Source: Auricularia sp. M13 (lineage: Eukaryota; Basidiomycota; Agaricomycetes; Auriculariales; Auriculariaceae). Taken from it: a stretch of 64,000 nucleotides of DNA. Made by a program: the position numbers and the translations under genes. The notes beneath the pieces are model-generated. The model made no database searches and was not told where the DNA came from. It worked only from the letters and a program-made list of their open reading frames with translations. Where the stretch lies: contig CM073195.1 of the NCBI GenBank assembly GCA_037042915.1, positions 4,030,001 through 4,094,000 of the forward strand, given 5' to 3'. Positions 1 to 64,000 of this stretch are shown piece by piece; the stretch's first letter is position 1; each line of letters starts with the position of its first letter.

Positions 1-905
1 GTGAGCACTGCGCACGACTCGGACGCCAGCGCCGGGCGTCCGGGCGTGCCAAAATCCAGATATTGTCCTTTGCGGCGACTAAGTTGCGCACGATGCCCGA
101 GTCAGCATCCACCTTAAGGCACACTCCAGTTGCGAGACCATATTGGGCCACGGCTAGTCCAGCGCTTCGATCATGGTTCATCACTGCTCCGACCCGTGAG
201 GAAGGGAGACCCCTCGCCGTCCAGCCCACCCGCTTGAGATACGCGGCGGCGTGGAGAAGTTGCGCGCCGTGCATGAATGCATATGTGTCGTCGATTTTCG
301 GCGAGAGGTGGAACTCTTCCAATCCGAGACTCTGCGCGTCGTCGTCCATCAGATGCTCCAAGATGCTGATGTTCAGCGTGATGAGATTGAGCACGGCGAG
401 CAGCGGGAAGAGGCTGAAGAGTGTCCGGACATTGGGCACAGTGACTTTGTCGAGCTGCAGACACAGTCGTTACGTCAACCGGGAAGTCGTCCATTCACTT
501 CAGGGCGCGCATCTTCACCTGGATTCCGCACAGGTCGAGTGTGCGCAATCGTGGGGTGGTATCTGGCGTCGCCCAATACTGCCGTACACGCAGCTCCTCG
601 ATATCCCGGGGCTCTTTAGCGGGATTCGGTCAAAAGGTGCCCCCGGGCGGAGATTGGCGGGAAAATGCATGCCGAAATGGCGCAGACAGGGACGCCTTCA
701 CCCTTGAAGGCATCTACGAGGGGTCTCCAAGACGGATGGTGAGCGCGACGAGGCACAGCTGCCGCTCATAGACAAGTTCGAGGGCCGCGTCCACGCAATC
801 ACCAGAATCGCAGAAGAGATCCATGGGCAATGGGCCCGCATCGCTGACTCGCTAAAGTATCAGGTAGAAAAAATCAAGGCCAGCCAAGCCGGAGAGCGTG
901 ACGTC
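1..905 (-). pseudogene. F-box/LRR-like gene, partial at left edge
   Basis: The minus strand carries pieces with an F-box/LRR look. One piece begins MDLFCDSGDCVDAA near 800. A leucine-rich piece ending TLDLCGIQ lies near 530-600. A longer open stretch of about 150 codons (NVRTLFSLFPLLAVLNLITLN and on) runs from about 456 to base 1 with no stop. The last two join through a good 60-odd bp intron: donor GTGAAG near 528, branch GTAAC, acceptor CTGCAG near 456. F-box proteins of this kind are SCF ubiquitin-ligase adaptors with LRR-like C-termini. No F-box itself is visible, the 5' end is not convincing, and the 3' end lies outside the window. It could be a real gene with more introns or a relic. 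Confidence 0.4.
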
Positions 906-1049
906 GTTCCGGCAAAGAGTTGAAGAAGTGAGAGCGATAGAGCGCCAGAGTCTGCTAATCCTAGAGACCGTGTTCATCGAGTACGGCGATGAGCGTGTCC
1001 ATGTTCGTCGGCGCCGCGCGCGATCGCGCGACGCGGTCCGGCGGCGGCC

Positions 1050-1420
1050 ATGCTGGTTCAGACATGTCGGGAGTAAGAGCCAATACGGGCGGCAGTCAAG
1101 TGATAGGTTTGAACGCGTTCCTGTTCGATATATACCATCCCCGCAGTGGCATTCATGTTCGTTCTCGACGGCCGCGAATGCGAAGCCCTGGCTGGCGCAA
1201 TGCGACGTGCAGTTGTTCCGGAGTGTTATCCGGGAGCGAGTTGGCCTGCGAGTCGCGTAGCACGATCCGCCATGTCGACCGCGCAGCTGGCTATCGTGAC
1301 CCATCCCGGAGGGAGCACAACTGGCGCGGTGTGTTCTGAATCCGCCGTATACAGCGTTATCCTCCAGCCAGCCCCGCATTTCTGAGTGGGATCGCCCGAT
1401 CAAGGAAAATATCCCTGTCA
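1050..1420 (-). pseudogene. Decayed WSC-domain fragment
   Basis: The minus strand shows the hallmark of a WSC (cell-wall stress component, carbohydrate-binding) domain: CTSHCASQGFAFAAVEN followed by HECHCGDGI, matching the family pattern C-x3-C-x3-GF-[AY]-A-G-x-E-...-C-x-CG. The preceding part of the domain (PPGWVTIASCAVD, then RDSQANSLPDNTPEQ) is present but lies in two other reading frames. At least two frameshifts, or unseen introns, therefore separate the blocks. WSC domains in fungi occur in secreted or surface proteins, including glyoxal-oxidase-like enzymes. No start, signal peptide or neighbouring domain can be joined to it, so I call it a host-gene relic. Confidence 0.55.
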
Positions 1421-3240
1421 GCGTGGAATGCGATATGTCCGACAAGACTGAATGGACTACATCGCAATCGGACGCTGGTACCGACTCCAGATAAGGATCG
1501 ACTCCCTTGCCGCAGACACCTAGTACTATATGAGCATACAATCAAGGTGTCGATGTACTCGTTTAGGACGCGATGGAAATCGCACATGCGGCGCTCAAGA
1601 CCGTCTTCCAGGATATCAGTCGTTTTTTTGTAACCCCTCTAGGACTAACTAACTGATCTGCTTCCGGACTTACTGAGGTCGATCGATGCAGATCTGGACC
1701 AGGCGTGATTGAGGCTGAGGCCAGTGAACGGGTAATGTTCAGATGATTGGCTGGGCTCCTGTGATGCTCGGCAAGGTGTCGATGTCGCACTCGTGATATC
1801 CCGGAAGCAAAATGTGAAGACCCCTTGGGCGTGACGAGGAGAGGAAGCATGGTCGTGAGCATGGTGAACAGTAGCATTCCCATGAATCCAGGTGATATTC
1901 CATAGACGCGCCAGCCGATGGGCAAGCGGAGGTCGGCCACAGCGCGTGCGGCGCTGGCAACAAGAAGAGGCGTGACGAGGAGAGGAAGCATGGTCGTGCA
2001 GGCAGGTGAATAGTAGCATTCCCATGAATCCAGGTGTCATATAAAGCAGGGTATGGGAATTGACTGGAGGGTGTGTCGCTGCGGACCGCGCGCCATCCTA
2101 GGCGGAACTTCAAGTCCTACTCTACTGTCGATGTTGATCATGTTCTACGGCCAGCCGTGGCCCGTCAGCTCAGACTCTCGAATGCGCGTCTACCATTCCG
2201 TTGTTGATGAAGCGTGAGCAGGTGTCCGGTATGGGTTGCAGCGTAAAAAGACGCGGCAATCAAGATGGTGACAGCGTTGGGACTCCGCCGCCCGCCTCCC
2301 GTCCGTCGTTCGACTGACCCATGGAAATAATTTTTCGTCGCCTGCAAGACTTCCTTTAGCTTCTGTAAAACTCAAATGCTCAGATCATGCTCACAGACAT
2401 GCTCACCAGCTTTCGTGCTCACTGAGCGTGCGGCGCTGGCAACAAGAAAAGAGGCGTGACGGTCTTAGACGAGAACAGAGATTGTGCATGGTCGACCAAT
2501 GCTATTTTCAGGCAACAGGTGAATAGTAGCATTCCCATGAATCCAGGTGTCATATGGCAAAGCGGTGGTCGCGCGAGGGCATTTAGTGGGAATTGACTGG
2601 CCCGTCATCCTCGCCCAGGTGTGTCGCTGCGGACCGCGCGCCATCCTAGGCGGAACTTCAAGTCCTACTCTACTGTCGATGTTGATCATGTTCTACGGCC
2701 AGCCGTGGCCCGTCAGCTCAGACTCTCGAATGCGCGTCTACCATTCCGTTGTTGATGAAGCGTGAGCAGGTGTCCGGTATGGGTTGCAGCGTAAAAAGAC
2801 GCGGCAATCAAGATGGTGACAGCGTTGGGACTCCGCCGCCCGCCTCCCGTCGTTCGACTCTTTCGTCGCCTGCAAGACTTCGTTCCCATCATGACCCATG
2901 GAAATAATTTCCTGCGCAAAGATGTGGTTGAGGCTCAGACAGCATCAGGACGACCTCGCTTGTTGCTTTTCTTATTTCTTACTTCCCAGATATCTCCTTT
3001 AAATTTGCTCTTCACGACATCCAACCAGTGATCTACTTCCTATCCTGATACATGTAAAAGACAGGCTCGAAGGAGCTCAAAATGATCATGATGAAGGTCG
3101 TGATTGAATGGTCGTTACATGTTTAAACTGTCATACAGGCAGAGCCGTTGCGCTCGGGAAAAGACAAGCTGGTCGCGGATGCAACACTTCATGAGCATAT
3201 GTTAGTGCAGGGAAAATTCTTGGAGTCGAGATAATTTTGG
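1421..3240. repeat. Gene-free stretch with scrambled local duplication
   Basis: I see no gene here. A block at 2006-2312 is repeated directly at 2519-2855. Both copies start with GTGAATAGTAGCATTCCCAT and share a stretch of about 240 bp beginning GTGTGTCGCTGCGG. A third partial copy of the leading motif lies at 1866-1893, next to AGGAGAGGAAGCATGGTCGT, which itself occurs at 1839 and 1979. The order of sub-blocks differs at the right edge: CATGGAAATAATTT lies before the TTTCGTCGCCTGC piece in one copy and after it in the other. The repeat was therefore rearranged after duplication. Confidence 0.75.
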
Positions 3241-3262
3241 AGAATGGTTCATGGTTCGCCTG

Positions 3263-4825
3263 CTAGTCGTAGCGAAAGACGAAGTGTCCCAAAGGGTCCT
3301 GCGAAAGAAGGTATAGCGGCAGTGTCGTCCTCCCAAGAAGTCGGACACCATTTGCTACGTCGAGGAACAGTTCCAGCCGTTGGCTATCTTCGTCGGATGG
3401 CCCATCAATGTCCATGGCATCTGGTCTCTCCAAATCCAAGCAGCGGCTCGAATTCCCGTGCTCGGACTTGCTGCCGTCCAAGTCGACACTGTTGTTGCAA
3501 TCGAGGCAATTCTCGATGAAATCTGCGATGTGCTCCGGGTCCAGGGGCTGTATCTCTCCTATGAATCCGTCCGCACGTCGTATCTCCAGCTTCGCAAGCA
3601 ACGGCGCGGAGATGATCCCAAAGCCGGAATGCGGGTCGAGCAGGGAGTGGACGTAGTGCGACGGTTCGCCGCAGGTAATCGCAAGTGTGAGCAGGCGCGG
3701 AAGCGCGATGGAGTGCGCAACGAGGGGTGTACTTCCGGGCAGGTATCGGGGGAGAATGAGGTGTTGGATATTCGTGGTGTGGCTCTCGACTTCGAGAAAG
3801 CGTTAGAAAAGCTTGACATCGATCGCTTCGGCGTAGGCGTTGAGCTTGTATTTGTCGTGATCTGAGTAGACGCGAAGATGGGCGCTGCAATCCCCGTTGA
3901 TGGTCAGCGTATGCCAATCGATTGCGTCAGTCATGAAAAACTCGATCATGCCGCTCGAAGGCGACCGCAGAGTGACGTTTGGCAGCTCCAAATACCCGCG
4001 GTGGCTCATGTCGACGAGAGATCTGTCGAGCGCCTCATTGTCGCAGCCATCGTTGAGAAATTCGCATTCGCTTAGTTGGGAGCCCGGAGGTATTGGCGGT
4101 AAGAAGGGTTCCTTTTCCCAATCCTCAAGATTGTCGATGCCCAGTCGCACGATGCTGGGAAAGACGTCAAAGAGATACCTCTGATTGCAGAGGAAGCGCG
4201 AGCCGATCCAGACGGTCTGCACGGTCCTCATAGCAGGGCAGCGGCGCGGAAGTATGACGTTGTGTAGATTCACGGAGCGGAGATTCGGCGCGTATCCGCC
4301 AAAGGCGTCCTCGGGAAGGAACAGGGGCGAAGTATGAGTGCTGATGGATAGGTGAATCAGAACCGGCGCTGGATATCTAAAGAGGTTTTGGGTAACGAGC
4401 TGCTCCGGAGAGCACGCGCCATGCGGCAGATGCTCCTTGTTGAACGCGAGCACCAAGCGCAGCTCGTAGAGCCTGAGAGCGACCAAGCGCAGGCAGCTGG
4501 GCAGGCGGATCCAGTCGCTAACTGTCCGCAGAGAGACGGTGAGTAGAATTTTTAGGTCTCGGGAGCGTGCGAAGAGCGACTGCGGGTCGGCAGGAATGTG
4601 GTCCAGGCGCAGTTGGTTCCATAGTTGGGGGTACCTCGCGCTCACGTCGCGCCAGTGGGTGCAGACCAGAGCGAGCTTGCATACATCGTTGGCCGGCAGA
4701 TACTCCCAGCACATGACCTGTAGCTCGACTGGAAGAGTCCCGAAAGTATTGTAAGTCCGCTTCCGAATCGTCGTTCGGTGTCTGGCCAGATTCAATGAAT
4801 GCGTTACACCAGAAAGGTTGTGCAT
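3263..4825 (-). pseudogene. F-box/LRR protein gene with one internal stop
   Basis: One long frame would give about 520 residues. Residues 30-65 form the F-box (FGTLPVELQVMCWEYLP, then CKLALVCTHWRDVS). The rest is LRR-like. The C-terminus (LEIRRADGF, GEIQPLDPE, ANGVRLLGRTTLPLYLL) matches the intact paralogue at 37,688-39,283 block for block. A single TAA at 3803-3805, after VKLF, interrupts the frame, and homology resumes immediately in the same frame (RFLEVES..., TLAITCG, SGFG). The gene is therefore a 340-residue truncated F-box protein or a young pseudogene. The F-box itself remains upstream of the stop. F-box proteins recruit substrates to SCF E3 ligases. The ATG at 4825 is chosen by alignment with the paralogue. 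Confidence 0.85.
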
Positions 4826-5330
4826 ACCTTTTCGCGCGATCCTTGCGCCGTTGCACGAAGGTCTGAATCTGCCTGTCGCTCGCGACGGTCATTTTGCGCA
4901 GAGGTGGTGTCTCGATGAGATGATGGTGAACCAACAAGAGCAATTGTTTGGCCCAACAAACAAGCCGCCGCATTTGTGATCCTTCTCGCGCACGTGACGT
5001 GGTTCTGCAAATCGATTTTGATAACATTATGCTTACACTAATACAGGTACTATCGTCCTTGGAAATTCGTGTTTCCTGATACCCTGCAACTGGTACTGCT
5101 TCCAATATGAAGCATTATGCATCATCAATGAATAAAAAATTGGAATGAAGCGATCATACCTCTCCGGTCCATCATAGTACAGGATGTTTCGGACGTTCAA
5201 GCGTTCAAGTTCTGGTTGTTCAAGTAGCTTTCCGGTCGTTCAACTAGCTTTTTCTGGAAGATCAGAACCGGGCTAACCAAGGGCTGACCTCGGATCGCTG
5301 ATCTCGGGAACAAGCGTCGGCTCTTTCTCC
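4826..5330. other. Intergenic region, F-box to SDR
   Basis: This divergent spacer lies between the F-box gene (-) and the SDR gene (+). It contains several short GTTCAAG/GTTCAAC repeats at 5197-5250 and no gene that I can support. Confidence 0.5.
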
Positions 5331-5340
5331 TCTTCCCTTG

Positions 5341-6545
5341 ACAATCATGCCACATCCGACGCCAATGCTGCTGGGCTCAAGGGCAAAGTCGTCATCATTA
5401 CGGGTGCGTCACCGGGCTAGCAAAGGTCACCGGGCATTCATTCATATGGCCCAGGCGCGGGGAGCGGATTCGGGCGTGCATTCGCTCTGCAAGCCGCAGG
5501 TTATGGGTGCGCACTTCAGTGATATGGGAGAAGTCCGGTCTGACGGCCCAACAGAGCCCAAGTCGTCGTCGGGGACGTCATTCAGAACGCACTGGACGAA
5601 ACTTTACGCCAGATCAAAGTAGCCGGAGGGCGAGTCTGGCAATTAGTCCTCGCATCTTTTTATCGTTTGCTTACTGCTCAAAGTGTAGCATCGGGTGCGG
5701 TCGCTCGTGCGACGTGACGAGCTGGGACCAGCAAGTTGCTCTTTTCGAGCTGGCGCAGTCCACCTACGGCCGGGTAGACATGGCAGTGGCGAATGCTGGG
5801 ATTGGAGAGAGTAGCCCTGGACAGTTCAACAACACCGACACGTTGCAGAAGCCAGATCTCAAAACGGTCGACGTCAACGTCGTTGGCCTCATTTACAGTG
5901 CGTCTTATGTATCGAATATTCCGGCGCTTACTCTTCTACGTCAGCTACTCATATTGCACTGCATTTTCTTCGCCGCAACCCAGCGACGGACGGTAAGAGG
6001 ATCGTATTGCTCGGGTCATACTGTGAGCGTCGCATACCTCCCATATTTCTGCTAACATCTACAATAGCCTCTCTCTACGGTAGCCCGTTGTCTCCGGTGT
6101 ACACTCTGGTATCGTCTCCGTTTATTCCTCCGCAGCTCCTAATAACTCGCCTTCGTCAAGTCAAAACACGCAGTACTCGGTTTTGCGCGTAGTCTAACGT
6201 ACATTACCGCTCACGAAGGCATCAAGTGCGTTACTTCATGCACGTCCATTCTCAGCTCACCGTCGAAACCTCAGATTTACCGTAGTCGCACCGTACTTCG
6301 TCAGTACGTCGTCGCGCCTGGCAGCTGGCGGGAGATTGTGACTCTCACGTTTTATAGACACCCCTATCATGGCCGCTGTCAAGAATCTCCTGGAGAACGA
6401 CAGACTTAGCAAGATTGAGGACGTCGTCGACGCACTGGTCTTCGCTGCCTCGGCGCCGAAAGCGGGTTTGCTTCTGCTCGTCGACCCGAACGGCGTTCTC
6501 GCCGACGCGAAAAGGATAAATCCTTTAGCCCTGCCCCGGCTCTGA
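5341..6545 (+). CDS. Short-chain dehydrogenase/reductase, nine exons
   Basis: Joining exons ...5403, 5455-5506, 5555-5629, 5689-5897, 5945-6022, 6068-6108, 6161-6225, 6275-6303 and 6358-6545 gives a continuous classical SDR. It has the nucleotide-binding motif VVIITGAGSGFGRAFAL, GAQVVVGDV, the NAG motif (VANAGIGE), the catalytic Ser in IVLLGSYSSLYG, and Tyr-x3-Lys in SPVYTLSKHAVLGFARSL. It ends FVNTPIMAAVKNLLEND... with TGA at 6543. These are the NAD(P)-binding and catalytic residues of the fold; the substrate is unknown, though the layout recalls 15-hydroxyprostaglandin dehydrogenase-like enzymes. Most introns are GT-AG of about 45-55 bp. Intron 3 (5630-5688) needs a GC donor to keep the frame. 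No in-frame ATG exists between a stop near 5275 and LKGKVV, so the start is missing, shifted or in an unseen exon. Confidence 0.75.
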
Positions 6546-7485
6546 ATCGCTTCATATTGTGAGATAGTTTCTTCGTTGATGTTATCTCGCAAAATACACC
6601 TGCAGAGACGTATTGGGACGGCGTGGCTGACTCGCCGCGCAGGGCAGTGAATGTACGGCAATTTTTGCGAGGATGGGGAGGACCGAGGATGGGGAGGACC
6701 TGAAAAGAACTTAATTGTGATGCAACCGTATTGACTTGGGAGCGAAATACGAAGACGAATTGCGAAATAGCGAGGAGCGCCTTAACTGGACAACGCCGAC
6801 ATCTACCGACCAGCTAGTCTGCTGAGAGTTAAACACTGCATGGAGACGTGTCAGATAGCAGGCAGGGCTGGGTCGCGCCCGTCAGCGATTGTCCATCGGA
6901 AACCATCTGGCTGGTGTTAGGTCGGGCAATGCACCAGGATCGGAAAAGTTGGCAAGTCCCACCACCAAACGAGAAGATGAACTTCAGGTCCAGCCATTGC
7001 ACTCTCTGTGAGTACCCTCATCCTCTTACGCAAGTATAAAATAGTAGCCTTGTGTCGGACGCCAAACATCGGTTTCAGTGCGCTAGCGGGCGGCTGAAAC
7101 AGCAGGTCAACTTGGAGCGTTCCGTCTGTATAGCGGGCATACAGCGCCGCTCGGTAATTATAGATATAATGTGGGTTCGCACAGGCCCCCTCTTTGATAT
7201 TTTACCGGTATAGACGAGGACACTGAAAGCAGATAGTGCGAGCAACTATCGGAACGGCATCGACTTAACTATAAGACAGAGAATTAACAGGGCGTCACCG
7301 CAACGGGAGCGGCCTCGTGCGTCCACTGCCAGGGTATATACCACTCCTCGTTGCTCGAAGTTTCAGTTACATGCTTTATTGATGAACTGACCGCCTACTT
7401 ATACAGACCGCGCTTCGCCGCTAACTGGTGTTCCGCACATCCATCCGTTCCCTTGGAACTCCGCTCTGCGTCCTTCATATTGCGC
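6546..7485. other. Intergenic, nothing recognised
   Basis: No gene is visible. A 16-bp unit GAGGATGGGGAGGACC occurs twice in tandem near 6669-6701. The region up to 7485 may hold the unseen 5' exons or the promoter of the lipase gene that follows. Confidence 0.4.
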
Positions 7486-7574
7486 GCCATGGTATTCGAA
7501 AGCTTTATGAGCTGGGCATGTCTTTCTCTTCAAGGTTACAATGCTGCACGACGCTGACTATTCATGCTCGATAG

Positions 7575-9390
7575 GTCGCCGGCAAGGAGAAGGCACCAAA
7601 GGAGTTTGTCTTCCCCGAAGGAATAACGCAGGAAGTCCTGGACAAGGGTCTCCAGACTCTCGTCGACTTTGAACAGTTTGAAACGCCGGCAATGGATCAC
7701 GCCGAACCCCCAGTCGCCGCGCTGCCGCTTCTGGCCCTGATAGCGCAGTATAACTACTGCGAGGAGAAGGACGCGAAGGGCTTCTATGACCATCTTCCCA
7801 GGTGCGTGAACGCGTTGGGAGAAGTATACTGATTTTCACCCCTTCATAGTCTTGCCGTCAAACATATCTACCGCCATGGTGATTCCATACGTCCGAATCC
7901 TCTACACCAAGCTCTCGGAAGGGAAAAAATATACCAAGGCGGCGCCGGAGGACCCCTCACCTATAATGATCGTCAGCTTCACGGGATCTGTGCGCGCCAT
8001 GGACTGGGTCGACGACATGGTGGGCTTCATCCTGCTCTTCTTCGCCGTCCTCACGCTAGTTTGTTACCCACAGAACGCCTTCATGCATGTCAACGGAGGC
8101 TTTCTCCACGGGAAGCTCGGCTTCGTTTCCATGCACAGAGGCTTCGCCAACTGGCTCACGCGCCCGCTCGATCGCACGTTGTCGAGCGTTATAGGCGACG
8201 TGATGCACGACAGCGCGGAGACGCTCAGGCACCTGCTCGACCGTGCATTCCAAGGCGACCTGAAAGCAGCCGAGGAGGATCAGCTCCCAGAGACGGTCTA
8301 CTCTCGCACGATCGACATGATTGCGGAGATCCGGCAGGGGTACCAGGCGCGATTCGGCTCTTTCGACACGAAAGGTGTCCATGAACTGAAAACCTTCGTC
8401 ATTGGGCACTCGTACGTGGAATGGAGATCGTCAATGAGTCCCCCCCGGGTTTCAGGGCTGACCAACTTCATTCACAGCTTGGGCGGCGCTGCTGCCTCAC
8501 TCTTCGGTTTGCGCATCTCGGGTATCAAGCTGCAGGAGGATTGGATTGACCGCAAAACCTTCCTTAAGCTCTTCTCGGACCCGCGATGTGCTATGGCTCC
8601 TACCGAGGATAACCTAGGTGCCCTACCGCCCGACGGCGTACGCCTCGGTGGGCCGCGCATTCATGCTTTACTCGTGCTCTCGTTCGGAGCTCCGAGATAC
8701 TTGTGGCGCGACCCGTCAGTCGTTCTTAGCGAACAAGCATACAGAAAAGAGAACTGACGCAGCGTCTGCAGCGATACTAACCCGAAGTGGGTCACGGAGG
8801 GCAATATGTGGATGCAGAATTATATGCCCGTGGTCCGCATAGTGAACGAGCGCGATCCGGTCCGCGCTCCTTCCTTGGCGTACTCATGGGATTAATCCCC
8901 ACAAACCCATCACTTTCAGGTACCACATGTCCCCGCGGGCCGCGCAGCGCCCGAAAATCTGCCCACCATCCTCGTTGACCGGAAGAATGAGAAGATCGAG
9001 ATGCCCGCGCCTGATGCCTCCCACCCCGCGTCAGCCGCCGACCTGGACCAGAGTATCCCCATCATGGTCAAGGACGTCGACTCGGTGGAGTACGAGCACG
9101 TTGGGCACCAGTGGGTCCTCGACGGGAAGACGATGGAGAAGCGACAGGGCGCGCCGGACGCGTACGGGACGGGTGCGCTGGACCTCTTCAAGGATATCTT
9201 CACCCACGGTTACAAGGACAACATTGCGAAGCAGCACTCAATGTCGCTGTATGTCGAGAGGTACGTTCTGCGTGCCGGCCTTACGTGGTATTCCTTCGCT
9301 CAGCGCATGCACCATTGTAGAGTCGCGAAGGTAGCAGCGCAGGCAGCGGTTGGTTGTAAAGAGGCTGGAAGCGATTCACAGACCACGTAG
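7575..9390 (+). CDS. Class-3 lipase (alpha/beta-hydrolase), 5' end unresolved
   Basis: Spliced exons give a lipase_3-type hydrolase. SFTGS...DWVDDM is the oxyanion-side region. The nucleophile motif GHSLGG forms when the intron from about 8412 to 8476 is removed (FVIGHS + LGGAAASLF). SFGAPRYF follows. Then VVRIVNERDP joins VPHVPAG through the intron ending before 8922, giving the catalytic Asp, and YEHVGHQW supplies the catalytic His. The last intron lies near 9262-9319 and the stop is at 9388-9390. These enzymes hydrolyse acylglycerols or related esters. The intron at 8020-8073 is 54 bp and stop-free. Oddity: the exon at 7575-7801 enters the next exon in a phase (SLAVKHIYRHGDS) that does not reach the frame used from about 7885 on, so a 1-base shift or a missed intron lies there. 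No start codon fits in phase. Confidence 0.7.
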
Positions 9391-9687
9391 AAGATCTATT
9401 CTGCAGCACCTCTGTGGAGTCATCATGTCAATCCTACTGAGCGAATAGATGTGACGCACGTTGGCGGGAAAAGTTGCGACGCGCTCAAAACGCCAAACCG
9501 TGCACCGAGCGCTGGTCCCAAAGAATAATTATAACAGGATACATACGCATAAATACGACATACAAAGACTGCAAACAGCACATCAGCCTTGACCTTCGGA
9601 ACGATCGCAATCGTATCATTGCAAACCTTTACAATCCATCCCGTGTTCCAACTGTAATAACAAGTATGTACTTTGCGAACCAAACGG
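9391..9687. other. Convergent intergenic spacer
   Basis: This spacer lies between the converging lipase (+) and PIG-T copy 1 (-) genes. It is AT-richer than its surroundings, with no gene seen. It is not shared with the sequence downstream of PIG-T copy 2, so the duplication ends near 9690. Confidence 0.6.
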
Positions 9688-11368
9688 TCACTCCGCGCGG
9701 ACCACGAAGGAGCGGGTGAGCAGGTTGAATACTTCGCTCCACAGACGGCCGACGAGCATGGAGGACATGAGGACGACGTTGTACGGCATCGAGAAGTCGG
9801 GCGTCGCCAGGTCCGCGAGGAGCGTGCGCGCGTACACCACCCCGCCAGCTGAGGTTGCAGCGCTTCTCCCCAGGTTGGTTTGCTCTCGGCCGCCCTCGTC
9901 GAGGACGGTGACGACGGCGGGCGGGAGGTCCCAGCCGCGCTGCGCGTCGGGCGGGTGCTGCGTGTACAGCAGAAAGCTGCGATCGAGCTTGACCTCGAGC
10001 GTCACACGCGCGAGCGGCGGGAGGCGCAGCACGGGCTCGAGCGTCGTTGGCATGCGCGCAGTGTCGGAGGGCGGGATGTAGGACAGGCGTTCCAGCAGGT
10101 CAGCTGCACAAGGATTTGGTGAATACAAGTGTTCAGAGAGCGGGCTGAACGTATGCCGCTTGGTCGCGCCGAGCCGTATGTCGAGCGTGTGCAGATAGAG
10201 GGTGACGAACCACGGCAACGTCTCGAGATACGCCACCCGCAGCGTCGTGTTGCGTGCATTGGTCAGCTGTACGAGAAGGCCGCCGGAATATTGGGCCGAG
10301 CCGGTCATCGTGCGCTTTATTGACACTGCGGGCGACGGTCGGGCTACTTGTATTTGTTAGCCAGGGTATGTTGAAATAGTGGAAGGCGTACGCTGTTCAT
10401 ATGACAATTCGTCGCCTCGCGAATATGAAAGGTCGAATGGAAAGGTCGCTACGAAGGAACGAGAGTCAGAAAAGGCAGTACGTGTCTCTTATGAAGCTTA
10501 CCAGGTGACAGATCGTACAATACTGAACCGTCCACTTCGGCTGACGGTGCAATATTCCCATGAGCGCCTTTCGGCCTGACAGAGATGGCACTGGACGACG
10601 CGACTGTGCAGGGCGCGCCAATAGAACGATCAAAGAGGCTTTCTAGCGACCATTCTCGTGAGGCAGCGGGTGTGAGGACGACCAGTACAGCCAAATTGAG
10701 CTCGCCGCGAGTATAGTGCACACTGAGCCCATGGAACGGCGCAGCAAAGATCACATGGGGGTTCAGGAGCCGCGCAAGGCCCGAGTGCGCCTTGCATGGC
10801 AGCAGCTTAACGAACGGCGTCAAGTTCTCCGTGCACACGTGCTCCGAAGGCAGCGTCGCGTGCCGCAGCTCGTGCGTGCCGCTCGACGGTGTTGACGGCC
10901 TGAAGGACAGTTCGGGTTTTGTTGTTCGTTGCGAGTCCAGAGCGGCCAGCGACGCGCAGAAGACGCCCGCGAGCGCGTTGCGCAGCCCGCTCCAGCGTCC
11001 GTCCGTTTCTGTGGAATTTGGTGCTCCTAACCAAGCCCAGAGCTCCGCGCCAGAGGCAACGCCAGGCAATGGAGGAGGCCCCCAGACATCGTAGGCCCAT
11101 TGACCCGCGTTCAGGGACAGATGCAGCTCAGACGCGCCGTGCTGCTGTAATATCTGGCCTAATGCGAGCGGGAAGAGCGTGTAATGCTGGGCTAAGCAAA
11201 CTAGATTTTTAAATTGACCTTGCGAGGGTTCGAAAACGCGCACTTACGGTGGCCTTGCGCGGTCGACGCGTTCAGCGTTGTCTTGAAGGTAAAGTGAGCT
11301 AGCACTCTGCCGTCTGGAAGCGACTCCAGCTCTAGTCGTTCATCGAAACGCTCGGCAGAAGCGGTCAT
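9688..11368 (-). CDS. GPI transamidase subunit PIG-T/Gpi16-like, copy 1 (decaying)
   Basis: The product matches PIG-T/Gpi16 along its length: HYTLFPLALGQIL, LHLSLNAGQWAYDVWG, GAELWAWL, VFCASLAALDS, VCTENLTPFVKLLPC, LETLPWFVTLYLHTL, and TPDFSMPYNV before the C-terminal membrane segment. PIG-T is a non-catalytic subunit of the ER complex that attaches GPI anchors to proteins. Two defects stand out against copy 2 (34,743-36,447). The region of the start codon and signal peptide is altered: an in-frame TAG precedes the first ATG, so the product begins MTASAERFDERLELE with no ER signal. Also, the donor of the last intron reads AT instead of GT, so 10,104-10,154 (51 bp, no stop) would stay in the mRNA. 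The frame is otherwise open, so this is a degenerating duplicate that could still be expressed. Confidence 0.85.
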
Positions 11369-11700
11369 AGCAACGCTCAGCGCCGCTACTTGCTAGCTGG
11401 AAGGCAGGTAATTGGTTGGACGTGGAGGGCGGGCAAGAGGCGGAATCAGCCGAACACCTCTTTCCTCTGCCCACGACGAGCCACACGGACAGTCTTACGA
11501 CGCTATACAGCTTCATTTGACTTGAAATATCTACGGGGTCCTCCTTGTGCTCAAACTTATATCTCTAGACGTGCTTAGCTTGGGCTAGCATACGAAATTT
11601 TCGCTCAACATGATGCTCAAGAAGTGACTACCAGTGGTTGCTGGTTGTCAACTTCTGTGCATCCTGGACTTCCGCGGTGCATTTATTCTAAAACTTGTGC
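11369..11700 (-). promoter_or_regulatory. Duplicated upstream region of PIG-T copy 1
   Basis: This region is the inverse of 34,430-34,740. Shared pieces include GGGCAGAGGAAAGA, CAAATGAAGCTGTATAGCGT, GCTAGCCCAAGCT and a TATA-like AGAGATATAA (minus strand, near 11,565). The duplication thus carried the promoter as well as the gene. Confidence 0.65.
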
Positions 11701-14488
11701 CAGGTCACTCAATCCAAACTCTGTGGATATTGTCCGACCGTCCTACCATTTCTCTACTAAAATGCTACCCTCGCCGCCCTCGCAGCTCGAATATCGGGCT
11801 ATGGCCAAGTACCGTTCACAAAAGCTTAACCGTCTGTTTTCATTCCCTGAAAACTTCGAGTCTGGCCTGGTTTCTTCCATTGCGTCGGCGCCTATGCATG
11901 ACCTCGTCGCCGTGAAGCTTGCCAGGCTGCTCCTCGCAACGTACACGGCCGGCAAGGAAGAGGTCTACTGCGACGTAATTAACGATGACGCCGACGACGA
12001 CGACGACGAGCCCTCTGCACGAGGTGCGGAAATTGACTACGATGCCGCTGAAGACGACAGAGGCGACTTTAACAACAGAGCGACGACGAAGACGACAACG
12101 CTGAAGATGACGACCGTCCTTCGATCTACCACCTCACTGGCCGGCGTCTGGTCCCCGTCGAAGTTCTGCTCGGTCAAGGCGAACTCGAGCATCGCATCGC
12201 GGAGCATAGCGTCGACAGAGACCGTGACGGGTCCATGACCGATCGAGTTCGGGGATCAGCACGCTCATCGATGCTCTATCCAGATCACTGTCATGATGCT
12301 TTCCGTGCTCAAGTCCGTACCTTGCCGAACGTACGACAATGCTCGTCCTCATTCTGAGATCTTTGCTGGGACAGTTTCTGCGCGCCTCGAGGACATACGG
12401 TGTGTCACGCATTTGACTCTAGCCCGACTGGGCCGAGCGTGCTCGACAGCTCGTCCAAAGTCATGATCGATGCAGACTATGCGCCCGTCCCAGCGGCTGA
12501 GCAGCTCGTCTCAGGGGCCACGAGAACTATATTTGATCAAGTTGCGGGTGTGAATGATATCCGCATCCAAGCCGCGGTAGTGAAAGTGCGTCCCGTCCTG
12601 CGTTATGCACAGTACTTCAACACGGGCCGATCTGGCAGACTGACTCCAATAATAATGGTGGGTAACTGGTCTTCAGGTTCCGAGTGCAGGCACGCCTCCG
12701 GGTCACTGTGCCCTCCTGCGGACCTGCCATACCTGGCGAATTCCCCGTTTCGAGGCCCAGTGCTTGCTTGCGCAGGATCCGCTGACTGCGGTCTTTGTGT
12801 TGACCAGTGTCCACGCTGCCTTCTGGAACTGTAATCAACCACAACCGCCGTCAATCTTCGTGCCGTACGTTCCGACGCCCCGGCCGCGCTCGTCCCTTCA
12901 GATTAGTCAAGGGCACGAAGAACGACTTCTCGCGGACTCGAGCTTACTGGTCATTTTCTGCATTATCACACGACCCAAGGCTAATCTCATCGCAGTCCCG
13001 CGTAACGTCCCTTTATTCGCGCCATCTTGGTCACGCCTGCGATTCCGATGAATTCATCACGGGTGCCTTTTCTCCTATCGCTTCGCACACTTACTGCGGT
13101 CACAGTTAAGCTTAGAGAACTCCCAGCAGACAAGGCTTCCATCACCAAACTGGGAAATATTCTATCGCTGCTTACGGTGGCCTATCAGCGATATGAGATC
13201 TGATCGTCAATGATGAACGACTATCGCAGCTTGAACGAATGTGATAAGATTAATATCGGACCGATTTGGTTCTTCCGAGTTTGAGATCTCCCCGACTGCT
13301 GCTTATCCGTGCTGACGAGGGACGACAAGACTGTCTCAGGCTGAGATCAAGTACATGAGCACTTCCAAGCCACGGTCTAGTTTGAATCAGTCTGATAGTC
13401 AACTTGCCTACAGATTTATGCGGCCGGTAAGCCACAGCTGCCTACAGTAATTGTACATTGAGTCGCGGTGCTCAACTGCGTACAGTGCACCGGTTTTCCA
13501 TTACAGATGCAGCAGCTTTGATATCTAGGTGCATTTCCTTTTCCCAGCATCGGTACAGTCTCAGTAAGTACTCGGGCTTGCACTGTGGAAAAGTATGTAG
13601 ACGAAACTCGAGGACTTGGGCAAAATCGCCCAAGTCCTCCAGCGGTGTTGCCGTCAGACTCAGTGCATCGCCGATGCTGCGCAGCTTGATGATCAACTGC
13701 CGGGATTGCAGCGGAATCGCAGCAGATGCTGATCACGCAAAAGCTCGTACCATTTTTCATTTCCCGCCAACCGCTCTTCTTCCCCCACCGTCACCTCCCA
13801 CATCCGCGCCCATGCTCTCATCTTCCTTCGGGCGCCTCAAATCGCGCGCCTCAAAAGCTGCCGCATGCCATCCTCAAGCTCAAGCCATCCCGCTCGCAAG
13901 AAGTCTTCCCATTACAAAATCTTTCGTGCTCTGGCTGTCCGCACTGCTCGTGTCTCCGGGGGCTGCTTGCTATGTTTCGTATGGCTCTCTCTGGCTGATA
14001 GGGTCTAGTCTGGCTGCCTGGCTCGGTGATCTTTGGTTCCCGTCTCGTCGTTCTGCGTCTGGACTCTGGCCTCGTCTCGGTTGCCCTGCATCGTACTAAC
14101 GCTCATTCATTTAGATCTCTTCGGAGCGCTTTTTTAGCATTTTTCACCTGGGAGAAGAGGGTCCGCGCGTTGAGGAGGGTCCGCTTATGTTGGTATTGCG
14201 TAGTATGGTACTTTTTGTAGTCGTAGCCTCGGGCGTTCAATGCATCAGTTTTATTCGCATTTTTGATTTGATTTGATTTGTAGAAAAAAAAAGAACAGAA
14301 GCCAAGGAAAGCCATTTTCTGCAGGCCAGGTGTTGTTCAGGCTGGCCGAATTCTGGCGAGTGCCAGAGCAGTCTTAAATGACTCCGCCCAGATTGGATTC
14401 AGGCAGGACGAAATAGCGGGTTACAGACAAGAGCAGAACCATCCTGACGGCATTCCGACGAGCACGTCGTCAGGCCTACTGGACTTAG
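11701..14488. other. Gene-poor stretch with unassigned open frames
   Basis: Nothing is recognised with confidence. A plus-strand open stretch at about 11,762-12,240 encodes a patch of nine Asp/Glu residues and could be a relic of an acidic protein. A minus-strand open stretch at 13,472-13,696 has a protein-like composition (KLRSIGDALSLTATPLEDLG...) but no known family. A perfect hairpin lies at 13,610-13,639. (TGATT)n-like repeats and an A-tract lie at 14,255-14,295. Confidence 0.4.
13610..13639. repeat. Perfect 12-bp hairpin
   Basis: GAGGACTTGGGC and its exact reverse complement are separated by the 6-nt loop AAAATC. It lies inside the minus-strand open stretch at 13,472-13,696, so it may be coding by chance, a terminator-like structure or a small inverted repeat. 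Confidence 0.8.
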
Positions 14489-15069
14489 TACAGTCGAAGC
14501 CCTTATAACCCATAGCATTTGGGACCACCCCAAAGCTATGGGTTATGGCGACTATGGCCGAAGAGGATGGGCGCTTATCCGGCGCCTATGAATAGATCCC
14601 GAAGCTTGAAGTGTGTGCTCATATGTTGGAGGGTTGTTGAAATATTGTACACGCATAGGCTCAAGTCAATCATGCACTACCTCTATCCCGTGGCCCTGGG
14701 ATGGGAAATACATGCGGGACTGCTGAGATTTGTCTCCATGGCCTCGAGGTGGCATGCAGATCTTGTGCAGATCCGAATGGAACTCGTAACGTAGTGCCAT
14801 TGGCGACAGACCAAAGTAGATTACCCGTGGTTGTGACCATGTCCACTGCTTCCAGGCCTATTGGGAGTGATATCTTATACTCAGAAGAACAATATCCGGC
14901 ATGGGACTGCCATATGATGTATGGCTTTCGGCCCTGACAACCTATGGGTTATGGGATATAAGAAATGTATGGGTTTTGTATATCTCCCGAGTCGGGAGAC
15001 GGCCAAAAGCTATGGGTTTTAGGGATTTATGGCTTAATAGGGCTATGGCTTATAAGGGCTTCGACTGTA
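14489..15069. mobile_element. Pogo/Tc1-mariner-like miniature transposon
   Basis: Both ends read TA|CAGTCGAAGCCCTTATAA facing inward: left at 14,489, right as the reverse complement ending at 15,069. The 26 terminal bases match at 25 positions, and each end abuts a TA dinucleotide, the target duplication of the Tc1/mariner superfamily. Ends beginning CAGT are typical of the pogo/Fot1 branch. The element proper is 577 bp. It contains several inward copies of CTATGGGTT/CCCATAGC and no transposase frame, so it is a non-autonomous MITE. The arms after the first 26 bp are diverged but still show the repeated motif. Confidence 0.85.
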
Positions 15070-18000
15070 AGCAAATAAGTTCCAGGGGTCCGCCTGTCGG
15101 TGTTGGTATCACTGGCCAGTGATGCGAGATCTTGTCGGCGATACGAGATCTTATCGGCACTGGACGGTGCTTATAGATGATTTCCCAGTTTGGTGATGTC
15201 GGCTTCCGGGATGCGCGCATCGAGCACGCGTTTGCCTGCTTCGCCGACCCCTACTGCGGGATCCACAGTCACCCTGTCCAAAAAGAACACATCGTGCGAA
15301 TCTTTCCCAGGTTGTATCTCTTGATCATCGGCGCTTCTTGCTTCAGTGACTGCGGGCCCCGGGGTACTTACAAAGTTCCCTTTTCGAGGCCTCTCGGAGG
15401 TTGATCCTGATCGAGGATCTCCGGTACTCTTCAAGCTGCGACTGCGAATTGTTTGCGCATCCCGGAGTGACTGCGCAGACAGGGCATTAGCTCAGCTTCT
15501 TCGGTCCCTGGGTTGACCTGATGATCCGGACGCTACTCTATCACTGGCTTCCCTGCTTAACACTCGGGCTTAGTTATCCCTCGTGCGCATTCCAATGTCG
15601 TACGGTTCACAGTCCTTGCTGCGCACGCAGTTTCTCGTGCTGCATGAACATATGATCCGCCTTTCGCCGGGAATGCTGAGTCGTTGACGACGTGCGCTTT
15701 GAATTGCTCTATCGGCCATCTCCTTCTGCCTCTGTGTTACAGCTCGGGGACCAAGTGCTGCACCTGTATCAAGAGCTTCTCCGTGGACGATATACTGCGG
15801 CCAGGACCCTACTGTGTATCTCACGCAGTGCTTGGCCATGGCTGTCCGAGTTTGTCAGGCCAATATGCTGCTATCACGCCTAGGTCAGCACACCGCGTGC
15901 ACACGAGGCCTGCTCCGGGTCAACTGTCGACTTCGCTATTCAATCACCTCAGTCAGCGACCGGGGTGGTACAGTGAGATAGAGTCACTCCTGGTCCGGTT
16001 GTCGGGAATGAATATGCAGTGGCACTGGATGCTTCGCGCCCGACTGGGCAATGATTATCGACAAACATCGCACCTCTACTGCCTCCTGGCCAACACGCTT
16101 CTACTCGTATTACTGTACGCCGGCAATGGAGACCGACGACCCAGAGGTAGAGGTTCGGGTATCTCAAGGCCGGTTCATCACGGTCGCACACGGGCAGGAA
16201 ATCCCATGGTAAAGCGAGGGGTTTTGCGCGGATGAACATGGCGTCCGATAGGCGCAGACTCCGGTGCTTCGCGTGCTATGAATTTTCACGAGTCGTCACT
16301 GCTGCAAGAAGTGCTTCCGAGGCTCTGGTACGGCTTCCACAGAAATTCCCGCTTGTGAGGATAGCAACACTCAGGCTCTTGCACGGATTTACAGGGCTTT
16401 CTGCTGCGTTCCGATCCGGAGATTCGCATGGTATCCGCTAGGCCGCAGTCACTGGCTATAATATCCCTGAACACGCAGATGCAAACCTATCGGACAGCAT
16501 CGCATGCTTCAGAGTTTTATTACATTCACACCCGGCCCATTGTCCGCCTGCCCTTGATTTATGCCAGGAGTTCCGACTCAGTCGCAGCAGAACCTGCCCC
16601 GCGGCCATATAGCCGCAGCCGGCACATGGCAGTCATTCGGACGGCGGCTTAATTGTCTCTCGCAGCTCCCCGGCACTTGAGGATAATTCTACTGGATCGA
16701 AAAGATTGCGCAGTCCGTGAAACGGGCATCGAACCGGTTGAACTGAGCATGTGCACTGGCAGTTCTCTCAAGGGCATCAATGTGCTGTGACTAGTTGTCC
16801 CACCGTGCTTTTCATACTCAGTGCGAAGCAGGGCTCTCTTTCGCGCAAGGGCTCTCTCGGCTACTTCTCAGGGGCTAGTACATTCTGCCATGACGAGACC
16901 ATACAGCAAATATCCGGTGGCAGTTTCATTGCAACCTGCGTGACCGCTACCCGGCCAGAAGCGCACTGGCGGCAACGTACGGCGACTTCTCTCCGAGCGG
17001 GCGACGCGGTGAGCGGCGTGGAGTGGAGTGGCGACAGAATGCCCAACGTCAACCTAAAAGCGTATTCGGTTCGGTATTCAATATGCCCATGGGGTATCTG
17101 CTAATTTGAGATGCAGGGTCGCACCGCGTCATTGGCAGGGATATCGTTTATCGTTGCTCGTGCCAGCAAGCGCCCAGCTCACCCGGTTGCGAGGTGTCGG
17201 CTAACATTGGATAATCAGGATTCGAGATATCGTGCTCAATCGCTCACCTGGGCGTCTCTCGCAGCCCTTGCGGCCATGTCGTGCACATCGCTCGTCACGT
17301 CCAGCGCCTGCATCGCGACAGGTGACCATCTTGTGTGCAGGGTTTCTCGTGGGAAGTGGTGGGATACTCATGTCCCGATTCATTCGCGTCTCCGCCAGGG
17401 AATGGGCTGCGGGCGCCCCGCCGGCCAAATATTGACGCTTCGCATTCATTCCCGATACCCAGGGCGTGTACTGTCAATTCATGGTAATTTCAATTAAATT
17501 AATGCGGAGCATCCAATATTACGTTTTGCTCCCAAAACGTTCAGCCTGCGAGCGAGAGCTGCGCAATGCTTGGAAGATTCGTCGCCGGCTCGTAAATTTG
17601 GACGCAACCGGATGCTTCGTCCCATTTTTTGACAGGAATATACCACCGTGACCAAGCCGAGATTCTGCCACGGTGACGGTAGCACAACGAAAATCGACAG
17701 TGCCCGTGCCCGAGCTTCGACTTCGCGAATTCAGACTGAGCGATCTTCCGGACTGCACGCGATCCTCCGGATAGAGCTGCGCCGGCACAGCACTGGCAAC
17801 TGGCACTACTGCACCCTGAGGATCCCCGTACGTCACCCATTGCTCCCGCCCAAGCGCTTCTCTCCGGCGAGAGAAGGGAGTTATGGCTTCCGCTGGCAGC
17901 CAGCCTCCCAGTCCGACTGTGAGTTATTTACTATTTGCAGTGTTGCGGTTATTGTTGTATAGCGCCGCGGCCTCGCGGACACGGGCATGAGAAGCCTGAA

Positions 18001-21000
18001 GACGTCCAATTTGGGTATGTACGACGATAAGCTCATGATCAGTGTGCGATCTTGATTCCGGATCCTCGTGCGTTCCCCGCGAGATCGGGGGTTACTGGCA
18101 TAAATCGCAGTGCGAGAGTGAGTCAGTGACATACTGTAGCGTGCATAATGCCCCTGTCACGGTCCCAAATGTGGGCTCAATCTATCTGCGTCGCTAGCTC
18201 GAGACAAGTGTTGGGACACGCGATCCTTGGCACTATTGCATCGGACGATGACATCCGCAGCGGCATGCCGGGAGAAAGGTCAAATCGCGCGCTGACCAAG
18301 TACACTGTAGTTTCAACCGACAGGGACAGGCCCTGCTTCGCACTCATAGTTTTTCCTATTTCGACACTGACAGGCACACGACTCCTCCGAATCAGCCGCA
18401 TTCTCGGGGGATCGATGGAATTCGTCAGCCCGCCAGTGGGCCAGATTAATCGATGTGCTCCTTGACGCAGCAACGCGGCCAGCTGCAGTGCGCGTCCAAT
18501 CGATTGTGACTGCTGCCAGTCTCACTTCACGCGCCCTGGCAGCGGGAACGTGCAGCAACGGACATCATGCATCCCGTCGTGCCATGTCTGAGTCTATTTT
18601 GGCGCCTCATTTGTCTGAATCAAGGTGTCGTGTCTTCCTGCTCAGAGTCAATATTGAGCTGCAGTTTAATCTGCCCATCACGCTTGGCCCGTTCCCCGTG
18701 ACACTGACAAGATACTGACTGTATCTACGCCCAGCAGACCGGACGGATAGCATCACGGGAGCGACCCTGCCAGGGGCGAGCCGTTTTTGTCTTCGAGGCC
18801 GCGCGCGCACTGGCATGATCACCTTCCTTCCATCGCCGGGTGTGAAGCCGGGAGCAGATACCGGCCGGCTCGGCGGATCCTGCCCGATTCGGCGGCAGAA
18901 GGGCGTGCAGGGCATCGGGCATCGGCCATTGATCGCCGGAGACGTCACGCTGTCCGGGATTGGATTTGGATTTGGAAGCGATGGCGAGAATCTTTGCGCA
19001 TCGTGGTGCGGTGCGACTGGCGAGAATCTCCATAACATTCTCTCCGCTGCGGGCTGATCTCCTCGTGTCGCGGACGAAAACCTCGAGCCACCGGGCCGCT
19101 AGTGTCAGTCTCCTTGCGCGTGGCCCGCGTCTAAATCTCAGTTCTCACAGCAGCGCAGCAACTACCTCAGTTAAGCATACGCTATTCGCCAGCCCACAGC
19201 GCCCGAGATCGATGAGGACGGCGACCCGTGGCATTGACTCTTGAGGATTCGCCAGCAGATCTAGAGTGATCCCGCGCCATCGTACGTCGCCGACCCTGCA
19301 TGCGGTCGCCCGACGTCGACGTCGTATTCTCATTGGAGATTAACCACGGCCGGCCTGATGTTGTAGAGTTACAGTAGTTTGCGGCCACGGTGGCGCTAGA
19401 AACCGAAACGGCCAGCGTGAAACTAGCACTGGTAGAAATCAGCAGCAGTGAGGTGCCAGCGCGTCCGGATGAGCACCACCCCGGCGGGTGTGCTGTGGCC
19501 GGAATCGCGCTGCGCTGCCAATCTGGTGATGAACTCAGCGCGAGGGGGCGAAATGCATGCGCGTGCGGTTCCTCCCGTCGGGCATCTCGCCCTTGCGAGC
19601 CCCCACGGCCAGAAGGGGGTGTTTGCTGCGTTGATCATGCCCGTTTTCGGCGTGCGGGCCAACACGCTGGCAGTGACACGGTTCATGCGGGTGCGATTGA
19701 CGTACCATTGCTGGCACTAGTTCGGTGCTTCACTGACAGAGCACTGGAACAGTATGGCTGGGCGCTACTACTGTACTCTAGTCTAGAGCAGTAAAGCCTC
19801 GCCATCCCCATCGGACAGCTGCAGCCATAAGCCTCAGGAGAACGCACGGTCCACAGTGACCAAGTGCTAGCGAGGTATGCGCAGCGGAGCACGTGGAATT
19901 GCTTCCCCGCTTCCCGAGAATCTTCGAAGCACTTAGCACCCGACGCGCAAACAGGGCCAAATCGCAGGGCCAGAAGGAGTATCATAGTAACTACTTGCTG
20001 GCCCAACCGAATATTACGCCCGAATTTCCACTGGCTTTGGGCGGGGCGTCACGCCTACTTACGCAATCTGCAATGGAGTTCCCGGAGGCGTGTTGCTTGG
20101 TTTTCTCTTCAAGCTCCACTGGCACTGACTGGTTCGGATTCAGCGAAACGGCAGTCCTCTCTGTCTCATGCCGTACACCTGTTCAACCACACCTTTTTTT
20201 TCTTTTGCCAGCTTCCCCTTTTTTCCGGCAAAGGCAGGACAAGAATCATGACAAGCATCCAATCCAGTCAGAAATAGAATCCCACGCACGATACCATCGC
20301 AAACGCCACGTGCAATGATCACCATTCACTGATGCAGCAAGGGCATGGGAGAGTCCGAGTCCGCCTCCTCGCGCAGCAGTGGGTTGGCTAGAGTAACTGA
20401 GCGCTCTGACTGAATCCTTCCCATTGGCATTGGCACGTGCCAGCGCTACGGAGAACTTGAACTTTCTCGCCGCGGCCCGAAGTGAGCGAGAGCGTCGTCG
20501 CTGTCCTCCTCTACAGTATCCCTCTGGGCCGAAACTGCACGATCATGCCGCCTCGCACAATGAAGTAGAGTAGAGTGGAGAGAGTATCATTCCTCTTCCT
20601 CCCCCCACCACGCAGCGTGAATCTCCACGTCAGCGTCAGCGTGAATCTCTCCGTTATGGATTTCCCAAGCTTGCTGCGCCTCGTCGCTCAGTCTCAGTGC
20701 CTTTTTTTCAACGCGTGCCGCCACCGTGATCAGTGGCAATCTTCCTCACAGACAGCCATCTTCCTCACAGACCAGTGACAGCACATCGACAATGACTCAG
20801 ACCAGACCAGACCACACTACACGCAGCTGCAGAAAACCACTCCGAGTCCGCCTCGGTGCGGACGAGATGAGATGAGTCCGCAAGCTGTACGTGATGAGCG
20901 TCAGCGAATCCGATCACTGCGCATCTCAATCGTCAATCGCAATCTCAGGTCCCACGTCCGCTCCTGTCAGCATGTGGATCCTGGCCAGCTGCAGATCACA

Positions 21001-21700
21001 GTGACAGTTGCCTCGACGAACTCTTGCAAGAGAAATCTGCACGCCGCCTCCACAGACAGACAGCCTCAACCGCTGGCAACTTGAAGTAAACGCTGGCCCG
21101 GGCAAGCAAGTAGAGTACGAGCACCGCATCTCATCTCACATCTCAACGTCGAGTCCTCCCGACAACGACACGGCGCAATGGGTACTCCGAGACACGAACG
21201 TTACGGTCGCAAGCGCTGCGCTGCGTTGGATTTTGCCACGCACCGACAGCGGACATCTCGGAATACATACATACTGTACAGTAAATCCCTCCATCCTCAG
21301 AATCAATTCACAAAGTTACCCCAAAATCCCAGCTCAAATTACGCAACGCCAAGCACACACAACACATACCGCGGAGATCAGGTATCAAAAATGCACAAAA
21401 GAGATCAAATGCAAATGTACAAGAGGCTAAAAAAAAATAGTGACGTGAAAGATGCCGACGAGGACGATTGCACAGCTTAACAAAAAGCACGACAACAACA
21501 GCAGAGTGAGCACACACAGGAGACAGGAGGAGAGTCATTCAATCATGGGGCCAAGTCGGATCGCCTTCCACGCGAAAAACGTGTCAAGATGCAGGATGAG
21601 GATCGCCTTTCACGCAAAAACGTGTCACGATCCCAAGCCAAAGATCCACAATCGCCACCCAAGCGGAGAAACGCGTCACGATCCCCAAGCGGAGAAACGT
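15070..21700. other. Gene desert, 6.6 kb
   Basis: I found no gene that holds up. Open stretches on both strands are short, switch frame and show no family motif. A minus-strand piece at 15,171-15,300 (VFFLDRVTVDPAVGVGEAGKRVLDARI) looks like coding sequence but is isolated and unassigned. CACTGGC/CAGTGAC-like words recur through 16-20 kb. Base composition is unremarkable, with no long AT-rich tracts, so heavy RIP-type decay is not obvious. Confidence 0.4.
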
Positions 21701-21706
21701 GTCGCG

Positions 21707-22787
21707 TTATGGCGAGGCCAAGGACGCCGGGGACGACATCCCGCTCCCGCTCCCGCCGACGTGCAATTCCCGATCGCGCGGGTGGATGGAGCGCATGTGC
21801 CGGCCGAGGTTCGAGCTCGTGCTGAAGTGGCGCCCGCAGAGCGTGCACTCGAACGGCCGTTCGCCCGTGTGTTTGTGCGAGTGCGTCTGAGGGGAAACAT
21901 GGCGTGTCAGCGATGCGAGGGAGAAGGAGACGGCAACTTGGGGGAAGGGGGGAAGACGCACCTTGAGCTCACTCGGCCGCGAAAAGCCCGCGCCGCACTC
22001 GGCGCAGACGTGTTTCTTCAGCGTCTCGTACGACGACCGGTGCTGCCCCTGCGCATTCCCGTTCCCATTCCCATTTCCCAGTTGCGGATGTTGAGCCGAA
22101 TGATGATGTGAATGCTGAGCTGAATGCTGATGATGAGGGAGTGCGGGATGCGGGCGGTGGAGCGGCGACGCGCCGCGGCGGTCGACGCGCACGATGCCGA
22201 TGGGCTTGTGCAGGTCGGTCTGCAGCGCCGCGAGCCCCGCGGGGCCGGGCGCGAACACCTGGAACATGCTCTGCGAGGGCTTGGGCTTGGCGTGCGGCTC
22301 GTATATCGGCGGGCGCGGGTAGGGCGAGGGGATGGGCGCGTCGTCCAGCGAGGAACACGACGGCGACGGCGAGTGCGAGCGCGAGTGCGACAGATGCGGC
22401 GGGTACGCGTATCGGGTGCGGTGGTACTCGGAGCGGTGGACGAGCGACGAGCCGCTCGGGACCGGGCCTAAGGCTAACTGCAATGTCAAACTCAAAGTCA
22501 GCCCGCGGAGCAAGGGAACGGCGCGGGGCGGACGCACCGCGTAGTCGGACAGGGGTGGCGACTTGCGCTTGTGCTTGCTCTCCGACGCGAGCGTGTCGGG
22601 GACTGCACGAAGGAAGACGGTGAGCGCGACTGCGACGCCAGGCACGGAGATAGCGCGCGCACGCACAATCGGGGAAGAGCGCGCGCACGCCGGGCAGCGT
22701 CGGCGTCTGTGCGGCCGGGGGCGGCGGCGGCGACGGCGAGGTCATGGTGCGGTCGTGCGAGACGCGGTGCGAGATCATCGTGGCCAT
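21707..22787 (-). CDS. Two-finger C2H2 zinc-finger protein
   Basis: The protein starts MATMISHRVSHDRTMTSPSP (ATG at 22,787). It has a long low-complexity middle (SHSRSHSPSPS; His-rich ALPHHQHSAQHSHHHSAQH; GNGNGNGN) and ends with two adjacent C2H2 fingers. The first, CAECGAGFSRPSELKTHSHKH, spans an intron (donor GTGCGT after GAGCTCAAG, acceptor CCTCAG near 21,890). The second is CTLCGRHFSTSSNLGRHMRSIH. TGERPF is the classic inter-finger linker. A nuclear DNA-binding regulator is the natural inference. A further intron (TACGCG|GTGCGT...TTGCAG|TTAGCC, about 22,480-22,545) fits well; the first intron, near 22,570-22,690, is less certain. The tail after the fingers is short (VGGSGSGMSSPASLASP). 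Confidence 0.8.
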
Positions 22788-22869
22788 TGCTCGTCTTCGG
22801 CGGGATACCAGCTTATATGTGTGAGGGGGGAGGGGGGAAAATAGACGCCAGGCTGGGCACGCGGCTGCG

Positions 22870-22892
22870 CTTTTATAATTATAAAGCCGGGT
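22870..22892 (-). promoter_or_regulatory. TATA-like element of the zinc-finger gene
   Basis: The minus strand reads CTTTATAATTATAAAAG about 85-100 bp before the ATG at 22,787. It is the only strong TATA candidate in an otherwise GC-rich upstream region. Confidence 0.5.
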
Positions 22893-22899
22893 TCGGGCA

Positions 22900-25800
22900 C
22901 CGACCTTATCCTGGCCGACCGTCGATGACACCATCAACGATCTCGTCACATCACACCGACACCGCCGTTTATCTCCGCGACAACCCCTTTTGACTTTCCT
23001 GCCGGGATCGCCGTGATTCTCGCCTTTTGCCCCCCGCCGGCCTCTCGGGATCGTCACGACCGTTGCTCTGCTCAGCTGGCGTTTGTTGACTTGATGATCC
23101 ACGAGCTGCACGGAAGAACTCGGATAACGTGCGAGCTGCGTGCTGCGTTTTCATCGGCGACACAAGGGGACGGATCGACAGATTTGCGCGCAGCAGCCAG
23201 CACCTTTCGCCCTTGTCGCCCTTGCCAGCGGGACGCCCGGAGAAAGAAATCGTCCCCCCCCTCGGATTCTCCGGCCATTTCTGCTTTGGGCGACTACACG
23301 AGGCGAGGCGAGAGTCGCGAATCTTGCACCTGCACAAGGCGAAAACGCACGTGCAAAGGCGCCTAGACCGAAACGGTGCGTCGTGCCTGTGGACCTCGAA
23401 CGTCCATCTTGGTTGCGGTGCAGCTCAAGACAGACTTCAGTGGCGCCCCGAATAGGATAAGGATAATGCACAACGCAACGCCCGTCAGGGGTACGTGATT
23501 CATTTCCTCTGCGCCGTACTTGCCGGATTCACCTACGGCAGACTGACTGTCCACTGTCAATCACCCCATATCGAGGCAAGTGGACTGACTGAAGCGTGAT
23601 GAATTGGAGTGACGCTGACGACTGTCCGCGGAGCTAGAGCGCATCGACATCTAAGGGAGATGACTGCTAAGGGAGGTGATTCACGGCCGTCCCGGGGGAC
23701 ATTAGCGTCATTGTCATTGGCCAGTCCAAACCGAAGGGACCGGGAGTTCCCGATCCCCATTGTAGACAACCCTCCGAAACAGTGAATCGTGGATTGCGCC
23801 ACCAGTTCCCATCCAAACGCTCCCATTTCTACGTCAAACTGCTTCCTTCATTTTTCGGATTCAGAATATGAAGAAATTCTAGAGTCTGTAAACCCAACCT
23901 CTAAGCCTTTGCCCGTCCGGATGAGAGCTGAGAATGGCATTCTGAGGCTCCAAACTGATAGGAAAGACACATGTACATGTCATATCATATTGGGAGTGCT
24001 TATATTGACGAAATTGCACCTTTCGAGAGTTTTGGTGCGTGGGTGAGAGTTGGCCGGCAGACTTGATTCGGCCATAGAGTTCCGAGGACGCGTCGGGGTG
24101 AGGTTTTGGGACCTAGAATAAATGATCCATGCAGATACAAGAAATTCTAGGTATATATGAGGACGGAAACTCAAGTGTGGGACTTATTATAAGATGCGGG
24201 AGACCCGTCTGCAGGAAGTTGCCGAAACCGTTTACATCCGATTGAATGGCGTTTGGAGTGGCCATTGTCATTGGCGGCGCCTGCCAAATAAAGGACACCG
24301 TAGCGTTTCGCGGTGCTAGTCCGCAGCCTCATCGTCATGCAGGCACCACTGTCCGCTGTCCGTCGGCGAGGTTGAGATTGAGATTCGCCGCTAAAGACGG
24401 ATCCGCATTTCAACTGCACGGAGACTCAGACTGCTGCAGGCACCATCTAATAGTAGTCTTAAAGCCGTTGTCGACACATATGTCATACATACTGTATGAT
24501 GTTGTGAAACCTCGGTTGGTGCGGAAATACGACGGTGGCAGATGCAACGAATGCGAGGAGGTGCAACGCAACGACGCAACGGGCAACTGCATCACTAGGC
24601 ACTTTCAGCTGCAGAAGAGTCACCAACGGACAGTGACAGTCATACTAAGCAACGCTCCGGCTATGAATTCGTTTACTACAAGTTAGTAGCAGTGACTTTC
24701 ATTTCGCCCTTTCATTCCCGCAGCCGAGTCCATCCAGACGTCATCGCGCACACTAAACGGTAAACCACTAACCAAGACCAGGATTCTCAGCCGAGCGACC
24801 CGATACAGACGGATCCGCTTTTGCACGCTTGCAGCCTCTCCGAGTCGATCAAGGAACAGCCTGAGATGTGAGAGTCCGACTTCCGTCATATGAATTTTCT
24901 ATCGCGATACGGTAAGTTGACGGACAGTAACAGTGGCAGACCAGGTGCAGCACAACGACTCAAGTTCTGCGACGAATTCACAGCCGGAGGAGCCGAGAAC
25001 TACCTGCCAGTGCCAAAGGATGCGACTAGCTCAGGCTGGTACTGGTAGCGCCTCCGTCCTTTCGATTCTATCTAGGCGTTCATCTCGCTTGCATACCCTG
25101 CCGCAGAATTTAAGTAATCGTCATCGCGCGCCCCGTCGCGCACTACCCGTTAACATTCGCGTCGTGCAGCGACTAACGCTTCATACTTAGACCCTCGCCA
25201 AGAGCACTGAGCAGGATTCTCAGCCCCGCCGCCCGATAAAGCCGGATCCGCAAGTGGCTGGGTAATGTATTGTCACTGATTAGTGAGGGGGTCGGGATTT
25301 AGTGCGACGTGCCTTAGCCATGCACAGCTACTCAGTGTAACTCTGGTTTTTGGGTCTGTTAGAGGGGGGTGGCAATTGCAGTACTGTAACACTGGGCCCC
25401 AGTGCAGTAGAGTACCGGTATCGAAGTTGACTCACGACGGACTACGTATACCTTACTATTACTTACGTAAGATCGTTCACATCGCGCTAGCGCTGACGAT
25501 CCGGCGCGGAGTCCGGACTGCATGACCGTGCCCCGTGCCTGAGAATGGTCGCAGCGCGTGGTCGGATCGGCCGTGCGTGCCCGCGGTGATTGCGAATCGA
25601 TACAGGAAAAATATCATTTTCTCACTTGCGTGACGTGCGGTAGGTAGTTAGGTAGGTTTCAGGACTCGGACTCGGGCCGCCGGCGGAGAGGGTGGAAACG
25701 GACGGGGCAGGAGATGCAGATGCAGATGCGACTTGTTTCTTTCTGCAGCTGTCTCCCTGAGAACGCATCACAGCATGGCTCATTCCCAGTCCCAGTCCCA

Positions 25801-28790
25801 GTCCTGCATTTCCCGGAGATATAACGCACGCATTAGCCAGGCAAAAAATATATTCAAAGGTCCTGGAGCCCTCGGCGATTAACAGCGACGGCCATGCGCG
25901 GCGACCCGGTGCGATCATACAGTACACGCTCTCCCTGCCCTGTGCATGATCAGATCTCAGATCTCAGACCGGGATTCGCGGATGTCTGACACACACATTG
26001 GGAATAAGTAGGTAAGTAGGCTGCACGATTTCGGATTTAGCTCGCATGCATGCGCGCACCACTGCACGCGGCCTGCGAATCCCGCCCCCGGCCGGACGAT
26101 CTCTTAGCTTCCGCCGAGCGAGCGCGAGCGGGCCCCTGAGTCCTGACCAGTGAGTACATACTGTATGCGTCGCGCATCCTGCATCTTGGGTCAGGGCTGT
26201 TGAATTTGCAGCGAGCTAGAACGGAGGTGTAGCGTAACGCAGGCCTGTCAGCCAACAAAATCTCGCGCGATTTCGAATTCGAGGCTAAATGCAGACCGCA
26301 CACCGCACGCCGCACGCCGCACACCGCACGCCGCACACTATGCGTGCGAATCACGATTCACTCCCCCCGCCCGACGACGGTGACCGGGCTCCTGATGCGT
26401 CATCTCCATATTTGCCCGCGAATGGGATCGCGGGCAGTTTCAATTTGTTGCAAAGGGTCGTGTGACAAATAAGTACGCACGTTAGTGGTGGTGTGGTAAC
26501 CCAGAACGGTCAACATTGCGCGCCATCCGGCGATACCGTGCTGTAGCCTGAGGATCCTCAGGGCTCGGGGCCGTCACGGTCTTGACTTTCGGACACCTGT
26601 CTGCGCGGAAACGCACTGCTTTGCGGGCGTCGGTGAGGTTCATGACCGTCGTCGCCGGCCGTGACCATAGTGGAGATCATCCTCAGTGCAGAGCGTTGCC
26701 CGGGCCCGAGAGACGTCGGGATGGCACAAGCTGACGCAAGCACGGGCAGAAGCAGCCAGCGGCGTTCTTCGCCCATTTCTCCGACATAAGTGCATTTGCA
26801 CACAAACGCACACATTGTATGCTACGTACCTCCGCGGGGAGGCGAGTGCCGCGGCGAAGAATGGGTTTTGCCGCCCAGAATGCAGTAAGTATAACCGCGG
26901 CAGGGCCAAGTTTATGAGTGTCGACATAGGATGTCCTGTATCCGGAACCTCCACATTGAAGTGTTCTTTTGTCCGAGATGCAAAGCATCTATTCAGAAGT
27001 CACCGTGCGGGACCGGATGCCATTGAGGTTGAGATGACACGGCATTAGACACTGGAGAGCAGACGCGCCGGGAAACAGACACTGGCAGATCCACTCCTTT
27101 CTTCCCAAAGGATTCACAGCAGCCAGCCAAGCCAGTAATTCTCCGGAAAGGACGCGAGGTAACAACTGACGACGCCACAGTTGAGCCTTGTTCGAGCGCC
27201 TGACGGTACACACGGGCACGGGCAAAGCTGTTTCCGGCTCCTCAGGCGCGGGTCGAGGTTAAAAGCGGATTGCGATGCCCATGCTGGCTCCAAATGGTAA
27301 GAATGTTACGGGATCCACAGCCCGCCGCCCAGTTCAGTGCAGTGACGAGGAATGGCGTGCTGGGACAGCAGCGGTGAGGTCGATGGCGATGTCTGCATTA
27401 AGACTCTTGGGGGCGCGCTAGCAGGTGCTGTATACGAGAGCACGTGACGCCAGGCGGGTGCACGCAGAAAATAGACTAAGACCGCGAGGTGACCGCGACC
27501 GCACGCCATGATGCGTCATCATAGCCAGTTGAAGACGTGCAATGTGTGCGCGGGAGGCAGGCAGGTACCACTGATAGCAGAGCAACGTGAAGAGTTTGCC
27601 TTAAGCCTAGTTAGACGCCGAGCGTACAAGCCAATTTGTCGCGGTCAACAGAAAATGCGCGAGGAAGAAAGCATTGTGCGGAGTTGTAAACTCAGCATCC
27701 GGATAGTCGGCGTTTTCGGCCGTGATCATCTTCCAGCTTCAAACTTTTCACCAGCTTTTCACCGTGCGGTCTTCTTGTTCCAAACCGGGTCCTGCGGCCA
27801 GGAGGACCAAGCGCCCTGGCCGGAAATGCTGCTTCTGCTTGCAGACCACAGTTCTGAAGCTTCTTGAATTCAGTGCCAGCGCTCACCAAGGGTTACTATA
27901 TCAGCGCTCGCCTCAATGCGACGAATCTATGCACGCGCTGGCGCTCTAGGCGGACCTCCGTTGGCTCTACTCTGGCTGGCTGCTGCGCGACGGGTATGTT
28001 GCTGACCGGGTATGATCTATCTCGGGAAACGGTCTGGCACTTTTCAGTGTAATTTTCACTGAACGCGAGCATCTTTGGCGATCGGCCCGAATACAAACCA
28101 AAACGCAGAATCATCAGTTTGCAGGGGTCCCGTTCACGTGGTCTCACAGCGCACACTGCGGGACGGACTCAAAGGAGGCCTGTGGTCTAGACTGCCTGGT
28201 TGGGAGCGCTTTTTCAGCGGAATTCTCGTATCCTTTCTGTTTCCGGTTCCTCGAGGACATGGTGCTCTCAGGGCTGGGATTCTCATCGATTCAATCGATC
28301 CCGCAATGCCGTGGTTCCTCTGCATTGGGCATTGTTGCACGACGTCATGCACGCCTAATTCACCGCGCATTCATCTCCTTGGGACCTCCGCTGCACGTTC
28401 CTGCATGGATTCTACGTCCTTTCTATCGTCGATAGGCTGCCCCTTGCCCCTTGCCTTGCTTCGAACAATGGGATCATCGACGTCAGCCATCGATTGTAGA
28501 ACCGTGGAAGTCGCGGTCCGAATCCCGTTGGCTGCCTCGCCCGTCTGACCCGTACAGCCACGTCACTGAATTGGGAGTGCTACACCGAGCTTTCCCGGCC
28601 TTGCGCCCATCCTTCCGTAATCCGGACATCTCCAGTGAAAAGTCTAAACACGGCCCGATTATGGGTCGAATGGACGCCGACACCCTGCAACACGCGCTGG
28701 CCGACCAGGTCACCTGCCCCATCAGCAGCATGCGCCCAGGACTCACGAAGCGGAGATTCGTCCCCGATCTCGAGTTCGCTGTCTGCAGCG
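22900..28790. other. Gene-poor stretch, 5.9 kb
   Basis: No gene is recognised. Simple repeats occur: GCAGAT x3 near 25,709; CCCAGT x3 near 25,788 (opposite-strand Gly-Leu codons); and a CCGCACG/A tract at 26,297-26,338. A segment near 24,758-24,815 (CAGGATTCTCAGCC...CCCGATA...GGATCCGC) recurs in diverged form at 25,210-25,250, which suggests an old local duplication. Confidence 0.4.
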
Positions 28791-28800
28791 CCGTCGGGGA

Positions 28801-28808
28801 TATAAGAA
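28801..28808 (+). promoter_or_regulatory. TATA box of the small Cys-rich gene
   Basis: TATAAGAA lies 71 bp upstream of the ATG at 28,872, a normal distance for a basidiomycete core promoter. Confidence 0.5.
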
Positions 28809-28871
28809 GGCCTATTCAATCTTGCGATCGCTAGTGCGCCTCCTCTTCTCGTCGCCGCGAATTTTCACGCA

Positions 28872-29401
28872 ATGTGCTGCTGGAGGCGGTACGCGTTTCC
28901 TTTCCTGCGCATCGACGGGTTTATTGACCCAGACGCCACGTGCAGCGTCACCAACACCTTCCTTGTTTGCGGGCACTCGTACCAGCTGGTGCGTCTCAGA
29001 TCGTCCCCCGTTACTACAGACTTCTGATCGCTTAACAGCCGGAGGAAGAGGTCTGCGAGCCATCTGCATCCTTGTAGTGCCGCTCATACAATCCGCGCAG
29101 ATCGAGTGCGGCAACCCGAGATGCAAGTGGAGCAGGTTCCATGATCCCAACTGCGTCGAGCCCGAATGCCGGCGGAGCTGTATCCAGTTGTACGTCGTCA
29201 TCTTCTAGCGTATATTTCACTGGCTGATTCTCCCTGCCCATACCGCGCAGCCATACGTACCCGCAGGTTTATAGTAAGCACGCTCCGTCCAATTGGGTAC
29301 ATTCCTTTTTTGACGTCGCTGTCATCCAGATCCTCAGATCAACCGACTCTGCCCGCCCTGCCATGACGCCTGGCTGCAGAGCGCTCGCCGCTAGGACCTA
29401 A
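28872..29401 (+). CDS. Small Cys-rich protein with a 12-nt exon
   Basis: Exons 28,872-28,988, 29,039-29,050, 29,101-29,189 and 29,251-29,401 give 122 residues. The introns are 50, 50 and 61 bp, all GT-AG. The order is MCCWRRYAFPFLRIDGF, a Cys/His patch (VCGHSYQL), PEEEIECGNPRCKWSRFHD, NCVEPECRRSCIQF, then HTYPQVYSKH. The arrangement E-[EQ]-I-x-C-G-x3-C-K-x9-C-x4-C-x3-C resembles a widespread but unnamed family of small basidiomycete proteins; that is from memory and not checked. The Cys spacing suggests metal binding. No signal peptide or membrane segment is visible. The second exon encodes only PEEE, which makes this locus easy to miss. What follows the last Cys block is less certain. Confidence 0.55.
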
Positions 29402-30940
29402 TCGTAAACTTTTATGTAGCCTTCCACTGTTCCGTCTCAGTTCTTCGCCCGGTCTCGGGCACGAATAATTTTGTACTTGCTGTGATAATCGTAGTTTGCT
29501 TAATCGATTCATAAGTGCGCACAAGTTTCAGGCGATCCGCTGTTCCCTTACCGCGGCAAGCTCAGTTTCAACATAACGCTCGGTGGCTTCTTAAGAGAGT
29601 GCGATGACACCGAAGAATCGCTGCCATATGCGAATAATCTGTGAGACTTGTGAAGCTGTTTATGTAAGCGTCTACGTAGGCGTCGTCCATGTATCAATTA
29701 ACTTCATAAGTTGAACCGTCCATGAGGTTGTGACTAGGGGACGCATCATGCACTTTGAATGCTCTTTGAAGTCGACCGCTTTCCCGCCAGCTCAACCGTC
29801 GTGCGCGGTGCAAGCCAGGGCTTGAGAGTAATAGAAAGCGTGCAAAAATGCAATATCACACGTCGGAACACAATGCAGAGCATGGCGGTTGCCATGGCGG
29901 CGTGAAAGAGACATATTTGCGTCTTTGGAGCTCCGCTTTGACTCTTGGGTTGACTCGACCATCATCGGGATTCAGAACCGGCCATTCAGCTCATGCATCC
30001 TGACCGCGATTCCGCCACAGCTCCCCCGCTGCCGCTTCCAGATGATATCGCAGTGAGCCTCATCACTGAAAGGAGCATGAAGTAGACTGCGCTAAAGTTT
30101 TTGACTACAGCAAAACGGATACTCGGATGGATGGTTCGATGCATTCCAAACGCGGAGCGCATGGCCATCTCGGCTAAGATATTGCGACTGTGCGGTAACG
30201 ATAGCGGCGTCTTTCCGTCCTGGATGCGGCTGCGCGAATTCGAGCTCATCAACCACGCATTAGATGGTCCCATGACTTCAAGTTCCCCGCAGTCACACAC
30301 ACCTCCGCCTTGGATCTTACCCTGCGGCCCTTGAGCTGAGCGGCCTGTGCCGCGGCGATTACATCGATTCCGACTTCCGTCCCGCCAACTATCGATGGCA
30401 CCTTCAGGGTCTGAAGAATCTGACGCATATGGCGTTCGATATACGCCTGCGGAGACTCTGGTTGGACGGATCGGAGGACCGGTACTACTGAAGGATCATG
30501 GGATCGCCAATGCGCTCGGCGCTGCGCTCTCTCGTCCTCGTCGTCCCTCCTGGCTCGCGCACACAAGAGCGCGCGGACGAGCTTCTCTCATTGCGCCTAC
30601 ATAAATTGGTTGTGTTGATGGGGAATTGCGACGCCCGGTAGCGCAAAGGGGACTGGAGATCCCGCACCCTTGGCGAGCATGGATTCTGGGAGCGCACGGA
30701 GGTCTTCGGGCTGAAGGCTGTATGACGTTAAGTAGTTTCTGTTCATTCATGTCACTGAATATCATCTTTACTTCGTCTTTCAGGCAGTCTACGTACGCAT
30801 CCGAGTCGGGCCCAAAATGTGCCTTAGTCAGCTTTCTCCGCGGCGCAACAGTTGAGCCGTTCTTCCTTCGGCGCACCGGGATCGCGTCATCTCTTCCCCT
30901 GTACTTCCTTCTGTCCTCTCCCTCAACCCCAACCTTCCTT
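29402..30940. other. Possible unassigned gene on the minus strand
   Basis: Between 30,480 and 29,990 the minus strand has protein-like pieces (RHMRQILQTLKVPSIVGGTE, then AEVCVTAGNLKSWDHLM, then DGKTPLSL), faintly ankyrin-like. At about 30,630-30,860 there is another piece (LTKAHFGPDSDAYVDCLKD), followed by a good intron shape (GTAAAG...CATACAG). I could not join these into one frame. The rest of 29,402-29,980 shows nothing. Confidence 0.3.
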
Positions 30941-30947
30941 CCTATCC

Positions 30948-32433
30948 ATGTCGGCACAGACGCAGCCCACGACCACGCGCGAATGGCGGGTTGCAGATGT
31001 ACGTGTGCCCACCAGGTACACTTGCTGTGGGGCTGACTAGAGACCGCCCGTGCGCCTGTGCACGCAGCCACCCGCCGGACTCGATGCGCTGCATCTACAA
31101 GAAGCATCTGTCGGCTCACTGAGGGCGACAGAAGTCCTCGTTAAGGTACATGCCGTCTCTCTACAGGTATGTATCGCCCGCAGCTGGCGCCGATCCTGTT
31201 GGATCTTATCTTATCGTCGATCAGTTCCGCGACATGCTCGTCGCCAAGGGCCAGTACACGCTCGGGTACGCCAGAAGATTATCTTGACTTCTGGATTCAA
31301 TATTTGACCTTGTTCAGTGTGAAGAAGTCACCTGTGCTGGGTTCCGACGCTGCGGGCGAAATCATCAGCGTGGGCAGCGAAGTCAAACAGTGGAAGGCGG
31401 GCGATCGCGTCGTAGCCAACTTCAACATTGCGCACATCCACGGCGACCTCAATCAGGCGACAGCCTCGGGCGCGCTCGGCGCACCGATTGACGGCGTCTT
31501 GACCACGTACAAGATTCTCCCCGCCGAAGTGCGTATCATTAGATTCATATGATCGAGGATAGTGACGTTGCTTCGTCTGTTGCCAGTCGCTCGTGGCCAT
31601 CCCCGCACATCTCAGCTACGAAGAAGCCTCGACGCTGCCCTGCGCGGCCGTAACGGCGTATAATGCGCTCCTCGCTGGCCTGCACCCGCTCAAGGGTGGA
31701 GATACTGTGCTCGTCGAGGGCACCGGCGGCGTGTCTATCTTCGCGTTGCAGTTCGCCCTAGCGAGCGGTGCGGTGCCCATCGTCCTGACGAGCTCGGCCG
31801 AGAAGGTCGCTGCTGTAAAGAAACTCGGCGTTCCCGCGGAGCACGTCATCAACTATAAGGAGGTGCCGAACTGGGAGGAGGAAGTTCTCAAGCTGGTGCG
31901 GATTGGCCCGAAATCCGTGAAGCTTACCGGTTTTGACTGGACCTTGGGTGTAGACGGATGGCCGCGGAGTAGACCACGTCGTCGAAGTCAGTGGGACGCA
32001 GACCCTGGGCAAGGCGATCAAGTGTACGCGCTACGGTGGGAGCATCAATGCTGTTGGCTTTGTGACCGGAGTAGGTTCTCTGCCCTTCCAACTGAACCAC
32101 ATTCTGACCGGGATGCGTCTGTCTCAGGTCGACCCTGGTCCGGAGACGAACGTTTACATTTCGACCCTCATGAAGGCGCTCGTCCTTCGCGGCATTCTCG
32201 TCGGCTCTCGCACGCAGTGAGTATTCGGATTTCTCATGTCTGATTCGCCCTTGAGTTTATCTCTGATGAACGCTTGCCTCAATCGAAGATTCGAAGATAT
32301 GAACCGCCTTATCTCGGCGCGCAAGATCAAGCCCCTCATAGACAAAGTCTTCCCCTTTGAACAGCTCATCGATGCGCTCAAATATCTCGAGTCGCAGAAG
32401 CATGTAGGGAAGGTCGTAGTCAAAGTCGCGTAG
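30948..32433 (+). CDS. MDR-family zinc-type alcohol dehydrogenase-like, copy 1
   Basis: Exons from the ATG at 30,948, then 31,068-31,166, 31,225-31,265, 31,318-31,528, 31,587-31,895, 31,954-32,216 and 32,289-32,433 encode a medium-chain dehydrogenase. In order: [61 protein letters not shown], the Rossmann glycines in [13 protein letters not shown], then HVINYKE and the C-terminal FEDMNRL...KHVGKVVVKVA. Members reduce or oxidise alcohols, aldehydes or quinones with NAD(P)H. No structural-zinc Cys cluster is visible, so this is the zinc-free, quinone-reductase-like branch. The substrate is unknown. It is followed at 0.5 kb by copy 2 in the same direction; copy 3 is at 60,439. It is the most diverged of the three. 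Confidence 0.85.
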
Positions 32434-32924
32434 ACAGATGTACATGGCTAAGAGAATAAGGATTTTGTATCATGCTCAGGGCCGTCTCGTCAGGAAGCGC
32501 CAACGTTAAAATATGCAAAGTTGCAGTGACCACGATGTCTCGACAGACATTCATCGCGTGCTGCCCTTGAGGGAGTTGAAGGTCCTCGTTTTCAGACCTT
32601 GCTGACGTCGAATTGGGCTCTGTATGTGGTGGGACGCTCTTTTCCTTCGAACATTACAGTAAGTCTGCGAAAGAGACTAGCTCTTTTCCTCGCAGGATCC
32701 TCACGGCAACGTGTTACATATTACCGTGACCCGCAGATTCACGCTGGTATAAGTCTGCGGGCGTTCCGTGCATTTCGGCTACGATAATCACCATAATCAA
32801 CAGGGAGCGGGTTCATCGGGATTATAACGAACTAATAAACATATGTCAGCTGTCTCGCGTCTGCTCCTACAAAACCCAAATCAAGTATTGCGAGTTGCGA
32901 CGCTCATCGCCGCGAACGGGAACT
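32434..32924 (+). promoter_or_regulatory. Spacer between dehydrogenase copies 1 and 2
   Basis: No gene is present. It holds the presumed terminator of copy 1 and the promoter of copy 2. The piece TCGGGATTATAA at 32,817-32,828 also occurs immediately left of the giant transposon (42,219-42,230). This suggests that the transposon's left flank is the original upstream region of copy 3. Confidence 0.4.
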
Positions 32925-34373
32925 ATGTCTGTGAAAACGAACGTCACGGCTCGAGAATGGCGTATCGCTGATGTTCGTGCCCCTGCCGTCATCGTGCGTT
33001 CTGCCAGTGTGTGTGCTCAGACGGAGAAACAGCCGCCGAATGGATACGACGGACTCCTGCTGCTGAACGCGAAAGTTGGAATGTTGGGCGCGACTGACGT
33101 TCTGGTCAAAGTTCACGCCGTATCGTTGCAGGTGAGTCGCGCATACGTGATTGACGGCTATGACGATTTGCTAGACAAGTCCAACTCTGGCAGCACCGCG
33201 ACATGGAGATTGCGAAGGGTCTGTATCGCCGGCCGTGAGTCGAATCGTATGGATAAACAGCACTATCGGGCGCAATAGTAACAGTGGCTCGTAGGGTAAA
33301 GTCCTCGGCGGTCCTCGGCTCTGACGCCGCGGGCGAGGTGGTGAGCGTAGGTAGCGATGTGACCAAATGGCGTCCGGGCGACCGCGTAGCGGCCAACTTC
33401 AACGTCCTGCACATTCATGGCGACCTTAGCGCAGCCACCAAGGAGGGAATGCTCGGCGCCAGTATCGACGGCGTGTTGAGCACCTATAAGGTCTTCCCTT
33501 CTGAGGTACGCAGGCACGCAGCATCGGGATGAGCGCGCACGCCAACATGGACTGAGACCGGAAATAGTCGTTGGTGAAGATCCCCGATTACCTGAGCTTC
33601 GCGGAGGCGTCGACGCTGCCGTGCGCCGCGGTGACGGCGTACAACGCGCTCCTCGGCGCGCCGCATCCGCTCAAGGGCGGCGATACAGTGCTTATCGAGG
33701 GCACCGGTGGAGTGTCGATCTTCGCTCTCCAGTTTGCCGTGGCGAGCGGCGCGGTCTCCATCGTCTTAACGAGCTCGGCCGAGAAGATTGCCTCTGCAAA
33801 GAAGCTCGGTGCGGCGCACGTGATCAATTACAAGGAGGTGCCAGACTGGCAGCATGAGGTATTGAAGCTGGTGCGGCGTACCGTATTAGATCTCAGGGAG
33901 TTGTTGTGATGACTTCTTTCGTCTCAGACTGAAGGAGAGGGCGTGCACCACGTGATCGATGTGGCCGGGGGCAGGACGCTCGACAAGGCTCTCCGTTGCA
34001 CCCGCAATGGTGGCACCGTCAGCGTCATTGGCATCGTCGACGGTGTAAGTGCAGGCGCCTTTGATGTAGGGACGGCGCTGAGATTGAGAACTGCGCAGGC
34101 GACGTCCAGCCCCGATGTAGTCGTCCAATGCATTATCCACGGCGTCAACCTTCGCGGGATTCAGATCGGCTCTCGCACGCAGTCAGTATTGGCGACCGTG
34201 CGTTAACTCGAATTAACAGAGCCAGCAGATTCGAGGATATGAGCAGGCTCCTAGCGGCGAGGCAGATCCGGCCTGTTGTCGATAAGACATTTCCGTTTGA
34301 GAACCTTGTCGAGGCGCTCAACTATCTGGAGTCGCAGCAGCATGTTGGGAAGGTTGTGGTCTATGTTTCGTAG
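32925..34373 (+). CDS. MDR-family dehydrogenase, copy 2
   Basis: Same gene structure as copy 1, starting [17 protein letters not shown] at 32,925 and ending KHVGKVV-type ([12 protein letters not shown]) at 34,373. Landmarks: [66 protein letters not shown], the NAD(P)-binding [49 protein letters not shown] and [20 protein letters not shown]. Introns are GT-AG with positions conserved against copies 1 and 3. It is clearly closer to copy 3 than to copy 1. The first intron found in the sisters may be absent or retained here, since the stretch between DVRAP and QPPNGYDG stays open. The short exon carrying RDM reads [14 protein letters not shown], which is less conserved. Confidence 0.82.
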
Positions 34374-34429
34374 ATGGAAGATGTTGCGAGCCACGAGCGT
34401 ACTGTGAAGGCCTCGAACTGAGCAATGTA

Positions 34430-34742
34430 CAAGGATGCGAATTGCACCGAGGTCTCGCCTTGACCGAAGTCCAGGAGGCGCAGAATTGGACCACCAGCGA
34501 CGACTGGTGGTCACTTCCTGCGCATCATATTCGGCGAAAATCATGCGCTAGCCCAAGCTGACGTCCAGAGATATAAATTCTAGAGCGCAGGGCGTATCCG
34601 CATATAATTCAAGCCAAATGAAGCTGTATAGCGTCACAAGTCTGTCCGTAATGCTCGTCATGGGCAGAGGAAAGAAGTGTTCGGCTCATTCCGTTCCTTG
34701 CCCGCCCTTCACGTCCAACCAGCTACCTAATATCCAGTCAGC
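34430..34742 (+). promoter_or_regulatory. Upstream region of PIG-T copy 2
   Basis: The sequence is shared in inverse orientation with 11,369-11,700. AGAGATATAAAT at 34,568-34,579 is a TATA-like site. A second TATAAT lies at 34,603. The region begins only about 60 bp after the stop of dehydrogenase copy 2. Confidence 0.55.
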
Positions 34743-36447
34743 ATGCGCTGGGCTGCGGTAGCAGCGCTAGGCGCCGCGGTGACTGCTGCAGTCGAGAGTT
34801 TCGACGAACGACTAGAGCTGGAGTCGCTTCCAGACGGCAGAGTGCTAGCTCACTTTACGTTCAAGACAACGCTGGACGCGTCGACCGCGCAAGGCCACCG
34901 TAAGTGCGCGTTTTCGAACCCTCGCAAGGTCAACCAAAAAAATTTCTTTTGCTTAGCCCAGCATTACACGCTCTTCCCGCTCGCATTGGGCCAGATATTA
35001 CAGCAGCACGGCGCGTCTGAGCTGCATCTGTCCCTGAACGCGGGTCAATGGGCCTACGATGTCTGGGGGTCTCCTCCATTGCCTGGCGTTGCCTCTGGCG
35101 CGGAGCTCTGGGCTTGGTTAGGAGCGCCAAATTCCACAGAAACGGACAGGCGCTGGAGCGGGCTGCGCAACGCGCTGGCGGGCGTCTTCTGCGCGTCGCT
35201 GGGCGCTCTGGACTCGCAACGAACAACAAAACCTGACCTGTCCTTCAGGCCGTCAGCGCCATTGAGCGGCGCACACGAGCTGCGGCACGCGACGCTGCCC
35301 TCGGAGCACGTGTGCACGGAGAACTTGACACCGTTCGTCAAGCTGCTGCCATGCAAGGCGCACTCGGGCCTTGCGCGGCTCCTGAACCCCCATGTGATCT
35401 TTGCTGCGCCGTTCCATGGGCTCAGTGTGCACTATTCTCGCGGCGAGCTCAATTTGGCCGTACTGGTCGTCCTCACACCCGCTGCCTCACGGGAATGGTC
35501 GCTAGAAAGCCTCTTTGATCGTTCTATTGGCGCGCCCTGCACAGTCGCGTCGTCCAGTGTCATCTCTGTCAGGCCTAAAGGCGCTCATGGGAATATTGCA
35601 CCGTCAGCCGAAGTGGACGGTTCAATATTGTACGATCTGTCATCTGGTAAGCTTCATAAGAGACACGTACTGCCTTTTCTGACTCTCGTTCCTTCGCAGC
35701 GACCTTTCCATTCGACCTTGCATATTCGCGAGGCGACGAATTGCCATACGAACAGCGTACGCCTTCCACTATTTCAACATACCCTGGCTAACGAACACAA
35801 GTAGCCCGACCGTCGCCCGCAGTGTCAATAAAGCGCACGATGACCGGCTCGGCCCAATATGCCGGCGGCCTTCTCGTACAGCTGACCAACGCACGCAACA
35901 CGACGCTGTGGGTGGCGTATCTCGAGACGCTGCCGTGGTTCGTCACCCTCTACCTGCACACGCTCGACATACGGCTCGGCGCGACCAAGCGACGTACGCC
36001 CATTTACCCCTTGCGCCCTTCCTCGCTATTAACCGTTTGCCCTCTGCAGCCGACTTGCTGGAGCGTCTGTCCTACACGCCGCCCTCCGAGACCACGCGCA
36101 CGCCGACGACGCTCGAGCCCGTGCTGCGCCTCCCGCCGCTCGCGCGCGTGACGCTCGAGGTCAAACTCGAGCGCAGCTTCCTGCTGTACACGCAGCACCC
36201 GCCCGATGCGCAGCGCGGGTGGGACCTCCCGCCCGCCGTCGTCACCGTGCTCGGCGAAGGAACCCCTGACAGGGGCGGGACCTCGGCAGGGGGGGTGTAC
36301 GCGCGCACGCTGCTCGCGGACCTGGCGACGCCCGACTTCTCGATGCCGTACAACGTCATCATCATGTCCTCTACGCTCGTCGCGCTGCTGTTCGGCAACG
36401 TGTTCAACCTGCTCAGCCGCGCGTTCGTCATCGTTCAGGCGGAGTGA
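34743..36447 (+). CDS. GPI16: GPI transamidase subunit PIG-T/Gpi16, copy 2 (intact)
   Basis: Exons 34,743-34,899, 34,957-35,646, 35,700-35,756, 35,823-35,993 and 36,050-36,447 form an uninterrupted PIG-T/Gpi16 orthologue of about 490 residues, a little shorter than yeast or human. It has an N-terminal signal peptide (MRWAAVAALGAAVTAAVES), the lumenal domain (FDERLELESLPDGRVLAHF, QHYTLFPLALGQIL, VCTENLTPFVKLLPC, ETLPWFVTLYLHTL) and the terminal TPDFSMPYNVIIMSSTLVALLFGNVFN, the membrane anchor. In the family this subunit stabilises the GPI8 protease within the ER transamidase. All four introns have GT-AG ends and CTAAC/CTGAC-type branches. It is likely the functional copy, because copy 1 has lost the signal peptide. 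Confidence 0.9.
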
Positions 36448-37687
36448 CCAACAGCGTCGATGTTTCGTTGGGTGCGCGCAGAAAACTGAGCGTTGGGTTG
36501 CGTGGATTGGCTGTTGCGAGTTACCGTTGCGGTGCGGAGCTGTGGGTGACCAGGCGCAGTATGATAGAGGTAAGTACTGCACTCGTGCTGTCTGATCTTT
36601 GTTGTCCCTAAGGCTGAAGACCTTTACAGTCGTTGTATAATAGATCAGAATGTATTCTTTTCTTCTAGGTAACGACCAAGGCGGTCGTCGCCGCCGCAAG
36701 GGGAAGTCATGACTTTTGGTACGACGTACAGCACGGATGGCTGCTCGGTACTCTCCTCTCCATGGTGTGCTTTGCAGCGCATGGATCTCTGCGATGGCTT
36801 GAGACCCGTCGCGCTCGTCGGCCTTACCACGCAAGGTATCTCCTCGAAAACTGTGGAAACCCAGTAGTCTCCCTGGCCAGACACTGATTGTGATGATAGT
36901 CGATCACAAGAGAGAAACCCAGGTCAGAGTTCCTAGGAGACGCATGACGAGTTTGAGGTGGCGCTCATGTTGCGAGGTTGGTCGCTTCGACGGAATGGTG
37001 CGGGGCAGGAAGACTTTGCCAGCGGCGTCCATGACGTTCACTTCAGAGCCTCACTGATAATTCTAACTCATCCAAGGATTGGCTTTTTGCTGACGCTCGA
37101 GTGAACGGATTAGGCTCACCCAAAGGAAAGGAAAATCGTCGTAAAGGTCCTGAGCTTTTAGTGAGTATTTGGCCGGCGCGCCCTCGAGGGCGTGAACGTT
37201 AAGCGGCCACGAGTCTCACACACCCTGCCTCTGCAGGACGTGCGTAAAGGTCATTTCTCAGGTCATAGGATTCGAATAGTCAGGCACTTTCGAGAACCAG
37301 CGAAGCGATGTGAAGGTGAAGATACCTAGCACATCGCATGCTCCACAAAAAAAGAAAGAAAATCGTCGTAAATTATGATAAAAAAAATATTTTTTATCAT
37401 CTTTGATAATATAACCAATGTGCGATGCTGCTCGAGGCGACTTTTAACAGACTCCATTAGTACAACCTGTCGTGGTGAGGGACCAAAGCCTGACGCAAGG
37501 GAGGCGGAGTTGAATCGCGGTTTGTTTGTCAGAGCAAACAATTGCCCTTGTTCTCGTATCACCATCTCCGTTCTAGGCCCCCTCTGCACCGACCGCCGCA
37601 GGGTCTGAACAAGCGAATAGCGATTTGAATCGGTTCATGGATCTTCATAAACTGTATGCCTGACCTCTCTGGTGCAAGCGTTTATTC
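36448..37687. other. Intergenic, with AT-rich palindrome
   Basis: A plus-strand open stretch at 36,670-36,885 (HDFWYDVQHGWLLGTLLSM...) has a membrane-like look but no start or family. GAAAATCGTCGTAAA occurs at 37,130 and 37,359. An AT-rich palindrome, ATGATAAAAAA-AATA-TTTTTTATCAT, lies at 37,375-37,400. No gene is supported. Confidence 0.45.
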
Positions 37688-39283
37688 ATGTCCAATAGAC
37701 CGGGAGCAACGGCCCGCAATCGGACCCACGATGTTTTTCGTGCTCTACCAGTCGAGATACAGGCCATGTGCTGGTCGTATTTGCCCTTTCACGACGTTTG
37801 CAGGCTTGCGTTAGTATGCAAACACTGGCGCGATGCCAGCAACGGCTGCCCCCGACTCTGGAACAACATGACGCGGCTGGACTACGTTCCGAGCAACACG
37901 CGGTTGCTCATCGCACGCTGTGGGACCCTGAAAATCAGATTTTCCATTTCTGTGCGGACGTATGCGGACTATACTCGCTTGCCCCAGTGCCTACGCGTAC
38001 TTGCGCCCAGGCTTTATGATCTAAGCGTAGTGATCGAGTTTTCGCCAGTCGAGACACGGTCTGGGACGGACATTATCTCGGAAAACCTCTTCGCATACCC
38101 CGCACCGATGCTGAATAGCTTTCAATTGGTGTCTGTCTCAGGATGTCCGTATTTTTCACGCCTTCGAGAAGATGACTTTAGCGAATTCGCGCCCAACCTT
38201 CGCACCGTTTGCCTCCGGGGCGTCGAGCTTCCCGACCGCTGCGCTGCGATGCAGACCGTGCACTCCGTCAGGATTGGCTCTGGCTTGTGGAATCGAAAGG
38301 CGCTCTTCGCTGTCTTTCCGAGTGTGGAAAGGCTTCGCATCTCCAAGCTCGCAAATTGGGCAGAACGATTCCCGCCAGTCCCGGCCGGCTCTCGCCTACA
38401 GGAATTTATGGTCACGGACGATGAGTCGGACCGACTCGAAGTACACCTAGGCCTCAGACACATGATGAAGGTCGGGTATTTCAACGTGCCGCGCATCACT
38501 CTACACTCGATGTGGGGTGATTTGCTCGTATTTGCCCTGGCTCATCCGGATCGCTTTCCCAATCAAACATTAACCATCAACGGTGCTGGCAGAACGGAGC
38601 TTCGTGTTGGCTCAGAGCATGACGACACTAGTGCAACTGCCTGTGCCGAGGAGGTCGACTTCTGGAATTTGAAACTGTTTCTCCAGAGAGAGAAATACAC
38701 ATCGCAGATACAACACCTTGCGATCCCGCTTTATTTCCCCAGCCCCACCCCTCTTGTTTCTGGGGTTATAGAGATCCCGCAGCTACTCACGCTGGCGATT
38801 ACCTGCGGGGGACTTGCTCCCGAAGGCCACAAATCTCTGCTCGATTCCGATTCCGGCTTTGGCCTTGTTTATGCACCGCTCTTGAAGAGGCTAGAGATTC
38901 GGCGGGAGCCCGGATATACGGGGGAAATTCAACCTATTGACCCAGTGTACCTCCAGGATTTCATCGACATGTGCCTATTGGTCGAACGCACACCGGCGCT
39001 GGACCGCAGGCCAGGCGAGCACTCCCACGGTCCGGATTCTGAGGAGTCGGGGCTGAGCAGGTCCGAGTTATCAGAAGATTCCGCCTCAATCGATAGCAGC
39101 CGTTCGCTCGAGCTGCGCATCGATGCAGCCAATGGCGTTCGGTTTCTCGGGAGAACGACGCTGCCCCGATATCTTCTCCCGCGGAATAATCTTGGGTACG
39201 TCAGAATGAGAAGGAGGCAAATCATGCTGGCTCTTGACGAACTGCCCTGGTTGATGTTTGACTGGTTTAGTTCCTTGGTTTGA
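37688..39283 (+). CDS. F-box/LRR protein, intact paralogue
   Basis: Single exon, 531 codons. The F-box is at residues 15-55 (FRALPVEIQAMCWSYLP, then CRLALVCKHWRDAS), followed by LRR-like repeats (FAPNLRTVCLRGVELP; FPSVERLRISKLANW; IPQLLTLAITCGGL). The C-terminal block (LEIRREPGYTGEIQPIDP, an acidic Ser-rich insert, ANGVRFLGRTTLPRYLLP) is shared with the broken gene at 3263-4825. F-box proteins bind Skp1 and choose substrates for SCF ubiquitin ligases; the LRR part would bind the target, which is unknown. The paralogues lie downstream of the two PIG-T copies in the same relative orientation. They are, however, far more diverged than the PIG-T pair. Confidence 0.88.
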   Translation: MSNRPGATARNRTHDVFRALPVEIQAMCWSYLPFHDVCRLALVCKHWRDASNGCPRLWNNMTRLDYVPSNTRLLIARCGTLKIRFSISVRTYADYTRLPQCLRVLAPRLYDLSVVIEFSPVETRSGTDIISENLFAYPAPMLNSFQLVSVSGCPYFSRLREDDFSEFAPNLRTVCLRGVELPDRCAAMQTVHSVRIGSGLWNRKALFAVFPSVERLRISKLANWAERFPPVPAGSRLQEFMVTDDESDRLEVHLGLRHMMKVGYFNVPRITLHSMWGDLLVFALAHPDRFPNQTLTINGAGRTELRVGSEHDDTSATACAEEVDFWNLKLFLQREKYTSQIQHLAIPLYFPSPTPLVSGVIEIPQLLTLAITCGGLAPEGHKSLLDSDSGFGLVYAPLLKRLEIRREPGYTGEIQPIDPVYLQDFIDMCLLVERTPALDRRPGEHSHGPDSEESGLSRSELSEDSASIDSSRSLELRIDAANGVRFLGRTTLPRYLLPRNNLGYVRMRRRQIMLALDELPWLMFDWFSSLV

Positions 39284-39470
39284 TGTCGTGAATACGATCC
39301 AAAATCCTCATGAATATCGCTTTACGCGTCTATACCTCGAAAACTTCATCTTGTTTCACTCGGCAGTTTTGTTCTCAGACATTCGATATCGGCGGCAGTA
39401 GAGCAAAGGCCACGTTCAAGTTGACATACATCGTAACAGTTTGGAGGGCTGGTAGGTAAAAGGTGGCAGC

Positions 39471-40227
39471 TTAGCACGGCGTCGTTTCCTTGATCTGGAA
39501 ATCCTGGCGACCGGACCCGGAGGCTTTCTCAAGCGTCACCTACAAGTGGCGAGAAAGCGACGTCAGCAATATTCTCACACTAATTTGAATGAGGGTACAA
39601 TACCGCGCGCTGGTCTCCGGAGTCGGCGATCGTCCAGACGAGGTCCTCGTTCTTGACCTTGATCTATGAAAAGGTAGTCAGTCAAGAAACCAGTATAAAT
39701 CCGGGCAGGTATACGCACAATGTAATGTTCGAAACCCGAAGGCTGAAGGCGGAACTCAACGGGAGTACCGGTACTGGAAACTGTGATCTTCGCGCCTTGC
39801 TCAAGGTCCTGTGTGATCTCGTATGAACGTATGTCTGTCCGGGCTTAAACCACAACTTACGGCGACAATCTCAGAGTCGAAGGCGTAGTTCTTGAAGGTG
39901 AAATCGCCTTCCTCGCTGCCAGGAGAGAAACCCCACTGTTATGACGCAGGCATTAGAGAGGCGTAGATGTGTGCGGTGAGGTGGACGCACGACGGCGAAT
40001 GTACCGGGGAGCTCGCTGCTCGCGGACGCGAAGATCGGGCCGTCCTGGTCGTAGCAGCGCAGAAGGCTGACCTTGCCATCGACGATGCTGTAGATTTGGT
40101 AGTACTTGATATCTTGGTTCGCGGCCTTGGAGATGGCGGCGGCCTGCTGCTTCTACAGAGCTGATGAGCACAGTGATAAGCTCGAGCGACGAACGGGAGA
40201 CCGCACTGCGTTGAGACGGGAAGACAT
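39471..40227 (-). CDS. Small intron-rich protein of unknown function
   Basis: The minus strand gives a six-exon-like model from the ATG at 40,227 (MSSRLNAVRS) to the TAA at 39,471. Conserved-looking blocks are QDIKYYQIYSIVDGKVSLL, RCYDQDGPIFASASSELP, WGFSPGSEEGDFTFKNYAF, DSEIVADLEQGAKITV, SSTGTPVEFRLQPSGFEHY, IKVKNEDLVWTIADSGDQ and VTLEKASGSGRQDFQIKE, ending TTPC. Introns of 45-65 bp with GTAAGT/GTGCGT donors separate them. The composition suggests a small all-beta protein of about 150 residues. I do not recognise the family. There is no clear signal peptide. A TATAAAA box (minus strand, 40,266-40,272) lies about 40 bp upstream, which supports expression. Confidence 0.7.
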
Positions 40228-40265
40228 GACTGATTTGGATAGACAAAAGCTGCAGTAGCTCTCGG

Positions 40266-40272
40266 TTTTATA
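40266..40272 (-). promoter_or_regulatory. TATA box of the small intron-rich gene
   Basis: A perfect TATAAAA on the minus strand, 39 bp before the proposed ATG at 40,227. Confidence 0.6.
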
Positions 40273-40289
40273 CCTGGGTCGAGAGGGTC

Positions 40290-42231
40290 ATGCGTCCGGA
40301 GGATGAAAGGTCCGAATGCTGAGAGAGATTCTCGCGAGACGCACCAGAAGTTCGGCTCATGGCAGGCAGGAATTCAGTCTCGTCGACACCTGACACGAAG
40401 ATCCTGACCAGTGAACGAGATGCAAGTATAACTCTCTGCAAGACACCTTCTGCAGATCATATTAACCACGCCCAAGAGCACTATCACGTGGCCGCACCCA
40501 TGCGGCTGTCGTTTACACAACAAGCATTGACAGCCTTGTCGAGAGGCGATTTGGTCGATACAGAGTCTTTCAAGTGCCTCGGAGTTAATTGATGTTGAGC
40601 GTCTGACCTGGCCAATTCAACCAGCCGCCCGGCATGACTCGGATACTGCGTTGAATGAATGAGGCATTCTAGTGCAAATCAAGTGCTGCCGCAAGCGCTG
40701 ACATGGCTGAAAGGTCACATGATGTGGGTTCAATCGCTGGCATCCGCTGCACGCCGGGAAGTGGCCGACTGGTTGACAGAACGAGGCCGAGGTTCGACAG
40801 CACACCTCATCGCCCACACTTGTTAAAGCCGAATGCTCATGCACACCGATGTGGTCACGTATTCAATGGTTAAGCGTAGTATTCCGACGATTTCATTGGG
40901 CTTTGTAGTTCCTGACAGCTGCAATATCAAGCGGTCGTGCTATGAGATCACCTCATGCGGGGTCAGTCCTACACGCGCTATAACGAATGAATTGCACAGG
41001 GGCGGATCCACAGCCCTGCCGGCATGGGACTAACTAGAACGCCCTGGGCGCCAACTCCCACAAGCCTGCGTAATGGCATCCCTTCACTAACTGTATGGGT
41101 AGGTCTATTACGCGCTTTCCAGGAAAAGAATCGTGCCGCGGTCGCGGTGAGACTACGCAGGATTCCCTCCCTCATTGAACGAGGGGTTCGATAGCATCGG
41201 AAAACTACTTTTCGGCGCGCTTTGGGTCCAGCCTCCGGCTATTCCAATACCTTTCACTTTCCGAGCTAAATCTAAATGGGCAACTGAATGTCAAGACTGA
41301 GACCTGGCCGAAGACGCTGTTGGGGATGATGGTTCCGACTCTGGGCATTTTGCCACGCAGCGCGGTTCGCCAGACTATCTAGGAAGCCTACACGGCACCT
41401 ATTTCAATATACCCGCTGATATCCTGTAGTTATGTGCGCAACCTGTAGCTTGCGGCTTTGCTGATGCCGCCGTCACTGTATATTCAAAGTATATTCTGGA
41501 TTACTTTGCTGGTGGGATTAGTGACGCCGGCCGGTTGACTGAACAACAAACACAGCATGATGTCCCTCTGACTCGCGTCTATATATCTTGCCCAGGCGGA
41601 ATCTCGCACATGAAATCTGCAGGAAGGTCTTTCGGCGCTAACAGCTATGTTCAAAACGATAGACCCCACGGCCGATTTCTGCGTTTTGACGCGGCGAGGT
41701 GGCGCCTACCATACGAGGTATCCTAAGCGAGCAGCCAGCCAATCCGGTGGCGAGTTGGCTCGCTTAGGACGTCCGGATCAGCTGTTCCGACGTAGTTCAC
41801 TTTTTTCGGAAGGGGTCTATCGTTATGAACATAGCTGAAAGTCACGTGACACCGTGTCGACACAGCGTACTGCAACTCCATATTTCGGAGATAGTAATGG
41901 TCTGTATGATGGTGCGTAATACCTTATGACCAAGTCTCCGAGACTCAGGCGGAGGCCTGCGACACGATACCTCCACACCTTCATACAGTTTACTCATCGC
42001 CAACCAATGGCGGTGGACCTTCGCTTCCCTCGTGGGCCTCGTTCCAGACACAAATGTCATCATATTCGTCTTACTACGCACATAAACGAGGCGCAAGTAC
42101 GCGTTCGCACACCCTATTTGAATTGCCTGAATCTCCATGTGGATGCTTGGTCAGCCACGTTAGCGATGCCGCCTTTTGCTCTGCGTGCTTAGCGATGGCG
42201 ACGTGGAACCCGCGTCGTCGGGATTATAAGC
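40290..42231. other. Intergenic, left flank of the giant element
   Basis: No gene is seen in this 1.9 kb. Before the insertion it was probably the distant upstream region of dehydrogenase copy 3. Confidence 0.5.
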
Positions 42232-42234
42232 AAG

Positions 42235-42876
42235 CACTGGGCCCGATGACAAGGATATCTCAAGAATTGTTTGAGGATATCGCGCTGTCATTCGGACACT
42301 ACGCACCAGGATTGCTCAAGAATCACATGCTGTAATCCTGGTGTGATCCTCAAGCCAATAGTTTGGATAACAGTCCAGGATAGCACGAGGAATTCATGCT
42401 GAAAACCTGGTGAAAACCTGGTGAGAATTTGTAGATCATATTCAAGATAGTGTTCCAGGATTTCTCGAAATTTCAGTCTTGCTTTTCCTCGTGCGATCCT
42501 TGAGCAACAGGTACAACTTTATTCGAGGAATGTTCGCTGAAAACCTTGTGTAAACCTTGTGAGATACTGTGGTAAATACTTACTGAAATAGACAAGGTTT
42601 TCTCAAGGTTTTCTCAGTGGGATCCTCATGGGTTCCTCAAGACTAAATGACAAGATTGGCAAGAAATTCGCTCAAGTCACACATGAAGGGGTCCTTGTGT
42701 GATTCTTGAGGGATTGTATTGGTTAGTGGTTGAGGATGGCATGGGGAGATACTGAAGAAAACCTCATGGTCATATTTCAGTTTAGTCGCGAGAATGACAT
42801 GTGGTTCGCAGGATGTGAATCTGGAGAAATCCTGGAATGAGAATAAAGAGAGTTGTTTGTTTGCAATTGGAATCCA
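42235..42876 (+). repeat. Left terminal inverted repeat, 642 bp
   Basis: It pairs base for base with the reverse complement of 59,659-60,300. The first 60 bp are identical. About 13 mismatches are spread over the rest, without gaps (about 98% identity). Confidence 0.93.
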
Positions 42877-43140
42877 AGAGCAGAAAGAGTGAGACATCAG
42901 GGATGGTGATTGAGGAATCCAGGTCATGCGCAAAATGCCTGTCCCAAAATGGAAAATGAAAGATTTCAGAAAGATTGCAAGCACCCAAAGGGGGAAAATG
43001 GTTGATGGCACAGCAAGTTGGAACCCAAATAGGGATTGTCTCAGCCAGGGGTACGACTGGGGCCTGAATGGTGTTTTTAAGGGAGAGGAGAGACACAGTG
43101 GTGGTTGACACATTGCGGGTGGCGGTTTCTGTGACAAGCA
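42877..43140. other. Unique internal segment beside the left arm
   Basis: 264 bp of non-repeat sequence between the left arm and the array. It has no counterpart on the right side and may be the last remnant of the element's original interior. No conserved protein motif is seen. Confidence 0.6.
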
Positions 43141-46100
43141 GTGTCGAACATGTCGAACAGCGTGGCCAACCACCGCGGACGATCGGAGCGTGAGAAACCG
43201 CGATTCAGGGTTCAATTGCACCCCAGGAAGATTCTTTCGCGTTACGGAATGCGATTTGATATTGGGAAAGAGGATAGATTCTGCGGAAGAGTGCTCGACA
43301 CTGCGCGTCACAGCAACCACCACCCACGCTGTGTCGTCGACCACTGCGGACGTTTGGACTGCGAGAAACCGCGATTCAGGGTTCAATCGCACCCCAGGAA
43401 CATCCTTTTGCGTTCCGCAATGCGATTTGATATTGGGAAAGAGGGCAGATTGTGCAGGAGAGTGATTTCGGATGAGCTGAGCGTGACGTGTCTGTGCGTT
43501 CTGAGCCACCCACGCTGTGTCGCCAACCACCACGGACGTTCGGACTGTGGGAAACCGAGATTCAGGGTCCAATCGCACCCCAGGAACATTCTTTCGCGTT
43601 CCGCAATGCGATTTGATATTGCGAAAGAGGGCAGATTGTGCAGGAGAGTGCTTGACACTGCGCGTCACAGCAACCACCACCCACGCTGTGTCGTCAACGA
43701 CTGTGGACGTTTGGACTGCGAGAAACCGCGATTCAGGGTCCAATCGCACCCCAGGAACATTCTTTCGTGTTCCGAAATGCGATTTGATATTGCGAAAGAG
43801 GACAGATTGTGCAGGAGAGTGCTCGACACTGCGCGTCACAGCAACCACTACCCACGCTGTGTCGTCGACGACTGCGGACGTTTGGACTGCGAGAAACCGC
43901 GATTCAGGGTCCAATCGCACCCCAGGAACATTCTTTCGTGTTCGGAAATGCGATTTGATATTGCGAAAGAGGACAGATTGTGCAGGAGAGTGCTCGACAC
44001 TGCGCGTCACAGCAACCACCACCCACGCTGTGTCGTCGACCACTGCGGACGTTTGGACTGCGAGAAACCGCGATTCAGGGTCCAATCGCACCCCAGGAAC
44101 ATTCTTTCGTGTTCGGAAATGCGATTTGATATTGCGAAAGAGGACAGATTGTGCAGGAGAGTGCTTGACACTGCGCGTCACAGCAACCACCACCCACGCT
44201 GTGTCGTCGACGACTGCGGACGTTTGGACTGCGAGAAACCGCGATTCAGGGTCCAATCGCACCCCAGGAACATTCTTTCGTGTTCGGAAATGCGATTTGA
44301 TATTGCGAAAGAGGACAGATTGTGCAGGAGAGTGCTCGACACTGCGCGTCACAGCAACCACCACCCACGCTGTGTCGTCGACCACTGTGTCACGGCAGAG
44401 CGCTCGTCACTCGCCGAGACCGACGCCCAAGAGAGGAGAGAGGGACGAGGAAGAACGGACAAGCGGTACAATTGACCAGACCAAACCTAGGGTACACGCA
44501 TCTACACCCTACAACCTATATACCCCTTCCCAAGGTCCGCTGATCCGGTCCAGGGTGATCCCGGAGCTAAAGGGTCCACCCACCATCGTCTCCCATGGGG
44601 CCAACATCATACCACACTCCAGTCGAACAGGGTCCGAGACAGGGTGAAGGTGCCGAGGTATGCTACACACATACACACCCACCGAGGGCACGGACCGAGA
44701 AGGAGGGCCCCTCCCGAGTACACAGAGAGAGCGCCGAGCTGTTGAGGCCACGGGCCGAGGATCCGAGGGTGTAGTCGAGCTTGTACCAGGCGACGATAAC
44801 CAACCTACTATCCATCCGAGGAGTACCGCACCCACGAGAAGTCCAACCGAGGCGTTCCCGACCCTCCGAGGCCGCTCAAGGTGACCCGCCGAGTCAGCCC
44901 GAGGTCCAGAGGTGGTCCTGGAGCTTGTCCCGAGCACCGTAACGCCCATATCCGACGCATACAGAGGGGAGAGCTGCCGAACCCTGGTCCGAGGAGAAGA
45001 AGCCTCCACCGAGCCGAATTGGGGTATGCGCCGAGGTCGTCTCATCCTCTAGGCAGGTGGAGAACGGCGCATCGATCGTATCCCGAGTTGAGCAGCCCGA
45101 GGCGTATAACCCTGGCCGAGTCTCCGTCCGAGGATAAACAGTGCGCCGACTGTATGCAGCAGCGACCGAACGATCGGCGAAGCGGCGTAAAACCCGCGGG
45201 CAAGCGGACAAAGCTTGCGACGGCCGTGATGACCGCAACACACTGCGGACGTTTGGACTGCGAGAAACCGCGATTCAGGGTCCAATCGCACCCCAGGAAC
45301 ATTCTTTCGCGTTCCGCAATGCGATTTGATATTGCGAAAGAGGGCAGATTGTGCAGGAGAGTGCTTGACACTGCGCGTCACAGCAACCACCACCCACGCT
45401 GTGTCGTCGACGACTGCGGACGTTTGGACTGCGAGAAACCGCGATTCAGGGTCCAATCGCACCCCAGGAACATTCTTTCGTGTTCGGAAATGCGATTTGA
45501 TATTGCGAAAGAGGACAGATTGTGCAGGAGAGTGCTCGACACTGCGCGTCACAGCAACCACCACCCACGCTGTGTCGTCGACGACTGCGGACGTTTGGAC
45601 TGCGAGAAACCGCGATTCAGGGTCCAATCGCACCCCAGGAACATTCTTTCGTGTTCGGAAATGCGATTTGATATTGCGAAAGAGGACAGATTGTGCAGGA
45701 GAGTGCTCGACACTGCGCGTCACAGCAACCACCACCCACGCTGTGTCGTCGACCACTGCGGACGTTTGGACTGCGAGAAACCGCGATTCAGGGTCCAATC
45801 GCACCCCAGGAACATTCTTTCGCGTTTCGCAATGCGATTTGATATTGCGAAAGAGGGCAGATTGTGCAGGAGAGTGCTTGACACTGCGCGTCACAGCAAC
45901 CACCACCCACGCTGTGTCGTCGACGACTGCGGACGTTTGGACTGCGAGAAACCGCGATTCAGGGTCCAATCGCACCCCAGGAACATTCTTTCGCGTTTCG
46001 CAATGCGATTTGATATTGCGAAAGAGGGCAGATTGTGCAGGAGAGTGCTTGACACTGCGCGTCACAGCAACCACCACCCACGCTGTGTCGTCGACGACTG

Positions 46101-47900
46101 CGGACGTTTGGACTGCGAGAAACCGCGATTCAGGGTCCAATCGCACCCCAGGAACATTCTTTCGCGTTCCGCAATGCGATTTGATATTGGGAAAGAGGAC
46201 AGATTGTGCAGGAGAGTGCTTGACACTGCGCGTCACAGCAACCACCACCCACGCTGTGTCGTCGACGACTGCGGACGTTTGGACTGCGAGAAACCGCGAT
46301 TCAGGGTCCAATCGCACCCCAGGAACATTCTTTCGTGTTCGGAAATGCGATTTGATATTGCGAAAGAGGACAGATTGTGCAGGAGAGTGTTTCGACACTG
46401 CGCGTCACAGCAACCACCACCCACGCTGTGTCGTCGACGACTGCGGACGTTTGGACTGCGAGAAACCGCGATTCAGGGTCCAATCGCACCCCAGGAACAT
46501 TCTTTCGTGTTCGGAAATGCGATTTGATATTGCGAAAGAGGACAGATTGTGCAGGAGAGTGCTCGACACTGCGCGTCACAGCAACCACCACCCACGCTGT
46601 GTCGTCGACCACTGCGGACGTTTGGACTGCGAGAAACCGCGATTCAGGGTCCAATCGCACCCCAGGAACATTCTTTCGCGTTCCGCAATGCGATTTGATA
46701 TTGCGAAAGAGGACAGATTGTGCAGGAGAGTGCTCGACACTACGCGTCACAGCAACCACCACCCACGCTGTGTCGTCGACCAATGCGGACGTTTGGACTG
46801 CGAGAAACCGCGATTCAGGGTCCAATCGCACCCCAGGAACATTCTTTCGCGTTCCGCAATGCGATTTGATATTGGGAAAGAGGACAGATTGTGCGGAAGA
46901 GTGATTTCGGATGAGCTGAGCGTGACGTGTCTGTGCGTTCTGAGCCACCCACGCTGTGTCGCCAACCACCACGGACGTTCGGACTGTGGGAAACCGCGAT
47001 TCAGGGTCCAATCGCACCCCAGGAACATTCTTTCGCGTTCCGCAATGCGATTTGATATTGCGAAAGAGGGCAGATTGTGCAGGAGAGTGCTTGACACTGC
47101 GCGTCACAGCAACCACCACCCACGCTGTGTCGTCGACGACTGCGGACGTTTGGACTGCGAGAAACCGCGATTCAGGGTCCAATCGCACCCCAGGAACATT
47201 CTTTCGTGTTCCGAAATGCGATTTGATATTGCGAAAGAGGACAGATTGTGCAGGAGAGTGCTCGACACTGCGCGTCACAGCAACCACCACCCACGCTGTG
47301 TCGTCGACCACTGCGGACGTTTGGACTGCGAGAAACCGCGATTCAGGGTCCAATCGCACCCCAGGAACATTCTTTCGCGTTTCGCAATGCGATTTGATAT
47401 TGCGAAAGAGGGCAGATTGTGCAGGAGAGTGCTTGACACTGCGCGTCACAGCAACCACCACCCACGCTGTGTCGTCGACGACTGCGGACGTTTGGACTGC
47501 GAGAAACCGCGATTCAGGGTCCAATCGCACCCCAGGAACATTCTTTCGCGTTCCGCAATGCGATTTGATATTGGGAAAGAGGACAGATTGTGCGGAAGAG
47601 TGATTTTGGATGAGCTGAGCATGACGTGTCTGTGCGTTCTGAGCCACCCACGCTGTGTCGCCAACCACCACGGACGTTCGGACTGTGGGAAACCGCGATT
47701 CAGGGTCCAATCGCACCCCAGGAACATTCTTTCGCGTTCCGCAATGCGATTTGATATTGCGAAAGAGGGCAGATTGTGCAGGAGAGTGCTTGACACTGCG
47801 CGTCACAGCAACCACCACCCACGCTGTGTCGTCAACGACTGCGGACGTTTGGACTGCGAGAAACCGCGATTCAGGGTCCAATCGCACCCCAGGAACATTC
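43141..47900. repeat. Satellite array, left block
   Basis: Tandem monomers with two lengths. Type A is 171 bp (…GTCGTCGACCACTGCGGACG…). Type B is 186 bp, with a different linker containing GATGAGCTGAGCGTGACG and then GTCGCCAACCACCACGGACG. Spacing between successive GTGTCG junctions (43,331, 43,517, 43,688, 43,859) gives 186, 171 and 171. The shared core reads GAAACCGCGATTCAGGGTCC…ATGCGATTTGATATTG. Sub-variants differ at a few linked sites (CGCGTTCCGCAATGCG, CGTGTTCCGAAATGCG, CGTGTTCGGAAATGCG). The outermost monomer (43,141-43,330) is the most diverged, as expected at the edge of a satellite. Solo LTR copy 1 interrupts the block. Confidence 0.93.
44388..45240. mobile_element. Solo LTR in satellite, copy 1
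   Basis: It starts TGTCACGGCAGAGCG and ends GACCGCAACA, i.e. TG…CA ends. The monomer word CACTG is duplicated on both sides (44,383-44,387 and 45,241-45,245), a 5-bp target duplication. About 853 bp, with a TATATA at 44,518. Start, end and duplication fit a solo LTR of a Ty3-type retrotransposon; no internal gag or pol sequence is seen. It holds about 20 copies of CCGAG, all on the plus strand. Confidence 0.75.
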
Positions 47901-48383
47901 GAGAACCTGACACTGCCCCCTGGTTCCAGGAGGATTCCAGGTGGAATTCCGGTGGAAAACCTGCTCCAGACAAAATATTTTCTAAGGGGTAAAAAATTAT
48001 GTTAGACATCACAAATAAGGTTCAGAGATGCACAGCCGCCTCAGGAAACATGAAAACGTTCTAGTAACCTAACCTAACCTAACCTAACCTAACCCCTAAC
48101 CTAACCTAACCTAACCTAACTCCTAACCTAACCTAACCTAACCTAACCTAACCTAACACTTAATCACAGTTTTTGATGAATTTCCACATTGTTTCCAGTG
48201 GAATTCCACCGGAATTCGGCCATTCTGGCCCATCCGATCCAACAGTCCAGTGGAATTCCACCCAAATTCCACCTTAGGGGGTACATCATCAAAATATGAT
48301 GGATTTGACATTCTGACACTTTTTTTGCATAGTTGCATTTTTCCACCTGGAATCCACCTGGAATTGGGGGGCACAGTCACTTA
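47901..48383. mobile_element. 483-bp MITE with 11-bp target duplication
   Basis: The satellite word CAGGAACATTC is present on both sides (47,890-47,900 and 48,384-48,394), and the array resumes exactly after it. The insert has imperfect inverted ends: left TGACACTGCCCCCTGGTTCC, right inverse TGACTGTGCCCCCCAATTCC, each followed by CAGG[A/T]GGATTCCAGGTGG. An 11-bp duplication points to a Mutator-like (MULE) element. It contains repeated GGAATTCCACC words and a (CCTAA)n tract, and no coding frame. It is present once in the window, so it landed after the array was built or outside the amplified unit. Confidence 0.75.
48066..48157. repeat. (CCTAA)n tract inside the MITE
   Basis: About 16-17 CCTAA units broken by two short interruptions (CCCCTAA, CTCCTAA). 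The pentamer TTAGG is the insect-type telomere unit. Fungal telomeres usually use TTAGGG, so this is an internal microsatellite and not a chromosome end. Confidence 0.9.
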
Positions 48384-48506
48384 CAGGAACATTCTTTCGT
48401 GTTCCGAAATGCGATTTGATATTGCGAAAGAGGACAGATTGTGCAGGAGAGTGCTCGACACTGCGCGTCACAGCAACCACCACCCACGCTGTGTCGTCGA
48501 CCACTG

Positions 48507-49361
48507 TGTCACGGCAGAGCGCTCGTCACTCGCCGAGACCGACGCCCAAGAGAGGAGAGAGGGACGAGGAAGAACGGACAAGCGGTACAATTGACCAGAC
48601 CAAACCTAGGGTACACGCATCTACACCCTACAACCTATATACCCCTTCCCAAGGTCCGCTGATCCGGTCCAGGGTGATCCCGGAGCTAAAGGGTCCACCC
48701 ACCATCGTCTCCCATGGGGCCAACATCATACCACACTCCAGTCGAACAGGGTCCGAGACAGGGTGAAGGTGCCGAGGTATGCTACACACATACACACCCA
48801 CCGAGGGCACGGACCGAGAAGGAGGGCCCCTCCCGAGTACACAGAGAGAGCGCCGAGCTGTTGAGGCCACGGGCCGAGGATCCGAGGGTGTAGTCGAGCT
48901 TGTACCAGGCGACGATAACCAACCTACTATCCATCCGAGGAGTACCGCACCCACGAGAAGTCCAACCGAGGCGTTCCCGACCCTCCGAGGCCGCTCAAGG
49001 TGACCCGCCGAGTCAGCCCGAGGTCCAGAGGTGGTCCTGGAGCTTGTCCCGAGCACCGTAACGCCCATATCCGACGCATACAGAGAGGGGAGAGCTGCCG
49101 AACCCTGGTCCGAGGAGAAGAAGCCTCCACCGAGCCGAATTGGGGTATGCGCCGAGGTCGTCTCATCCTCTAGGCAGGTGGAGAACGGCGCATCGATCGT
49201 ATCCCGAGTTGAGCAGCCCGAGGCGTATAACCCTGGCCGAGTCTCCGTCCGAGGATAAACAGTGCGCCGACTGTATGCAGCAGCGACCGAACGATCGGCG
49301 AAGCGGCGTAAAACCCGCGGGCAAGCGGACAAAGCTTGCGACGGCCGTGATGACCGCAACA
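48507..49361. mobile_element. Solo LTR in satellite, copy 2
   Basis: Same ends and same CACTG flanks as the copy at 44,388. Near-identical over 855 bp; the visible length difference lies in a short AG/G run. It shares the insertion site, so it arose by amplification and not by a new insertion. Confidence 0.75.
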
Positions 49362-51109
49362 CACTGCGGACGTTTGGACTGCGAGAAACCGCGATTCAGG
49401 GTCCAATCGCACCCCAGGAACATTCTTTCGCGTTCCGCAATGCGATTTGATATTGCGAAAGAGGACAGATTGTGCAGGAGAGTGCTCGACACTGCGCGTC
49501 ACAGCAACCACCACCCACGCTGTGTCGTCGACGACTGCGGACGTTCGGACTGTGGGAAACCGCGATTCAGGGTCCAATCGCACCCCAGGAACATTCTTTC
49601 GCGTTCCGCAATGCGATTTGATATTGCGAAAGAGGGCAGATTGTGCAGGAGAGTGCTTGACACTGCGCGTCACAGCAACCACCACCCACGCTGTGTCGTC
49701 GGCGACTGCGGACGTTCGGACTGCGAGAAACCGCGATTCAGGGTCCAATCGCACCCCAGGAACATTCTTTTGCGTTCCGCAATGCGATTTGATATTGCGA
49801 AAGAGGACAGATTGTGCAGGAGAGTGCTCGACACTACGCGTCACAGCAACCACCCCCCACGCTGTGTCGTCGACCACTGCGGACGTTTGGACTGCGAGAA
49901 ACCGCGATTCAGGGTCCAATCGCACCCCAGGAACATTCTTTCGCGTTCCGCAATGCGATTTGATATTGGGAAAGAGGACAGATTGTGCGGAAGAGTGATT
50001 TCGGATGAGCTGAGCGTGACGTGTCTGTGCCTTCTGAGCCACCCACGCTGTGTCGCCAACCACCACGGACGTTCGGACTGTGGGAAACCGCGATTCAGGG
50101 TCCAATCGCACCCCAGGAACATTCTTTCGCGTTCCGCAATGCGATTTGATATTGCGAAAGAGGGCAGATTGTGCAGGAGAGTGCTTGACACTGCGCGTCA
50201 CAGCAACCACCACCCACGCTGTGTCGTCGACGACTGCGGACGTTTGGACTGCGAGAAACCGCGATTCAGGGTCCAATCGCACCCCAGGAACATTCTTTCG
50301 TGTTCCGAAATGCGATTTGATATTGCGAAAGAGGACAGATTGTGCAGGAGAGTGCTCGACACTGCGCGTCACAGCAACCACCACCCACGCTGTGTGTCGT
50401 CGACCACTGCGGACGTTTGGACTGCGAGAAACCGCGATTCAGGGTCCAATCGCACCCCAGGAACATTCTTTCGCGTTTCGCAATGCGATTTGATATTGCG
50501 AAAGAGGGCAGATTGTGCAGGAGAGTGCTTGACACTGCGGCGTCACAGCAACCACCACCCACGCTGTGTCGTCGACGACTGCGGACGTTTGGACTGCGAG
50601 AAACCGCGATTCAGGGTCCAATCGCACCCCAGGAACATTCTTTCGCGTTCCGCAATGCGATTTGATATTGGGAAAGAGGACAGATTGTGCGGAAGAGTGA
50701 TTTTGGATGAGCTGAGCATGACGTGTCTGTGCGTTCTGAGCCACCCACGCTGTGTCGCCAACCACCACGGACGTTCGGACTGTGGGAAACCGCGATTCAG
50801 GGTCCAATCGCACCCCAGGAACATTCTTTCGCGTTCCGCAATGCGATTTGATATTGCGAAAGAGGGCAGATTGTGCAGGAGAGTGCTTGACACTGCGCGT
50901 CACAGCAACCACCACCCACGCTGTGTCGTCAACGACTGCGGACGTTTGGACTGCGAGAAACCGCGATTCAGGGTCCAATCGCACCCCAGGAACATTCTTT
51001 CGTGTTCCGAAATGCGATTTGATATTGCGAAAGAGGACAGATTGTGCAGGAGAGTGCTCGACACTGCGCGTCACAGCAACCACCACCCACGCTGTGTCGT
51101 CGACCACTG

Positions 51110-51965
51110 TGTCACGGCAGAGCGCTCGTCACTCGCCGAGACCGACGCCCAAGAGAGGAGAGAGGGACGAGGAAGAACGGACAAGCGGTACAATTGACCA
51201 GACCAAACCTAGGGTACACGCATCTACACCCTACAACCTATATACCCCTTCCCAAGGTCCGCTGATCCGGTCCAGGGTGATCCCGGAGCTAAAGGGTCCA
51301 CCCACCATCGTCTCCCATGGGGCCAACATCATACCACACTCCAGTCGAACAGGGTCCGAGACAGGGTGAAGGTGCCGAGGTATGCTACACACATACACAC
51401 CCACCGAGGGCACGGACCGAGAAGGAGGGCCCCTCCCGAGTACACAGAGAGAGCGCCGAGCTGTTGAGGCCACGGGCCGAGGATCCGAGGGTGTAGTCGA
51501 GCTTGTACCAGGCGACGATAACCAACCTACTATCCATCCGAGGAGTACCGCACCCACGAGAAGTCCAACCGAGGCGTTCCCGACCCTCCGAGGCCGCTCA
51601 AGGTGACCCGCCGAGTCAGCCCGAGGTCCAGAGGTGGTCCTGGAGCTTGTCCCGAGCACCGTAACGCCCATATCCGACGCATACAGAGAGGGGGAGAGCT
51701 GCCGAACCCTGGTCCGAGGAGAAGAAGCCTCCACCGAGCCGAATTGGGGTATGCGCCGAGGTCGTCTCATCCTCTAGGCAGGTGGAGAACGGCGCATCGA
51801 TCGTATCCCGAGTTGAGCAGCCCGAGGCGTATAACCCTGGCCGAGTCTCCGTCCGAGGATAAACAGTGCGCCGACTGTATGCAGCAGCGACCGAACGATC
51901 GGCGAAGCGGCGTAAAACCCGCGGGCAAGCGGACAAAGCTTGCGACGGCCGTGATGACCGCAACA
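51110..51965. mobile_element. Solo LTR in satellite, copy 3
   Basis: Third copy, 856 bp, in the identical monomer context with CACTG on both sides. The distance to the start of copy 2 is 2603 bp. Confidence 0.75.
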
Positions 51966-53711
51966 CACTGCGGACGTTTGGACTGCGAGAAACCGCGATT
52001 CAGGGTCCAATCGCACCCCAGGAACATTCTTTCGCGTTCCGCAATGCGATTTGATATTGCGAAAGAGGACAGATTGTGCAGGAGAGTGCTCGACACTGCG
52101 CGTCACAGCAACCACCACCCACGCTGTGTCGTCGACGACTGCGGACGTTCGGACTGTGGGAAACCGCGATTCAGGGTCCAATCGCACCCCAGGAACATTC
52201 TTTCGCGTTCCGCAATGCGATTTGATATTGCGAAAGAGGGCAGATTGTGCAGGAGAGTGCTTGACACTGCGCGTCACAGCAACCACCACCCACGCTGTGT
52301 CGTCGACGACTGCGGACGTTTGGACTGCGAGAAACCGCGATTCAGGGTCCAATCGCACCCCAGGAACATTCTTTTGCGTTCCGCAATGCGATTTGATATT
52401 GCGAAAGAGGACAGATTGTGCAGGAGAGTGCTCGACACTCACGCGTCACAGCAACCACCCCCACGCTGTGTCGTCGACCACTGCGGACGTTTGGACTGCG
52501 AGAAACCGCGATTCAGGGTCCAATCGCACCCCAGGAACATTCTTTCGCGTTCCGCAATGCGATTTGATATTGGGAAAGAGGACAGATTGTGCGGAAGAGT
52601 GATTTCGGATGAGCTGAGCGTGGCGTGTCTGTGCCTTCTGAGCCACCCACGCTGTGTCGCCAACCACCACGGACGTTCGGACTGTGGGAAACCGCGATTC
52701 AGGGTCCAATCGCACCCCAGGAACATTCTTTCGCGTTCCGCAATGCGATTTGATATTGCGAAAGAGGGCAGATTGTGCAGGAGAGTGCTTGACACTGCGC
52801 GTCACAGCAACCACCACCCACGCTGTGTCGTCGACGACTGCGGACGTTTGGACTGCGAGAAACCGCGATTCAGGGTCCAATCGCACCCCAGGAACATTCT
52901 TTCGTGTTCCGAAATGCGATTTGATATTGCGAAAGAGGACAGATTGTGCAGGAGAGTGCTCGACACTGCGCGTCACAGCAACCACCACCCACGCTGTGTC
53001 GTCGACCACTGCGGACGTTTGGACTGCGAGAAACCGCGATTCAGGGTCCAATCGCACCCCAGGAACATTCTTTCGCGTTTCGCAATGCGATTTGATATTG
53101 CGAAAGAGGGCAGATTGTGCAGGAGAGTGCTTGACACTGCGCGTCACAGCAACCACCACCCACGCTGTGTCGTCGACGACTGCGGACGTTTGGACTGCGA
53201 GAAACCGCGATTCAGGGTCCAATCGCACCCCAGGAACATTCTTTCGCGTTCCGCAATGCGATTTGATATTGGGAAAGAGGACAGATTGTGCGGAAGAGTG
53301 ATTTTGGATGAGCTGAGCGTGACGTGTCTGTGCGTTCTGAGCCACCCACGCTGTGTCGCCAACCACCACGGACGTTCGGACTGTGGGAAACCGCGATTCA
53401 GGGTCCAATCGCACCCCAGGAACATTCTTTCGCGTTCCGCAATGCGATTTGATATTGCGAAAGAGGGCAGATTGTGCAGGAGAGTGCTTGACACTGCGGC
53501 GTCACAGCAACCACCACCCACGCTGTGTCGTCAACGACTGCGGACGTTTGGACTGCGAGAAACCGCGATTCAGGGTCCAATCGCACCCCAGGAACATTCT
53601 TTCGTGTTCCGAAATGCGATTTGATATTGCGAAAGAGGACAGATTGTGCAGGAGAGTGCTCGACACTGCGCGTCACAGCAACCACCACCCACGCTGTGTC
53701 GTCGACCACTG

Positions 53712-54567
53712 TGTCACGGCAGAGCGCTCGTCACTCGCCGAGACCGACGCCCAAGAGAGGAGAGAGGGACGAGGAAGAACGGACAAGCGGTACAATTGAC
53801 CAGACCAAACCTAGGGTACACGCATCTACACCCTACAACCTATATACCCCTTCCCAAGGTCCGCTGATCCGGTCCAGGGTGATCCCGGAGCTAAAGGGTC
53901 CACCCACCATCGTCTCCCATGGGGCCAACATCATACCACACTCCAGTCGAACAGGGTCCGAGACAGGGTGAAGGTGCCGAGGTATGCTACACACATACAC
54001 ACCCACCGAGGGCACGGACCGAGAAGGAGGGCCCCTCCCGAGTACACAGAGAGAGCGCCGAGCTGTTGAGGCCACGGGCCGAGGATCCGAGGGTGTAGTC
54101 GAGCTTGTACCAGGCGACGATAACCAACCTACTATCCATCCGAGGAGTACCGCACCCACGAGAAGTCCAACCGAGGCGTTCCCGACCCTCCGAGGCCGCT
54201 CAAGGTGACCCGCCGAGTCAGCCCGAGGTCCAGAGGTGGTCCTGGAGCTTGTCCCGAGCACCGTAACGCCCATATCCGACGCATACAGAGAGGGGGAGAG
54301 CTGCCGAACCCTGGTCCGAGGAGAAGAAGCCTCCACCGAGCCGAATTGGGGTATGCGCCGAGGTCGTCTCATCCTCTAGGCAGGTGGAGAACGGCGCATC
54401 GATCGTATCCCGAGTTGAGCAGCCCGAGGCGTATAACCCTGGCCGAGTCTCCGTCCGAGGATAAACAGTGCGCCGACTGTATGCAGCAGCGACCGAACGA
54501 TCGGCGAAGCGGCGTAAAACCCGCGGGCAAGCGGACAAAGCTTGCGACGGCCGTGATGACCGCAACA
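53712..54567. mobile_element. Solo LTR in satellite, copy 4
   Basis: Fourth copy, 856 bp, the same flanks. The distance to the start of copy 3 is 2602 bp, which defines the higher-order period. Confidence 0.75.
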
Positions 54568-57500
54568 CACTGCGGACGTTTGGACTGCGAGAAACCGCGA
54601 TTCAGGGTCCAATCGCACCCCAGGAACATTCTTTCGCGTTCCGCAATGCGATTTGATATTGCGAAAGAGGACAGATTGTGCAGGAGAGTGCTCGACACTG
54701 CGCGTCACAGCAACCACCATCCACGCTGTGTCGTCGACGACTGCGGACGTTCGGACTGTGGGAAACCGCGATTCAGGGTCCAATCGCACCCCAGGAACAT
54801 TCTTTCGCGTTCCGCAATGCGATTTGATATTGCGAAAGAGGGCAGATTGTGCAGGAGAGTGCTTGACACTGCGCGTCACAGCAACCACCACCCACGCTGT
54901 GTCGTCGACGACTGCGGACGTTTGGACTGCGAGAAACCGCGATTCAGGGTCCAATCGCACCCCAGGAACATTCTTTTGCGTTCCGCAATGCGATTTGATA
55001 TTGCGAAAGAGGACAGATTGTGCAGGAGAGTGCTCGACACTACGCGTCACAGCAACCACCCCCCACGCTGTGTCGTCGACCACTGCGGACGTTTGGACTG
55101 CGAGAAACCGCGATTCAGGGTCCAATCGCACCCCAGGAACATTCTTTCGCGTTCCGCAATGCGATTTGATATTGGGAAAGAGGACAGATTGTGCGGAAGA
55201 GTGATTTCGGATGAGCTGAGCGTGACGTGTCTGTGCCTTCTGAGCCACCCACGCTGTGTCGCCAACCACCACGGACGTTCGGACTGTGGGAAACCGCGAT
55301 TCAGGGTCCAATCGCACCCCAGGAACATTCTTTCGCGTTCCGCAATGCGATTTGATATTGCGAAAGAGGGCAGATTGTGCAGGAGAGTGCTTGACACTGC
55401 GCGTCACAGCAACCACCACCCACGCTGTGTCGTCAACGACTGCGGACGTTTGGACTGCGAGAAACCGCGATTCAGGGTCCAATCGCACCCCAGGAACATT
55501 CTTTCGTGTTCGGAAATGCGATTTGATATTGCGAAAGAGGACAGATTGTGCAGGAGAGTGCTCGACACTGCGCGTCACAGCAACCACCACCCACGCTGTG
55601 TCGTCGACCACTGCGGACGTTTGGACTGCGAGAAACCGCGATTCAGGGTCCAATCGCACCCCAGGAACATTCTTTCGCGTTCCGAAATGCGATTTGATAT
55701 TGCGAAAGAGGACAGATTGTGCGGAAGAGTGATTTCGGATGAGCTGAGCGTGACGTGTCTGTGCGTTCTGAGCCACCCACGCTGTGTCGCCAACCACCAC
55801 GGACGTTCGGACTGTGGGAAACCGCGATTCCGGGTCCAATCGCACCCCAGGAACATTCTTTCGCGTTCCGCAATGCGATTTGATATTGCGAAAGAGGACA
55901 GATTGTGCAGGAGAGTGCTTGACACTGCGCGTCACAGCAACCACCACCCACGCTGTATCGTCGACCACTGCGGACGTTTGGACTGCGAGAAACCGCGATT
56001 CAGGGTCCAATCGCACCCCAGGAACATTCTTTCGCGTTCCGCAATGCGATTTGATATTGGGAAAGAGGACAGATTGTGCGGAAGAGTGATTTCGGATGAG
56101 CTGAGCGTGACGTGTCTGTGCGTTCTGAGCCACCCACGCTGTGTCGCCAACCACCACGGACGTTCGGACTGTGGGAAACCGCGATTCAGGGTCCAATCGC
56201 ACCCCAGGAACATTCTTTCGCGTTCCGCAATGCGATTTGATATTGCGAAAGAGGGCAGATTGTGCAGGAGAGTGCTTGACACTGCGCGTCACAGCAACCA
56301 CCACCCACGCTGTGTCGTCGACGACTGCGGACGTTTGGACTGCGAGAAACCGCGATTCAGGGTCCAATCGCACCCCAGGAACATTCTTTCGTGTTCCGAA
56401 ATGCGATTTGATATTGCGAAAGAGGACAGATTGTGCGGAAGAGTGATTTCGGATGAGCTGAGCGTGACGTGTCTGTGCGTTCTGAGCCACCCACGCTGTG
56501 TCGCCAACCACCACGGACGTTCGGACTGTGGGAAACCGCGATTCAGGGTCCAATCGCACCCCAGGAACATTCTTTCGCGTTCCGCAATGCGATTTGATAT
56601 TGCGAAAGAGGACAGATTGTGCAGGAGAGTGCTTGACACTGCGCGTCACAGCAACCACCACCCACGCTGTGTCGTCGACCACTGCGGACGTTTGGACTGC
56701 GAGAAACCGCGATTCAGGGTCCAATCGCACCCCAGGAACATTCTTTCTCGTTCCGCAATGCGATTTGATATTGCGAAAGAGGACAGATTGTGCAGGAGAG
56801 TGCTCGACACTACGCGTCACAGCAACCACCACCCACGCTGTGTCGTCGACCACTGCGGACGTTTGGACTGCGAGAAACCGCGATTCAGGGTCCAATCGCA
56901 CCCCAGGAACATCCTTTCGTGTTCCGCAATGCGATTTGATATTGGGAAAGACGACAGATTGTGCGGAAGAGTGATTTCGGATGAGCTGAGCGTGACGTGT
57001 CTGTGCGTTCTGAGCCACCCACGCTGTGTCGCCAACCACCACGGACGTTCGGACTGTGGGAAACCGCGATTCCGGGTCCAATCGCACCCCAGGAACATTC
57101 TTTCGCGTTCCGCAATGCGATTTGATATTGCGAAAGAGGACAGATTGTGCAGGAGAGTGCTTGACACTGCGCGTCACAGCAACCACCACCCACGCTGTGT
57201 CGTCGACCACTGCGGACGTTTGGACTGCGAGAAACCGCGATTCAGGGTCCAATCGCACCCCAGGAACATTCTTTCGTGTTCCGCAATGCGATTTGATATT
57301 GGGAAAGAGGACAGATTGTGCGGAAGAGTGATTTCGGATGAGCTGAGCGTGACGTGTCTGTGCGTTCTGAGCCACCCACGCTGTGTAGCCAACCACCACG
57401 GACGTTCGGACTGTGGGAAACCGCGATTCCGGGTCCAATCGCACCCCAGGAACATTCTTTCGTGTTCCGAAATGCGATTTGATATTGCGAAAGAGGACAG

Positions 57501-59658
57501 ATTGTGCGGAAGAGTGATTTCGGATGAGCTGAGCGTGACGTGTCTGTGCCTTCTGAGCCACCCACGCTGTGTCGCCAACCACCACGGACGTTCGGACTGT
57601 GGGAAACCGCGATTCAGGGTCCAATCGCACCCCAGGAACATTCTTTCGCGTTCCGCAATGCGATTTGATATTGCGAAAGAGGGCAGATTGTGCAGGAGAG
57701 TGCTTGACACTGCGCGTCACAGCAACCACCACCCACGCTGTGTCGTCGACGACTGCGGACGTTTGGACTGCGAGAAACCGCGATTCAGGGTCCAATCGCA
57801 GACTGTGGGAAACCGCGATTCCGGGTCCAATCGCACCCCAGGAACATTCTTTCGCGTTCCGCAATGCGATTTGATATTGCGAAAGAGGACAGATTGTGCA
57901 GGAGAGTGCTTGACACTGCGCGTCACAGCAACCACCACCCACGCTGTATCGTCGACCACTGCGGACGTTTGGACTGCGAGAAACCGCGATTCAGGGTCCA
58001 ATCGCACCCCAGGAACATTCTTTCGCGTTCCGCAATGCGATTTGATATTGGGAAAGAGGACAGATTGTGCGGAAGAGTGATTTCGGATGAGCTGAGCGTG
58101 ACGTGTCTGTGCGTTCTGAGCCACCCACGCTGTGTAGCCAACCACCACGGACGTTCGGACTGTGGGAAACCGCGATTCCGGGTCCAATCGCACCCCAGGA
58201 ACATTCTTTCGCGTTCCGCAATGCGATTTGATATTGCGAAAGAGGACAGATTGTGCAGGAGAGTGCTTGACACTGCGCGTCACAGCAACCACCACCCACG
58301 CTGTATCGTCGACCACTGCGGACGTTTGGACTGCGAGAAACCGCGATTCAGGGTCCAATCGCACCCCAGGAACATTCTTTCGCGTTCCGCAATGCGATTT
58401 GATATTGGGAAAGAGGACAGATTGTGCGGAAGAGTGATTTCGGATGAGCTGAGCGTGACGTGTCTGTGCGTTCTGAGCCACCCACGCTGTGTCGCCAACC
58501 ACCACGGACGTTCGGACTGTGGGAAACCGCGATTCAGGGTCCAATCGCACCCCAGGAACATTCTTTCGCGTTCCGCAATGCGATTTGATATTGCGAAAGA
58601 GGGCAGATTGTGCAGGAGAGTGCTTGACACTGCGCGTCACAGCAACCACCACCCACGCTGTGTCGTCGACCACTGCGGACGTTTGGACTGCGAGAAACCG
58701 CGATTCAGGGTCCAATCGCACCCCAGGAACATTCTTTCGCGTTCCGCAATGCGATTTGATATTGGGAAAGAGGACAGATTGTGCGGAAGAGTGATTTCGG
58801 ATGAGCTGAGCGTGACGTGTCTGTGCGTTCTGAGCCACCCACGCTGTGTCGCCAACCACCACGGACGTTCGGACTGTGGGAAACCGCGATTCAGGGTCCA
58901 ATCGCACCCCAGGAACATTCTTTCGCGTTCCGCAATGCGATTTGATATTGCGAAACAGGACAGATTGTGCAGGAGAGTGCTCGACACTACGCGTCACAGC
59001 AACCACCACCCACGCTGTGTCGCCAACCACCACGGACGTTCGGACTGTGGGAAACCGCGATTCAGGGTCCAATCGCACCCCAGGAACATTCTTTCGCGTT
59101 CCGCAATGCGATTTGATATTGCGAAAGAGGACAGATTGTGCAGGAGAGTGCTCGACACTACGCGTCACAGCAACCACCACCCACGCTGTGTCGTCGACCA
59201 CTGCGGACGTTTGGACTGCAAGAAACCGCGATTCAGGGTCCAATCGCACCCCAGGAACATTCTTTCGCGTTCCGCAATGCGATTTGATATTGGGAAAGAG
59301 GACAGATTGTGCGGAAGAGTGATTTCGGATGAGCTGAGCGTGACGTGTCTGTGCGTTCTGAGCCACCCACGCTGTGTCGCCAACCACCACGGACGTTCGG
59401 ACTGTGGGAAACCGCGATTCAGGGTCCAATCGCACCCCAGGAACATTCTTTCGCGTTCCGCAATGCGATTTGATATTGCGAAAGAGGACAGATTGTGCAG
59501 GAGAGTGCTCGACACTACGCGTCACAGCAACCACCACCCACGCTGTGTCGTCGACCACTGCGGACGTTTGGACTGCGAGAAACCGCGATTCAGGGTCCAA
59601 TCGCACCCCAGGAACATTCTTTCGCGTTCCGCAATGCCATTTGATATTGGGAAAGAGG

Positions 59659-60300
59659 TGGATTCCAATTGCAAACAAACAACTCTCTTTATTCTCATTT
59701 CAGGATTTCTCCAGATTCACATCCTGCGAACCACATGTCATTCTTGCGACTAAACTGAAATATGACCACAAGGTTTTCTTCAGTATCTCCCCATGCCATC
59801 CTCAACCACTAACCAATACAACCCCTCAAGAATCACACAAGGACCCCTTCATGTGTGACTTGAGCAAATTTCTTGCCAATCTTGTCATTTAGTCTTGAGG
59901 AACCCATGAGGATCCCACTGAGAAAACCTTGAGAAAACCTTGTCTATTTCAGTAAGTATTTACCACAGTATCTCACAAGGTTTACACAAGGTTTTCTGCG
60001 AACATTCCTCGAATAAAGTTGTACCTGTTACTCAAGGATCGCACGAGGAAAAGCAAGACTGAAATTTCGAGAAATCCTGGAACACTATCTTGAATATGAT
60101 CTACAAATTCTCACCAGGTTTTCACCTGGTTTTCATCAAGAATTCCTCGTGCTATCCTGGACTCTTATCCAAACTATTGGCTTGAGGATCACACGAGGAT
60201 TACAGCATGTGATTCTTGAGCAATCCTGGTGCGTAGTGTCCGAATGACAGCGCGATATCCTCAAACAATTCTTGAGATATCCTTGTCATCGGGCCCAGTG
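59659..60300 (-). repeat. Right terminal inverted repeat, 642 bp
   Basis: The inverse of 42,235-42,876. Its inner edge (TGGATTCC) abuts the last satellite monomer directly. The left arm is instead followed by 264 bp of unique sequence (42,877-43,140) before the array begins. Confidence 0.93.
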
Positions 60301-60361
60301 AAGACTTCTCTGGTTCGTGAGCATGAGTCAGCTTATAAGTTTTTTACGGCGCTCGCAGGGG

Positions 60362-60368
60362 TATAAAA
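60362..60368 (+). promoter_or_regulatory. TATA box of dehydrogenase copy 3
   Basis: TATAAAA, 71 bp before the ATG at 60,439 and 62 bp after the end of the giant element. The core promoter therefore survived the insertion, while everything upstream is now transposon. Confidence 0.6.
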
Positions 60369-60438
60369 CGCTATATAGGTATCCTGGGATTGGATCATAT
60401 CGACATCCAACATCGTTTCGCCGTTGCTTACTCGAAAT

Positions 60439-61863
60439 ATGTCTACGCAAACTGAAATCACGGCCCGCGAATGGCGCATCGCTGATGTTGGTGTCGCTTC
60501 CGATGCTTCCCGCGCGGTTCTAACCTAAGTATACAGCCGCCGAATGGCTACGACGGGCTCCGTCTGCACGACAAGCAGGTCGGCACGCTGGGCGCGACAG
60601 ACGTTCTAGTCAAGGTCCACGCCGTGTCGCTGCAGGTGAGTTCAGCAGGCGCCAGTTGATGACAACTTGCTCATCAGGATGCAGTACCGCGACATGATGG
60701 TTGCGAAGGGACAGTATCCGCTCCCGTAAGCTAACTCGTACAAACACCAGCTTCAAACTCGTGCTCACCTTGGTCCACAGTGTGAAGCCTTCGGCCGTGC
60801 TGGGCTCCGATGCCGCGGGAGAGGTGGTGCGCGTCGGCAGCGAGGTGTCCAAATGGCGCGCGGGCGATCGCGTCGCCGCCAACTTCAACATCCTGCACAT
60901 CCACGGCGAGTTTGACGCGACGAGCAAGGACGGCGCGCTCGGCGCCGCGATCGACGGCGTGCTCAGCACATATAAGGTCTTGCCGGCCGAGGTAAGCATG
61001 CGCACGCATATAGTCTGAATGTGCATGGCAGCGGGCGCTGAGACAGGATGCAGTCGTTGGTGAAGATCCCGGACTACCTGAGCTTCGCCGAGGCGTCGAC
61101 GCTGCCGTGCGCCGCGGTGACGGCGTACAACGCGCTGCTCGGCGGGCCACACCCGCTCAAGGGCGGCGATACGGTACTCGTCGAGGGCACCGGCGGCGTG
61201 TCGATCTTCGCCTTGCAGTTTGCACTCGCGAGCGGCGCAGTACCCATCGTCCTGACCAGCTCGGCCGAGAAGATCGCTGCTGTGAAGAAACTTGGTGTGG
61301 AGCACGTCATCAATTATAAGGAGACGCCCGAGTGGCAGGAGGAGGTGTTGAAGCTGGTGCGTAAAGTATCGAGGTCGCCGCAAGAAGTTGATACTGACAC
61401 CGTCGTCGTAGACCGACGGCGAGGGCGTGCACCACGTGATCGACGTCGCCGGCGGGAAGACGCTCGACAAAGCTCTCCGGTGCACACGATTCGGCGGGAC
61501 AGTCAGCGCCATCGGATTCGTCGACGGCGTGAGTTCAGGCCGCAGACACAGGAGTTGATGCTGATAGTATCGCCGCAGGGGATGACCAGCCCGGACGTAG
61601 TGCTCCAGTGCATCATCAAGGCCGTGAATATTCGCGGTATCCAGATCGGCTCCCGCACGCAGTCAGTACAGTTTTGGAGACTCCACCACTGCACAAGTCA
61701 GACTGACGTTGCCTGCAGGTTTGAGGACATGAACAGGCTCCTGGCGGCGCGCCAAATCCGTCCGGTCGTCGACAAGAGTTTCCCGTTCGAGAAGCTCGCC
61801 GACGCGCTCAGGTACCTTGAGTCGCAGAAGCACGTCGGGAAGGTCGTCGTCAATGTCGCTTGA
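60439..61863 (+). CDS. MDR-family dehydrogenase, copy 3
   Basis: It starts [17 protein letters not shown] and ends KHVGKVVVNVA with TGA at 61,861. After splicing it has the full MDR order: [91 protein letters not shown], the nucleotide-binding [47 protein letters not shown] and [16 protein letters not shown]. Intron 1 (GTGTCGCT...TTCTAACC...ATACAG) is clear here. All introns keep GT-AG ends, so the gene looks intact despite lying 138 bp from the transposon end. It is the closest relative of copy 2. The likely role is NAD(P)H-dependent oxidoreduction of an unknown small molecule. Confidence 0.88.
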
Positions 61864-63540
61864 ACAGATGTATTTATACAGGCGCCAGCGCTCCGCATTG
61901 ACCAGGTTATGAAAAAATAAATATAGGCGTGCGCGCAGCCCGTTGCTCTGCACTTGAACAGCAAGCTTCGCAGAATGCGGTGGTGAAAAGAGTTCAACTG
62001 TTCAGACTCCGCTCCGCCTCCTTGACTCCGCACTACTCGCACTCCTTGCGCACTCCACCATCGATCTGATCTTGTAGCGGGTCCCTATTAGATCGTGGAA
62101 CCTCGCCTTTCAGCTCCTCTGACTATGCTCGCCCAAGTTCACCATCCTATTTATCACTTCGCCTCAAGCAACGTGTGCTTCGTGTCCTTTGCTTTGCTGA
62201 CGAGGACTCGGCAACTGGCAGCTCGCAGATTTTTGGTCGTTGCTTTCAGGACTGCTCTGAACCGCGGATGGCATCTCCATGCACTTCTTCGCGCAACTAT
62301 CTTGTGGCTGCTCAGAGCGAGCTGCTCGGATTGCTAGGCACTCATTTACACGCGCAATTACTTGCAGCGGCCTCTAAAATATCTCTTTGCGCATCGATCG
62401 ACTGCGTCCAATTTCTGGGACATCGGCCAGTATCAACACGGCAACCTGAATCCTGTCAATTCCGGTGGATACTGTAGCTTACTGGAATAGTACAAAACGG
62501 ACAGGTCTGATCGGCGTGTGCTTCCAAAGCTGGCTATTTGGGATCAGTCTCGGTCTCGGAGTGCGCGACTCTGCTCTGCACTCGCTCTGGAGACTGGCGC
62601 TTTGAATCCCCTTCGAGTGGACTCTTCCCGGTGGCCCGGCCCCGACCCCCAACTGGAACTGACTCAGCATATGCTCTGCCAGAGACCGATCTGCGTCAAC
62701 GGAACAGTGCCAGTTTTCCCCCCCTATGTCATTGCGGATGTGGAGTGACTGCAGCTCTTTTCTCCCAAGTATTCACTGTGCTCTATAGTACTGGCGACGA
62801 CAAGAACTCGGCGGGCGTCGTTTTACAGTGATTCAGTTTTCAGTTCTGAGCTACGAGGCCAGACCTGCATGGCAGTGCTACCCTGCGTACTTTACTCGCC
62901 CCGTACAGTATTGCCGCGGCCTTCTTGACTTTTCCGCACCTGGCTGTGGGAACGACCAGACCCCCGCGCTAGCTAGATATCACGATGAATGTACAGCACA
63001 GCGGATTTTCTGGCAGGCCCCTTTCAACTGCACTGCTTGTTGACGACGACCGTATCTCCTCTTCGAGCCAATTAATGCACATCTCCGGCCGGGTTCGTAC
63101 TCTCCGTATCCGGGCGAGGCTGAGGATTACTGTATGACTATGATTTCACTCAGGCTACAGTATAGTACGGACGCCTTTCCTTTCGGTACCTGGCAGCGCG
63201 TTGCATGACGACGGCTGCAGGACGATCCAATTGAATCTGCCACTGGTGAGAATCTGAGGCTTCGCAGGGCGGAGCCGGGCTCCGGGTGCGCGGTCCCGCG
63301 CTCGCCTTCTCGAAGGAGTTTCAGTCGGGGCACAACATGTTACATGGGTGCAGTTTGCGCACGCCCTTCCTGAGTTCCTTGCTGCGCAAGGAACATGCTC
63401 AGCTGATGCGCTAGGGGGGACGTTTAGCAGCGCATCCGATCGGGTGGGATAAGAACACGCTATGGATAGTTCTGCCGCACCGCATGTGAATAGGGCGGCG
63501 TGTGGGATGCAGGGTGGGCGAGATTAGAATAGAAGTAGGC
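61864..63540. other. Intergenic, nothing recognised
   Basis: No supported gene. Short open stretches on both strands have no family motif. Confidence 0.45.
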
Positions 63541-63549
63541 GTAGTTGGT

Positions 63550-63571
63550 CAACAACAACAACAACAACAAC
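63550..63571 (+). repeat. (CAA)7 microsatellite
   Basis: Seven CAA units at 63,551-63,571, downstream of the minus-strand gene at the window edge. Confidence 0.9.
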
Positions 63572-63678
63572 AGGACCCGTTCCAGACAGCGAGTAGTGGT
63601 ACAACAGACCAGACAGCGAGTTCAGATTCCACAGCAAAAAGAAGATTGTGCAGCGGGCGGGGAGGGAAGGGGAGGGGT

Positions 63679-64000
63679 TCATTGGTGGACGTCGAGGAGG
63701 GCGACGCGCTGGTTGCGCTCGAGGAAGAGGCAGCTGGCGACGCAGAGGTCCTGGATCTCGGCCGCGCGCGCGGAGAGCGCGAGCGTCGCGTCGACCTCGG
63801 GCGGCGCGCGGCGGTCCGCGTCGAAGTCGAGGTAGGAGCGCGTGAAGCGCGCGATGGGCCCGCCGGGCGTGTCGAGCGCGAAGAGCTGCTGCGTGTGAGA
63901 CACCGGGACGGGAGTGAGACATACGGGAATGGGCGGCAGCGCACCTCGAGCACCCACTGCCGCTGCGTCCAGCGCCCGCGCCACTCGTACAGCCGGTTCA
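63679..64000 (-). CDS. DUF6593-like protein, C-terminal part
   Basis: The minus strand enters from the right edge with NRLYEWRGRWTQRQWVLE. It splices through a 50-odd bp intron (GTGCGCTGCC…CACACGCAG, about 63,895-63,946) into QLFALDTPGGPIARFTRSYL and ends with ARAAEIQDLCVASCLFLER and TGA at 63,679. The run W-x2-R-G…, a beta-type middle and a closing E-I-Q-D-L-x2-x-S-x-L-F-L-E block match the basidiomycete-wide DUF6593 family as I remember it. Its function is unknown. The N-terminal part lies outside the window. Confidence 0.6.
   Translation of the reverse strand, partial: EPAVRVARALDAAAVGARGALPPIPVCLTPVPVSHTQQLFALDTPGGPIARFTRSYLDFDADRRAPPEVDATLALSARAAEIQDLCVASCLFLERNQRVALLDVHQ

Follow-up and report, generated by a model that had tools for sequence, protein, structure and literature searches.

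For transposons of the CACTA type, a connection to satellite DNA has been reported from plants. In C. quinoa, a CACTA-like element on scaffold 3389 harbors 32.5 copies of a 171-bp satellite, which account for 5,550 bp of its 16,523 bp (PMC8978399). In this species, a single 171-bp satellite is found in CACTA-like elements of several scaffolds and was interpreted by the authors as captured (PMC8978399). Furthermore, satellites that originated from fragments of a CACTA transposase have been described for Chenopodium (PMC7320549), and Atenspm / ENSAT1 of Arabidopsis represents an En/Spm-like element linked to a satellite (PMC9659126). In animals, the miDNA4 MITE of Xenopus tropicalis is non-autonomous and contains an internal satellite motif of variable copy number (PMC9659126, PMC12628747). 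The foldback element Tetris of Drosophila virilis is apparently non-autonomous as well, and its internal tandem repeats have been amplified to kb-scale arrays (PMC4079207).

The unit analysed here measures 18,066 bp and occupies positions 42235-60300 of the window, which is the whole stretch of 64,000 nucleotides of Auricularia sp. M13 that was examined. It consists of two arms, a spacer, a satellite array and nested inserts (Table 1). Like the C. quinoa element, it is probably of the CACTA type and has a long satellite array with a 171-bp monomer. In contrast, the C. quinoa element has retained coding sequence that includes a transposase domain, which was not recognised in the present unit, and its array makes up about one third of the element compared to about 91% here, where nested insertions have been multiplied within the array (PMC8978399). 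The equal length of the two 171-bp monomers is not taken as kinship. The initial annotation had called a satellite cargo unusual for a DNA transposon. This has to be qualified, as a CACTA-like element with a 171-bp satellite had already been published (PMC8978399).

The unit is similar to miDNA4 in being non-autonomous with an internal satellite; however, miDNA4 is a MITE of the Tc1/mariner type, and a nested higher-order unit bearing an LTR is not mentioned in the excerpts of the reports cited (PMC9659126, PMC12628747). In Tetris, the amplified repeats lie within the TIRs (PMC4079207), whereas the arms here are without long tandem repeats. Atenspm / ENSAT1 is listed as autonomous with the repeat in its 5' UTR (PMC9659126), which is different from the situation here. 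Among the matches listed from the open-licence literature, given as titles and starts of abstracts, no fungal CACTA/EnSpm element with a satellite interior was present, which does not prove its absence, and those listed for the terminal letters were off-topic only. The unit is an extreme variant of a link between transposons and satellites known from plants and animals, from which it differs in degree.

Table 1. Features of the unit and of its borders, with positions in the window.
Feature	Positions	Strand	Remarks
Left TSD copy AAG	42232..42234		flank comparison
Left terminal inverted repeat	42235..42876	+	starts CACTGGGCCC; dense in CCTNGTG and CTCAAG motifs
Non-array spacer	42877..43159	+	left side only; right edge approximate
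Satellite array	43160..59658	+	171-bp A and 186-bp B monomers, nested insertions; left edge approximate, right edge abuts arm
LTR-like copy 1	44388..45240	+	TGTCACGG...CCGCAACA, CACTG flanks
MITE-like insert, 484 bp	47900..48383		10-bp flanking repeat, imperfect inverted ends
LTR-like copy 2	48507..49361	+	
Two complete higher-order units, LAAABAAABA	48507..53711	+	2,603 and 2,602 bp; 4 mismatches
LTR-like copy 3	51110..51965	+	
LTR-like copy 4	53712..54567	+	
Second internal duplication	57801..59658	+	98.1% copy of 55453-57310, up to right arm
Right terminal inverted repeat	59659..60300	-	ends GGGCCCAGTG
Right TSD copy AAG	60301..60303		flank comparison

The shell of the unit and its family assignment

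Near-perfect inverted repeats of 642 bp, special ends and an AAG duplication had been noted before, and all of these are borne out. The left arm aligns with the inverted right arm over 642 positions with 13 mismatches and no gaps (98.0% identity). The inverted homology ceases at CACTGGGCCC on both sides, and the termini of the unit, CACTGGGCCC...GGGCCCAGTG, can be written as CACTG..CAGTG. The direct repeat at the borders is AAG only, with a longer direct match being absent; by simple arithmetic, a direct AAG at both borders has a chance of 1 in 64. Within the window, CACTGGGCCC is found three times compared to 0.11 expected. The third occurrence, at 25390, lies outside the unit as part of the lone palindrome CACTGGGCCCCAGTG and was, as an isolated palindrome, rejected as the end of another element.

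A self-comparison of the window for inverted pairs (E of 1e-10 or better) yielded three pairs, and only the pair 42235-42876/59659-60300 encloses the array. Another large inverted duplication is located at 9704-11672 / 34466-36428 (89%). The sequences of arm, spacer, monomer, LTR-like and MITE-like insert were searched against the remaining window using short-word BLAST with an E cut-off of 1. Here, arm and monomer gave nothing beyond five matches of 13-17 bp, and the spacer and both inserts gave no match. The arm end had no exact match in viral contigs, which carries little weight as a eukaryotic genome is not expected there, and a piece of the monomer had none in viral and prokaryote contigs, collections that are uninformative for a eukaryote.

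Both arms are rich in short repeated motifs. In a motif-free test, the commonest 10-mer of the arm, with one mismatch allowed and both strands counted, occurs 7 times versus at most 4 times in 60 shuffles, and the commonest 8-mer reached 13 versus at most 10 in shuffles. The motifs CCTNGTG and CTCAAG were picked by eye from the arm itself and then tested against 300 shuffles: the former occurs 9 times (shuffle mean 0.24, maximum 3) and the latter 8 times (shuffle mean 0.60, maximum 4). In the left arm, 7 copies of CCTNGTG are forward and 2 reverse, and for CTCAAG these numbers are 6 and 2. Each arm contains 14.0 CCTNGTG per kb, compared to 0.35 in the remainder of the window and 0.00 in the unit interior; the corresponding densities of CTCAAG are 12.5, 0.65 and 0.24.

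Termini of the CAC..GTG form, a 3-bp TSD and closely spaced direct and inverted subterminal repeats, as found here, are the features of CACTA/EnSpm elements. Fungal EnSpm elements of the CMCT clade have been described with CAC..GTG termini and a 3-bp TSD, and the unit agrees with them in termini and TSD length (PMC12730594). However, these families are classified via their transposases (PMC12730594), and none was recognised in the unit: the 7 unit ORFs scanned contain no transposase domain (84 ORFs are listed for 41000-62000). Because of the ends, the 3-bp TSD, the motif density and the lack of a transposase domain in the scanned ORFs, the unit is read as a putatively mobile, non-autonomous EnSpm-like element. 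The initial interpretation is partly supported overall; its transposon reading is supported by the termini, the 3-bp duplication and the dense subterminal motifs, which fit fungal EnSpm.

Two other assignments were rejected. In Plavaka, a fungal CMCT lineage, group A has TGT..ACA ends and a 2-bp TSD and group B has CATCA..TGATG ends and a TSD of 2-3 bp (PMC12730594); the ends of the unit are CACTG..CAGTG. A Tetris-like foldback element was not supported either, as the tandem repeats in the arms amount to an 11-bp unit repeated 2.3 times on the left, and none was detected in the right arm (Tandem Repeats Finder, score 50 or more).

The unit lies next to genes. A TATAAAA (60362) and an ATG (60439) are present in the right flank. 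The ATG can be aligned with the beginning of a paralogous gene, and the downstream ORF matches zinc-binding dehydrogenase families. The insertion is thus likely located in a promoter region, 138 bp upstream of the probable start codon of a zinc-alcohol-dehydrogenase-like gene. Gpi16 and F-box genes are also present near the unit and speak for a eukaryotic, likely fungal, region. When the two flanks were compared to the sequences upstream of two paralogs, the alignment started only near the start codon and thus shows no empty site.

Array architecture, nested insertions and timing

Within 42877-59658, a search with a 16-base anchor and up to 3 mismatches detected 73 monomer anchors on the forward and none on the reverse strand, a copy number that is given as assembled, with assembly error being possible for such near-identical repeats. 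Two other anchors gave 71 hits each on the forward and none on the reverse strand. The spacings between anchors are 171 bp (45 times), 186 bp (18 times), 172 bp (three times) and 173 bp (once), and partial units are indicated by one spacing of 35 and one terminal one of 78. Three long spacings of 1029-1032 and one of 1525 represent insertions. Of the 16,499 bp spanned by the array, the four LTR-like copies contribute 3,420 bp and the second insert 484 bp. The initial description of the interior as almost nothing but tandem 171/186-bp monomers therefore needs correction, as monomer DNA amounts to about 12.6 kb, or 70% of the unit.

The 45 type-A monomers of 171 bp diverge by 3.0% on average and the 18 type-B monomers of 186 bp by 1.7%, and the two types differ from each other across a module of about 50 bp. 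Mean identity is 0.945-0.947 at lags 9 and 18 compared to 0.906 at lag 1. In the notation of Table 1, A and B are the monomer types and L is an A monomer with the LTR-like insert. The two complete 2.6-kb units differ at 4 positions compared to 3.0% among A monomers, which confirms the higher-order structure noted earlier. The interval from LTR-like copy 1 to copy 2 is 4,119 bp long and includes additional A monomers as well as the 484-bp insert; apart from large gaps, it has 7 mismatches to a complete unit. The sequence of 2,602 bp that begins with copy 4 shows 55-57 differences and many gaps to the complete units and is out of register because the monomer order changes. The second internal duplication starts with the 35-bp partial monomer, which is likely a duplication scar.

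The LTR-like insert of 853-856 bp is present four times at one monomer position, with the ends TGTCACGG...CCGCAACA and a flanking CACTG repeat that is identical in all four copies. None of the six pairwise comparisons revealed a mismatch and 0-3 gap columns were found; where inspected, the gap between copies 1 and 2 and copy 3 lies in an AGAG/GGGG tract. Solo LTRs are marked by TG..CA ends and a short TSD of 5 bp. Both marks, TG..CA and the 5-bp CACTG, occur in 4/4 copies, and the insert of about 855 bp is a putative solo LTR. Since it is hardly believable that four insertions hit the same base pair independently, the LTR most likely landed once and was then copied. Of the two origins that had been suggested for the element, growth by internal amplification has direct evidence in this insertion, which is found in four copies with 0 substitutions.

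The MITE-like insert is flanked by the 10-bp repeat CAGGAACATT at 47890-47899 and 48384-48393 and contains a TAACC (TTAGG-type) tract at 48065-48157. It lies in the monomer of LTR-like copy 2 and is absent from the other three LTR-bearing monomers. Since it is present in only one of the four, this insert is most likely later than the copying of the LTR; its loss from the other three would be a less simple alternative.

The left spacer of about 280 bp has no counterpart on the right side, where the array meets the arm directly. Its segment 43096-43150, adjoining the first monomer, is identical to the reverse complement of a part of the A monomer in 42 of 55 columns. The score of this alignment is 45, which is reached by none of 1000 mononucleotide shuffles (largest score 32). 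The forward monomer against the spacer, and the monomer against the arm in both orientations, remained within the shuffles. This modest but specific evidence suggests that the satellite may be related to DNA from inside the element itself, or that an inverted unit may once have been present at the edge of the array. The four LTR-like copies, the TTAGG-bearing 484-bp insert and the inverted piece of A monomer in the spacer had all escaped the initial annotation.

Concerning the timing, 34.5 changes would be expected over the four LTR lineages at the 2.0% divergence of the arms, a figure that assumes independent lineages as old as the split of the arms, and 0 are seen. Because of this difference, the last duplication or homogenisation of the LTR blocks is much younger than the divergence of the arms. 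Without a recent duplication, the identity of the LTR copies could also be maintained by gene conversion. The arms' divergence does not date the insertion, because the arms of a DNA transposon may differ already at landing, and for the same reason the age of the LTR blocks is not strictly placed after the insertion at this locus. As the divergence of the A and B monomers is close to that of the arms, the age of the base array could be about that of the arm divergence.

Origin of the array and competing explanations

The unit is probably a non-autonomous transposon of the CACTA/EnSpm type at an AAG site, whose satellite interior has grown by repeated internal duplication. In this scenario, an EnSpm-type element would have inserted at AAG in a gene-bearing region and would have been mobilised by a transposase supplied in trans, acting on the CACTG ends and the subterminal motifs. 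Repeated duplication, either through unequal exchange or of the slippage type, would then have enlarged its satellite interior. An LTR of a retrotransposon would have entered one monomer and become solo, LTR-bearing blocks would have been duplicated until four LTR copies were present, and the small MITE-like element would finally have landed beside one of them. The amplification is placed after the insertion at 42235-60300, as a presumed order of events. Against this explanation, the window has no second copy of the arm, no empty site was seen in the paralog comparison, the scanned ORFs contain no transposase, and the surroundings of the four LTR copies deviate from a clean fourfold repetition of a single unit.

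It is possible, but rather doubtful, that the element is a vehicle, the other origin suggested initially. A satellite already existing in the genome would have been captured or carried by the element, which would spread it by transposition, with the internal duplications being a side effect. The array is already diversified, as A and B differ across the module mentioned above, and the CACTA-like elements of C. quinoa with their 171-bp satellite on several scaffolds offer a published parallel (PMC8978399). However, the rest of the window contains no further copy of arm or monomer, and the diverged inverted piece of A monomer in the left spacer argues in the other direction, because it hints at a monomer tied to the interior of the element. 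For the later growth of the array, such a vehicle is compatible with the preferred explanation of internal duplication.

Two separate small EnSpm elements in opposite orientation on either side of a resident array, with movement via their outer ends, are improbable. The length of the arms would fit, as would the likeness between monomer and arm, which is no greater than in shuffles. Nevertheless, an exact search located CACTGGGCCC at the outer ends and the unrelated site 25390 only and thus not at the inner ends of the arms, and the spacer is present on one side only.

Even less credence is given to a local inverted duplication, in which a resident array would be flanked by a segmental inverted repeat and the arms would not be transposon ends. 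The arms indeed have no copy elsewhere in the window, which also contains another large inverted duplication at 89% identity; but CACTGGGCCC marks the end of the homology on both sides, next to a direct AAG, a 1 in 64 coincidence, and the dense repeated motifs of the arms are unlike their surroundings.

Least probable of all, and very much so, is an array that encodes a repeat protein with its 171/186-bp units, which are multiples of 3. Long open frames occur in the array on both strands, the longest having 1,318 aa between stops, and in the 45 type-A monomers 3 of 6 frames are open, with 0 of 54 substitutions adding a stop compared to 4.9 expected in sum (P 0.0065); this test was post hoc, and no single frame is significant (P 0.15-0.22). 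On the other hand, the variable sites of type A are evenly distributed over the codon positions (17/18/16), the ratios of nonsynonymous to synonymous changes are 0.71-1.14 in the six frames, the 18 type-B monomers do not avoid stops (P 0.38), the four monomers of 172-173 bp lead to a frame shift, and in a Pfam search of three long array ORFs no family passes as a single stretch.

Pfam matches of array ORFs to TPP1 (1.1e-9) and Lipoprotein_21 (5.8e-10) as well as weaker ones were rejected as sums over repeats, and a zinc-finger match of a spacer ORF (E 0.39) was taken as chance. An Rfam search over 42000-60600 gave no match at the gathering score, and no tRNA was detected in the window.

Implications for satellites in transposons

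Satellites inside CACTA elements are already in print, and the gain of the present locus is therefore its completeness and probably the host lineage. The difference is one of degree, in an unusually readable case: the array spans 16.5 of 18.1 kb, the shell is without a recognised gene, and rounds of growth are recorded by the nested insertions.

A more far-reaching idea, which is speculative and on balance unlikely, is a probably fungal EnSpm family of transposase-less shells around a self-expanding satellite. Through mobilisation in trans, kb-scale higher-order arrays would be seeded at new locations rich in genes, where each copy would evolve its own higher-order repeat. If this were true, the inverted piece of A monomer in the spacer would mean that the satellite is home-grown, born from the interior of the element.

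The origin and growth of satellites are hard to trace, as arrays lose the record of their history with age. In the present case, the outer ends of the array can be recognised, and the nested insertions serve as time stamps, the LTR-like insert before the last duplications and the small element most likely after them. A comparison with other copies, should the genome contain any, would show directly whether satellites travel in transposons or arise in each of them.

Stop-codon pattern and a telomere-like tract in the satellite array

Among the type-A monomers (171 bp, n = 45) of the satellite array, none of the 54 substitutions creates a stop codon in any of the three reading frames that the consensus leaves open, versus 4.9 new stops expected (P 0.0065, post hoc test). 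For the type-B monomers (186 bp) of this array, the same test revealed no effect. The 484-bp MITE-like insert of the array contains approximately 18 units of TAACC (TTAGG), and this tract is a telomere-like repeat borne by the MITE-like element.

Duplicated and related stretches

A self-comparison of the window revealed two inverted copies, which are 89% identical over 1,994 columns and both display Pfam matches to the GPI transamidase subunit Gpi16. Since F-box genes are present on opposite strands and an inverted match of 74% was observed, the sequence suggests that this pair is part of a larger inverted duplicated segment.

Furthermore, three stretches are kindred, with aligned pieces being 75–81% identical. 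Stretches 1 and 3 were scanned against Pfam, and both matched zinc-binding dehydrogenase families. Stretch 3 lies immediately downstream of the EnSpm-like element enclosing the array. Elsewhere, shorter repeats surround a perfect 234-bp direct repeat, the starts of which are 548 bp apart.

Coordinates of the features within the window
Feature	Position	Strand	E-value
ORF matching WSC domain	855-1541	-	1.1e-7
Direct repeat, 234 bp	2070-2303 and 2618-2851		
F-box gene	3806-4888	-	
F-box gene	37664-39280	+	
Inverted match, 74%	4564-4745 / 37736-37919		
Inverted copies with Gpi16	9704-11672 / 34466-36428		
Short GCACACC/GCACGCC tandem repeat	26291-26338		
Kindred stretch 1	31315-32442		
Kindred stretch 2	32920-34366		
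Kindred stretch 3	60434-61872		
Satellite array	43160-59658		
TAACC tract	48065-48157
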